NCBI GenBank assembly: GCA_963402885.1
Contig: OY727097.1
Span: forward strand, 7,068,001 to 7,132,000
From: Antedon bifida
Lineage: Eukaryota > Echinodermata > Crinoidea > Comatulida > Antedonidae
Reading direction: 5' to 3'
DNA: 64,000 nucleotides
The position numbers were made by a program, and so were the translations under genes. This document shows positions 1 through 64,000 of this stretch, piece by piece. The notes below the pieces were generated by a model. It did not search any database and was not told the origin of the DNA. It saw only the letters and a program-made list of their open reading frames with translations. Each line of letters begins with the position of its first letter. The stretch's first letter is position 1.

Positions 1-125
1 TTTTTTGCCAATCCAATTTTTGGGAAAAGTGAATAACTATTATGTGACATTAAAATAACATATTCAACAATAAAATGTTTACAAAAATTGGTTTTTTTTT
101 TCAGGATGATAATATATCGTTACAA
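1..125 (+). mobile_element. MITE family B, right-hand part, cut by window start
   Basis: The stretch resembles the right half of the complete family B copy at 9543-9899, sharing the block with AACTATTATGTGACATTAAA, then CATATTCAACAA, then a T-run and CAGG. The closing end, normally GGGGGACAATACATCTTTAA, is degenerate here. The left half would lie before the window. Confidence 0.6.
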
Positions 126-1320
126 TTAAAAACTTATATTTTCCAAGAGTCTAGATTCAAGAACTTAAAATGGAAATTCATTATATTTATAAGAATAAAA
201 CAAATACATAAATTTCAATTAAGTACTTTTCTACGTTGAAAAAAAAAATAACAGAGAGTTTGCAAAATGAACTAATATTTTATTTGGACTTATTTATTTT
301 TCTTATAGATCATGAAGCCATGTATAGATTAACAAATTATAAATTTATACTGTACCACAAAGTAATTAACAATAGACATACAATTAATGAAAACAGCAAT
401 GAACAAGAATTCTAAATATTATATCAAATTACGTATGTGTTTAGTGAGTACCTTATTATCTATGTATTAACAATGCAGTATTTTAAATAAATTATAGGCC
501 TATAACTAATATTATTGTTTATGTGTATATGTAATTTGGAAAATCATAAAAAATACATGCAAAGTAAAAACATTCAATTTACGGTACTGACACGACTACA
601 AATACATTTAATAATAACAAATTCTTCAGGAAGCTTATGTGATACTATCATCTTATCATGAAGATCGGTTTTCTGTATTCCATATTCTTGATTTATTTGA
701 TCTTTTTTACAAAATGTCAACAATACCAATGGTTTCTGAAATTAATAAAAAAAAAACTTGTTCATTTTAATTCAAAATTTCCACCGGCCAAGATATCAAT
801 AATTATTAAATTAACACAATATTAAACGCTTTATATAATAAGCAAGCATGTGTTTCTATACATTACAACTTACAAGAATACATGTTACTAGGCCTATGTA
901 TTGTATTTGTTATGTATACATTTTTTTTCAAATGTTTACACTTAAAAACCTGAAGAAAATTGTAATTTTCTTGATAAAAACATCTGTTAGTGTTACTGTA
1001 CATATAATTTCTAACCTACTACTTCATTTTATTAAAATAAAAAGTAGTACTGTAGATGGAAATGTACTACATTTTGAAGCACACGTACACGTCACGTAGG
1101 GCTATACTAGGCTAGCTAGGCCTTGCTTGTGACGACTAACAAAATAAATGCTGCTACTGTGTGTGTGTGTTTTACTGTTTGTGAATCTGATGGTACATAC
1201 ATTGGTTTGTGGCTGCCTATACAGTATTATATTATTAAAATTCTAGGCCTAATATTACAACTATGAGGTTCAGTACTACTATTAATATGTATTATTATAT
1301 ATACAGTGAGTATAGTACTC
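126..1320. other. AT-rich intergenic DNA, no gene seen
   Basis: No exon, RNA gene or long repeat was recognised. The short open frame at 848-1099 has low-complexity hydrophobic content and no recognisable family. A short GT run lies near 1160. Confidence 0.5.
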
Positions 1321-1329
1321 CATGGTATA

Positions 1330-1500
1330 GGCCTAGTATGTATAAATCTGTCACTCGTGCAAAAAAGCTGCTCACGTTTTGTCTTTGTGGTTTTTGTCAC
1401 GCATCGGTGACTTACCGAAGAGTCGATTGAGTCCGAAACGAACCGATGGAGGAACTCTCGTACGGAAAAAAAAATCGCACCCCGGACCATCTCGTAAGTT
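1330..1500 (+). promoter_or_regulatory. Possible promoter and 5' untranslated exon for the CMC4 region
   Basis: This stretch is less AT-rich than its surroundings and ends with a good donor-like sequence (CTC|GTAAGT, GT at about 1491). CMC4 has its ATG two bases after a splice acceptor at 2260-2261, so a noncoding first exon must lie upstream, and this is the best-looking candidate. It is inferred only from composition and the donor match. Confidence 0.25.
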
Positions 1501-2262
1501 CTAGAGCTGGCCTAGCCAAAGTCTAAGGCCTAGCTTAAATTGTTTCGTTTTTTTTATACATTCTATATTGATTCAGATTAACATTTCGTATATAAGAAAA
1601 TAATAAATATAAGTAGTCTAGCTAGGCCTATTATATATGTATTGTATAAAGTTAAGCCAGGCGTCTGACATCGTTTTTTTCGTTTTCGACAGAGAGCGCG
1701 CGGAAAGAAGACAATAAACCAGGTACGATCTCTTAGTAAAGTCGATTGGTCCCATAAAATTTGCCTTGAGCCTGGCGCATATTAGTATTATATAAATGGC
1801 TTCCTGGACCACCAGCTATTCATTGCATGTTCTTAAGGATTGAAACAGTCCAGGCACTTCATTTATTAAAATATTAGTTTTATGAGTGAGGAGCTGGAGG
1901 CTACTTTCGGAACATCAAAAATGTAATTTGTATATAGTTAATATGCGTTTAGTTTAGGCCTAGTTAGACTAGGCCTACCTACAGTATATCAACTGTGCGC
2001 CTTTGTTAATTTACTGTACATACATGGCCTAAACTAGCTTGACCATTCTACTACATACTAGCTATACCAGGTTAGGGCAGTTTAATTAAATTTAATTAAT
2101 AACCTAAAAACATATAGGCATAAAATAATGAAATATTTAATGAAATTATGTATGTTTTATAGTAAAGTTCAAAATGTTTGTATTTGTTCATCCTTGTTAC
2201 TTGTAGGTACAGTAGAAGTTGATGTAGTATATCGTTTGCAAGATTTTTTTGTTTTGTTTAGA

Positions 2263-2909
2263 ATGCCAAAGAAAGAGAAATGTCTACCAATAGCTTGTGA
2301 CATCCAGACATGCTTGCAAGGTACTGTAATAATATAAAAAGTATCATCTTTATTATAGAAATAATAAGAATGCAGAGCAACCTTTATTCATACCTTTTCA
2401 GACAAAAATCAAAATGTTGATTGATGGACTAACATAAAAAATAAATACAGACTGGGGGAAAGTCTACTATGAACAATCAATCAATCGTTCGATTTATATA
2501 GCGCCATTCCAACATTCATTGCTCATGGCGCTGTAGAAAAAATCAGAAAAGGTGAGTTTTGAGTAGTGACTCAATAATGATGTGTGTTTAATGTTCAAGG
2601 GTAGGTGGTACACGTACTACCACACACACACAAATAACCTTATACCTACCCTTTAATATCACCAAATGTTCTTGTCTGCACCTACATTACTGTACCCATT
2701 TGTACTGAACCCATTTGTACTGACTGTATACATTTTAACGCTGACTGTTTAAGTTGTTGTTAACATTTAAACTATCTTTCACAGCTAATAAATACAAGGA
2801 ATCTGCTTGCCAGCATATAATTGATGCCCTAATTAAATGTTGTGAAGACCAAGATAAAGATTCTGTTGTCTGTTCTGGATTCAGAAAGAAAAATACAACC
2901 AAACAATGA
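2263..2909 (+). CDS. CMC4: CMC4, twin CX9C mitochondrial protein (two coding exons)
   Basis: Coding exons are 2263-2320 and 2785-2909, joined after one base of a codon with GT/AG borders; total 60 residues. The product begins MPKKEKCLPIACDIQTCLQ and continues NKYKESACQHIIDALIKCC. Cysteines at 7 and 17 and at 28 and 38 make the two CX9C motifs, and extra cysteines at 12, 39 and 49 match those I recall in human CMC4 (p8-MTCP1, 68 residues), as does the VVCSGF block. Proteins of this family are small, oxidised by Mia40 in the mitochondrial intermembrane space, and linked to respiratory chain assembly. The ATG lies just inside the first coding exon, so a noncoding exon is expected upstream. Nothing in it looks broken. 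Identity is strong; exact function in this animal is inferred from the family. Confidence 0.9.
2475..2640 (+). repeat. Dispersed repeat-like segment with a GCGC-type hairpin in the CMC4 intron
   Basis: The segment has a TTTATATAGCGCC stretch followed about 25 bp later by GGCGCTGTAG, an arrangement seen in dispersed repeats of marine deuterostomes. A second copy in this window was not found, so the repeat status rests on its look alone. Confidence 0.3.
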
Positions 2910-3651
2910 ACTGAATATATTGGCAAGCATTAGACATCTAAGGTAATTTCTCATCAAATATAAACTGCTCGGGGGATAACCATAATAGAGTGCTAACTCT
3001 ATAACATTCCTCATGACGTTGTATAGGCCTAGAGGTGCCAACATAGGACTCTAGTTGGGAATGTACCATCAAGTCTTTTCTCGCATTCAAAATCGACATT
3101 TTTGCCCTATTACAAATATTACCTATTTCTACATCCTAAACTCCTTTTTTTCATATTTTACAATTATTTTTCTTTTATTATTTTGCTCCTAATCTATTAT
3201 ACGATATACACAGCTTTACGCATGCACATCGAAATGCAAGCATATCATTCTATACGCAAACCCACTTTTTTAAACCAAACCAAATCATACAACGATAATA
3301 CATCAACCGATTCAGTTCAAAACCAGTTTAAGGTAAATTTTAATGTATGTATTTTTATTTTTTTATTTATTTTAATTTATGTTCTGTCTACTCTACCATA
3401 AAGATATTGTGTAACCACTTTAAGTCAAGTCAATTTTTCACTAATTATTCTTCATATGCTAATCTTTAAAAAAATAAATAGCTTATTGTTTAATTCGATT
3501 CATATGAAATTTCTGGTAAAGCAAATTTAAAACTTTTCTTAATAAATAGTCCTTTGAAAAATTGAAGGGTTTTAAGAAATTCTTGATCTGTGTTGTTTTT
3601 TGAAAAGTTGTATACATCATTTTAATCCAATTTCTGTTTTATTATTTGTTT
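2910..3651. other. AT-rich spacer between CMC4 and the Myb/SANT gene
   Basis: It would hold the CMC4 3' untranslated region and the upstream part or last 5' intron of the next gene. The sequence TTGTTTAG at 3645-3652, just before the next ATG, could be a splice acceptor. No coding exon was recognised. Confidence 0.4.
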
Positions 3652-3671
3652 AGTTTGAAAATCGTTCAATC

Positions 3672-5117
3672 ATGGATGTTGATCCTACACTTAAACTAGA
3701 ATGCCGAAGGAATGCGTTTACTATCAGGGAAAAAGAATATTTGGTTGATCTTGTTGAAGAGCATAAGGATCTTCTGGATCCAGTGATACGCTACAACGAC
3801 TCAATGACTGTGTACAAAAGAAATCAAATCTGGAAAGTAATTGGGGCGCAATACAATGAAAAATTTAAAGAAAACATCCGAGATGTTGAACAATTAAAAA
3901 GAATGTGGTCTAAGATTAAGATTCAAATCAAAAAATATATGAAAGTTCCCAGATCCAAAGCTAACATTTGGAATCTAGCAAGGGAAATGTTTAGGCAGTC
4001 ATCTCAAAACGTTAAAGATGAGAACATGTCAAAAAACATTGAAACGATAGTGGCTAAAATGTCTGTAAGGAAAGATTTGTTGATTCAGACTGAGGTGGAC
4101 ACCAGTGCCTCACGGCACAAAAACAGTCAGTTAAATGCATCATCAGATGATGATTTGATTATTTTAAATATTGCCGAAAACCGATCTACTGGTATGTCTG
4201 GTTTGGAAGATGTTGTTGAGGTTGTAGATGACGATAGTGAACAGGTACCAAATGGATTTGGACAAATAGAATACACCACTGACAATCATGAGAAGATTGC
4301 TCTTAACGCCATTAATGATCAACCAACAGGCAGACCAACAGATGGTGTCCATGTAATACACATTGAACCAACTCCAATTCACTTCAGCAATGATTATCAA
4401 AAAGTGGTTGAACCTAACAGTCTTAGTACCAATCAACACCAAAACCAAGTGATTCTTAAACATGATCAAAACCAAGTGATTCTTAAACATGATCAACACC
4501 AAAACCAAGTGATTCTTAAACATGATCAACACCAAAACCAAGTGATTCTTAATCACGATCAACACCAAAACCAAGTAATTCTTAATCACGATCAACACCA
4601 AAACCAAGTGATTCTTAATCAGATGATACCAAAAATTGATCATGTTGCGTCATATTATCCAGAACCTACAACCTCTAAGTCCTCAGGAAGCACTGGAGAG
4701 TACACTCTCTGGCGAGACATCAACTGTGCTGATGAAGCAGCACCTGAAGCCTCTTCATCAGGTATCAGTGTTGGCAGAGTCAGAGCCTCTAAACGACGTA
4801 ACTACGGCTCAGAAACAAATCATTCTTTTAACAGAGGTAAAGTTTCAAGAAATCGGCACAATTTTTATAAGAATCGATCTTTAAGAAGAAATTTAAGAAA
4901 CCGCAACAGATTAAGACAACTTGAAGATTTCTATGAAGAGGAATTTCAAGACGATGATATGTCGATGGATGATAACTTTGTAAGTGAAAGTTCGTACAGG
5001 AAACGTATGCTTGAATTGGCCGAAGAAGAGCATGCACAAAAGATGCACCTGTTGAAGTTAAAATGTGAAATGGTTGAGTTGCAGAAACAAGAACTTGTCA
5101 GCAAGCTGCAAAGGTGA
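3672..5117 (+). CDS. Myb/SANT-like DNA-binding domain protein with QHQNQVIL repeat
   Basis: One uninterrupted frame of 481 residues. Residues about 12-90 form a Myb/SANT-like trihelix domain of the Myb_DNA-bind_5 type (FSBP, NAIF1, MSANTD families): FTIREKEYLVDLVEEHK, then a basic third helix around QLKRMWSKIKIQIKK. Residues about 100-230 are acidic and polar. Residues about 254-317 are a tandem peptide repeat built on QHQNQVILKHD, six copies of NQVIL, encoded by a 33-bp unit. A basic Arg/Asn-rich stretch (about 370-420), an acidic patch (FYEEEFQDDDMSMDD) and a C-terminal helical segment likely to form a coiled coil (about 445-481) follow. This architecture is typical of nuclear regulators; similar domains also occur as partner proteins of Harbinger transposons, so a domesticated origin is possible. 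The start is the first ATG of the frame, 19 bases after a possible acceptor. Function is not known. Confidence 0.75.
   Translation: MDVDPTLKLECRRNAFTIREKEYLVDLVEEHKDLLDPVIRYNDSMTVYKRNQIWKVIGAQYNEKFKENIRDVEQLKRMWSKIKIQIKKYMKVPRSKANIWNLAREMFRQSSQNVKDENMSKNIETIVAKMSVRKDLLIQTEVDTSASRHKNSQLNASSDDDLIILNIAENRSTGMSGLEDVVEVVDDDSEQVPNGFGQIEYTTDNHEKIALNAINDQPTGRPTDGVHVIHIEPTPIHFSNDYQKVVEPNSLSTNQHQNQVILKHDQNQVILKHDQHQNQVILKHDQHQNQVILNHDQHQNQVILNHDQHQNQVILNQMIPKIDHVASYYPEPTTSKSSGSTGEYTLWRDINCADEAAPEASSSGISVGRVRASKRRNYGSETNHSFNRGKVSRNRHNFYKNRSLRRNLRNRNRLRQLEDFYEEEFQDDDMSMDDNFVSESSYRKRMLELAEEEHAQKMHLLKLKCEMVELQKQELVSKLQR
4432..4621 (+). repeat. In-frame 33-bp minisatellite in the Myb/SANT gene
   Basis: The unit ATCAACACCAAAACCAAGTG plus ATTCTTAAACATG repeats about six times, one unit being shortened by 9 bp. 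All length changes are multiples of three, so the frame stays open. The Lys codon AAA is replaced by Asn codon AAT in the later units (KHD to NHD). Confidence 0.9.
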
Positions 5118-5195
5118 TAGTAGTTGCAAGCTGCAACGGTAACAGAAGTCGCAAGCTGCAACGGTAACAGTAGTTGCAAGCTGCAATGGTAGTGG
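5096..5195 (+). repeat. Short tandem repeat spanning the stop codon of the Myb/SANT gene
   Basis: Units of about 27 bp based on GCAAGCTGCAACGGTAACAG repeat about four times. The first unit contains the gene's TGA stop at 5115-5117; in the later units the matching position reads GGTAACAG. The last codons of the protein (KLQR) are thus part of the repeat. Confidence 0.75.
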
Positions 5196-5219
5196 TTGCA
5201 ATTACTGTGGTAAATGGTA

Positions 5220-5700
5220 CATCCGAACAAGTCAGTAAAGATTTTGCAGGGATTTTTGCAACAAAAAAATGATTTTAGGTTTGCTATATAATAAAATAGT
5301 AGGTATGCATCATTGATTAGAAAAACAATTTAAGGGTGCATACAAAATTTGATATGGTGTATATAGATCAGGGGGATTTTCCAACAAAATCTGTCGGTGC
5401 TGATAAAACAAATAGTATGGGGTGTGTTACAAAAAGCTTTGGTGTACAGTTACAGATACAGTATTTTGGGATAAAGTAAGTTCTACTGTATGTTTTAAAG
5501 AAGGCTGCAAACAGGTAGGGGTGATTGGAAAATATATTACAGGAGGCTACACTTTTAAACAGTACTGAATACTTATGTGAGCCCAAGGTGAATTTAGGGT
5601 TTAATAATAATACATTTTGTATATTGCTTACTGCTGTAATTAATTACATATATTTTAACCATTTTAATTTATACCTTTATATAGTTTACCTTTATAGTAA
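5220..5700. other. 3' flank of the Myb/SANT gene, no other feature
   Basis: AT-rich. An AATAAA at about 5290 could serve as polyadenylation signal for the upstream gene. Short open frames here have no recognisable family. Confidence 0.4.
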
Positions 5701-5703
5701 TAA

Positions 5704-5945
5704 TAATATATTGTTTGAAGGTTTGCGTGGCGAAATCAAATGTTGATACTGTATAAAGTTTGCGGTACACCACGTATCTTAGTTCTGAAAAGAACTGTTG
5801 AGTGCGGTACACCACGTATCTTAGTTCTGAAAAGAACTGTTGAGTCACATATCTTAGTTCTGAAAAGAACTGTTGAGTTTCTCAACAGTTCTTTTCAGAA
5901 CTAAGATACATGGTGTACCGCAAACTTTATATCAACAATAATATA
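5704..5945 (+). mobile_element. Inverted-repeat element family C, copy 1
   Basis: The left part reads TTGAAGGTTTGCGTGGCGAA then TTGATACTG-TATAAAGTTTGCGGTACACCAC; the right end is its inverse, GGTGTACCGCAAACTTTATATC. Inside, a block ATCTTAGTTCTGAAAAGAAC plus TGTTGAG is present three times in direct order and once inverted, giving a strong hairpin. Related copies are at 18438-18655 and, reversed and partial, at 22253-22330. No coding capacity. Confidence 0.75.
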
Positions 5946-6128
5946 TTGATGCTAATATTCAGCATTTTGTTTTAAAATGTATCTGAGGAAGTAGGCCTGT
6001 ATAGAATAATCTAGTAAGAATGTTCTCAATGTTGTTTCTGTATGTGTTACTGTGTTCACATACAGTACTTAATATAGCCATGGAGAAATAAGTTTAGAAA
6101 CTTGTATGTACCAGGTGGTAACATTTGA

Positions 6129-7166
6129 TTAAAATTGGCATGTCTCATACTGATATGTCCTCAATGTCTTTTTCCATATTATTAGGCCACCATAATAGTC
6201 CTTGGGCCAGGTCCAGTTTTTTGCGAAAGCAGTATCAAATTGGAGCAATAATATTAACTTATAACTTTTATTTTTTAACAAAAAAAATACAATAGATCTT
6301 ATGCCAACTGATGTTTTCATGAACACATAGGAATCCCAAGCAAAACTTTTCATCCTGACAATTTCAGGAGAACCATTATGTATTGATTGTAGTAACTGTT
6401 TTCTACCAATCTGTGGGACAACAATTCTATTTTTCCACAAAATACATCCATCTTGTGTAGAGAGTCGGATCCAAAAATGGTTGCAAGTTCTCAATTTTTG
6501 GGTTAGTATTGGGCCAACACTTTTCAATGTAGTAAAGAACTCGAGAAAGTGTTGGATCTTTATCCATCCAACCTTTAATATCTGTCGTGGAAACTGGAGA
6601 TTGGTTCATTGACACCATCAAGAGTACAGTTTCGGCAGGCTGTGGAATCGATTCTGGTTTTCCCGGCAATGGTAATCTGCTTAAAGGCATCCGCATTGGC
6701 ATGGGACTTCTTATCGGTTTAAATCTTAATGTGTAATTGTATGTACTGGACCTAATTTCAACTCCCAACGTTGGATTCTAGCTGACGCTTGGCTAGGCAC
6801 AAGTCTGTCCTCATTAATAAGACCCAGCAATGGCTTATGGTCAATGTGAAATGTCTACCATAAATGTAAGAGTAAAATCGGGTTACTCCGAAAACACATG
6901 CCAAACCTTCTTTCTCAATTTGCCAATACTTTTGTTCTGCTTCTGCAAGTGTTCTAGATGCGATCTGTCTTTCTGTACCATGCATGACACGATAGTATTT
7001 CCTTTTTGAAGTTGAAGTACTCTTTACCCTTACGAAGTAAGGCATATAACGGAGCAAGCGTATTGGATAAGTTTGGTAAAAATTTTCCATAATAAAAAAA
7101 AACTGTATGGTACACCCAATAACATAAAAGGCTCGCGTTGTGAGGTGGTGTAGTCTGGCAATACAT
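6129..7166 (-). mobile_element. Ty3/gypsy LTR retrotransposon fossil (partial, broken)
   Basis: Read on the minus strand, conceptual peptides show in order the end of a reverse transcriptase/connection region (FLPNLSNTLAPLYALLRKGK), an RNase H-like region (ASRTLAEAEQKYWQIEKEGL), and the start of an integrase region. No long terminal repeats were recognised on either side, so this is an internal fragment. It is broken in several places and is presumably old. The capsid part is absent. Family assignment rests on these motifs. Confidence 0.75.
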
Positions 7167-7169
7167 AAT

Positions 7170-9150
7170 AAATCCTGTGTATTTGCATTGTGCTATTTTT
7201 TCTCATATTTTGTCAATTTGTGCAATATTGTTACATTTTTTGGCAACTACTTTCTTGTATATTTTATCATGCTCATACATGTCAAAGGTTATTACTTATT
7301 GCATACAATAGAATACATTCAGTCTTGCATTATTAAAAAAATATGAATGAATTTTGTAGGAAGTAGAATTAATTTACAACAACAAACACTTTCAGTAAAT
7401 TTCTCCAGATTTAAAATAGAATATAGTATACAGGCACTAAATTAACATAGGCCTATATTATATGCATCTCATTTTATTTAATCCATAGGTGTTGAGAATC
7501 CCAAAATAGTATGTATTGCTTTTTTATTAAATGGTTTAAACAAGTTTACAACACATTGGCTTTCATTTCTTGAAGTTACAAATTTCATGAAAGTTTAAAC
7601 AAATTGTCATTTAATCTGTTTAAACACTTGCTATTTTTAACAGTGCAATGTGAAATAGATAGTTTTGTTTTAATATATTCGTTTTCATTTTTTTTTTCAA
7701 ATGCCTTTTAACTTCTTTTCAGACGGCAGAAAAAAATGGCGTTTTCTATTTATGTATATACAGTATCATTTTATAATGTTCAACATACAGTAGCCGTTGC
7801 CACCTGTGGTTAGCTTGGTTTAACCATCAAAATGTAGGTTTTCCTGTGTCAGCTACTGTAATTGCTTATTGAATCGGGCACGTTTCACTCTATCCATTTT
7901 GTCAGTGTCTCCTATATATCCACCAAGAAGTCAAAGACATTGAACTGCCTTTTGTGTGGTTATATTACAAATATATTGGGTTTTTAAAAAAATATTATTT
8001 TACCTTGTAAGTTAGTGTTGAGGTTAACCTTATGGTGTTAACTTATCTTAGTAAACCACTTGGTAAGGCTACTTCCTGTAATGAGGCCATCTGGAGTTTG
8101 CAGACTACTTGATTAACACTTGGAACTAAAGCCATATATACACATGTACATGTTTTTCCACAGTACAATTAATATTATTATCTGACCGACAGAATGCATT
8201 GCATTTTGGTTGTGTTTTATAGTCAACGATACCAAATGATTCAAACAGTTTTTAAGCTCAAAATGGCATATAAAATGTATATATCAAATCTAATTTCGAA
8301 TAAACGTTTATCTGACGTTACGAGGCAGATACCGACCCCTGGGCCCTAGTCCTCTTCATGAATAATCTGTCGATTTTTATTATAATAAATTGTAAAAAAA
8401 ACTTGGTTGAAATATTTCTCTGTGCATATGCTAATTTGTTTCAACGGGGTAAATCAGGTTTTATGTCCTATTTTGAATTTCATTCTTAATTGTCAACAAT
8501 TTTTCCTAAAAAAAATGTCATTGTTATACAATTTTCTGGACAAGTTTATTTCAAACTATATATACTTTTGCTAAAATATGGATTGGAATAAAAACAATAA
8601 AAAAAATACTATGTATTTAAAATGATATGTAGAGTGCCTTTAATATCTAAACATCCAGTACATGTAAATAAAATAACTGTATTTGCATACATATCATTTG
8701 TGATAGCCTCAACATTTCCGTCGGTTAATTAATTCAGAAGGGACTAATTTACTTTCATATTTGCAAGAAAAATATCTTAAAAATCATTTTTTTCTTCAGA
8801 TTTTAAAATTATAGTTTTCTTTTAATGGATACAGTGAAATAAATTCTACAACTATTATTGTGATTGCAGAGGAAATCACATGACGTGGCATGTTTGTTGA
8901 AAAGCTGTCCTTTGACAGTTGGGTACTGTATGTGTTTTTTTTTACGATAAAAGTATGTCACTTTATATGAAATTTATCATGCATTTATCATGCATTGTTT
9001 CTTGGAAAATGACAGATATCTAGAGATGACATTTTGTGACATTAATGTTTTTGTTGTTGCATTATGTTAATGATCAAATAAACATCGCAATTGAATTCGC
9101 AGTAGCAAAGGCTTTTTTTTACATTTGTCTGTATTTGAATCAATGCTTGT
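7170..9150. other. AT-rich intergenic DNA, no gene seen
   Basis: No exon, RNA gene or repeat was recognised in about 2 kb. It lies between the retrotransposon fossil and the first MITE remnant. Confidence 0.45.
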
Positions 9151-9200
9151 ATAAAGCTCTGTTTACACTATCAAAGTTTATGTGACAAAAAATGTGATGT
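9151..9200 (+). mobile_element. MITE family A, terminal fragment
   Basis: ATAAAGCTCTGTTTACACTA then TCAAAGTTTATGTGACAAAA matches the end of family A (complete copies at 36645-36809 and 51847-52004). Only one end is present. Confidence 0.6.
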
Positions 9201-9542
9201 ATTAATGGCAAAGAATGTATTATTTCCTTTTTTCATGTCCTGCGCTCCTGAATATTAGACTGGCGGAATTGGCAATGCTCGAGCAAATCGAATGCAATTG
9301 ATGTTTGGAACCAATTTATTAATAACTAAAAATTAATGTATGTTCTTGGTTCACCTGTACTTTATCTTCCTACATTTGATCAATTTTGTAAAGGCTTCAC
9401 CAAACGGGCATGGAAAACGAGAAGGAAAAGCAACAATGAAAATGATTAGTTCTTTGTTTTTTAAATCCTATATTACTTGTTATTTTCATATTTTGTACAT
9501 AATTTAGTTTCCTTGTCAATAGACTTATTAGTGGGAAACGTG

Positions 9543-9899
9543 CTTTAAAGATGTATTGTCCCCCAAAAACATGAAAAATGAAGATTAATTTAATCAGACT
9601 TTGAATATGTTATTTTGTAGTTTTAATAAAGTTAATCACTTCCATAGAAAAAAAAACGAAAAAAAAATGTTTTCACTTATAAAATGACAAAATAAATGGT
9701 TAAATTCAAGCAAAAATCCATTGGCTGGCAGCCAATTTGACCATGTTTTGCTTTAAATTAGATTTTTTTCAAGTAAATACATTTTTTTTCGATCCAGTTT
9801 TTGGTCAAAGTTGATAACTATTAAGTTACATTAAAGTGGAATATTCAACAACATTTTTTATTTTAAATATTTTTTCAGGGGGACAATACATCTTTAAAG
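9543..9899 (+). mobile_element. MITE family B, complete copy
   Basis: A 357-bp element with matching inverted ends: CTTTAAAGATGTATTGTCCC at the left and GGGGGACAATACATCTTTAA at the right. The interior is AT-rich with no open frame. Shared inner words with the copies at 1-125, 17330-17507, 20245-20530 and 60598-60936 define the family. The ends match no superfamily that I can name with certainty. Confidence 0.85.
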
Positions 9900-10094
9900 A
9901 AATATCGCGATTAAATATTAAGAACACTGAATCTAGGAAGCTGTACATGGAACATTTATTGACCAGGTCATTCTAATGACATTAAAATTCAATAAATTAA
10001 GTAGAATAAGAAATATTAATAATGAGATAATTCATGCAAAGTTATGTACACACATTTTACTGTTACTGTCAGCCACAATTAGCACCATTGACAT

Positions 10095-10475
10095 AGGGCT
10101 TTAAAATATTAAAATACCACTTATTCACAACTAAACCTACGAAAGCTAAAATCTTATATGTTGTTATATTTTATTACATGATTGGCTAAAAACCACAAAA
10201 CGTTGGTGGCCCTTAATTGAAGCATGGATAAATATTCTTTACTTCATGATTGGAGGGAGATTTTGGATTTATTTTCCATTTTATTGTTTACTTATAACTC
10301 ATGGGCTTAAAATAGGTAAATTACTATACCAACATTCAAACTTATACTAAACCTACCAAAACTAAAATCTTATATATTGTATTATATACATAAACAGCTA
10401 AAAACCACATTGGCGGTTCTTAATTGGAGGGAGATTTTTAATATCTTTTGCATTTCATTTATTAAGTATAACTAC
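10095..10475 (+). repeat. Two-copy tandem duplication of about 175-200 bp
   Basis: Copy 1 (about 10095-10295) and copy 2 (about 10300-10475) share ACTAAACCTACGAAAGCTAA-like, AAATCTTATAT, GCTAAAAACCACA and TTGGAGGGAGATTTT blocks in the same order. Copy 1 is longer because it carries the small hairpin at 10223-10248; copy 2 preserves the empty site. Confidence 0.8.
10223..10248. mobile_element. Mini-hairpin element (26 bp) with 7-bp target duplication
   Basis: It begins CATGGAT and ends CTTCATG, an imperfect palindrome related to the perfect one at 13376-13405. It is flanked by ATTGAAG (10216-10222) and ATTGGAG (10249-10255). The second copy of the surrounding tandem duplication has one uninterrupted ATTGGAG at 10423-10429, which is the empty site. 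Confidence 0.75.
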
Positions 10476-10519
10476 GCCGCCAGGTTTTTCAACTTGTCAA
10501 GAGTTGAAACTTACTAATA

Positions 10520-10525
10520 TTTATT
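10520..10525 (-). promoter_or_regulatory. Candidate polyadenylation signal of the tetraspanin gene
   Basis: AATAAA on the minus strand, 46 bases after the tetraspanin stop codon. That would make a very short 3' untranslated region; a more distal signal is possible. Confidence 0.4.
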
Positions 10526-10570
10526 ATACAAAGCATTTCACATGTAAACTGACTCTAGTTGCTCAACTTC

Positions 10571-13500
10571 TCAAACCATCTCATACTTGTTCATGTTGAT
10601 CATACGAGCTAGACAGCATGTCAGAAAAACACCAAAGACCTGTAAAAATAGATAGATACATATTTGTATAATAATTATACTCTACTGTAGCATGACTGGA
10701 GTTAATTGCAATAAGAAAATTACTCAACAGTTTTGCACCTTTAAACTTGCCATTGCGTAAGTACTAAAGCTCTGTCTACACTATCAAACGTTATATAAAA
10801 CTTTTTACAGAAAAAAAATGTATATGCCCATATATGGACATGACGATGTCATATCACTACCATATTTGGGCACATCACACTTTTTTCAAACTAGTTTGAT
10901 AGTGTAGACAGAGATTAAAATGGAAATTAACTTTCATTTAACATGAATGTCACATAAATTTATATTTTGACATTCCACCTTCCTTGACAGAAAAAAAAAA
11001 GATTACAAAAAGATAAGGATATAATGAACAAAAGTAAAAGATAAAGTTTACAGCAACACTTTGTATGAAAGGAAACATGAGATTTGTTGGTTGGTATGAT
11101 TTCATCTTTTTCAATTTTGAGTAATGCCAATAATCGGAATGATTCACTACAACCAAATAGGCTTTCTCTCACAGAACAGAGTTTATGGAAATATTCCGAT
11201 TTAAATGAATGGTGTCATACCAGAAATGGTTGTTCGTGTTGCATAAAGTACATATATATATATCATTGTTAGGCATATACTCTGGAAACAACATCAGTAG
11301 GCCTACAGTAGGTATGAAAAACAGGGCTGATGTCTTTATAACAATATTTAAAGTTTAAGTTGTGTTTTTTTGTTATGTGTTATACTCACTTGGAAGAAAG
11401 CAAATCCAAGAGCGCTACCACCGATGACGGACATGTTATTTCCGAGAAATCCGCTTACCTTTGAATAACAACCCTAAAGAAGAAAAACTCAAAAGTTAGT
11501 CGTACAATTAAATTCTACCAATTCTACCTACTGTACCTGTTAAATCATTCAATCATTTCAGATATTTTATATGAATTTTGGTGAAATAAAATACATACAT
11601 TTATCGTAATATCGAACACTAGTATACTGTAGATCAGGAAAAGTATAAAGTAATTGTTTGCATTAGTCTAATATTTTTAAACTGTTGTTTACACAAATTT
11701 AGACATAAAATATCAATCATAGTGTCTAGACAAACAACCCCCATTTATTCCTCATTTGTCTACTGTACAAACTTCAATGCAGATCTACATTTAACTTTAA
11801 TTTGGTTGTTTTTTTATCAATAAATAAAAATTTCTCAATTTGATGAGGTATTTGTAACCTACATATTACTTCTTGAATGATTTATTTGGTCATTTTTAAA
11901 TTTTAATCTGTATATCAAATATGTATTATTATTATTTGTAAAATAATTTAATCTCTTCTCTTTAAATTGGCTATTTCAACTTATTTTATCGTCATATAAT
12001 TATCACTTTAATTGCATTAAATTTATTAAATAAAAATCTATAATTAGTAATTATTACTAAATTATTTTTAATTATAGGTAGGACCTATTACATGCCATAG
12101 TAAAAAGCAGTTAGAATGTCTTTGTGTATAGTACTTCATTAGGTAACTATTAGCATCCTATCAACAGGATATTGGCAATTAGAGCACAAATAGACAGAGT
12201 ATATGTGTTTTTATTCAAATAAGAATTAAACACACCTTCGACTTGTTAAAGCTATGTGAAAAGAACAACGATACTCTGTACTGCAAGACTATATTTTTAT
12301 TTGATTTGTGTGGATCTTACTATCACACTTTACGGTATTTGCCAAACAAAAGTGGGTTCAGAATTTCTTTAATGGGGGTAGGCAGTAGGCTAATAATAGA
12401 GAGTGCATAAGACTAGGCCCCAGGTGTTTCAATGTGCACCCCAACACAGAAGCCCCAGGGATTCAACGGTGTAATAATGATTTGACCATTTTAATTTGAT
12501 TATTAATTTAAAATATAAATTGTTTAATTATTAGTAAAGTAGTTTGTCAAAAATAAATAATATATATGATATAAAGAGCTGTAACATTGTGAGGCAAGAT
12601 GGATTCAAGGTCGAGGGGACACCACTAGATTTTCCCCAGCTGAACTCACTGTAATCATCTATCTTAGATCAACAGACTGTGGACATAATAATATTAATAT
12701 TATTCATTGTTATTCCATTCTAAAAGGACATATTGATTTCAAATGACATTTAAGAAAGTCTCTATTTATATTGATAATATCATATTACCGGTAATGTAGA
12801 CTTTAATATTTATTTAATTTTTCATGGCTTATCCTCAGAATATATTCTACACTGCAGTCCACTCAGCTGCATCTTTCCTTCACTTATCTATACTGTATTT
12901 TTATATTCCTTTCTGAGAATATACGTCCACAATTTACATACACATACAGAAGCATTGATTAAGTTTGTTTAATATGGCTATCCTACTTTATACTATAGAA
13001 ACAGTACAGGATTCCATTGGAAACAAAAATACTAAATAAAATGTTCAGAAAGAATGCATTATATTGATAACGTAACTGTATACTGAAAAACTAAAATCAT
13101 AACTTTGTTTGTTGTTTCTTTGGGCGCAGGCAACAACAGTGATTTCTCCCTTGTCCACTTATAAATAAAACATAGTTACATATTTTAAAACCAATGCTTT
13201 AAACCCAACCAAACCAAACCAAAAAAAAACTAAAGTGACCAACTGCCATTACCACCAAAGTACTATACCTACATATGTTTTAAATAAGATAAGAGTTGAA
13301 GATTAAATACTTTATACTACTGTCTTCTCGGAAAACCATAACCAGTCTACACATTTAGCTCATATGGACTTTAAACATGGAGTAAAGAATATTCTTTACT
13401 CCATGCTTTAAAGAACCGTAGTAGTAGTACATTTTTTAGATGAGTAGGGTGTTACCCCGGTGTACTAGTACACATACAGCCACTAATCATAACTGGGCCC

Positions 13501-16500
13501 TCTGGGAGAACAGTCTTTGACTGAAGAGGCTACCCAGTATAAAGAAATTATAATAATTTAAAAAAAATACCAATAGATGACCTGGGTTTTTTCTCATTTA
13601 TGATAATAAAACAGGAATTCATGAAAACATACTTTCAAGGTTTACAGCTTTTCACACATAAATAACTCATCATTATTATGACATGCATAGTGAGGTCATC
13701 CATGTTAAGCCTCTGTTTGTCGCCCAGCAGGCTCAGCTACAGGAACAAACTGTGCCTTCCGTCTGACCTTTAGGCCTTTCTGAAATTTGCATATCACAGG
13801 CCTGCATGCTTTGTTTAAAGACCGCTTGACCAACAATGTGTTAACAATTAATTGTTTTCCTATTTAAAATATATTTTGACTTATAATTTTCTTTTGAAAT
13901 GCGATTCATAATTAATCACACTTTCGTATTAACACATAATTATAATATCTAACAATATTTTTTGATTAATAAATATAGCAATTTTAATTAATCATTGACG
14001 TAAACAAAAATTGTTTTTTACGTGATAAAACTGGACAGTATTTTTTTTTTAAATTAACCAGAGGCCTATTCTCTGGAAGTTCGTTGGTTTTGTGTAAAAC
14101 TGTTTTAATATTTCAAAGATTTTATTAATCTTTATTTTTAATCTAAAATTGTATTTCTTCCTTATGAAATAAATAAATGTTATTTTGAATTGCATGACGC
14201 ATAAAAAACTATAATAATTTACTTATTTATTTTTACTCTACTGTATGTTTTCTCTATTCATGATTTCTATGTCATCTCCATTTTCATCTCTCTTGATTTT
14301 ATTTGAATACATTCTCACTCTTTAATATCTCTTTAACCCATGACATTTGCAAAATCAACTATCAGATAAGTAGACGATACATTAAATATCATCCCTCATT
14401 AGCAGATACTAGTATATGATCTCAAAATGCAAATTAACTTTAATAATTACAGTAAATCTGGCTATCGTAGACAATCCGTTCTTTCACGATTTCACAACTT
14501 TAATTTCTCTCATTATAAAAAAGTCTGCGACTAAATTTCTAGTTCGCGTCTGATGCAAGACAGTGTATATATCGTATAATGTAACTCTCGGTTTACTAAA
14601 TCACGTTTTTATTTTACTAACTAAACAATCAATTTTGTTCTGCTTGTCATAATTTGACAGGAACTTTAATTTCTCTCATAGAATATGCCACAAAAAAAGT
14701 GCTTGGAATAGCTATGTATAATATGCTTTGCAGTGTATTATACTAAATGTTACTTGAATTCTCCTATTACGAAACCACAGTTTATTTTAGCTATCGTCTT
14801 TTAAGCAGAAAATCCATTTTGTTCTGCCATTCATAATTTCACGACTTTAATTTCTTCCATATAGAAAATGCCACGATAGTAATTTTTTGCTCGCTGTAAT
14901 AACACATTGACGTTTAGTATCCTATAATGCAAATTAAATTCTCGCATTACTAAATCACCTTTTTATTTGGCTATAATCAGACAATCCATTTAAGTTTGCC
15001 ATTTGCAATTTCACAACTTTCATGCCCATATAGAAAATGCTGTTATCAAAATTGATTGGCTAGAAGACGCATTGCAGTGTGTATAATACTATAATGTTAA
15101 GTTGAATTCTTAGATTACCTAATCACCGCAGTTTTATCAGCAAACAGAAATCAATTTTCTTCTGCCAGTCATAATTTCACAGCTTTTCCTTCTCCTTTAT
15201 TATCATACAATATGCTCAAATAAATTTATTCAAGTTCACTATCTATAACTGAGACACAATTTCTGTCTTTAAAATGTAGTATAAACTTTCAAAGCATTTT
15301 ACTGTATTTTTATAATTATGAAGAGACATCATTCTTTAATTCTTCAATTTATCATACAAAAATTTGGCAAGAAAACTTGCTTATCAAATGTTCCCTTCAT
15401 TGAAAATGAAAGACAACATTTTACTGCTGAAATGAAATTGTATATCCTGTACTGTACAGTATTAACCTGTAAAAAATGTAAGTGTCCACTTACATAATTG
15501 GTGAACTGGATGTTGGGGTGCTTACGGGACAAATTGAAGGTTGCCCGCAAGTTAATATACTGTACAATGGTTGAGGAAAGATAGGGTGGTGGGGAGGGTG
15601 AGAAGGTGGTGATAACAGATGCGCAAAGTATTTGCTGGAAGTCATACATTAGGAGCCAGAAGATTTAGATTTTTTTATCTTTTTAGAAATCCATTAATAT
15701 TATTATAACAATATATCAACTACAAAATATTATTTCAATTGTTATCAAGATTCAGGCTCATAGAATGTTTTAATCGAAAAATATTTAACTTCAAACAGAT
15801 CGTTTATTCAACTGAGCACAGTTATCCAATTAAAAATAATGTCTTTCTACTTACCTCTGAGTACATAGTCTTGTTGGCAACATCAATTTCAATTGGTGTG
15901 TGATTCTTCTCTCCTTTCTGACATCGTTCTTGATGAACCTCCTCATTACAACAGCTCCATGGTAGAGTAGCGTTGCCGTGCATATCTTCCCATTTAGTTC
16001 CATCAACTATCCAATCGGTGTAATTGTTTGTGCCACAACATTTCAACTTCAAAAATGTTACATAATTATTATAATTTTTTTTGCAGTATTATATTTAGTA
16101 CTTAAATTATTGAAAATTATTGGATGACATGAATTGTTTAATTGTATTATTAATTAATGTTAATTATTGTTCTAGATCTTCCGGTATGGCAAATTGAAAT
16201 TACAGAAGAATTTATTTTTTAATGAATGTCTGTGTTGACAGAAGTACAATATATGCCAATTTTAAGGAAAGAATGTTTAGTGCCTCAAGTATGGTCAAAA
16301 TTAGTGCCACTGGTTAGGCTTCAAGAATTAGTGCCCACTTTAGGGTTAAACATAGTAAAGGAAAGAATGTTTAGTGCCTCAAGTATGGTCAAAATTAGTG
16401 CCACTGGTTAGGCTTCAAGAATTAGTGCCCACTTTAGGGTTAAACATAGTAAAGGAAAGAATGTTTAGTGCCTCAAGTATGGTCAAAATTAGTGCCACTG

Positions 16501-19500
16501 GTTAGGCCTCAAGGTTTAGTGCCCACATTAGGGTTATGGTCAGTAATGAAAGGTTACAGCCTCAAGTAGAGTTACATTAGTGCCACTAGTTAAACATCAT
16601 CATGATGATGCCCAGGCTCTAATTTCTTTAGCTTTTTTTTAATTATCTCTTACCCTTGATTGTAATTTGTCTAAGTAGTGATCATGTTCTGTCTTGTCAG
16701 CATAATCTTCAATTGCTGTTTCAAGTCCTTCACGGAAGCTGTCTTGCAGCTATAAACAAAAACATCAGAATATCAAAAAACAATTTTAAATTTTAAAAGG
16801 CCATATTTCATGTTGTTGTTCACAGGTTACAATATTGTATAAATGAGCATAAACAATGTTCAAAGTTAAAAATTCTATATAACTTACTGGGCTACGGTAT
16901 AAAAACCCTGAAATTCCTGCTGATAGTAGCGATACAAACACTATAAAAGTCAGCACACCAAACTGAAAAGGAATACAAAGTTGGATTGTAATTTGTAACC
17001 GAATTGCACTTTATAGTACTCTAGTCCTAATCCTATACTTTAACACTTAAGTAGACAAAAGTATGATTACGTTTTCAAGTACTGAAAGTTGACAAAAAAA
17101 TTGTGATCAGTGTAAAATATCTTCGTTTAGTATGATATTTTACAATAAAATATATTTTGCAGAGATAGTAGGCCGATTCAATATCATTTAAATATACAAT
17201 GAATTCAACAAAACCTGCCAGAATGGATATTTAAAATACTGTGTAAAATATTCACATTAAGTTATAGTAACCAGTTTATAATACATTTCTGCTTTCAAAT
17301 TGAATATCATGAGGAAAAAGATACAAAAAAACGAAAACAAATAATGTTTTAAAAAAAAATACAAAATAAATGGTTTAAATTCAGCCAATATTTTTTTTTT
17401 CTAATCTTATTTTTGGTCAAAGTTAACTATTATGTGGCATTAAAATGGCATATTCAACAAAAACATTTAAACAAAATTATTTTTTTCAGGGGGCAATACA
17501 TCTTTGAAATTCACATAACTACAGTTATTTAATACCAACTCAGGAAACTGTGTTTTCCACACTTAATAATATATCGTGACCCAAGATGTCCCCTTTATGT
17601 ACTATAAAAGAAGCAAAGCTGACAAGGTGTAAACTTGCGCATTATCATATTTCACCAATTAATATGCTAAAAAATGTCCCCTTACTATAGGCTACAAGCT
17701 GATGAGGTGCACTTGTACATTATCATATTTCACGAATTAATATGCTAAAAAATGTCCCTTTCCTATAGGCTACAAGCTGATGAGGTGCACTTGTACATTA
17801 TCATATTTCATGAATTAATATGCTAAAAAATGTCCCCTTACTATAGGCTACAAGCTGATGAGGTGCACTTGTACATTATCATAAACGTCATGACTTATTA
17901 TGACACACGCATTATTTAACAGCTTTGTGCCTAACATTCTGAACTCTGTGCAGGAAGCAAGCAAGGATTTGAGGAAACAATTAATTGATGGGAAAATGTG
18001 TGTGTCACATGTGTGCCTAACCTCACAGTAAAAGAATGGAAAGGACTTTTAAATTTTTAATTTCGTCAATTTTCAGAAAATATTATTTTTCTTATTTTAT
18101 ACTTTCGCTAGTCAAAAATGATACTGTATATAAAAAGGGGACCATAAAAAGTACTTCTCAGAGGCAGATCAAGGTTTATTTTAAAAGGGAGTGGGGCGGG
18201 GGAAGAGGTGCTAACAATTAATTTAGTCTGTCAAAAATGTTATTTTTATTAGCTGCTAATATTTAATAAATATAGAATAGTGATTATTTATAAGTACAGC
18301 CAATTAACAGTGAAAACAAAACACTGACTTTTAATAATATTACAAAATTTATGAAATACAGAAGTACAGGTTGAATAAAATATACAATGTTTCATTTAGA
18401 GGTCTAAGTAATCTTTTGTGCATCATGTGTATTTTTAATAATATATTGTTTGAAGGCATGGTGAAATCAAATGTTGATATAAAGTTCGCGGTACACCACA
18501 TATATTAATTCCGAGAAGAACTGTTGAGTTTCTTGACGTTTCAATCAATCGTCCTCAGGAGTGATCAAAGCATATTGATTGAAACATTGAGAAACTCAAC
18601 AGTTCTTCTCAGAACTAATATATGTGGTGTACCGCGACCTTTATATCAAAAATAGTTGTAATAAGCAATACAATAAACAATGAAAAAGATGATAATGTAT
18701 TATACATATAATATTGTACGTAAAACAGATTGTTTATAAAAAGTTGAGATTATAATTGGCAAAGGCCTATAAAAGAAGCAAAAATTATATATTGATTGAT
18801 TGAATCAGGCATCACTATAAGCAAGGCTTTAAAATGTGATGTCCTATGTAAGAATTAAAAATTGGAAAAAAAAAATTGACATTAAAAATCTTAATCTATT
18901 GTGGTATATTATAATGTTGGCAGCGGCCATAACAAATTGTCTTACAATACAAGATGCCCATAAAACATCCCTATATTCCTATCTAAATAAACAATTTTTA
19001 TTCTCCACAAACTCAACTTGTTTTTTTTGGTATCAATAAGTTACTCGGTCACAGTACAGTATGTACAATTGAGACAGTGATGACAGAATGTCATTAAATG
19101 TATTTTCCATTTTTTCAATTTGAATACATTGTCACCTTTTCACAGGTGAAATCTGTATAAAAGTGCTAAATTTTCTGTAAATAATGTTCATTCTTTGGTT
19201 AACATCTCCAATTTTCTAGTTACATCTTCGTTTTTCCTTTCCGGTCACAGGTGAGTGATTTGAGCCATTATTTTATTTTTCTTTTGTCTTAGGCCAATGC
19301 CAAGTTTTCAAACTATATCTACTATCACACTGATGATCAACACATTGTCTTTCCTAGGCCTAGTTATAATAACTTATTGATAATTTCCCCTTATTATATT
19401 ATATTCATCATAACTCGGTCAGAGGTGAATTTTGTAGGCCTACAATGCCAAACTTTGCTCATTTCTTTCATTGCGGTATTCTCAGCTTCTTAATGTGGTT

Positions 19501-21215
19501 GCAATACGTGTGTCTTACCACCAAGATTTTTCTAGTAATAATTTGTCTGTTTCGCAATCATCCATGTCACAGGATGTGGAATTGGTACCCATCATACCAA
19601 AAAACCATTGTTACTAAACTGAATGTTGATTGGTTAGATTTGATCTATGAACTCATCTTCTCAACTCAAGTTACAATGAATCATTATTCTAACATTGGCC
19701 TAACATTACAGTATGATGTCTACAAATAAACACTCCACAGTGATGTGATAACACACTTTTGTTTACTGTTTATTTGTGAAAGAAATCCAGAATAAATTGA
19801 ATTAATTACTGTCACAGGTTCACACACAAAACATCATGAGTAAGTTAATCATGATCAACTCTGAATGTGAAAATGAATATATATCATTCCAAACTCACAG
19901 CTGTAAAAATTGGAATAATTATGTAGTTTTATTAAAAACTTTCATTCTTTATTACTATTCAGGAAATTTACATTAGGTCAGCTTCCTTCCTACGTAATTC
20001 ATGTCAATTCAATGAGGTATATAAGGATACATTACTGTACTAAACTTTTATTAGATAATTTACCAGATACAAAACTTACGTATCTTCATGGTAAAAAGCA
20101 TTCACTTATTAAATAATCTTAATCTTGTTCGAAAATATTTCTATGTATTTATTTATAGCACACTTTTTTATTTTTGGTGAAATTCAAAAGTTATTGTACA
20201 GCTGTGAAAAAGTACATTTTTATTAAATTCATATCATCTTTTTATTAAAGATGTACAGTATTGTCCCCAAAGGCCAAACAGAAAGAAACAATGGAGATTA
20301 ATAAAATCAGATTTGGAATATATGCCATTCACTTCTGTAGAAAAATTAAAGCGAAACAAAATAATGCATGTCACTTAAAAAGACAAAATAAATGGTTAAA
20401 TTCAACCAAAAACTTGTTTGTTTTCAATTACAGTTTTTTCAGGTAAACAATTTTTTTTCCATCTTGCTTTTGGTCAAAGTGAACAAATATGTGTCATTAA
20501 AACGGCATACAAAAAAAAATAAATTTTAATATTTTTAAAACAATAAACATATATTTTTTTAATGTGTTTCTTACCACTTGCAGCAACCAAGCGTAATTCC
20601 TCCATGTAGCGCAGAGACCAATGATTCCTGAGGCGAACATAAAGACGCCGGTACCAATTAAGGCGTACGGAACTTTAGAATAATCTGACGTAGATAACGC
20701 CAAGTACATCTTAAGTTCTATTACGCCCCATAGGCCGATTACTAGCATTGTTAATCCCATAATCTGAACAAAGATAAATTATAAATAATGTTTTTAAAAA
20801 AATATTATAAAGTCACAGAAATCAGTTTTTGTGTATATTAAGCATTGACAATTGAATTATTCAGAAAAACATTTTATAAATTGAAAACAAGAAATTACAT
20901 TTAATTCTATTAATTAATGTGATCGTAATTATCATAAGTAATGGTATTATTTGTTCTGAGCAAATCCCTGCTTTTTACAATAAAATTATGTGGTTTATTA
21001 TTCGACCTCCATCAGTTTAACCTGAGATGCTACGTTGCACAACAAGACGGGAAGCACTCACAAAGTTAAGACAACGTCAACCAACGAACTTAACTCGGAT
21101 TCGCTTCCGATCCAAAAAAAATTATCATATTTCTTACCATAAAAACTAGTGTAAAGAAAGTCAAGAGCAGCTGCACCAAAGTCATGGTGGCCGTGGTTTG
21201 CATTCGCTTCCCCAT
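10571..21215 (-). CDS. TSPAN7: Tetraspanin, TSPAN6/TSPAN7 type (seven coding exons)
   Basis: Exons in coding order: 21215-21138, 20763-20575, 16962-16888, 16749-16654, 16046-15855, 11473-11390, 10639-10571. All junctions are phase 0 with GT/AG borders; total 260 residues, usual for tetraspanins. Membrane segments lie at about 12-42, 56-81, 88-112 and 218-250. The large outer loop has the tetraspanin CCG motif (LKCCGTNNYTDW), then SCC, a single Cys (ERC) and GC, six cysteines in the TSPAN6/7 pattern. The end is NMNKYEMV; human TSPAN7 ends QYEMV as I recall. VPYALIGTG also matches that group. NATL, NKT and NMS are possible N-glycosylation sites. It would act as a plasma-membrane organiser of partner proteins. 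It lies head-to-head with TMLHE, 738 bp between start codons. Whether it is orthologous to TSPAN6, TSPAN7 or both is open. Confidence 0.92.
10766..10918 (+). mobile_element. MITE family A copy (tetraspanin intron 6)
   Basis: Ends AAAGCTCTGTCTACACTATC and its inverse GATAGTGTAGACAGAG; interior with CATATATGGACATGACGATG and CCATATTTGGGCACATCACA, nearly palindromic. About 150 bp, no open frame. Confidence 0.85.
13320..13540 (+). mobile_element. SINE-like body, headless copy, interrupted by a mini-hairpin
   Basis: It shares TCTTCTCGGA, CTTTAAAGAACC, GATGAGTAGGG, GTGTAC-TAGTACACATA and AGCCACT blocks in order with the minus-strand SINE at 54292-54597. The tRNA-like head is missing. The 30-bp hairpin at 13376-13405 and its 7-bp duplication interrupt the CTTTAAA word. 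Confidence 0.65.
13376..13405. mobile_element. Mini-hairpin element, perfect 30-bp palindrome with 7-bp target duplication
   Basis: Left arm CATGGAGTAAAGAAT, right arm its exact inverse, no loop. Flanked by CTTTAAA at 13369-13375 and 13406-13412. The related SINEs at 54292-54597 (minus) and 51639-51835 keep ACTTTAAA-(G/A)AACC uninterrupted, so the empty site is known. Confidence 0.85.
14405..15235 (+). repeat. Degenerate tandem array, period about 160-185 bp
   Basis: About five diverged units follow each other in tetraspanin intron 5. The anchor TTTCACAACTTTAATTTCT or a variant recurs near 14490, 14653, 14837, 15010 and 15176. Each unit also has TACTAAATCAC-like, AATCCATTTTGTTCTGCCAT-like and ATAGAAAATGCC-like blocks in fixed order. 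No coding capacity. Confidence 0.75.
16262..16540 (+). repeat. 94-bp tandem repeat, about three copies (tetraspanin intron 4)
   Basis: GGAAAGAATGTTTAGTGCCT starts at 16266, 16360 and 16454, an exact 94-bp period; the third copy fades after 16535. TTAGTGCC occurs several times per unit. The first two copies are nearly identical, so the array is young. Confidence 0.9.
17330..17507 (+). mobile_element. MITE family B, left-truncated copy (tetraspanin intron 2)
   Basis: Shares AAATAAATGGTTTAAATTCA, TTTTGGTCAAAGTTAACTAT, GGCATATTCAACA and the end CAGGGGGCAATACATCTTTG with the complete copy at 9543-9899. The left terminal repeat was not found. Confidence 0.7.
17565..17882 (+). repeat. 78-bp tandem repeat, about four copies (tetraspanin intron 2)
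   Basis: ATTATCATAT recurs at 17641, 17719 and 17797, with a final ATTATC at 17875, an exact 78-bp period. Each unit has AATTAATATGCTAAAAAATG, a TCCCCTTACTATAGGCTACA-like block and GATGAGGTGCACTTGTAC. The first unit (from about 17565) is diverged. Confidence 0.9.
18438..18655 (+). mobile_element. Inverted-repeat element family C, copy 2 (tetraspanin intron 2)
   Basis: Left TTGATATAAAGTTCGCGGTA and right TACCGCGACCTTTATATCAA are inverted; inner AGAAGAACTGTTGAGTTTCT is matched by GAGAAACTCAACAGTTCTTC. The spacer differs from copy 1 at 5704-5945 (it has CGTCCTCAGGAGTGATCAAA). No coding capacity. Confidence 0.75.
18660..20240. other. Tetraspanin intron 2, no gene seen
   Basis: AT-rich. Short words such as GTCACAGGTGA recur near 19140, 19250, 19415 and 19815, which may be a worn tandem repeat, but the match is weak. 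The open frame at 19445-19729 has no recognisable family. Confidence 0.35.
20245..20530 (+). mobile_element. MITE family B copy, right end worn, 45 bp from tetraspanin exon 2
   Basis: Starts TTAAAGATGTACAGTATTGT, then carries the family's AAATAAATGGTTAAATTCAA and TTTTGGTCAAAGTGAACA blocks. The GGGGGACAATACATC end is not present. It lies just beyond the splice donor of tetraspanin exon 2. Confidence 0.65.
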
Positions 21216-21953
21216 GGTGTAAAAACTTCTTGGAACAATGGACTTTAAAACTTTAATACAATGAAAAAGCAAACAAAAACCCCGACTTTTCACTCTCCAG
21301 TTGTTTGTCACCAATTCTTTTATTTGTTATGCTTGACTGAGTTTGCGTACTTAATAATAGAGGGCGATATACAATTTTCAATTAAACTCTTGACATAATA
21401 CAGAGGGCGGTATTGCAGATAAATCTATTGGAGATCAGTGAGGCGTGACATGTAGCATGTTTCTTGTACACAGTATTCAATGTGTTATTGTTGTGTTGAC
21501 TTTTTCACTGTTTGAATCATTATTCAGCCAATATTTGAAGCAAATGTAATGTAAGTATGTCATGTATATATTGAGTGAAAAATTGAATTGTTTTTAACCA
21601 TAATACTAACAACAAAAATGAAAAATTAGAGACAGTTCTCCAAGGGGGCATACAATTTTAAAAAGTCAGCCAGCAGAATACATCCGTCCAGGGTCCATAA
21701 AATGACTAGGTACAGTAGGATAATATATGTTTTATTGCGATATTTTATCTACATAAACACACCAATGAGTCCTTCCAATTCATCGACCTCTGTGCAACTG
21801 TTATTGAATTGCAGATGACTTGTAATGTATTTGATAGATTAATTAACCTGTTATTATTGATTGACAGAATTGGACACAGTTGACAATGGGCCATTGTCTT
21901 GATGTTTAATCCAGTGTTTATTTTCTAGTTTTCAGTGATCAGTTGTGACAAAG
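21216..21953. promoter_or_regulatory. Divergent promoter region between the tetraspanin gene and TMLHE
   Basis: The two start codons point away from each other with 738 bp between them, so both promoters must lie here unless there are noncoding first exons elsewhere. It holds two AGAGGGCG words (21359-21366, 21402-21409). No TATA box was placed with confidence. Confidence 0.6.
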
Positions 21954-24900
21954 ATGAACAATATCTGCAGAACTAGAGTGCTCTCTGCCCTAATCAGCAC
22001 TTTACATACAACTAAAAATAAACTTGGCAAAGTTTATTTGTCAAGCAGATCTACGCTTAAGTTGACAAATACGAATCTCACCCAGATACATGTTCTTAGA
22101 CAACATTCTACAGGTTTTAGTGTTGTTAAAGATCAGCTCTGCGCACAACATGAGGATTATCTGGAGCTTCCTGTAGAGGGAACTGTGCCACTAAAGATTC
22201 CGTATGTTTGGCTACGAGATCATTGCAGGTACAATTTTTATGACGTCATTTATTATGTTGATATAATAAAGCAAACTTTATATCAAAATTTGATTTCGCC
22301 ATGCAAACCTTTAAACAATATATCATTTATCTTTTCTAGAATATTTCAGTCATTGTATTTTAAACATTTTATAGATACCGTAAATATTGGATTTTAAAAG
22401 ATAGTGCTAGGCAGGTCACTATTTTAATATTTAAACCTAATGCAAGATTTAAAAAGAAAATTAGAAATTGTAAAAGTTAGAATTGTAAACAATTGGATTC
22501 AATAACAACCATTTATAGTGCAAGCAAAGTCAATAAGTTTATTTAAAATGAGGACTTTAGAAATTTGGTCTGACCACCACCTTAAGCTCTGTCTACACTA
22601 TCAACCTAGTTTGACAAAAAAGGGGTGATGTGTCAAAATATGGTAGTGATATGACATCATCATGTCCATATATGGGCTATATGGGCACATCACATTTTGA
22701 TAGTGTAAACAGTGCTTTAGTTGCCCTAATAGTATGAAGCTCAGTTATCAAGTCCTAGTACCTTCAATAATCTTCTAAATGTGTTTTTTATCTTTTTGAC
22801 TACAGATGTTCAGAATGTTACAATCATAAAACAAATCAACGTCTATTTGATTCATTCATTATTGATGTTGATGAAGCTCCAGTCAGTGTTGAAACTTATG
22901 ATGGCGAAATAAAAATTACATGTAAGCTTGATACATTTTCCTTAGATTATGTTATTTTAAACAGTGGCAGATCCAGGATTTGAAATAGTGGGAGGGGCAT
23001 GGCCTAAATGTAGTGAAATGTGCTGAACTTAATTTGATGTCCTATCTTTTTGTATTACAATTTGTGAATTTTAGAGGGGGACCTTCCCCTAATTTGGTTA
23101 TTATTATAATCAATTTGTAAAAACTAAAACTAACTCAATCAATGACATTTGAGTGTATAAAGGATAGGCTAAAATGTTCTTACAAATGAGATAGCAGCAA
23201 ACTTAGCAGCTACATAGCTGCATAAATTTAAGCTTCTTCATTTATTTCTTTTCCATTCATGTAGGGAAAGACACCCATGTAACCACCTATAACTTGTCTT
23301 GGTTGAAGCAAAATTCACCAGGTTCCAATCTACAAGATAGTGTGAAGAAAATATTATGGAATGGTGAACGAATCCAAAAAGAAATGCCAGACGATGTGCC
23401 TTATAAGGACTTTATGAATAATGATGAATCACTTAAAGAAGTGCTCATGAATATTCATAAGTATGGTTTTGGAATTGTTGGAGAGTGCACACCTACTGAG
23501 GCAAAAACGGTGGTAAGTATACTTGGAAATATTGAATACCTGTATGGAATAAATTGTCTGAAACTGATAGGTACACTGTAGATGTAGTCTTTTGGTAGGA
23601 GGACACATCTTCAAGGTCACACACCTTTCTGAATGGTTATGAAATCTACCACAGCACTGATTTAATTAGTTCGGTTTGTGAGCATGTGCAAGTGCCTGTT
23701 CTGCCTCATTGATTTTGTGGTGCCATTTAGTACCATCAAAACCTACTAATTTTAACATGTAGCAATTATACAAATATCATTTAATAGTATTGTACTATCA
23801 ATCAATTTGTAGGAAGTGTCTGAAAGAATAGGTCATGTCCGGCCTACATTTTTTGGAAAATCATGGGGTTTCACAGATAATGAAGTTTTTGACGATACTG
23901 CCTACACAAGTGATGCTATAGGTCCTCACAATGATAATACATATCTGCTAGAAGCTAGTGGGTAAGCATAGAATTTTACTATTATTTGTCTGAGATTCGT
24001 TGGTAAATCATATTTTTTCACCATAGATCTATTTTTAAAAAATAGATTATTAACTCCATTGAAATACAAGCTAAAAAAGCAAGCCACCGTGGCAAAGATA
24101 TCATCGGATATGGCTGTTTCAATCATACATCATTATCTAATCAGACACTGGTGTTTGAAGACACGTCAATGAATTAAGCTCTGTCTACACTATCAAATTA
24201 GTTCAACAAAAAAAGTGTGTTATTCCCAAATATGGTAGTGATATGATATTCTGCCTATACATGGGCACATCACCTTTTGTTGTCACATTAACTTTAGTCA
24301 CAATATGCCTTTATTGCAGCATTATAGCGTATTAACACAAACAAATATGGTGACAATTTTGGAGAGTTCTGCATTTAATTGATTACTAGTAATGGTAGAC
24401 TCATATGATGAGTCTTGGATGCTTGAAAAGAGGAGAAAAATAAAAACTGTGACAGATCTATGACCTGAACCAGGATGCTGGGAATGGTATATAAGCAAGC
24501 TATAGTCGCACAAGATTTAATTTTCAAAAATCTCTGTTTCTGTATTGCAGTATTCAAGTGTTTCATATCCTTCGTCATGATGGGGAAGGAGGTGAAAATC
24601 TTCTGGTTGATGGCTTCAATGCTGCCAGCATTCTTAAACTCAAACATCCTGATTATTATGAAGCTTTGGCTCGAATCCCGATACGAGCTGAATATATTGG
24701 AGATGGTCATGAAGTTATAAGTATTATTAATCTGATTCAAGAAAATAAAATCACAAAAGAGATTGATGCTTTTCGGTGAGTTAAAATTATGCACATTTAC
24801 CAAACAAATAGTTTATTAGTGTTTTTTTTTTAAGTGATTGTGTATCGTATTATTTTGTTTCCATTTTAACAATTGAAAGTGTAGTACTGTATTACGTTTT

Positions 24901-25718
24901 TCATGCTCAGCTTTTTGGGGAAAAAATGGAGAATTTTTTTTGATGCGGTAGGCTAGTGAATATTACGCTTTATTGAGTATAACAGTCAATTACTTCCCAT
25001 ACAACTCATATGTATTCATTGCTTTTATATTAGTAAATGATAATAAATTGAATGACATAGATTTTTACTTGCTTATTTGAAGCTGAGAACCAAAACACTT
25101 TTATATTTAATGAAAGTTTCCAGTTACAATAATTCTCCAAAAACAACTCTTCTCCAGTAATCTGAAATGTTGCCCTGCCTTTGCCTAAAGCTCTGTCTAC
25201 ACTATCAAACAAGTTTGATAAAAAAAGTGTAATGTGCCCAAATATGGTAGGGATATTACCTACGTCACATATAGTTTGATAGTGTAGACAGAGCATAATA
25301 CTGAAATAATAATCTTGGTGCCGACATTCATTTTTGTCCAGGACCCTACACTAGTATATGTACACGGCCCCAGGAAGCACAACCATGAGTTGAACTGGGC
25401 CTGAATAAAGTTGAGTTGAATTTATTTTATTTATCTTATAGGTACAACCCTTTTGATCGAGCATTGCTTTCACACACCTCCTTTGAAGACACCAAACTAT
25501 TCTACAAGGCACTTAAAGCTTTGTCTGCAGACATTAATTCACCACTGAATGAACTGAGGATCAGATTGACACCTGGCCGTGTCTTATTTGTTGACAACTG
25601 GAGAGTTCTTCATGGAAGAAATTCCTTCAATGGCAGTCGTGTCTTGGCTGGATGCTACCTTCCAAAAGACCAGTTGAACAGTCGTTTAAGAACTATTGCT
25701 GGTTTAAATATTTACTAA
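21954..25718 (+). CDS. TMLHE: TMLHE, trimethyllysine dioxygenase (six exons)
   Basis: Exons: 21954-22228, 22806-22921, 23265-23512, 23813-23961, 24551-24775, 25442-25718; phases agree and the product has 429 residues (human about 421). It is the Fe(II)/2-oxoglutarate hydroxylase that turns trimethyllysine into 3-hydroxy-trimethyllysine, first step of carnitine synthesis, in mitochondria. The N terminus (NNICRTRVLSALISTLHTTK) is basic and hydroxylated, as for a targeting signal. The N-terminal zinc site is visible: Cys91, Cys93, Cys96 and probably His135 (TWKDTHVT). Iron ligands are His252 and Asp254 (HNDNTY) and His395 (DNWRVLHGR). GGENLLVDGF and AGCYL match TMLHE better than BBOX1, the paralogue considered. 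The start is the first ATG; the frame runs upstream only to a GTG. Introns carry several MITEs. Confidence 0.95.
22253..22330 (-). mobile_element. Inverted-repeat element family C, reversed fragment (TMLHE intron 1)
   Basis: AAACTTTATATCAA, TTTGATTTCGCCATGCAAAC and CTTTAAACAATATAT are the inverse of the left part of copies at 5704-5945 and 18438-18655. Only this end is present. Confidence 0.65.
22582..22720 (+). mobile_element. MITE family A copy (TMLHE intron 1)
   Basis: Starts TTAAGCTCTGTCTACACTAT, has ATATGACATCATCATGTCCA and ends GATAGTGTAAACAGTGCTTT. Nearly palindromic, no open frame. Confidence 0.85.
22965..23100 (+). repeat. Dispersed repeat-like segment (TMLHE intron 2)
   Basis: GTGGCAGATCCAGGATTTGA followed by a G-rich stretch and later GAGGGGGACCTTCCCC. 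A similar start, GGGGCAGATCCAGGAATTCA, is at 48302-48322 and a weaker one at about 18165. These look like ends of a dispersed element, not resolved further. Confidence 0.35.
24174..24292 (+). mobile_element. MITE family A copy, right end missing (TMLHE intron 4)
   Basis: TTAAGCTCTGTCTACACTAT start, CAAATATGGTAGTGATATGA and ATGGGCACATCACCTTTTGT interior; the closing TIR is lost. Confidence 0.8.
25186..25297 (+). mobile_element. MITE family A copy, internally shortened (TMLHE intron 5)
   Basis: TAAAGCTCTGTCTACACTAT at one end and TTTGATAGTGTAGACAGAGC at the other; about 40 bp shorter than usual inside. Confidence 0.85.
25320..25430 (+). mobile_element. SINE tail-like fragment (TMLHE intron 5)
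   Basis: GACCCTACACTAGTATATGT then GAACTGGGCCTGAATAAAGT and a worn TTGAGTTGAA tail. The tail form and the AACTGGGCC word, also present at about 13490, suggest a SINE 3' end. Confidence 0.4.
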
Positions 25719-26700
25719 GTTTAGCACAATCAAAAAGAAATAATTAGAAGTCTTGCGGTTTGCGATGACCTACGACCTTCTACGTCAAGTTAATTCATTG
25801 TACACATGCATGGATGTTGCTTCCTCGCTTTATACCATGGCACAGTTTCTTGATTTTTAGGTCCAGGTGAGGACCGAGAACAATGACACATCAATTGGTG
25901 GTCTCTGCTTAAAGTCTATTTTTAGACTTATTTTGACCACCATCCACATTTATACTTAATTATTTATAAAAGAAATGTATTATTTGTGGAAATCAATAAA
26001 ACAACAACAAACAAACAACAACAATTGACACGACCTAACTAGTTCCTAGGTCGTCTACCGTTGCCAATCAAAATCTCTATTTATTATGACAATATGCTTG
26101 ATAAAAGAGTACTTCCCAGGTTTTACTATATCTGTTAATATGAAATTATAAAAATAAGAATTTATTTTATTTTGTATATATTCAGTATACAAATACCCAT
26201 CACAAAGACTAAAATAATTAATAAAAAGATAATTAATCCAATAAAAATTAAATTGATATTACAATTTATTTAAATTTTAATTTTTACCATAAAAAAAAAC
26301 AAAACACCTGTTGATTTCCAACAACAGTATATTTTTACAATTTACAATTATTTTACACTTGTACAAAATTTTAATTTATGTACTAATTTATAGTAGTTTT
26401 ATAGTAGATATTCATTTCTAATGAATAATAGATATATATGTATATACAGGATACTGTATCAAGGAATTATTACACTGTTCTTTCCAAAGTTATTATTGTT
26501 TGTTATGGTAATACATATAATTCTTGAAAATAGAAAATACTGTATATAATATAATTTTATTTGGTAATTACTTATGTACTATACTACACTTTAATTGGTA
26601 ATTTTAAATGAATGCACTGGTGACATTAATAATTATAGGCCATATTATTTTTATGATTTGACTATGTTTAATTACAACACAAAACAATTACGATTTAAAT
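25719..26700. other. TMLHE 3' region and AT-rich spacer
   Basis: An AATAAA at 25995-26000, 277 bases after the TMLHE stop, is a good polyadenylation signal candidate, followed by an ACAACAACAAAC-type run. The rest is very AT-rich with no gene seen. Confidence 0.5.
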
Positions 26701-26709
26701 TCCTTAGTT

Positions 26710-27230
26710 GTGTACGACTCAACCACTTTCTGTAGATTTGAATGCATGCATATTTTTAACAATGTTATTAAAAATCGCACTATGGAAAATTGGTTTAATT
26801 TACTGAAACAAAATATTTTAGATAATGTAAATAATCAATGGTCAGAGGACATCGCATCTAAATCGTCGCTATCTTTTTATGCAAAGTTAAAATCAAAGCC
26901 GGATCTTGAAACAATCTTATACAACTCACAGATAGCATGTAATGTTTTTGTTTTTTTGCGGTATAGAGATCTTTTTATTTTGAGTTTTTAATATTACTAT
27001 TTTTAAATTTTGGTACAAAATTTTAATTTTTTTTTTTCAGTTACTGTACTACTTAAAAATTGTTTGTATTTCTTTTCTTTTTATTCATTGTATATTGCAT
27101 AAGTGACGTACGACTACGATAGCGATCGAGTCGGCGGTTGTCTAGTTTTATTTTGTATCTGTTGAATGTCTATCTGTATATAGAACGCGTGTATGAACGG
27201 GTGCCACCGTTGTAAAGGTGTAGTTTCAAA
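26710..27230 (+). mobile_element. Possible LINE 3' fragment
   Basis: The frame at 26710-26991 gives WSEDIASKSSLSFYAKLKSK, which resembles the far C-terminal part of some non-LTR retrotransposon ORF2 proteins (KSSLxFYxxLK). The following less AT-rich 27100-27230 could be its 3' untranslated part. No RT motif is present, so the call is weak. Confidence 0.3.
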
Positions 27231-27725
27231 AAATTATTATATTATTATTTGACAAATGTATTTGTATACTCTACAATATACAGTTAACTCTCCAGAAATC
27301 TGTACTACCTTAAAATTAATTAAAACCCAAACTTTTCCCAACAGTAATACAGTAAGTTATTTCCTACTGTAGTGTAAAAAGCATTCTAAAAACTGTACTT
27401 TCCAGAAAGTATTTTGGGCCAACCAAAAGGCGTCTGGAAGAGTTTACTATATACGATGCCAATTATTCTTTAGAGGTTTATATATTTGTGTTCCAAACAA
27501 ATTTGAAACATGGTCAGTACTATACGGTAAGCATGACGGAATACAATATATTTAAAGACTTTAATAAAGGACAAAATCAAAAAACCGTGTAATATTTTTT
27601 TATAATATTTTTGTCTTGTCCGACATAAAACCCACCGATATTTCATAAAAGCATGTACTGTACAATATATTTAATAGAAGACACTTTAGGCGTTCCATAT
27701 TCACCATCAACTTGTTTTGGTTTGC

Positions 27726-27733
27726 CGCCCTCT
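27726..27733 (-). promoter_or_regulatory. AGAGGGCG word upstream of TTC14
   Basis: CGCCCTCT on the plus strand, 139 bases before the TTC14 ATG, inside the likely promoter or 5' untranslated region. It resembles the core of animal CTCF sites. See the finding on this word. Confidence 0.3.
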
Positions 27734-27871
27734 ATAATGTGTCGCGAGCAGCAGAGCAAAATAAAATGGAAGAGCGGTTTATATTGGAATGTGGTTAGAG
27801 TTTTATTGTTCCAAAATACTGTTTTTATTATGATTTTTAAGATTAGTATACCTAGGTTTGTATAGTTTAAT

Positions 27872-30800
27872 ATGGATAGACATCTGTGGGAAAGAGCCGT
27901 TAATTTCCATGGGGCAGATCTAAAGGAACTCGTCCAAAAAGAACAAGGAACTTTCCCAGGTCAGCATGAAGAAGGCTCATCATGTGTTGCATTTGTCGGG
28001 AAGGAACCGCAACTCCAACCAGCAACAGTTGGCTCATGTGTAGGCCTAGGCCCAAGTTCAGAACCGTCGGCGTCTGACTTAAGTGGAAGGAGTGACGTTT
28101 CTGCACGGTAAGTTTAATTACATACCGGAATCTATAGTTTGTTAATAAATTATTTTTTCGTCATAAATTATTTATGAAATGTTGACATTTTTTTTTTTTT
28201 TTGCAGAACATTTTCTGAGAAAATGAAATTGTTCATTGCTAAAAAGGCTGATATGCTTTTTAAGAGTGAAGATTTAGTTTGCTGCGAACCATCGAACACA
28301 ATTTTAGACGACAACCATTACGCAGTTTTACCTCCACTTGAACAATTCATGAAGACTCTGAGTAAAGAAAATCACGAGAGAACTTTCAGTATCATAGCAG
28401 TAAATGATGTAATGATTGGCCGCATCTTAACGCTTAAAGAATTTGGCTTATTTGTACGTTTACTTTGCTTTTGCGGTGAAAAGGAAAGATGGTTTGGCAA
28501 TATCAATGCAGTAGCTTTTCTGCCAGTTGCAGAACTGTGTGATCGTTATTCCAAGAGTGTCAAAGTTGAAGATTTTTCTGTAGGTGACCTGGTCAGATGT
28601 CAAGTGTTAAAACTCGTTCCAGATGCAAAGGTCATAGTGAGTTTGAAGACACAGGAAACGACCAACAGTGACCCTGATTTGTTTTTGGTATAACGTTTAT
28701 ATTTTAATTAAATATTGTTTTATGTTGTATTTAGGTTTCCTCCGTTTCCTGCACTTTATTTTATGTTTTATTCATTTCGGCAATAAACATAAAATAATAA
28801 TTACAAAAACATAGAAATATATATATATATGAAGTACAAGACACGAAGCCAAGGAGAGACAAAAGCATTAAACAAAACGCTGTCACCGGTAAGGTGTGTC
28901 TCTCCAAAACAAAAATTACAAATAACAAGAATATATACTAAAATAACATAGACATTGACATTATTGACAAGAAAACATGTACCTTATTATGTGTTATGTT
29001 ATATAAACATCTACATATTGTTGGAAATAAACATTTATTCAAAAGGTCATCTCAACAAAGAAGCATAACATTTAAAAATTTATATTTAAATTTAAGTATT
29101 CAGTTAAAACTCTATGAAAGCGGTATTGTTGAAAGCCCCATAAATTCAGCCCACACTGACAGGGTCACATATACTGAAAATTCAATTAATCGTGGTCCTG
29201 AATACCTACCAATTTGAATTGAACAAATACATTACACATTTCCCTGCTATAAACATTGGAAATGAATTGGTTTTAATTTCATACTTTTTGCAGGGTTTGA
29301 TAGAGGATTCAGATGTTCCCGTCCATTACAGCAAAAGTCTTGAACTGGATGAAAGCTTTGAAAGTTACGACACCATACTATGCAACTCAACAGGATTTGA
29401 CAACCCATATTCCCTAAACAGTCTTCTTCCTATTCTGGGATTGCAAGGGAATGAGTTCTCATCACTAATGAGAGGGCTACAAAAGTAATTTAGAAAAAGT
29501 AGTTTGTTTTAAATACAGTAGAACCCCTCCTTTGATACACCTTTAGGACACTTTTTTGGGTTCCAAAGCTTTCCACCTAATAGAAGTATCGATATTGAAG
29601 AGTAATAATATATCTTGTGTACAATTTTTTTAATTAAAAGAATGTCGTCTTTCACAATGAATTACAAAGTTTTGACTGTGTCTGAATTTGATTTTGTAAA
29701 TAAATATTTCATGACATTATTTTTTCTTTGAGGTCTGCTTATGACAAATCTGAACTAGCAGAAGGATTGAATTCTGTACAGTCAAGTAAATGGTCTATGG
29801 AAATGTAAGTAGGCTGTTAAGTTCACATCATATTTCTCGGGTACTCGACATAAACCAAGCAACATTGCAAGGCACAATTACGTCATTTTATTCTCACTTT
29901 ACAATTGTATTGACAATTCTTAAAGGGCATCAATCTGTTTTATTGTAGTGTTACGAATAATAACCAGTATTTTATTCTGTTTACTAAATTCAGTGTGGCT
30001 AAGGGAGTGTTGCTATTCAAATCAGGTGATTACATGCAAGCGGTGTCAAAGTTCGACAAGGCTCTTCAGATGTATCCTAAGAATATAGAGGCACTGGTAG
30101 CCAGAGGAGCACTGTAAGTAACACAATATATACAGTCATTATGGTATACATACAGTCCATAATAACATTGAGTTGTTTTTTTTCACAAGCAACTGATATT
30201 TATACTGGTATTTATAGTCAACTGCTGTTTACTAGACCATGAAGGTTTTCGTCTCTTTGGAGATGTCACTACATCTCCAGTATCATAGACAACAGCATAC
30301 ACATGTGGCACCTCCATCATGTTTAGTTAGGCGTACGGCCTATGATAAACACATCACATGTGATACCTGTATCACAGAATTTGCCTATGATACTTTACAA
30401 ATTATATAGTCTCAACAAAATCAGGATGTTTTTAATAGTAAAAAATTAGCCGAGTTACAGCCATTTATTCTTGACATTTTCCCACTTCAGATATGCCAAT
30501 CGTGGAAGCCTTAATAAAGCAATTGATGACTTTGAGAGCGCCCTTAAGTTAAATCCTGTTCACAGAAATGCTACTAAATACCTGACTGAAACTCTGTTGG
30601 AGAATGCTAGAGAGTAAGACATTTAGTTTTATGTAATTCATGGTTTATTCACAGATTATAATTCATATTTAGAAAGCTATCAAGCAAAATAGAGGAAAAC
30701 TATGGAATCGCTTGCCAAATGAATTAAGAAACTGTGATACAATTATTGAGAATCAAATCTCAAAACAATTTGTCCACATTGTTTGATTATTAACTTTCAT

Positions 30801-33800
30801 ATCTTGTATATTGCAGGTGAATGCACTTTTTGTAGTGTTGCAATATATAATATACCGTATTGTAATTATTTACCTTTCTGAGCCATACTTTTGGTTGCTA
30901 GTGACGTTTAATGAAGCTTTAAAAAAAATATATTTTCTATGTTACCAGGATTCTTAATATTCTATGTGTGTTGAGAAAATAAAATATTTTGGGAATTTCC
31001 AGATACAGTATGCTTCATTTCCTGAGGCACCCCATACTTGTAATGTTGCCATTCATGAAGCTTTAATAAAATATATTTTCCATGTTACCAGGGTTCATAA
31101 TATTCTATGTGTGTTGAGAAAATAAAATATTTTGGGAAATTCCAAATATGATTCATTTCCTGAGGCACCCCATACTTGTAATGTTGCCATTCAATTCTTC
31201 AGACTAGCAAATGACAAGGATACTGATGGGGCAATCAAATGTTACCATAAAGTACTGGCAATAGACGAAAACAACACCGAAGCAAGAATCTGTTTGGAAA
31301 GAATACGCATAGACAAGATTAAGGCCTCGGTAAGTATGTAAAACTAATGCAAATGTGCACCTTGTATTGTGTGTTATTTTTTATTTTGACCCAAACGATT
31401 ATAATCACTCACTGTCTTATAATTAGCATACATTATAGACAAATTTCTGAATCGGTTTTGTTGGTCAAAAGAAGCAAATTCTGACAATCAAGAGTTGAAC
31501 TAAAGCCCAATGGAGCCCTCTACTGTGTTACAGTAAATTCATTTTATGACTCCTCTATCTTACTGTAACATATATTTTTAAATAAAAATTGCCTATACTT
31601 TATTAGTTATTATGAGTTAGTTTAATTTTCCTGAAGTGAGGGCATAGTGGAGATAAATAAAAGTAAACTAGTAAGTTGTTACTGATTTAGCCTTTTTTGT
31701 CTTTTTCATGTCAAACTCATTGCTGATATCCTGATGCTGTATAATATAACTACTTGATGGGTATACCAATATTATTTTCTCTGATGTCACCTGTTCTGGA
31801 TTACAACAATCGTTAATTTCCAACCAATGATGGGTATTGTATTAAATATCAAACTTGCCAATCATTTTTCAAACAAATACATCAATCTACATTTTTAATT
31901 TAATATTTTATAATTATTTATTAATAATTTTCTGTCACTATTGTTTACTTTGCTTTTGCAACTCTATGGCATTCTAAACTGATCACTTACCATGTATTTT
32001 TATTTTTTTTATTTTACATTTTGACATTTTGCCAAATTACCATTTAAAAAATCAATCGGTTTTCTTCTATATGATAAATAACATTTAATCTTTCAATTCT
32101 ATATGGGTGTCTGACCTCATACTAATCTTTAAAACATTTATTAATTTCATACTTTTTAACAACATGCTCCTAAACTATTTAAAAACAATGGGTATTCTTA
32201 TGATGTTCTTTTTCTAAATGAATGTTGTTTTTATGATGTCATTCTTTGCATGTGGGGTAGCAACCAAAATCAGCCAAGTCCCCACCACCAGACACAGTTC
32301 TACCAAAGGCTTCCAGTGAGCGGGCTCTACAGAGGTTCATGATGGAGAAGTCGACAGGAGCCCTGAAAGAGTTTCTGAAGCATGATTTATCACAAAAGGA
32401 CAAGTGAGTATTTCATTTAGTGTACTATAAAGACCTACTGTAAGCAATCTAATGACAGGACACTGAGCTTGCCTTGCCAAATACTACTGTACTACTACTA
32501 TTTAATAAATATATATATATATCTAAAAGTTGGATACTAATTGGTATTATTTCATTCTCAAACAGGATAAATAAACCAAGAAAAAAGAAAGCCTCTGCAA
32601 AAATGAAACGACGTAGTAGATCACCTAAGAATAGTAAAAGAAATAAAGGCAAGAAAAGACGAACAAAAAGATATAGTTCTTCTAGCAGCTCTTCAAGTCC
32701 AAAAGGCAGACGAAAGTCAGTAAGATCACGCTCATCAAGTAGTTCAGGGACATCTTCATCGTCATCATCATCATCAAGTGAAAGAAATAGTAGTAGACGA
32801 AAGCGATGGAAATCTAAAGAAAAGGAAAAATTATATAGTAGCTCAGAAGATGAAAAACTAGGGCGTAACAGTAGACGGAAATCAAATACCTCAAGAGATG
32901 AAGATAGAAAAGGGAGAAGTACTAAACAAGATAGAAGGAGTAACAGTAGGCGACGTTTAAGTAACTTGAGTAATGATAGAGAAGAAGATAGAAAGAGAAG
33001 AAATAGTGAAGAAAGAAGGAGTAAAAGTAGACGAAGATCAGATAATTCAAGAAATGAAAATAGAGGGGAAGATAGAAAAAGGAGAAGTAAAGATGAAAGA
33101 AGAAAAAGAAGCAGAAGTTCTTCTGGAAAAGAAAAGCGTTTGGGTAGAAAGAGTTATGACAATTCACCAACAATTAAAAAACAAAAGAATTTAAAGGATA
33201 AACCAAGGAGAAAATCCAAAGAAATTGCATTTGAATGGGTAGTCAAAAATGATGATGCTGAAAAGAGTTCATCAAAGACCAATGCTAGACCTGCAAGACG
33301 AAGCAGATCCCGCTCATCTTCAGTTGAATTTATTTCAGAAATTGTCTTGGGAAAATTGAAGAAAGAAGATCTCGACAAACAGGAAGTAGAGCGAAGAAAA
33401 AAACAAATTCTTGAAGACAAACTTGGAGAAGAACAAAGACAAAGAGAGTTATTAGAAAATCTTAACAAACAAGAGCCATCAACATCTGGTAATTTAAATA
33501 GAGGTCTTGAAGATGATGATCAGAAAATGGAAAGAACAACAGATGAAAGTATGGGCAATAATATTATAAATATTGTCCCTTACTCAGCAAAGGAAAGTTC
33601 TGCATCTGGTCAAGGAAGTACAGATAATCATCAGATAAAAAGACATTGCAGTGGATCCAATTGTGGAACAAGTGATGAGGAAGACGTTGAATTACCAAAA
33701 TCTAAGAAACAGGTAATGGTAAATGATAACCTTAAGACTAATGGGAAAAGTCGACACTGTAGTGGATCCAATTGTGGAACAAGTGATGAGGAAGATGTTG

Positions 33801-36403
33801 AATTATCAACATCTAAGAAACAGGAAATTGTAACTAAAAAAATTAAGAATAATAGAGATAAAAGTCAACATTGTAGTGGATCCAATTGCGGAACTAGTGA
33901 TGAGGATAAGGATGATGGAGTTTGCTTTCAAAAAGCTAAGGAATCAACAAAATTAACTGATGAAATTAACAAAAATAGAAAGAAAAGTCAACCCTGTAGT
34001 GGATCCAATTGTGGAACAAGTGATGAGGATAAGGATGATGATGGAGTTTGCTTTCAAAAAGCTAAAAAACCAACACAGTTAACTGATGAAATTAACAAAA
34101 ATAGAAAGAAAAGTCAACCCTGTAGTGGATCCAATTGTGGAACAAGTGATGAGGATAAGGATGATGATGGAGTTTGCTTTCAAAAAGCTAAAAAACAAAC
34201 ACAGTTAACTGATGAAATTAACAAAAATAGAAAGAAAAGTCAACCCTGTAGTGGATCCAATTGTGGAACAAGTGATGAAGATAAGGATGATGATGGAGTT
34301 TGCTTTCAAAAAGCTAAAAAACAAACACAGTTAACTGATGAAATTAACAAAAATAGAAAGAAAAGTCAACCCTGTAGTGGATCCAATTGTGGGACAAGTG
34401 ATGAAGACAAGGATGATAGAGATATTGAAAAGAAAAGTAAATTGGAAATAAAGAATGAAAATGTAGAAACTGCAAGTAGCCTTTCAACACAAACCAGTAA
34501 AGGAAAATCTAAAAAACGACGAGACAGTGCAAGAAACCAGACAGGTGACAGCACCAGTGATGAAGAAGATGTTGATGGAAAGTTAAATCCAACTAAAAGA
34601 AGAATGAGTAGTTCCAATGGTAAAGAGGAAAATCAATCAAGTTTTCAGAAAGATGACACAATAAATACTTCACCACCTTCACGATCATGTTCATCTTCAT
34701 CAAGCTCATCCTCATCTAGTTCATCCTCATCAAATTCCTCTAACTCTGTGTCATCTGAAGAAGAAGAAGATGATGATGATCTTGATGCATACAGAATTGA
34801 TGATCCTGTTGCAATTAGATCACAAATTCTTGATATGAAGACAATATCTTTCATAGGTAATGATGGTAAAGGGTACAAACCTACAAGCAATACACTTTGT
34901 CAGAGAAATCCAGATACAGAATCTGGACTTAAGGTTACATCGACTGAAGGTAATCAAAGACTAGATCCTGATAATAGGCCTCTGTCTGCTGATGGAAGAC
35001 CCACTCATCAAGATCAAAGTCAGTCTGCTGGTGGATATTCTAGAAACCCAACCCACCATGGGCAAAGTCCTAATAGGCACCAACATCGGTCTACTGGAGG
35101 ATATTCTAGAAGTCCAACCCACTATGGGCAAAGTCCTAATAAGCACCAACATCAGTCTCCTGGTGGATATTCCAGAAGCCCAACCCACCATGGGCAAAGT
35201 CCTAACAGGTACCAACATCAGTCTCCTGGTGGATATTCTAGAAGCCCCACCCACCGTGGGCAAAGTCAGAACAGATACCAACATCAGTCTGCTGGTGGAT
35301 ATTCTAGAAGCCCCACTCACCATGGGCAAAGTCCTAACAGGTACCAACATCAGTCTTCTGGTGGATATTTTAGAAGCCCCACCCACCATAGGCAAAGTCC
35401 TAATAGGTACCAACATCAGTCTGCTGGTGGCTATTCTAGAAGCTCCACTCACCATGGGCAAAGTCCTAATAGGCACCAACATCAGTCTGCTGGTGGATAT
35501 TCTAGAAGCCCCACCCACCATGGGCAAAGTCCTAACAGATACCAACATCAGTCTGCTGGTGGATATTCTAGAAGCCCCACTCACCATGGGCAAAGTCCTA
35601 ACAGGTACCAACATCAGTCTGCTGGTGGATATTCTAGAAGCCCCACCCACCATGGCCAAAGTCCTAATAGGCACCAACATCAGTCTCCTGGTGGATATTC
35701 TAGAAGCCCCACTCACCATGGGCAAAGGCATGGGCACCAGTATCAGTTTGGTAGTGGATCAACGTATGGTCAACATGGTTCAGAAAGACACTCTTCCAGT
35801 CCTGGTCCACATAGATCAAGTCCAGATGCTAGGTTCATGTGTACAGGTTCTCAAAGAGATCTTGATAAAAGGCACCAGCATCCTACTTCAGAAGGTCGTG
35901 GCAGACAGTCACCAAGAAACGACTACCAAAGTTCTGAGAATTGGAATCGGCAAGGTCCTGATGACTGGTATCGATACCAAGGAGGCCCAAGAGCTGATAG
36001 TAGATTTCAATACCAATCAACTAGACATGGTCGATATGGCCAAAGTACTGATTACAGATATCAGCACCATAAATCTAGTTCTCCATTCTCACGACAGAGT
36101 CACAGAGATTCAATTCCTTACAATAGACATCAACCTCATAGTCGTAAAGCACCTAACAGTACTAGGTATTCTGAAGGAAATCGTTCTCGTTGGACAGCAA
36201 ATGACTACATTGAAAGAGATAAAACCTTTTTGCAGTACTACAATACCTTTGACTCAAATCCTTTTGGAGTGAGGTTAGATAAACATGAGATGATAAAGGA
36301 AATATATGAGAAAGACTTTAAATCAGCTTCATTTGCTGCCGCAACCAGTAGATTGGGTCTCAAGGAGCCACATAGAAAATGGTGGAAGAGTGAAATTAAT
36401 TAA
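27872..36403 (+). CDS. TTC14: TTC14, S1 and TPR domain protein with repeat-expanded tail (nine exons)
   Basis: Exons: 27872-28107, 28207-28687, 29294-29484, 29733-29804, 29994-30113, 30491-30613, 31203-31329, 32261-32403, 32566-36403; phases agree, 1776 residues against about 770 in human. It opens [14 protein letters not shown] (human MDRDLLRQSLNCHG). An S1 RNA-binding-type domain lies at about 144-227 ([15 protein letters not shown]...VIVSLK), followed by LMRGLQ and three TPR repeats at about 320-450 ([20 protein letters not shown]). From about 500 the chain is disordered: Arg/Ser/Lys-rich, then seven copies of a 36-42 residue [10 protein letters not shown] unit (about 858-1123), a serine and acidic run, and eleven copies of a 22-residue [20 protein letters not shown] unit (about 1306-1558). 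The RS-like tail suggests a nuclear, RNA-processing setting; this is inference. The exon 2 donor (GTATAA) is weak but keeps phase. Confidence 0.94.
28812..28935 (-). mobile_element. Possible LINE 3' end with AT tail (TTC14 intron 2)
   Basis: On the minus strand: GGAGAGACACACCTTACCGG, then TTGTCTCTCCTTGGCTTCGT, a run-out and an AT microsatellite. This form is typical of 3' ends of non-LTR elements, but no coding part is attached. Confidence 0.35.
30908..31195 (+). repeat. 143-bp tandem duplication abutting TTC14 exon 7
   Basis: GAAGCTTTAA starts at 30913 and again at 31056; both copies run through TTGAGAAAATAAAATATTTT and CCTGAGGCACCCCATACTTG to TGTTGCCATTCA. The second copy ends about 7 bp before the exon 7 acceptor at 31201-31202. 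Confidence 0.85.
31330..32260. other. TTC14 intron 7, nothing else seen
   Basis: AT-rich intron of about 930 bp without recognisable repeats or open frames of note. Confidence 0.5.
33640..34435 (+). repeat. Coding minisatellite 1 of TTC14 (108-126 bp units)
   Basis: Seven in-frame units, each with TGTAGTGGATCCAATTGTGG. The last four are almost identical ([17 protein letters not shown], then VCFQKAKK and EINKNRKK), so they were copied recently; the first three are diverged. Each unit keeps a CxxxxC-SDE acidic motif, a likely casein kinase 2 target. Confidence 0.95.
34990..35740 (+). repeat. Coding minisatellite 2 of TTC14 (66-bp units, eleven copies)
   Basis: Eleven copies of a 66-bp unit containing GGTGGATATTCTAGAAGCCC and CACCATGGGCAAAGTCCTAA. 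Units differ by scattered single-base changes, many silent or conservative (R/H, A/P/S), and none shifts frame. Two other frames are also open through the array as a side effect of the 66-bp period. Confidence 0.95.
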
Positions 36404-36640
36404 TTTTTCCAACTGTATATGACCAAGCATAGTACCAAGGAGCTTGTGTAGGAACTTTTTTTTTAAGGTGGGATTAAACTTTCAGTGGATGATTCCCGCT
36501 GCTCGCATACAAACTGGGAAGAGTGTGAGGAGCTTATCTGCTGATTATCCTCTCAAAAGAGCCCAGTCGAATACGGCTACGTTAAAAATGGAGTTTACCA
36601 AATTACTTATTTATCCTAAATTAAGGGGATTAAACTGTAC
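36404..36640. other. TTC14 3' untranslated region, proximal
   Basis: Follows the stop codon; no repeat recognised before the MITE at 36645. An AATAAA at 36966-36971 beyond that MITE is a candidate polyadenylation signal, which would put the MITE inside the transcript. Confidence 0.45.
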
Positions 36641-36644
36641 TCTG

Positions 36645-36809
36645 TTAAGCTCTGTCTATATTATCAAACTTTATATGACAAAAAAATGTGATGTGCCCAC
36701 ATATGGACATGATGATGTCATATTACTACCATATTTTGGCACATCATTACCATATTTGGGCACATCACACTTTTTTCAAACTGGCTTGATAGTGTAGACA
36801 GAGCTTTAA
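36645..36809 (+). mobile_element. MITE family A copy (downstream of TTC14)
   Basis: TTAAGCTCTGTCTATATTAT start, CATATGGACATGATGATGTC and CATATTTGGGCACATCACAC interior, TTGATAGTGTAGACAGAGCT end. Probably within the TTC14 3' untranslated region. Confidence 0.88.
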
Positions 36810-36965
36810 ATACAATATGTTGTTTATTTTAGTACACCATCAATTAATTTAGTTTTAGTACAAGTTTTAAGAAATTGGTAGAATTTATTATAGAACATAA
36901 ATTATTTTTTAAAATCACTTGTACTTACATATAATTTTTAATGAAGTTCAAAAATGTTTTCTGTG

Positions 36966-36971
36966 AATAAA
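36966..36971 (+). promoter_or_regulatory. Candidate polyadenylation signal of TTC14
   Basis: AATAAA 563 bases after the TTC14 stop codon, in AT-rich sequence; AATAAA-like words also occur further on, so the actual site is not certain. Confidence 0.4.
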
Positions 36972-36974
36972 ATA

Positions 36975-37544
36975 TACATAAATGATACTATTTGTTTTAA
37001 AATTAACAATGTAATAGGTTTATTTCAGAAAATAGAAATATCTTTTTTTAAATAAAAGATCTAATGAAAATGCAAAATGGCTTATTGTTGTTCTTTTTGA
37101 TAAAATATACGCAGGTAAAGTTACTAGTCTATAATTTTACTTGACACAGTACTGCATTACTGTATTACTATTATATGAAATAGTCATTGACAGACATGAG
37201 AGTAATCCGCCCAGTGATATACTGTACTAAAAATTAATTTTAAAAATATGTGGAGGTGAGAAGAAAATATATGAGAAAACTGACCAAACCGAAAATAAAA
37301 ATGAACTGAAAAAGGATCCAGAAAACGGTTGTAGCATAACAAGATTTTGTCAACTTTTACTGTGCAGTTGGTCCCTCTCCCATTGTATGTTTATTTCTTT
37401 ATATCTCCTTATATATGACACTGTTAGCGCTCCATATTCAAAACAGCAAAACAAACTCGAGCGTAAAAACGCGATCGAGGGTTGCCACGTCCATGTTTTT
37501 CTGGCCTAGGCCTAGCTTTATATTTTTGACACTTTACTAAGATC
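36975..37544. other. Intergenic spacer with the COG7 promoter at its right end
   Basis: AT-rich to about 37420, then less so (GAGCGTAAAAACGCGATCGA and beyond), as for a promoter and 5' untranslated region of COG7. No TATA box was placed with confidence. Confidence 0.45.
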
Positions 37545-40500
37545 ATGGTGAGTCTGAAAATACTTTTAACTAGTTGTAAGACTAATAATGTAGCAGTTAG
37601 ACCCAGGAATACAATACTACTGTACTAGGGTAGGCTAGGCCTAATTCAACAAGTTGACCTGGTGTTCAGTGTGTAGTGAAGCATCTGGAGTTTATGAGGG
37701 TGTCATTATGAGGTCGTTTCGACCCGTTCTAACCGGAGTGATTGGAGGCCTATCATGCACAAACGAGAATAGTTTTCTAAATTATTATTGTTGTAATATG
37801 AAATGTTAGCTCTCTATATCAGCGTCTTCATTAAAACGAAACATTAACAACATTCAAAAATTTTGTTTTCAACAAACAAATCCACAGGATTTTTCAAAGT
37901 TTTTAGATAAAGATTTTGATGCTAAGGAATGGGTAAATGCAGCATTTAAGACCCAGAAGGAAGAGAAGCAGGATAGAGATGTAAGTTTCAGAGAAAGAAA
38001 AATGCATGGTATTGCATAAATACTGTACATATAGTCCGTATGTACAATCAATAGATACTAGCCTAGTCTAGCAGCAGTCCTTAGACCTATCATTGTAGTA
38101 CAGTATATATATTATTGGTACGATGCCAATGACTCAATAAAAGCTCCTTTGACTTCAATGTTATTTTTTCTAACTAAAATATTCCTCTTGTTTTATATAG
38201 ACATATGCATCTACCTGTGTTTTGAAACTTCAACTGTTCATTCAGGTAAAGTCTCCATCTTCTGGTGGTATCTACATACAGTTTATTTCTTTGTTTAATG
38301 AAAGAAAAATAATAGATATGTTTAACTTATTTATGATATACTGTACACCCGACCCCCTTTTTTCCCTTGTATTTAAAGATATTACCTTCGAAATGAGATC
38401 TTAATAAAAAAAGATATTATTTTTTTATTTGTTGTTGTTTGCCTTGTCTTCGTTCATACTTTGTCTCTTGCGTAGTGTATGTACCGTCTGTAACCCCTGT
38501 TCAAGTCTCTGTCTATGAACATTGATCCAAATTGTTTCCTGGTGGAACCTGTCTTAAAGCTCTTTGAGCTTATTTGAGTTTCTCCAGATACAAGGCATTA
38601 ACTATTAATTTGATTCATATTTTGTCAACATACTTTGAATTTTGCTTTGTGTAAATAAAATGAATGAATGAATAAAAAAAGAGTCAAACTTTACTGGTCC
38701 AACTTTACCAATATACGTAAACATACTGTTCTATACAAATGGATACAAGCTTAGGGCTTAGCCAATGAGGACTCATAGCTATTACACCAACTGATTTATA
38801 TTATTCTTTGCAGGAGGTAAACAATTCAATTGAGGAAAGCAGCCAGCAGGCTATTTTAAACCTTCCCAGAGTTCTTAGAGATATCGAATCTGTGAAACAG
38901 GAAGCCACATTTCTGAAGGAGCAAATGAAACTTGTCAAGTCAGATATTCAAAAGGTAAAATAATTTCACATTGTATGTCAATATATCCCTACTCTGTTAG
39001 CAAAAATATGAGAATAATCCCATGCACATGCTGTCTCTTCCCATGGTAAAGCGTATCCTATCACAACCTTCTCATCCCCTCTTTAAAGAATATAATTTTT
39101 TCCATCATTAATCCGACTTCAATCCCACCGTGTGCGAGCAACTCGTTATTCCAAATCATTTATCCCTAAGTCAATTACAGTTTTCAACAGCACCGTTACT
39201 AGATAATTTTGTTCCCTTAAGTAATTTATTGTGTATAACGTTTATGTGTAATTTTGTATAGTGTGTATAATGTTCTTATATATTTATTCGTTCTTTAAAT
39301 AGTGTACAAAAAAACGAATTTCCGATATGTTTTATTGGACCAAATAAATGCTGTGAGAGCAGCGCATTATTATTATTATTACATAGTACAGTACTGTTGG
39401 TATTTGTCGCAGCCAGACATAAGATCAAAGGACTGTTACGAGTTCCTATCTTGGTAAGGCGAGCTCAGTGTCCTGTTGTTAGATTGCCTTGTTCAGGCTC
39501 TAATCGGCTTAGTGTTGAATTATCAACAACCAGTCAAGGTGGGACACACCTGGTTTATTCTTTAAACCAGCTTTTGAAAATTCGGGTCTAATTTCTACGT
39601 TTATTTTATTGAAAGGTGGAAGAGGACACATCTCAGTCGATGAAGATGTTACTTGAGATTGACAGTGTCAAGTCAAGAATGCAGGCTGCGTCTGAAGCTC
39701 TCCAGCAAGCTGATAACTGGACAACATTGATGGTAGATGTTGATGAAGTCTTTCTATCAAAAGACGTCAATGCCGTAAGCCACATTAGTTAAGACAAGAG
39801 GGTTATCTTTTGGTTCTAAAGGTCTATTGAAATGTCAGTGTTCTTTCAGAGTACTGTGTGTTTAATAGATAAATGTATAGTAGGCCTAGTTCACATAAGA
39901 ATATGATTACTACCCACACAGTTTGGATTGAAAGTCTTTATTTTCCAATAATTTGTTTACATATTTCTATAGATTGCAGGTAAACTGGGTGCTATGCAGC
40001 AGAGCTTGGTGGGTAATATTTCTTGTTTATTTAATTGTAATGTTTAAAGTATATTAATCGGGGAAGATTTTCACTCTTCCCTGATTAATACCTATAAAAA
40101 GATTTTTGTAGAAAGTTATATAGTCTGATTTAAGCCGCTTCCCACTAGAACACAATGTAAGCCGCAAATGAATTGTCCAAAAAAAGTGATGGATTATTAA
40201 AACTGTTGCCTGTGATTGGTCAATTCTCTTGCGTTGCGGTTAACATTCTTGATTTGCATCCTAGTGGGAACCAAGCTTTTTAATGATAATAATGATATGC
40301 ACTTTGATTTTTGTATTTAATTAAAACCTGTATATAAATATTTTTTATAAGTCTTAACTTTAATTCTTTTGAATACAGAGCATGTTAGCACATTGTGGTG
40401 ATTATGAAGAACGTTGTCAACATCTAGAGACACTCAAGAACCGTCTAGAGGCCATGTTGAGTCCGCAACTAGTTGGAGCATTCAACACGCATTCACATGG

Positions 40501-43500
40501 TATGGATGGATCTTATATAGATATAAAGTTGTCGTCAGATTTTGACAAAATAATGTGATGTGCCTATATATGGACATGATGATGTTACATCATTACCATA
40601 TTTTGATGCACAATTTCTTCATTTGTCTAAAGCTCTGTCTACACTATCAACCTTTGTGACAATGTGTGCCTATCTGTGGACATGATGATATATCACTACC
40701 ATATTTTGGTATATTACATAGCCTATGTAAATACGTGAACGTGATTGGTTGAAACTGCGTCACGTGACTACCGCTGCGAGGATCGTAAATCGTATATATC
40801 CTCGAGAACGATGATATTGACCGATTAATTTTCGCGTAATTATCGTGTCCTCTGTTATTAAACATATACATTCTCGAGTTCGATGATATTGACTGTGTAA
40901 TTTTCGTGTGGCAACACTCGCGTTCGCCGATAAATAAACAAAAGTCATCTACTGGATTTTAACTCGGGTGGCTCCATCGCAAGACAACGCTTCCATCGCT
41001 GCGCCACGCAGCTTGCTTGAAGAAATTATTCATCTAAACTATTTAAACTATGCATACATAGCGCCCTCATTTGTTATTAGTCCTCCCTAAATGTGATGAA
41101 ACACCGTTTGTGATTGGTCAGTAGTAACCTAGTAACTAGTACGTGCTGAACATCCGGTGATTCGGCTCGCTCCTCGAAGAGAAGACGATGAATTGTTTAT
41201 TCGGCCTACCTGATTATAATATTATTATTAATAGGCTTATTGATGGAAATTCTTCTGTTAATTTAAACGACCTAGGCCTAAGTGAATATTTTATTGCCAA
41301 GGAATCATTAATTAGTAATTATCTGTATATTATTCTTCGCAAGGTAAGGTGTCTAGGCAGGAGGCTTGTTTACATACAATACAAATACTCTAGGCCTACT
41401 ATAGAATAGGAGGCCTAGCCTGGCTTCACCCAACCCAGCAGACTTGTTCTAATCTTGGCTATATAATATAACAGATATCGCCTTTTATATCGGTAAAATA
41501 TAAGATTTAACATCCCCTCAGGATGATATTATGTTCTCGGGGAATTATATATCCCTCAGCTGCCGCTTCGGGATATATATATTCCCTCGAACATAATATC
41601 ATTCCCTCGGGGATGTCAAATCTTATATTTCACCTCTAAGCAGGCAATATCTGTATAATATCACTACCATATTTGGGCACATCACTTTTTTTTTGGTTAA
41701 ACTAGTTTGATAATGTAGACAGATTTTAAGGAGATTTTATTATTTTTATTTTGTTAATTTTTATTTTTTACAAATAATTCCATTTCAGAAGCAACACAAC
41801 AATATGTAACTATTTTCAAAGATATGGATCGTCTTCCACAGCTGTACAACTACTACCACAAATGTCATAAGGTATGCTATCAACTATAAATAACACAGGT
41901 AGAAATACTGTACATTAATTCATTACATCATCGTAACGATCAATGCTAATCGTATATATACACCATTGTGTATAAAGTTTGACAAAAAAAGTGTGATGTG
42001 TCCAAATATGGTAGTGATTCAAATATGGTAGTGATATGACATCATTATGTCCATATATGGGCACATCACATTTTTTTTGTCACGTTGACAAATTTGATAG
42101 TGTAGACAGAGCTTTAGACAAAATAAGAAATGGTGCATCAAGGTCTCAGAATCCTGTGCACCTTTTGGAAGAATAGAGGTGTCCATCTCAGCCCATGTGT
42201 TTTATGGTAGATGCTTCAGTGTGTGACTTTCGTGGGTCCTTAGAGGACCTGATCCCAATTTTCTTAACTGAATGAATGATATAAACAACACATATAGGTT
42301 TAATAAGTCAGTTTAATTGATTTTACTTTTAAAATTATGTGTAATACCACCAAAGTTATGAGAGAATCAATATCATACGTCATTTAATGAAAATCTTAAT
42401 ATTATGTTTTATTAAATGCCTCATGATATTGATTCTCACTTTTAAAATTCTATTCACTTTTATTCCTTCCAAATGTCTAGTCTAATTTACTGCAAGCCTG
42501 GAAGAAGCTGCAAGAGGTAAACAGTGCAAAGTCTTTAGTAGAGTGGCTACCAATGTTTTATGACCATCTGATGGCCACCTGGCATTCAGAGGTGCAGTGG
42601 TGTGAACAGGTGTTTCCGAACCCTGTTAAGGTTGTTGTTGAACTCCTAACCCAGACATTGAGTAGCCTCAAACCGTCATTACCAGCCTGCATGGAGACTA
42701 CTCTAGAAGAGGATACCTTATTAAATTTGATTGAATTAAAAAAGGTAAACAACTTTTTCTTTTTTTACATTTATTATATACAGATAGAATCCTTATTAAT
42801 GGTACACCTTTAGGACCCAACAAAATCTCCCATTAAACAAGGGGAAATATATATGTTTTAACAATAGAGTAACCCCTATTCAAGAATCAATTAATAGATT
42901 GACCTTAGAATAGGGTTTGGTCCTATTAAATCAATTGAGTATACCATAAATTAAAAAAATATCATTTAAATTTATTCAATGTTAGTAACCGCACATTATT
43001 ATTTCGCTAATATATATTTCTTCCATACTTTTTTCAGACTACAGATAGGTTTGCAAAGAACATCGACAGTGCAATAACTACATCCAAGAAAGGTGGGTAT
43101 TTTAAAGTTATCTTAAGCTCTGTCTACACTATCAAACTAGTTTGACAAAAAAAGTGTGATATGCCCATATAAGGTAGTGATATGCTTAAATATGGTAGTG
43201 ATATGACATCATCGTGTCCATATATGAGCACATCACATGGTTTTATAAACATAAAGTTTGATAGTGTAGCTTAAGCCCTTAAATAGATTGTGTGAGGCTC
43301 TTTTTTCACCTATATATATAAATGTTGTTCTCAATTATCCAGATAATTTTCATTGTCATAGATTCTTGTCTCGGCCTTGAAGAGTTTGAACTTGTGAGGG
43401 CGATATATTCACCGTACCTGCCATACTTAGCCCGATATGGTGCACTTGAAGAAGAGTATTTGAGTCAAGAACTTAGTTGTTTGCAGTTGGTAATTAACTT

Positions 43501-46500
43501 AATTTTTTTTAATAATATAATAATAATATCCTGGATTTAAAAAGCGACCTAATGATCAGTCCAACACACTGCTACCACTATCATTATGCTGATTTGTAGT
43601 AAAATCTGTAAACACTTTCTCTTCATTTTCAGGAAAAACGTGATTTGATTGATTGTGCCCAACTTTTATCAAATTCTGTAACCAATATTTTCAAACTGAC
43701 CAATGATGCGGTTGATAGATGTATGATCTTGACCAATGGCTATGATTCTCTTGGGCTCATTCAAGCTGTTAAGGTCTGAATTAAAATACTTGCTATCTAC
43801 AAAAACTAGGCATTTTTAGAAGTAGTAATTAATATATACATATCACAGGCACAGAATTAATTCTAAACTGCCCGGTAATATACTGAAAATTTATTAATTT
43901 GAAAGATTAGGAATGAGAATGAGAAAAAGTCCCCCCAACCAAGATTCAAACCCGGAACCTTCTGCTTGATATGCAGATATCCTAACCATTAGACCAATGG
44001 GACTTTCATGGTATATATATGCAGGAATAATTTTGGATCTGAAAATTTCAACAAATATTTTATTTTTTAACTTTAATTATTGATTTTATTTATATATAGT
44101 GTTTGTTTAGTCGTTATTGCAAGTCATTTAATGCATCCATCAGTAACTTACAAAGTGACTTTGAATCAAGTTCTTCTACATCAAGAGAACTTGGAGAAGA
44201 TTGGACAACTTTCCAGCATGCCCTCAAAGTCATACAAACATGTGGTAAGCTATTTAGCTGATTTTCTTGTAGTTGTATTGTAGGCAAAAATCATGGATGT
44301 AAAGCTCAAACTTTATGTGATGTGCCCATATATGCACATGATCATGTCATAACACTACCATATTTGGGCGGGTGCAGGTCAAGTCGGCCCCAAACCGTCT
44401 CGGCCAAAGTCAAGTCGGCCCCACGTCAAGTCGGCCTCAAGTCAACTCGGCCTCAAGTCAACTCGGCCTCACGTCAACTCGGCCAAAAACTAATCGGTCA
44501 ACTCGGCCACAATAAAGTATGGAACGCAAAAAGTGCTTAATATTATTATGATTATTACTATCCACTCTTTAAAAAAAATTAAGAAATAAGAAAAATACTC
44601 ATACAAAAAAATCATCTCATTGCCGATATGAATAGAAGTACCCGCGTGTTACAAAAACACATGCAGGTACCACATTTTAGTAAATCGAAGACGTAGGCCT
44701 ACGTTCCACCATGGAGCTAAAAATAGCTCCATGGTTCCACCGTTTGGTCATAGAAAAATGATCGTACATATTGTTTTTGTCCATGATTTGCGTTTTTAAA
44801 AAAGGGGAATCCCCCGGTCAGCGAAAACACGTAGCAGTTGTAGATATCGAAATAGCTGCCAAAGGTGCAGGGAGGCGCAGCTACGAATTGGTTTAAGATG
44901 TTGTCGCCTAATAAAATGCATACACTGAAGAAATCTACGCGTGATTCAACCATGGAGTTAACATTATACCTCAATGATTCAACCAAACAATCTTATTACA
45001 CCTAATAAATGTCCTCGCATATCGGACATGTTTATTGAATTTTGACGCACGAACGAACATACGCGCCCACGTACGTTCATCATCATTATTATTGGGCCTA
45101 CAATGTGTTCCTATTTATTATCCAAATGTTCATATTGTAATCATTAATAATAGTATGAATGCTAGCTTATTAATCAATTGTTTGTTATGCGCAATTTGAA
45201 CAATTTGTGCAATTTGAATTTTTATTAAGCGTAAATAAAGGAAAGTTGGTGAAATCCTTCTTATTTTTTTTGCTAAATGTATTATTGTCTAAATATTAAT
45301 ATTCATTAAAAGTCAGAATTATTCATAGGTAAAAAAATATAAAGAAATATTATTTTATCAATCCCCTTCCTTTGCACCTTTTGCATTCCATACTTTAACG
45401 GGGCCGAGTTGACCGATTATTTTTTGGCCGAGTTGACGTGAGGCCGAGTTGACTTGAGGCCGAGTTGACTTGAGGCCGAGTTGACTTGGGGCCGACTTGA
45501 CTTGGGGCCGACTTGACTTTGGCCGAGACGGTTTAGGGCCGACTTGGATCGAAATCTATTTGGGCATATCGCTACCATTTTTGGGTACATCACACTTTGT
45601 TGTCAAACTAGCTAGTGTAGACAGAGCTTTAATAATATACAAATAATGAATGTTTAATTACATTTCAGGTGAATTGCTTCTTGGAATGGAGGATTTTGAA
45701 ATTAGTCTGAGTGGGGCTATTCTCTCGTCAACAGCTGCTCATCAGTGTGAAGCATTCTCCCCCACAGCACTACCACAGAAGTCTAGGTATTATTGCTAGT
45801 ATCTTTTATTTACCTGATGTTTTCTTCTCACAATGAGACCAAGACAGAACCAAGTTCTGCCTTATGTATTCAGTGGCTCCAACACATTTTTAAAATATTT
45901 ATTTGAGCCAGAATCCCACAATGTTTCAGGTAACTTGTACAAGCAGTTGGTAATAAAAACATACATATTCTTGAAAAAGCCTATCATTTATATAAAGTGG
46001 CTAATTAATTTGGTTCCTATTTCTGTAGCCCAGTAATTACCAGTGCGTTCACAGACTACAATTACCTGTTAGAAAACAATCCAACCAAGTACCAGGATTT
46101 ACTGAGACTCATCCACAATATAAAACAAGGTAAAACTAAACTCATTTTTTTCATTCTTATTTCTCAAAATGGAATGCCTTTGGAATGCCTTGTCAAAAAC
46201 TAGCCTAGGCAAGTCATAAGTCTTATAGCTGACGATTCCTTTTATACTGTATCTCCTGTGTGAAACATACTTATTTGATGGCATTTTGATTGTCACAATT
46301 TTCAAGCATGCATTGTGTGTGTGAACAGATGCTTGCATGAAAGATTTATGTTTCATATTGATATACTAATTTTTTTTAAATACTGTTGCTTTCAGAAAAT
46401 AGTTCATCAGTTATGGATGATCCAATGAAAGGTCTTAAGAAGGTCAATGAGCATGCTCATAAGTTTGCATTTGAACTAGTGTTTAGGCAACTTGAAAAAC

Positions 46501-48133
46501 AGCTGGTGCAGATTTCATACATGGAGGTACTGTAATAATATCATGTATAATATTGAAATAAACTGAAACTTTACATAAACATAAAAACATTTGGTATAAC
46601 CACTCATCCCCGCCAATATATTTTCCAAATTCAAAATGTCTTTATTGCTTTTTTTTTAAAGGTTTGGACGTCAGAAGGTGGTGTTCTTTCAGCTGATCTT
46701 CCAACATTCAGTTTGTCTCCACAGGAGTACATCACTAAGGTATAGAATGACTAATAATTTTAACAATTGTACTGGTCATTTTATCATCAACAAATGTAAA
46801 GGCTAAATTTGCTTACTGTGTGTTGGTTTTTAAAATGTTTAGATTGGACAGTATTTGATGACATTACCTCAACAACTTGAACCATTCACTTCACAAGAGA
46901 ATCCAGCTTTAGCAAAAGCACTGGAGACTGGGAGGCTACCCTTCCCTCCTGAGCAAGGTAGGCTTTATAAACATTTGTATGTTGTAACATTAGGTATGAG
47001 TTTTGCAGTTTTTCATCAGATTTTTATAGCTCTTTTTATAACTCCTATTCAAACATTAACATACTATATAATTCAATACTAATATGTCATTTACATACAG
47101 GTGGCCTTGAGGTAGAACATCTGGCCGACTACTGGCTTGGTGCGATTGCACGTGGGGTCATGTATACATACGTAGAAGCCATCTTGAAAATTGACGAGTT
47201 GACGGCACATGCAGCGAGGCAACTTGTCACAGATATAGGTGAGTTTATGAAATTAAATGGAAAAGGGGGTTGGGGGTCCGAATGTTGAAATTTGTGTTGT
47301 TTTTCGTCCATTGATTAAGTTAGAAATTTGGCAGAATTCCTATGTGCATTTCTTATAATTTTAAAAATACACTAGATATGTTAATACTGTAACTCAGGGT
47401 AGAATGCTAGCAACCATATGCAAGTATTGCAATGGGTTCATGCCTACAGTAGTAGTAATATACCATATGTACATAACTACATCTCTCTTGTGCATGTATG
47501 ATACCATAAAAATAATGAAAATATTTTCCAAACATGAAAAGATTTTGTTTTCATACACGAAAAAAAAGTACTATTAAACGATCGTTTAATAGTGCGTACT
47601 ATTGCACACCATGTGACCCACATTTGTCCAATCAAATGACAGGAATTTATTTAGGTGTTATATAAAAGCCATTATTAGATATCACATAGATATAGGTATA
47701 GGTAGGTATGTTATAAGCTGCTATTACTACCATATACTATATTAAAATCTTGTCTACTTAATATATATTACAGATTATCTGTGCAATGTACTAGATGCAT
47801 TTGGCCTTCCAGCCTCTACTGATTTAAGACACGTAGAAAAACTGCTTGAAACGCCAGTCTCACAGTAAGTTTTGAAAAAGTCCATATTTCTGATAAAGCC
47901 TCATTTATATTATTCATGTGAAAGTCATAAATATGAGCTTTTATGTTCATATAAAGTAGGAAAACAGAAATATTTTATTAATTTAAATTTATTAATTTAA
48001 AACTATTTTCATTTATAGGGCACTGTTTTATTATTCTCTTTTATTTTACAGTTATGATGAAATTACTGGAGCGATCCCATCTCGTCTTTGTCATGTAATT
48101 TTAAAACTTAAGAAGCACCATGAAGATAGGTAG
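37545..48133 (+). CDS. COG7: COG7, conserved oligomeric Golgi complex subunit 7 (21 coding exons)
   Basis: Exons: 37545-37547, 37888-37980, 38201-38245, 38814-38954, 39616-39774, 39973-40008, 40379-40499, 41789-41871, 42481-42744, 43038-43092, 43362-43489, 43633-43773, 44100-44244, 45669-45786, 46029-46129, 46396-46526, 46662-46739, 46843-46957, 47101-47238, 47774-47864, 48052-48133. Phases agree throughout; 755 residues (human 770). It is a lobe B subunit of the COG tethering complex, which brings retrograde vesicles to the Golgi and keeps glycosylation enzymes in place. Matches to recalled human COG7 run from the start ([21 protein letters not shown], human [21 protein letters not shown]) through VKSRMQ, MPQL-like [21 protein letters not shown] and the [10 protein letters not shown] block near the end. 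The first coding exon holds only the ATG, followed directly by GTGAGT. Introns are loaded with MITEs and one nested foldback element; none disrupts an exon. Confidence 0.95.
38445..38690 (+). mobile_element. Possible LINE 3' end with GAAT tail (COG7 intron 3)
   Basis: A unique-looking stretch ends GTAAATAAAATGAATGAATG then AATAAAAAA. Short tandem tails of this kind close many non-LTR elements. No coding part was recognised. Confidence 0.4.
39006..39381 (+). mobile_element. LINE 3' end with ATT tail (COG7 intron 4)
   Basis: The segment encodes, with at least one frameshift, a piece resembling the C terminus of a non-LTR retrotransposon ORF2 ([20 protein letters not shown] then a stop at about 39201-39203), a 3' untranslated region, and an ATTATTATTATT tail at 39367-39381. 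CR1- or L2-like is my guess. Strongly 5'-truncated, as usual for LINEs. Confidence 0.6.
40515..40610 (+). mobile_element. MITE family A, worn copy (COG7 intron 7)
   Basis: ATAAAGTTGTCGTCAGATTT is a worn end; TAATGTGATGTGCCTATATA and TGGACATGATGATGTTACAT are clear family A interior. It is right after exon 7 and next to another copy at 40628. Confidence 0.6.
40628..40722 (+). mobile_element. MITE family A, right-truncated copy (COG7 intron 7)
   Basis: TAAAGCTCTGTCTACACTAT start, then GGACATGATGATATATCACT and CCATATTTTGGTATATTACA; the closing end is missing. Confidence 0.75.
40950..41014 (-). pseudogene. tRNA-like sequence (COG7 intron 7)
   Basis: On the minus strand it reads GTGGCGCAGCGATGGAAGCG (box A-like), a loop with CTTGCGA, then CGAGTTAAAATCC (box B-like). 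TGC sits where the anticodon would be (Ala), but arm pairing is poor. Best taken as a tRNA relic or SINE head. Confidence 0.4.
41188..41344 (+). CDS. Candidate small exon with ATG inside COG7 intron 7 (unproven)
   Basis: An ATG frame of 52 codons ([20 protein letters not shown]...) runs into a good donor, AAG|GTAAGG at 41344/41345. The region upstream (about 40730-41187) is richer in CG dinucleotides than its surroundings, as for a promoter. I do not recognise the peptide. It may be the first exon of a nested or alternative transcript or part of a repeat; there is no second exon that I could join to it. Confidence 0.25.
41470..41654. mobile_element. Inverted-repeat element, about 185 bp (COG7 intron 7)
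   Basis: Ends ACAGATATCGCC and GGCAATATCTGT are inverted, followed inward by AATATAAGATTTAACATCCC against GGGGATGTCAAATCTTATAT and GATATTATGTTCTCGGGGAA against its inverse. Flanking ATAATAT on both sides (left ending about 41470, right from about 41656) looks like a target duplication of about 7 bp. Only copy in the window. Confidence 0.7.
41655..41729 (+). mobile_element. MITE family A, right half only (COG7 intron 7)
   Basis: TATCACTACCATATTTGGGC through ACTAGTTTGATAATGTAGAC. It starts exactly where the neighbouring inverted-repeat element ends; the left half was not found on its other side. Confidence 0.7.
41972..42115 (+). mobile_element. MITE family A copy (COG7 intron 8)
   Basis: ATAAAGTTTGACAAAAAAAG, then the duplicated word AAATATGGTAGTGAT, ATATGACATCATTATGTCCA, and the end TTTGATAGTGTAGACAGAGC. 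The outer left end is trimmed. Confidence 0.8.
42361..42437. mobile_element. Short inverted-repeat element, about 77 bp (COG7 intron 8)
   Basis: GAGAATCAATATCATACGTC-ATTTAATG on the left is mirrored by CATTAAATGCCTCATGATAT-TGATTCTC on the right, arms about 28 bp and loop about 20 bp. It ends 43 bp before exon 9, in branch-point territory. Confidence 0.65.
43113..43274 (+). mobile_element. MITE family A copy (COG7 intron 10)
   Basis: TTAAGCTCTGTCTACACTAT start, TATGGTAGTGATATGACATC interior, AAAGTTTGATAGTGTAGCTT end, slightly rearranged at the terminus. Confidence 0.85.
43925..44007 (-). pseudogene. tRNA-like sequence, Glu/Asp-like (COG7 intron 12)
   Basis: Minus strand: TCCCATTGGTCTAATGGTTA then GGATATCTGC, a 7-base loop ATATCAA, GCAGA, and GGGTTTGAATCTTGG as T arm. 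The first part matches tRNA-Glu (TCCCATATGGTCTAGCGGTT). The loop would give anticodon ATC, and the acceptor stem does not pair properly, so it is a tRNA relic. Outer AAAGTCCC and GGGGACTTT pair perfectly. Confidence 0.6.
44288..44369 (+). mobile_element. MITE family A, left half, split by the foldback element
   Basis: Worn left end (AGCTCAAACTTTATGTGATG), then CATATATGCACATGATCATG and ACACTACCATATTTGGGC. It continues after the insertion at 45557-45632. Confidence 0.8.
44710..44733. mobile_element. Mini-hairpin element (24 bp) with perfect 7-bp target duplication
   Basis: CATGGAGCTA then AAAA then TAGCTCCATG. Flanked by GTTCCAC at 44703-44709 and 44734-44740. It sits in the middle of the foldback element. 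Confidence 0.85.
44951..44976. mobile_element. Mini-hairpin element (26 bp, worn) with perfect 7-bp target duplication
   Basis: Starts CATGGAGTTAAC and ends CCTCAATG, an imperfect palindrome. Flanked by ATTCAAC at 44944-44950 and 44977-44983. It is the second such hairpin in the middle of the foldback element. Confidence 0.75.
45557..45632 (+). mobile_element. MITE family A, right half, split by the foldback element
   Basis: TATTTGGGCATATCGCTACC through TGTCAAACTAGCTAGTGTAG and ACAGAGCTTTA. It resumes the copy begun at 44288, with the 9-bp duplication at the join. Confidence 0.85.
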
Positions 48134-49650
48134 AAAAGAGAAATAACAATATATATTATATACGACCCGCAAGCGAGTTTCTACTTCGTGTTCAGTGAAC
48201 AAATCTAGTTCATTTAAAGTGGATGTTCCTAAAACATTATATGTATTGCTATGGTAAATCATATATGTTTTAACAGACTACCATTCCTTCTTTGCCACGT
48301 AGGGGCAGATCCAGGAATTCAGGAATTTTTAAACGGAGGAGTGCTATTACATATAATATTAATAGTGAGACACTAGCTTTATCCCATTGTATACCATGCA
48401 AGGACAAAATTCAGTCAAACACAAATTCCATTTCTGAGTTTTAATTTACCATACCATTTACCACCAACAAACTATCAGTTTTATAATATACACCTCCTAA
48501 TATACAATGTAATACTTTGTTTATCAAATATCAATAGAATCTTATCTACTCTACATGGTTATGGGTTAAATCTATTTTTTTTGTACTTATAAATAGATTA
48601 TAAGTTCTTTTTAAAATTAAATAATATTTATTGCAATTATGTAAACTGTCTATTATTTTATCAGCTATATTTTACATTCCAAAAAACATAATGAAATACA
48701 TCAACATTGGTATTGTTATATATACACAAATCAAGTACAAAGTACTGTAATGTAAAACTGAATTAATTTCTTTAAAGAAAAAATGTCTTTATTGAGCATT
48801 GTTTCGACAGCTTTCTAATTTTGAATATTTCAATATTAATTTCACTATATTGCATAATCTTTAATAATATGGTGGTAGTGCAATTTGAGAGATGCAACAT
48901 TACAGAACTTTTTACATCATTACTCTTTTATACAATTATCCTAAATTTGCACTCGACACAATTAAACTGCATCAGAATATAACATGCCATTCATTAACAG
49001 AACACAACCAATTACAACACATACTTTGGATCTATTATATCAAACCTAAAGCCTTGGTATGGTCATATTTAAATTTAAAATATATGTGGAGTCAAACCAA
49101 ATACGAGTTCCATTTTCTCAGATCTGCTTAAATATAATATTAAGAGCACAGAAGGTTTTACAACATCTACCAAATACTACTACCAACCATACTGTAGGGT
49201 ATAAAACAATACTCTCAATATAACTGAAAGCCAAATAGCCGATTATCAATATTTTTATCCAACTGAAAACTGTATTGGAATGTTCGTGAACTATAAATTG
49301 CGATATAAATTAATGATTTTTTCAAATTTTTTGTGGTGGTTGGGCGTTTAGAATCTAAAATCAGATTGAAAAGCACCATGCTATTAAATGTAACATTCAC
49401 AACCAGCAAAATAAATAGTAAATTTTAAAATTAATAGAGAAAATTATTAAACAAACTTTAAATCAATTGACTTCAAGTCAATTTTTAAAAGTAACTATCC
49501 CATGTATACAATAAATTAATAATTCATTTTTATTTATTCTGTGTGTGTATACAGGTGTTCTTGCATAATAATTAGGCCATAACCAGAAAAAGATACAATG
49601 CAATAGATTCTTTGCCATCAACCTTTTTTTGGCGCCAATCATTACCAAGT
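48134..49650. other. Spacer between the convergent COG7 and ATP6AP2 genes
   Basis: The two stop codons are 1.6 kb apart and both 3' untranslated regions must end here. Very AT-rich. A GGGGCAGATCCAGGAATTCA word at 48302 resembles the repeat at 22965. No gene seen. Confidence 0.5.
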
Positions 49651-49656
49651 GCTGAT

Positions 49657-49662
49657 TTTATT
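49657..49662 (-). promoter_or_regulatory. Candidate polyadenylation signal of ATP6AP2
   Basis: AATAAA on the minus strand, about 107 bases after the ATP6AP2 stop codon. Confidence 0.45.
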
Positions 49663-49768
49663 TTTATCCTTAATTCATAAATAAACTGATGCGTGCACTT
49701 GAATGTCATTTTTGTGTGTGGGAAAAAAGTAGTGCCCTCTAATTTGATGATTTAAGATGAAAGATGAT

Positions 49769-52700
49769 TTAATCCATCTTTATCCTCTGACTGGTCATTC
49801 GGTAAATGATTGTGTCGCCAGGATCCATGTACCACATTCCATATGCTGTAGCATACACCACTAGGACTAGAATTACTGACAACCAGAGGATGATGTTGAA
49901 TATTGCAGAGAAATCTTCACTCCTCGCAAAGACATTTAGGCTGTCTTTAGTTGGGTTTTCCTGGGTAGGACAGATATAAAAATATTAACATTAATAAATC
50001 AAACCATGCCAGGATTATATTTTGTTCAATACTACTCCACTAGGCTAATTATTACCAATGTGCAAAATTGCCAGCCCATCTAATTTACATACAAAAATGG
50101 AGATGGAAACCGGTAAAATAAGTTTTAAAACGATCAAGACATACACTAAATAGAACAGGAATGGGTGTATAAATCCAAATAAGTAACTTGATAAATCATA
50201 AGGAACAGATGATCACATTGCTTACAATGCGGGTATTTTCTCAAGTTGCGTTTTAGTGGGAACCAAACTGGATTCAGCACATGCAACACAAGTGAATTGA
50301 CCAATCACACGCAATAGTTTGGGTGATCCTTTGTGTTGTGGAAACTTTAGAGAGTAAAGATCTGTCCACACTATCAAACTTTATGACAAAAAAATGTGCC
50401 TATATATGGACATGATGATGTCATATCACTACCATATTTGGGCACATCACACTTTTTTGTCACTAGCAGTAGGCAGAGCTTTAGATGCAATGTAGGTGTA
50501 ATGGGATGCTACAGTGCAATGGTAACTTACCTCAGTTGCTAGTATAGACCTTCCCATACGATGTTCAAAATGTGGTAGTCTTTGGGTTGTGACAGCCATA
50601 ACTACAGCATTATTGTCGTATAGTTTCATAAATCCACTTGAAAGCTACACAAATTGGTAAAAAAAATATAACAATAAATAAATATTATCTTTATTATTAG
50701 TAGTAATATCTTGATCAGAAGCGAGTATAAGACCATACTCTGGTATAATCCCACCCCAACTTTTGACTAATTTTTATGCAAAATGAGGCACTCTGGTATA
50801 AGCCCACCCATTAATTCGAAGATCTACAGTAGGTTCCGTAATACATTAAATATTGAATATTAAAAAATTGAATACACAGTACATATGCTGTTTTTGACGA
50901 CATGCATTTTTGGATCCTCGGGTATAAGCCCACCCCTCAAACTTGACGTGACTTCATGTTCAAGGGGGGGGTGGGGTGGGATTACACCCGCGTCAGTACG
51001 GTATTATTACATAAGGTTGGCTGACAACATATTTTGGTAGTTCAAGTATAAGAATTCTTGCTACTAATAGTTTATTTTATCTAGGCCTATATTAAAGTGA
51101 AGTTTTCTTAAGCCCTGTTCCCACTATGGTACAATGCAACAGCATATGATGCCAGATGTCCTAGTGGGAACCAAGCTTTACTCACCTGTGATAAAAATGA
51201 TTCTAACACAGCACTTGCTTCTTTAGCTTCAGTAGATTTGGGCCCATGTTGTACTTGTATCGCTCTTAACCCGTACAGGGTAAAGGCCATAGAGTCCGGC
51301 ACGTTATCATCTACCATTGCCTTGTTTTTAGTTAGCTACAAAATTATAAAGGTACTTTAGTAAGTTAGTAAAAGTACACTGGCAGTGCATACTCAAAAAT
51401 GCTATACCACAGAGGAAGATGTGGATAATTTATCAGATAGTCTATATTGCTTGACAACTTTGTAACATGACCACAGTGCTGATTTTGCTACTTTCCCTGT
51501 GAAAACTGTGATAGGCTTCAATAATTCAACATTTAATTACCATCAGGAATAAATTATTATTAGGGAAATGTTACTGCCATGAATACATACTGTAGTACTG
51601 TGACTAAGCAAGGATTAGAACCCAGTCTCATAGATATGGAGTGAGTGACCAAGTGGTTAAGAAAGTGGAACCATAATCCATAGCCATAATGTTGGCATGG
51701 GTTCGCAACTCACTCGCTCAATAGTTCCTAGTGTACACAAAATGTTCACTTTAAAAACCTAGCCATGGACAGAGGAGAGAGCTCCTTAATTGGACGCACT
51801 GACATGAGCCTTGGGAGGAAAACATGTAGTTGAAAAATGTTACATCTAAAGCTCTGTCTACACTTTCAAAGTTATGTGACAAAAAAATGCACATGTATAT
51901 ATAGACATGATGTCATACCACAACCATATTTGGGCATATCAATACCATATTTGGGCACATCACACTTTTTTTATCAAACTAGTTTGATAGTGTAGACAGA
52001 GCTGAAGTCCACATCACCGCGAGCAATGATCTATTGTTGGAATGGTGCTATATACAATAATTTATTTTTATGTTCAGATACTGCGTGCCACTATTCTTTA
52101 GTTTCATACTTACAGCTTCTAGTGCATTCTGGAGCATCTGTAGTTCACTGAAGAACTGTAAATGTGCAGGCTTTGAGATGTTCAAACTCAGGGCTTCATA
52201 GTTATGAATAATTGAATTCTCGCCATGAACAAGACTGGGCAACAAAGCATCTAAACTGTCAGGCATGTTCCCAAATATATTAGGATATTGAGATCCTAAA
52301 CTGAAAATCTGTAAAAAATATGTGTAATGGTTTCATTTCAATTATTTTGTCTCCATAAAAATATGTGTAATGCTTTCATTTCATTTTCATTTCAATTGTT
52401 TTTTCTCCATAAAAATACAATTTACAAAACATGGACAAAGAACAAGAAAAAAACAACACACAAAACAAGGCAGAGACAGGATTCCTAAAAAGCGAACTTA
52501 ATCACTATCTAGTAGATCTCCTGCTTCTTACTGTAGAAACTTAAATACTGTATAGACTTATGAATGATAAACGATCTGACTTTCCATTGTATTGTACGGA
52601 CTACTGCAGAGGCAGTAAGTATCAGGTTTTATTTAATAATCCACATAATTTAATACATCTGTATAGACTTATGAATGATAAACAATCTGACTTTCTATTG

Positions 52701-55700
52701 TAGTACATTGTACAGACTACTGCAGAGGCAGTAAGTACCAGGTTTTATTACATAATGAACATAATTTAAATACTACTGTTATATAATTTAATCACCTTTT
52801 TATACATTATGATTTATTATAATTCTCAAAAAGAAAATCTCAGAATTTATAATGTATTAATTTTAATTTGAAAATGAAAGAATTATTTGAAATGAATTGA
52901 AAAATGCTAATTACTACTACAGATACAAACGATTTTCTTCAAAGAATTTCACATTCAAATGTCATATATCCTGGTTTGAATATTAAATTGGTTTCTTGAA
53001 ATTGTCACATGGGTAGTTACTTTTGGGGAGGGGGGTTTGCGCGCCAGAGAAATGTTATTTCTTACCTGTCCATCAATAGAAGCATCAATTAAAATTGGTT
53101 CCTGAGTCGGAAATGATGTCGAGATGGAAGACATTAAATAATTTGTTTCTACAAAACCAATAGCTTCCTAAAAGAAATAATTATATTCAAAATAAATAAC
53201 AATTCAAATTACTATATTTACAATAGATGTGTTGCTAGACACAAGTTAGTGAAACTAGTTATTTAGTTATTAGGTAATATTAAAGTAAATGAATAAGGTG
53301 TAGTACTACATTTATATACACCACTATACTCTATATACTTTTTTCTCTTTTGTGGCGTAAACACCACTTTTATTGACATTAATATCATTCCATGTCATCA
53401 CCATAAAATCATCGTATTATCTTCATTATTATTATTGTTCATTTCTAATGTCATTACAATTTTATCAACTTCAACAGTAACTTTTTTAAATTTTGTAAAT
53501 TCACTCTATATTCCATATTATTTCCTTTTTTCCCTTAAATTTCTTATATTTTTCTATACTACTATTACAAAAGAAGTTTAAAAAGCAAAACAAATTTAAA
53601 AGACAATTATGCATTAACTGCATCGTTAAACATTTTGTTTCCAACACATCGTTATAACATATTTAATTTCCTTATACATGATTATCATATATCCAATTTT
53701 CAAATATTTTACACAGAAATAACAATTTTGTTTTGTGAGATTTTCATATATTTTTTTGTCATTGTAGAACTCTTGTTTTACAATTTATATATATACACGA
53801 TAAAACAAATAAAAACCATAATAAATCAGTACCAGTACTTTCTTTTCTGATACAATAGTATCAGATTAGAATAATCATATTAGCATAATAGTATGCCTTA
53901 CACCACTATACTTTCATACCACAACAGGGAACATTTTGATTAGCTGATCAATCTGAATTTGGAGAATTTGTATTACATTTTTGTCTATCATGATAATGCG
54001 TAGCATTGGTATTGTGTAGCACTTGGCTATGCTACACTCGCGAAATATATACCCTGAATAGAATACACTTTTTTTTGTAGTCACTTACTTTAGCAATTGG
54101 GAATGAAGCTAAGTGTTTTGGGTTCAATGCACTTCCTTCATTGCTTTCAATATTAATTAAAACACTGCTTTTAGGGCGTCTGAAAAGATTACCAGCTAAT
54201 AGACCGCTCCACTTGACATCCTGTAAAAAAATTAACAAATCTTAAGTCAAGAATATGTATTAATTTTTGTATTTATTCAACTTCTCACACATACATTAGT
54301 GAAGGATAGGACCAACAAGTGGTAAACACCTCTAAAACGGTCCAGTCCCAATTGTACAGTGGCTATGTGTGTACAAGTACACCGTAACCCCCCTACTCAC
54401 CTCAAAAGATGTACTAGGTTCTTTAAAGTACACATGAGTTAGATGTGTACACTGGACCTACGGTACGGTTTATAGTCCTTATCCGAGAAGACTTGTTCTA
54501 CCACCAGAACCAAAGAGCGAGTGAGCCTCGAACTCTTGACGATGTTAGGGCTACATAATTACGGTTCCTCTGTCTTAACCGCTCAGACACTCATTCAAAA
54601 TATCAATATGTATGAATGATACATTAATACTGTACATAATTTCTAAATGAAAATGTCTTCATCTTCATCATGTTGATAATGACGGAACTAGTAGTCAGTT
54701 TGGTGGCAGTCTTCACAGCTGGTTTAGTTTTAATTTTTTTATTCTTATTCTTCTTTTTATTTTTAAACAAAATTATTTATTTTTAAACGGGGAGACTCGA
54801 GTTGGTGGGGTGCTTACCTTTGAAGGAGATAGACCCAATGATAGAGTTAAAACATCTTGAATTTCATCTGCATTGATTGGTCCAGCATTAGAGTCAAATT
54901 GCACAGACTTAGGTGCATTGAGTACAAACAAGGTATTTTCACATAAACCTGTAAAGTAAAATTTGTTAATATATATTAGTTTACTTCACTTTATCATTTA
55001 ATCAGTCTTAAATTCCAAACTACTGTGTGTCAGCCGAGTCCAGATTGGTCGATTGAAATAGTTAAGTTTAAACTGATTTGTTTGACCAACTGGTTGGTGC
55101 AGCATTGTATTTAGGGATAGAATTTTGAGAGTCATTTTAATATTAATTAGGATAATCTTAAACTAGTTTAGTAACAATATTAAATAATCACAATGTGGTT
55201 CATCGGTTCTCCATCATAACATTTCACTTAATGCCCTACTGTAGATAGGCATACAGCTTGCCTACTGTATGCTACTTTGTATAATTAATATAGGGGCTAG
55301 GAAATTTAGGACTAGGCCTATCATGGAGTAAAGAATTTTATTCTTTACTCCATGGCTACCTAGGCCTATATAGCCTATAGGCTATATACAAGATTTTTTT
55401 TATTTTATTTTTTTTATATTTTAATAATTAATAATATTAATATTCATTAAATTAGAACACTTGTATTGACTAAATAAAACCTCACAAGTTTCTTACATAT
55501 ATCCAAACTAGACATATATATAACCAAACCTACAGACCTAAAGTTGTGTAGGCCTCTTACAATGTACGCCGTGTATACTATGGATCGCAGGAAAACCAAT
55601 CGCCTCTCGTCGCCACCACTATCCACCATGCAGCACAAACACATAAACACAACCACATCGCCTAGCTAGGCCTAGCCTACACAGTACGTACATCGTATTT

Positions 55701-55850
55701 CTTTATAATCCATCAGCTTAAACATTATTTTATAAATATAGTATGCACTTCAAAGATAACTAATGTATTTTAATCTCTTAAAAGCTTACCTGAAGATATA
55801 AAAATAGCTAAAAACCCGCACACTAGAAATCGGATTTTCGCGACAGCCAT
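49769..55850 (-). CDS. ATP6AP2: ATP6AP2, (pro)renin receptor / V-ATPase accessory subunit (eight exons)
   Basis: Exons in coding order: 55850-55790, 54948-54818, 54220-54089, 53167-53066, 52308-52114, 51335-51186, 50644-50531, 49960-49769; phases agree, 358 residues (human 350). It is a type I membrane protein that helps assemble the V-ATPase membrane sector; in vertebrates it also binds prorenin and serves Wnt signalling. Residues 1 to about 21 are a signal peptide (MAVAKIRFLVCGFLAIFISS). WSGLLAGNLFRRP matches human WPGLAVGNLFHRP. A minimal furin site RMGR|SIL (286-289) lies where human has RKTR|TIL. The membrane segment is about 315-338 and the tail MDPGDTIIYRMTSQRIKMD is almost the human one. 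Family A MITEs sit in introns 5 and 7. Confidence 0.96.
50355..50483 (+). mobile_element. MITE family A copy (ATP6AP2 intron 7)
   Basis: TAAAGATCTGTCCACACTAT start, ATATGGACATGATGATGTCA interior, TAGGCAGAGCTTTAG end. It lies 48 bp from exon 7. Confidence 0.8.
51639..51835 (+). mobile_element. SINE with class II tRNA-like head (ATP6AP2 intron 5)
   Basis: Head 51639-51718: GACCAAGTGGTTAAG (box A-like), GTGGA...TCCAT anticodon stem with loop ACCATAA, an extra arm, and GGGTTCGCAACTC (box B-like); the outer GAGTGAGT pairs with ACTCACTC. The long variable arm points to a Ser/Leu-type tRNA source. The body (CACTTTAAAAACCTAG) matches the SINE at 54292-54597. Confidence 0.65.
51847..52004 (+). mobile_element. 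MITE family A copy (ATP6AP2 intron 5)
   Basis: CTAAAGCTCTGTCTACACTT start, ATAGACATGATGTCATACCA interior, TTTGATAGTGTAGACAGAGC end. One of the best preserved copies, 12 bp beyond the preceding SINE. Confidence 0.88.
52313..52427 (+). repeat. Tandem duplication, about 58 bp, two copies (ATP6AP2 intron 4)
   Basis: AAATATGTGTAATGGTTTCA and AAATATGTGTAATGCTTTCA start the two units; both run to TCTCCATAAAAATA. The second unit has an extra internal TTTTCATTTCA. Confidence 0.75.
52547..52768 (+). repeat. 111-bp tandem duplication, two copies (ATP6AP2 intron 4)
   Basis: TGTATAGACTTATGAATGAT starts at about 52549 and 52660. Both copies continue through CTACTGCAGAGGCAGTAAGT and CAGGTTTTATT. About 90 percent alike by eye. 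Confidence 0.85.
54292..54597 (-). mobile_element. SINE with class II tRNA-like head, longest copy (ATP6AP2 intron 2)
   Basis: Head 54513-54597 on the minus strand: GTCTGAGCGGTTAAGACAGA, a long extra arm, and AGAGTTCGAGGCTCACTCGC, of Ser/Leu type. The body continues to about 54292 with TCTTCTCGGATAAGGACTAT, GTGTACTTTAAAGAACCTAG, TGAGTAGGGGGGTTACGGTG and AGCCACTGTACAATTGGGAC. It defines the family also seen at 51639, 13320 and perhaps 25320. Confidence 0.7.
55322..55354. mobile_element. Mini-hairpin element (33 bp), no clear target duplication (ATP6AP2 intron 1)
   Basis: CATGGAGTAAAGAAT, loop TTT, ATTCTTTACTCCATG. The arms are identical to those at 13376-13405. The neighbouring 7-mers are GGCCTAT and GCTACCT, which do not match. 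Confidence 0.7.
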
Positions 55851-56260
55851 TTTTTCTTGGGATTACGATCGGGTCATGTGTGTCATGTGATAATGGTGGT
55901 CATGTGATATACAGTACTCGGCGACGACTCGCATGAAAAAAGTAAATAACAAGTTTTGAAATTGAACATTTTTCTTCCGCGAAGACAAGAAATATTACCT
56001 TTCATTAATATAAATAATATTATGTCAATATTTCTTAACTTTATTTATGTAACAAGCATTTTATCAAGTTTACTTTGGTTGATAAAATCACCGAAAGCGC
56101 ACTCTCCGGCCGGCCCCACGAGTCGTGACGACGACGCGTCGACACACCACCGTCGACGACACGCCGTGCGACGCACGCGTAATTAAAGCATTATCACAGT
56201 GTGGTGGTGGTGGGTACGGTGGTGGTGTACGTACGACGTGTCCCCCCGCGATTTATTTAT
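55851..56260 (-). promoter_or_regulatory. ATP6AP2 promoter region
   Basis: Directly upstream of the ATP6AP2 ATG. TCATGTGATAATGGTGGTCA with repeated CATGTGA words lies at 55876-55908, resembling E-box/CLEAR-type sites (TCACRTGA) of lysosomal genes, though not exact. Then comes a CG-rich island at about 56100-56180 (GTCGTGACGACGACGCGTCG). No gene on the other side was found. Confidence 0.4.
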
Positions 56261-56299
56261 AAAAAAGAGCAAGCTTTCTATGAAATTCAGGCTACCATA

Positions 56300-58390
56300 C
56301 TACTAGCTAACTAGGTTGGTAAATTTGTCTACATGTTTTTAATTATCGGTTGTGGTAGGCCTATATTATATCAAATCTACAGTAGTGTAGGTAGGGCAAT
56401 AATGCCTACTACCTAGGAAGTAGGTCCTCCTAGCTAGCTAGCTAGAGAGATCTATCTACAGCTGCTAGGGTGAGGCTAGGTAGGCCTAGGCCTGCTGCTG
56501 TGGGCCACCACTATGTTGGCTGGCTATAGGACTAGGCCTAGGCTAGTAATTTAGATTAACAGTACCGTAGGCCTACTCAGTATTGTATTTTTTCAGTAAG
56601 TGATTTGCCTAGGCCTAGGTATTCTATTAATAAATATTATAGGCCTATATTATTGGATTTTATAATTAATAATATATATAAAGCCTAAAAAGAAGCAAGA
56701 TACTGTGCTGACCAATCATTAATCATTATCCAGGCCTAGCTAGGGCCAGTTAATACTATAGTAAATCCTCAATAAAGGGTAGTATCTATCTAGGCCTAAT
56801 AGGCCTAGGTAGTCAGTTTCTTGTATCACTCACTCATCTTTCTTTTATTAATGTGACTGTGCAGTAACCTAAATTTTTATTTATTTCTCTCTGATATTTT
56901 TTTTTTCTCTGCACCAAACTGTGATACATTCATAAAACTGATTTGCGCTCTCTATATTATATAGACAAACTATTAAGCCTATCGCATCGTAAAACATATC
57001 CGCGTGATCGGGTGGATAATTTCGATGTCGTCAATAGGCGGCCTATATAAAATTTAATAACATATTATGTAGTAAAATTACATTATTTAGCCGGCCTATT
57101 GTTACTTAGCCAAAACGTCCCGTGCGAAAGGCAACGGACCTACACCAATCAATTTTTGAATTGCTTGAGCTGCCTTGAGACGGGGTTTTTTTTTTTATTA
57201 GGGCCTATATATAGAAATAATATTTGGAATATTATTAGGCCTGCCACCTAATATTATTATATAAGCTCTACCATGCCAACATCATTAATAATGTACTTTT
57301 AATATTGCATATTGCAGTAATGTAGGCCTATGTATAGCCTAGCCCATGACTAAAGTGTGTGATCGGAATTCATTACATTAGTTATACACCAATAATTATA
57401 ATTCTAGCTAAGGATAGTGACGTAGATACTAATACATTATTTACTGTTTTATATTTGTGATAGTTGTTCTGATTGCGTGATCTAGGTTCGTGTCGTCGTC
57501 GTGAGATATGTTAAATACATACTGTAGTTCGAATGAATTACACACAACATCAATAATGTATCTCCGGGATAACAGAGTAGATATTGGATTTCATAATCGT
57601 TGATGTTATTTCAGTTTCGATGTTGTGTCTTATTTGTTTTCATAAAGCTTAATCATTGAAATACGAACGATCTGTGTTTTGATGTAATTAGTGCTTTAGT
57701 CTAAATGTCTGAACTATATAAAAGATTTATTTATAGCCCTTCCTCCATCATTTAATCAATCGTTGCTTTTATTGTTTTTTTTTGTAGTTTTTAAAATTGA
57801 AAACATTGTGAAGTTATTCATGTATAACGCGATCGTTCTAATAATCTGTTGATAAAAAAAACACTGCAAAAATTGTTTTTGTAGTAACTAGAATTATTAA
57901 TAGATAAAGAGTCACGTGTGAGCTAGGCCTGTATTTTATGTTAATGCGCGTGATGATGAATTAAATGTTTTCTTTTCATTTAGACCTAGGTATCACTTTA
58001 TTTTACTTCTAAGAAATGTTGGCATGACAATGTATTTTTGTATAGAAATAGGTTTTAGGCCATATGGACTCATAAATGTTTATTGTATCCGTATTATTAA
58101 GATAATTATTAATAAAAGAAAGATACACCAGTGTTTAAGCCAATTCTACTTTTATTTTGTATAAAAAGTTTTACCCATGTTGTCCTCCGTGTAAGTGATA
58201 CTGTGTTTGTGAATTGGCCTTTTTAAAATAAACTATGCGGTCTTACATTGTAAAGTATTACCATTTGACGAAATAAGGAGACTTCATATTCCAGTAGTAG
58301 ACAGAGTAGAGCTTTAGACATGGCGCGCTCTATTGATTTAGTGCCACTCATTCATTCATGTTGTGGGTCGTGTGTGTGCGTCTTAATTGA
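56300..58390. other. AGGCCT-rich, gene-free DNA
   Basis: AGGCCT or TAGGCCTA occurs many times between 56350 and 57340. No exon was recognised. On the minus strand 57188-57110 reads as RLKAAQAIQKLIGVGPLPFA in a short open stretch; this is not recognised and is probably chance. Confidence 0.4.
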
Positions 58391-58392
58391 GT

Positions 58393-58543
58393 CTAAAGCT
58401 CTGTCTACTAAACTAGTTTGACAAAAAAGTGATGTGTCCAATGGTAGTGATATGCCCAAATATAGTTGACATGACATCATCATGTTCATATATGGGCACA
58501 TCACATTTTTTGTCACATAAAGTTTGATAGTAGACAGAGCTTA
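58393..58543 (+). mobile_element. MITE family A copy (56-64 kb region)
   Basis: CTAAAGCTCTGTCTACTAAA start, GACATGACATCATCATGTTC interior, AAGTTTGATAGTAGACAGAG end. A scrap of a similar end (TAGACAGAGTAGAGCTTTAG) lies at about 58296. Confidence 0.82.
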
Positions 58544-58544
58544 A

Positions 58545-60590
58545 TGAAGAACTCACGTATTATAAAAATGTTCCTCATCAATTTTAGCTGATTTCAAGTT
58601 TATTTTTCTTTACAATGATGTAATGTAACCGACAACAATCGTTTTTTTTTTTTGGTGATTACTATTGCAGTATTGTATCTAATATCCATGATTATAAGAG
58701 CGCGAAGTATAACCGACCTATGGCGTGGAGACGGCGTCGAAACACAGACGCCATAGATCTTGAACTTAATTGCTAATTAGACAAATCATTTTAATGGACG
58801 ATTTGTGGCGCGATGTTAACTGTTATTAAGCATCTGAAATTAGCTATTTAGATTTTAGAGTGATAAATATTACATTGTTCGTTTTATTGTGACCGTTACT
58901 CACGACTATGCAACGATCGGCATAGAAAAATGCACATCTGATCTGAAAGAAATTAAGCGCTCGGAAACAGTACGAAATAATTGCCAAACAACAGAGGGCG
59001 TGCTATTTAATAATTTGGCCCATATTGAAGATACAGAAAACTCGAGATTTTAATAAGTTTTTGCGATGTGTAACAATGTATCGATTCAAATGAAAATCAA
59101 CAGGTATAGTATATGTTGGTCTTGCAAATTAAAGAAAATTGTGGACGTTCATTGTGTACAATTACATACAAACATTTAAAAAAGCAACTTTGCAAGTATT
59201 TTTTTGATATTAGGCCTATATGCTTTTATCAGAGATTTAGTTTATAACTGCACTTGCATATATCAATTAACTTCTTGTTCTCTCCAATGAGAGATTTTAT
59301 TCAGTATATGCGGGCCACCAGCCCTATAATACAAGTGTTATAAGTTTTACCATGAACATTAGATAGGTGCACGATTAACAAACGCGTGTCAGTGAGTTAC
59401 CGACAGATGTGTATGCCAAAACCGTGGCTGTTCACGGTCAGTAAATTCCTATCAGTGTTCGTTTTTCGATGTCGGTAGATGTAAAATTTGACACAAAACA
59501 CAATACCTAGGTCATATTCTGTGCATGAGATTTAATTTAATTATTTGATGATAGCTGTTTGGATCAAAATATAATGTCTACAACAACTCAAAGCAGCCGC
59601 GTTGCAAGAACTCTGAAAGGAGACTAAGTTTTAATAAAAGGAATCACGAATGATTTCCACAGATTTCAGTTGACCCGTCAAATAACGGTTTATTATGATT
59701 GTTATATTTTCGCGCTGCTTAGACAGTTATATTCGAGAGAACGGAAGCATTAGGAAACAGTTACCATGCGGTATACCGTAGTCAACTATAAGCTATAGCT
59801 TAGTTTACTACGGCTAAAAATGGGTATTTGGAAACTCGGACTGGGCATGCGCACACCCCAAAGCACGTCTGGGAAAAGAGAGTCTATGAAAACATTTGCT
59901 GATATGGCAAAGTCCGCCAAAATACTAAATCCATGCTCAAACCATTCAAACAACAATTCAGTTTGTCTGACGTAAATCAGTTTGGCTAAATTCCAACAAG
60001 CATCATCATTTTTGATATTTTAGATGAACTTTGAAATAAGGTCGCACGGCCAAGAAAACCAAGAATAACAGTTTGTTATAATTCATAAACTCTGTAGACG
60101 GTTCAGTTACTTATCAGCTCGTCCTATTTAGGCCTACGAGATAAATCAATTCTGCAACATCATCGGTTTTTTTTTTCAATCTGGTTTTCGTTATATTTTG
60201 GAGCGTATTTAATGTTTTACTTTACAGTTATGTGTTTATATGACACTATTTGTTCTTATTGTTTTTTATGCTTGAAAAATACATTTTCTCACGTTGTTTC
60301 GAAATTGATATTATTATGAGTGCAAGACACGTCTATCTAGATTATATCCCGTGACATGATTTATGCTAAACGTTTGTCATTTACGTCAAAATTAAGCCAG
60401 CATAGATTATCTTGCGTATGCTTAGATTACTCCCGTCACCCGCAAAAACCTAAACAGGCTATTCTCTTATAAATAAGTAAAATAATCATTTCAATAACGA
60501 GACATCGAGTAGTCTGGCTTTAATGATTATGCCTTTCTCGAGCGAGCAAAGGCATACAGTATTGTAATCTCTTTTCTCTGCGAAACAAAA
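58545..60590. other. Gene-free DNA, nothing recognised
   Basis: No exon or repeat family. One AGAGGGCG word is at 58993-59000. It could be intron or upstream region of a gene beyond the window. Confidence 0.4.
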
Positions 60591-60597
60591 AATACAT

Positions 60598-60936
60598 CTT
60601 AAAGATGTATTGTCCCCCGGAAAAATAATTTGTTTAAATTTTGTTGTTCAATATACCATTTTAATGTCACCTAATAGTTATTCACTTTGACCAAAAATTG
60701 GATGGGTAAACAAATAATTTACCTGAAAAAACTGTAATTTAAAGCAAAAAATAGTCAAATTGGTTTTGGTTGTATTTAACCGTTTAATTCGTCATATTAT
60801 GAAGTGAAAACATTATTTTTGGGGTTTTTTTTCTACGGAAGTGATTAAGTTTGTTAAAACTACAAAATGGCATATTCCAAGTCTGATTTTATTAATCTTC
60901 ATTTTTCAAGTTTTTGGGGGACAATACATCTTTAAG
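60598..60936 (-). mobile_element. MITE family B, complete copy, reverse orientation
   Basis: CTTAAAGATGTATTGTCCCC at the left and GGGGGACAATACATCTTTAA at the right; the interior is the inverse of the copy at 9543-9899 (CATTTTAATGTCACCTAATA, TTTGACCAAAAATTGGAT). 339 bp, no open frame. Confidence 0.85.
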
Positions 60937-60989
60937 CGAACGAAGGCATGTTTGACAAATGATTTACGTTTAGTTACAAAACATAAAAG

Positions 60990-61229
60990 TGTATAAAGCT
61001 CTGTCTCGCTCTCAAACGTTAATTGTTGAATATTACTGGGCACATTGAAGGACAATAAGTTACCATACTAAAGCTCTGTCTACACTACCAAATGTTATGT
61101 GACAAAAAAATGTGTGCTCATATTATGGACATGATGATGTCATATCACTACCATATTTTGTCATATCACTACCATATTTGGGCACATCACACTTTTTTTG
61201 TCAAACTAGTTTGATAGTGTAGACAGATG
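60990..61229 (+). mobile_element. MITE family A copy next to a second, worn end
   Basis: The good copy is 61068-61229 (CTAAAGCTCTGTCTACACTA to TTTGATAGTGTAGACAGA, with a duplicated CATATCACTACCATATTT word). A worn start, ATAAAGCTCTGTCTCGCTCT, lies just before it at about 60994. Confidence 0.85.
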
Positions 61230-61487
61230 AAAATTTTCTCAGACAACGGATGTGGATAGAGGTGCTTGTCACCTGTTCATCCCTTTCTTTTCGCTGCCTT
61301 TTATGTTATGTTATGTGCAGTGATAAAGTTTGATAAATAAAACATAAAATAAATACTCTATTTAATTATTACAGTAAATTTGATCACGAATATAGCGCTC
61401 ACCATTGTTGACGAGTGTCGGAATTGTCATCTATATAAAATAATATGTAGTACTATGTTTTTATAATTTTTGCATCACTGTTAAGAT

Positions 61488-61717
61488 ATTTTAGTTTTTA
61501 ATAGATATCTCTATTAATAGAGATATCTCTATTAATAGAGATATCTCTATTTAAAACTAAGATATCTTAGTTTTAAATAGAGATATCTTAGTTTTTATTA
61601 GAGATATCTTAGTTTTTAATAGAGATATCTTAGTTTTAAATAGAGATATCTCTATTAATAAAGATATCTTTCTAAAACTAAGATATCTTAGTTTAAAACT
61701 AGGATATCTTTATTTCC
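61488..61717. repeat. Palindromic AGATATCT array
   Basis: About eleven AGATATCT-type palindromes spaced 14-22 bp, joined by CTATTAATAG or TTAGTTTTAAAT words. Nearly every part can pair with a neighbour. The period is irregular, unlike a simple satellite. Confidence 0.85.
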
Positions 61718-61719
61718 GA

Positions 61720-63400
61720 ATAAATGACAGCTTGGCGTGCCATAGTGACGTCATCACTGCATGGCTTATCACCTATTTTTACTTTATTACTTTAGTAGTG
61801 CTAGGAGAAACAGTGCAACATCCCGTCAGTAATTGACGCGTTTTTAACGAGTAATACAATCGAAATAATCATTAACTGAACACGCACGCATGCACATTGA
61901 ATGAAGTCACGTTACGTATTTTACAAAATGCTATTCACAAATTGTGAGTAACATCCTACTGAGTAATACAATTCCGAAATTCTCTGAAATGCACGTTTGT
62001 CCTTGTTTGTTATCATTAAATTAAAAATTAATTTTGGTATAATTCTTTAAAATTGAATGTTGTGTGTTTTCGTGAATTTGAATGCGCCCAATAAATTGTG
62101 TGATCTCGTGGGGTTTTAGTAAGTCATTATGGCGGTATTTAATATAAGATGTATATTTTTCTTATTTATAGTTTTGTTCCCATAATGCAACGTAATGATG
62201 TAAGGGCGCCGCAAACAAGTTGACCAATTATGACGAATGGATTGTCCAAACTGTATAAATTGTGATCAACTCTTGGGTCATGCCTATACGTTGTTGCGCT
62301 TGGTCTATCCTTACGTTGAACTCTAAAGATGGTCTAATGTTTGCAACAATAAAATAATCGTACATATTGTTGAATATTCATGTTAATTAGTCTGATCAAT
62401 ACTACGTACATAATGCATTGGTATTGCCATCATTGCTTATGCAAATACGATATAGTATACACCGATTGGCAATAGTATATTAGTCAAAAATTTGATTATT
62501 GTTACGAATTGCGCATTTTGCATCGAGATACGTAGACTTGTCCAAAATCTGTATTAGTTATTTTCTTTTGTTAGTCCACCAGCCGGCGTTTCGATTTTTG
62601 TCTGAAAATACGAAATTATAAGCTCAAGTATTATACGTATGAAACGCCGTATGTGCCAAAATAGTTATCTTTTTATTATTATTATTTCTGTCTGAACATA
62701 GACTACGAGATACGGTATAACAGTAAGCCCGTTAAAAACGGATATTCTGATATAGGCCTAGACTTTACAATTGTTTTATTATGTATTTATTTCAAATTAT
62801 TCAATTTTGATTAATATCTATTAATAATGTAGGCTATACATCCGGGTATTATGTTTTCTTTTGTCTTATACTGCCAAGTCTCATTTCGATCGGCACCAAG
62901 GAAAAATATATCATACTTAAACGATTTTGAGTTCAATTGTGACAATCAAACTACGCGTGTGTAGCCTAGAGTAGGAAAGAATTAGTGACATTCTTATTCG
63001 CATCATAATTGTGACAATTAGTAATGGAAAGAGTATAATTGGATAGATAGAACGTCATTTATAAGTCTCTTATTAGTTAAAGCATGGAGGATGCTTAGAG
63101 AATGCGTTAGCGCGGTAATTTGCCCGGCAACTTACAAAACAACCCTTTCTCCCCCTTCGGCCCTTCCCAACAAATCTTTCCGATAATCCAAATCCAATAG
63201 AATAGGACGACCTTGACTTCAAGCATTTATTCAGATCACTGGTTGTTGACATAAATAAATAATTTATTTTAAAAAGATGATTTTTTAAGTACAATAATGC
63301 CAGTGGTGACATATTTCTAGTCTGCCGAATTTGTATAGGATGATTTATAGTTGTAGGCGTCATGATAAAATAAATGCACTGTTCTTATAATAGACAGTTT
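61720..63400. other. Gene-free DNA, nothing recognised
   Basis: AT-rich without recognisable exons or repeats. The open frame at 63073-63363 (minus) has no recognisable family. Confidence 0.4.
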
Positions 63401-63404
63401 ACTT

Positions 63405-63600
63405 ATTTATTTATTTGAATAAACGCCCCGCGTTGAATATACGCTCCCTCGAATAAACTCGCAACCCCCTACCCCCCCCCCCCCCCCCCACCCACATCTC
63501 CATAAAACATCATTTGGAATAAACGCCCCTCGAATAAACGCCCCGGGGCGTTTATTTTTAATAACGCCCGCCACATGCGCATTTAACTGTAAAATCAGCA
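63405..63600. repeat. AATAAACGCCCC repeat with poly-C tract
   Basis: GAATAAACGCCCC occurs three times (near 63417, 63516 and 63531), then inverted as GGGGCGTTTATT; a run of about 18 C lies at 63474-63490. It looks like a dispersed inverted-repeat element; the palindrome CGCCCCGGGGCG marks one inner joint. Confidence 0.6.
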
Positions 63601-64000
63601 TGAGGTTACTAAGTAAGTTACTAACTAAGTGATTTAATTTAATATAATCATAATAAATTATTTCGTCCGTCAGTCTTCCATTGTTTTCACTTTTGGATTA
63701 GCGCCCTCTCTTTTTAAATTATTTATGGGAAATATTTTGTCAAATAAGGTGTGCATATTCGAGACAATTAAATCTGCTGTTATGCTGAAAATACACGTAA
63801 CTATGATTGGTGAATATACATGGTTTTTATTATATATGGTTGTGCCATATTGATTTATCGGTGGCCATATTGTATCCGACAGAAGTTGACAGTTAGACCA
63901 ACGCGTTTACATTTTTAAATATATTATTAATTTAATGATTGAATTTAGAATGTACAGTTCGTTGAATAAAACGGATTGTATACATACTTTAATGCACTCT

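Follow-up and report, generated by a model that had tools for sequence, protein, structure and literature searches.

Most transposon families leave few bases or none behind when they excise; the remnant is 2-3 nt for Tc1/mariner elements, and piggyBac leaves nothing. The Drosophila P element has a 17-nt stagger that is described as unusual among the characterised cut-and-paste transposons: its transposase makes the 5' cut 17 bp inside inverted repeats of 31 bp (PMC7776569). Because the cut lies 17 bp inside the repeat, the donor chromosome keeps 17-nt tails, which are the two repeat tips. The same source places the binding sites of the transposase, each of 10 bp, within the 31-bp repeats, and gives a range of 0.5-2.8 kb for natural fly deletion derivatives of P (PMC7776569). 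Among other members of the P superfamily, 1360 duplicates 7 bp of target at the motif GTTNAAC (PMC3276498), and target duplications of 7 bp are likewise reported for Galileo (PMC4168063).

Repair junctions left by P excision are on record from Rad51-deficient flies, where two copies of the 8-bp target flank joined tips that begin CATGATG... (PMC2895639). In our own count from Table 1 of that paper, a sample of Rad51-deficient males dominated by one locus, 44 of 66 isolates have both target copies in full, with a remnant between them. These 44 remnants have a median length of 30 bp, and 24 of them fall within 24-34 bp. The commonest, represented by 14 isolates, is a perfect 30-bp palindrome starting CATG, while 14 others exceed 34 bp through added bases. 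The remaining 22 junctions had either annealed near the outer tips, with loss of most of the tip sequence, or lost part or all of a target copy (PMC2895639).

The window, by which we mean the whole 64,000-nucleotide stretch of crinoid (Antedon bifida) DNA analysed here, holds units of 24-33 bp with CATGGA starts whose layout and modal length are as in the fly junctions. We hold, with a probability of roughly 0.75, that each of the five units described below is the excision footprint of a larger cut-and-paste transposon of the P superfamily, one with inverted repeats starting CATGGAG and with 7-bp target duplications.

Five short units and their target sites

An earlier note on this DNA had pointed to a perfect 30-bp palindrome lying between two copies of CTTTAAA, and direct reading confirms it in all 15 of 15 pairs (unit A, Table 1). 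The two SINE relatives named in that note do have, when aligned, a single unbroken CTTTAAA at the same point, and these unoccupied paralogues support its proposal of an insertion into a SINE with duplication of a 7-bp target. By BLAST, the left flank of unit A matches positions 54455-54422 of the nearer SINE relative and the right flank positions 54428-54358, two matches that overlap by exactly 7 bases. Since both flanks overlap in this way on an unbroken relative, the 30 bp were added to a pre-existing SINE, and 7 bp of it were duplicated. The palindrome pattern CATGGAG-N16-CTCCATG occurs once in the window, as against no occurrence in 100 shuffles. In our reading, unit A consists of the tips of two inverted repeats of a transposon, joined together.

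The whole window was searched for CATGGAG-like ends with matching 7-mers on their flanks. Besides unit A, three units of 24-26 bp (C, D and E) start CATGGA and are flanked by 7-bp repeats, two of them exact and one matching at 6/7. A fifth palindrome, unit B, has the same 15-bp arms as A, and its flanks show no repeat (2/7). Over the set, the target copies around the unit are exact in 3/5, match at 6/7 in 1/5 and match at 2/7 in 1/5 (unit B), and the lengths are 24, 26, 26, 30 and 33 bp, that is, four lengths among five copies, with at least two arm types. The difference between arms (CATGGAGTAAAGAAT in some units, CATGGAGCTA in others) points to at least two source families. Between A and B, the arms are identical over 15 bp and the centre alone differs, and D is shorter and asymmetric, although the units available for such comparison are few. 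Unit D is read as a decayed, asymmetrically trimmed relative of A. The size range of 24-33 bp given in the earlier note corresponds to the units at 44710, of 24 bp, and 55322, of 33 bp; the second of these has no target duplication.

Table 1. Units, their flanking target copies and the unoccupied sites found in the window
Feature	Positions	Strand	Description
Unit A, left target-site copy	13369..13375	+	CTTTAAA
Unit A	13376..13405	.	CATGGAGTAAAGAATATTCTTTACTCCATG; 30 bp, perfect palindrome, 15/15 pairs
Unit A, right target-site copy	13406..13412	+	CTTTAAA
SINE relative, unoccupied site	54340..54480	-	CTTTAAAGAACC unbroken; from BLAST and alignment
Second SINE relative, more distant, unoccupied site	51690..51790	+	CTTTAAAAACC unbroken; from alignment
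Unit B	55322..55354	.	33 bp, 15-bp arms those of A around TTT; flanks 2/7
Unit C, left target-site copy	44703..44709	+	GTTCCAC
Unit C	44710..44733	.	CATGGAGCTAAAAATAGCTCCATG; 24 bp, 10/12 pairs, second inverted-repeat sequence type
Unit C, right target-site copy	44734..44740	+	GTTCCAC
Unit D, left target-site copy	10216..10222	+	ATTGAAG, 6/7 against right copy
Unit D	10223..10248	.	CATGGATAAATATTCTTTACTTCATG; 26 bp, 7/13 pairs ungapped
Unit D, right target-site copy	10249..10255	+	ATTGGAG
Local duplicate of unit D locus, unoccupied site	10341..10480	+	Insertion-free, single unbroken ATTGGAG
Unit E, left target-site copy	44944..44950	+	ATTCAAC
Unit E	44951..44976	.	CATGGAGTTAACATTATACCTCAATG; 26 bp, 9/13 pairs; decayed or of another family
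Unit E, right target-site copy	44977..44983	+	ATTCAAC

Occupied and unoccupied forms of a site, with a single target copy in the paralogue, can be paired for A (through the SINE copies) and for D (through the local duplicate); the window yielded no such empty counterpart for the sites of B, C or E. A stretch of about 840 bp that contains C as well as E is enclosed, at 44380-45546, by inverted arms of 16-bp tandem repeats (of GGCCGAGTTGACTTGA type, 93-96% complementary), and the whole looks like a foldback-type element.

Chance controls and the search for a source element

Pairs of the form CATG...CATG, 16-60 bp apart, number 56 in the window, and the flanking 7-mers agree at 7/7 in two of these and at 6/7 in one. 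By comparison, 200 windows simulated under a second-order Markov model contained two exact cases in total, and none held more than one case of 6/7 or 7/7. A wider set, in which up to two mismatches were allowed in each 7-bp end, ran to 267 candidate pairs of ends. When their flanks were compared for exact repeats of 4-11 bp, such repeats were of length 7 in three pairs, all belonging to the CATGGA-unit family, and of length 5 in two, which are the simple sequences TTCTT and AAGAA; none had length 4, 6 or 8-11. Under a third-order Markov model, 150 windows gave four exact 7-bp cases, with a maximum of one per window, compared with three in the real window. With one flank mismatch allowed, the real window has five cases against a simulated mean of 0.73 and maximum of 3; one of the five, at 34698, lies in simple sequence and was left uncounted. 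A looser scan, for CA...TG ends and 7-bp flanks with at most one mismatch, returned six hits; simulation of 40 windows gave 2.2 on average and reached six in two of them, and the scan is uninformative taken alone. Three further candidates from the scan with up to two mismatches per end, at 23258-23322, 28810-28908 (with exact ACAAAAA) and 34698-34750 were dropped for poor end matches or simple sequence. CATGGAG sites that have no partner (1318, 6079, 15955, 20600, 42690, 46520 and 63083) were not counted.

The window was also searched for an intact element. No two ends of CATGGAG type lying 61-25,000 bp from each other in the window have matching 7-mers, at a tolerance of one mismatch in ends and in flanks, and a scan of 30 of the window's 43 open reading frames of at least 90 aa gave no match to THAP or P-transposase. 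The earlier note had offered, as one possibility, a larger element with CATGGAG ends that had lost its interior; this comes near to our own reading. Six CA...TG candidates of 1.8-4.3 kb have exact 7-bp repeats, yet with 9/14 pairs and no CATGG start they look like chance. In public contig collections, searches of viral_contigs gave 0 and 1 palindromes together with nine single 17-mers, and genome_contigs gave one palindrome. The two palindromes, from viral/bacterial records, show no matching 7-bp flanks and were taken as unrelated. An Rfam scan of the window gave 0 matches. A literature search found no paper on natural genome-wide P-type scars or on a transposon of this size, which does not prove that none exists.

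The window has several further features. The palindromic octamer TAGGCCTA occurs at 35 places, most densely at 56356-56807, where shuffles of the window lead one to expect 0.49. Long hairpins at 18474-18649 and 5761-5922 have a common GGTACACCAC...AAGAACTGTTGAG sequence and are MITE-like. Related hairpin repeats at 36680-36776, 41980-42082 and about 51850-52005, with TGATGTGCCCA / CACATCACACTTTTTT sequence, probably form one MITE family. An array of units of about 21 bp at 61482-61715 is built from AGATATCT palindromes and includes perfect palindromes of up to 50 bp. An open frame of 1315 aa at 32456-36403 is rich in Ser and Arg and has in-frame tandem repeats of 126 bp and 66 bp. ARAGORN reports a tRNA-Asp with an odd anticodon (atc) at 43931-44003, possibly a tRNA-derived repeat. 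Pfam matches in the window include COG7 exons, TauD exons and the RNase H domain of a retroelement reverse transcriptase, with renin-receptor and tetraspanin matches just under the curated cut-offs; these matches suggest that the DNA is from an animal.

Proposed origin of the units and its alternatives

The 7-bp duplications, the CAT(G) tips and the target motif all point to the P superfamily, which on these sequence features is the probable source. The target sites are CTTTAAA, GTTCCAC, ATTGRAG and ATTCAAC. They fit the 1360 motif GTTNAAC at 18/24 positions when left copies are used, or at 17/24 with the other copy of D, a fit for which random 7-mers drawn from the window give a P of about 5e-6 to 8e-6; this P value is post hoc, the motif having been compared after the sites were seen. 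The three exact sites by themselves fit at 14/18 positions (P 8e-6). The Galileo-type target GTANTAC, the other of the two P-superfamily motifs compared, fits poorly, at 11/24. In target choice, the putative source transposon is most like the 1360/Hoppel branch.

We propose that the units arose in three steps. A transposon would have entered a TTNAA-type site and duplicated 7 bp; the insertion itself is shown by the flanking repeats and by the unoccupied paralogues of A and D. Transposase would then have excised the element by a cut in one strand about 17 nt into each inverted repeat, and each chromosome end would thus have retained a 17-nt 3' tail bearing the repeat tip, as the biochemistry of the Drosophila P element suggests. 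End joining of the tails would finally have followed, whether bluntly, through short microhomology or with the addition of a few bases, and would have left the joined tips, 24-33 bp long, flanked by the two target copies. The layout of the units and the repair junctions of the fly both suggest this last step.

Several details of the units agree with such a route. Two 17-nt tails ending in ATAT, if annealed over those 4 nt, yield by computation exactly the 30 bp of unit A, given the tail sequence that we infer for its source; the tip of an A-type source would accordingly read CATGGAGTAAAGAATAT. Unit D would combine a left tip that had been trimmed with a right tip of the full 17 nt, and would have mutated afterwards. 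Shared arms with differing centres in A and B, along with the asymmetry of D, are what end joining would be expected to produce. The unit lengths are compatible, though only compatible, with a 17-nt staggered cut, and the presence of decayed units beside perfect ones points to repeated events over time.

Two observations count against excision scars. Five units in 64 kb, in the company of no intact copy, are dense for scars, and unit B has no flanking repeat (2/7). The longest scar recognised in the window is also only 33 bp, whereas 14/44 of the fly scars exceed 34 bp, and 22/66 of the fly junctions had lost a target copy or most of the tip sequence. Scars may nevertheless outnumber live copies if jumping was long-lasting and the breaks were mostly closed by end joining, and a long history agrees with a set in which perfect units (A, B, C) stand beside decayed ones (D, E).

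A different account makes the palindrome of 24-33 bp itself the mobile unit, a micro-MITE with CATGGAG tips by which a transposase from elsewhere would recognise and move it. Several copies do have 7-bp duplications, no intact source was recognised in the window, and the arms of A and B are identical over 15 bp. The copies nevertheless vary in centre and in length (24, 26, 26, 30 and 33 bp), which, together with the lack of room for the internal binding sites of P transposase, makes us regard this account as unlikely. For a duplex of 30 bp, which is much shorter than the persistence length, the pairing of both ends in one complex is physically doubtful. The smallest P-type elements in the papers cited here are 205 bp in the mosquito (PMC1562414) and about 500 bp in the fly (PMC7776569). 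The earlier note had in mind just such a transposable unit of 24-33 bp, a view that gives way here to one in which size and layout are those of an end-joining product after P-type excision; that a transposase of this animal moves 24-33 bp units made of two joined ends seems to us improbable. If such units do move, they are far below the cited P-type sizes and need end pairing on a duplex too short to bend.

Alternatively, the scars might come from a transposon that likewise duplicates 7 bp and cuts far inside its ends but belongs to another superfamily (hAT, Mutator-like, Dada or one yet undescribed). The transposase was not seen, and only duplication length, terminal CATG and target motif assign the source to P, which leaves some room for this account. 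We give it a small chance: the 17-nt stagger of P is described as unusual among the cut-and-paste transposons characterised (PMC7776569), the excisions of Tc1/mariner and piggyBac leave 2-3 nt and nothing, respectively, and the fit to GTTNAAC favours 1360. Dada was set aside as a source because those of its elements whose ends can be defined occupy small RNA genes, and because its U6 and U1 families have no terminal inverted repeats.

It is very unlikely that the units are extreme internal deletions of P-type elements produced by interrupted gap-repair synthesis and not by the direct joining of 17-nt tails. Most repair products of wild-type flies do reflect incomplete synthesis followed by end joining (PMC2895639), but interrupted synthesis usually copies beyond the outer 17 nt, and in none of the units found does recognisable repeat extend beyond about 17 nt on either side. 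Chance palindromes or hairpin-type replication errors, conceivable in a window rich in other palindromes, have a negligible probability, given that the units have CATGGAG tips in common, that exact 7-bp duplications occur and that two of the sites have an unoccupied paralogue.

Significance and comparison with known P-type elements

Excision scars of this kind are familiar from the laboratory fly, and our literature search found no natural series of them in another animal. If the footprint reading is correct, tiny dispersed palindromes with flanking duplications form a readable archive of transposon departures, one likely to be overlooked by repeat libraries that were compiled from intact copies. 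Every scar would store a target site, a transposon tip and the mode in which the break was joined, so that past jumping rates, and the ways in which germ-line cells join broken ends, would become measurable wherever an animal has P-type elements. The footprint reading would further suggest that a relative of the fly element, in a distant animal, likewise cuts far inside its ends. It would also call for caution before such units are listed as the smallest known transposons.

Several P-type elements can be compared with the putative source. The zebrafish element Pdre2 has repeats starting CAT, as here, but these are 13-bp repeats of other sequence, and its duplications are of 8 bp (PMC10983969). 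The P-MITEs of Anopheles gambiae are likewise short non-autonomous P relatives with target duplications, but they are 205-2450 bp long and duplicate 8 bp (PMC1562414). Galileo of Drosophila has 7-bp duplications in common with the units, and differs in its GTANTAC target and its long inverted repeats. The Drosophila element 1360/Hoppel has both the 7-bp duplication and GTTNAAC in common with them, a likeness in the target site. The tips of the fly P element start CATG, as here, though the element duplicates 8 bp and not 7. The footprints of P in Drosophila, which were induced in the laboratory in Rad51-deficient flies and are not natural scars fixed in a genome, have 8-bp target copies where the units have 7 and come from another repeat sequence. 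They are the same as the units in their two complete target copies, in joined tips that start CATG, and in a modal scar length equal to that of unit A.
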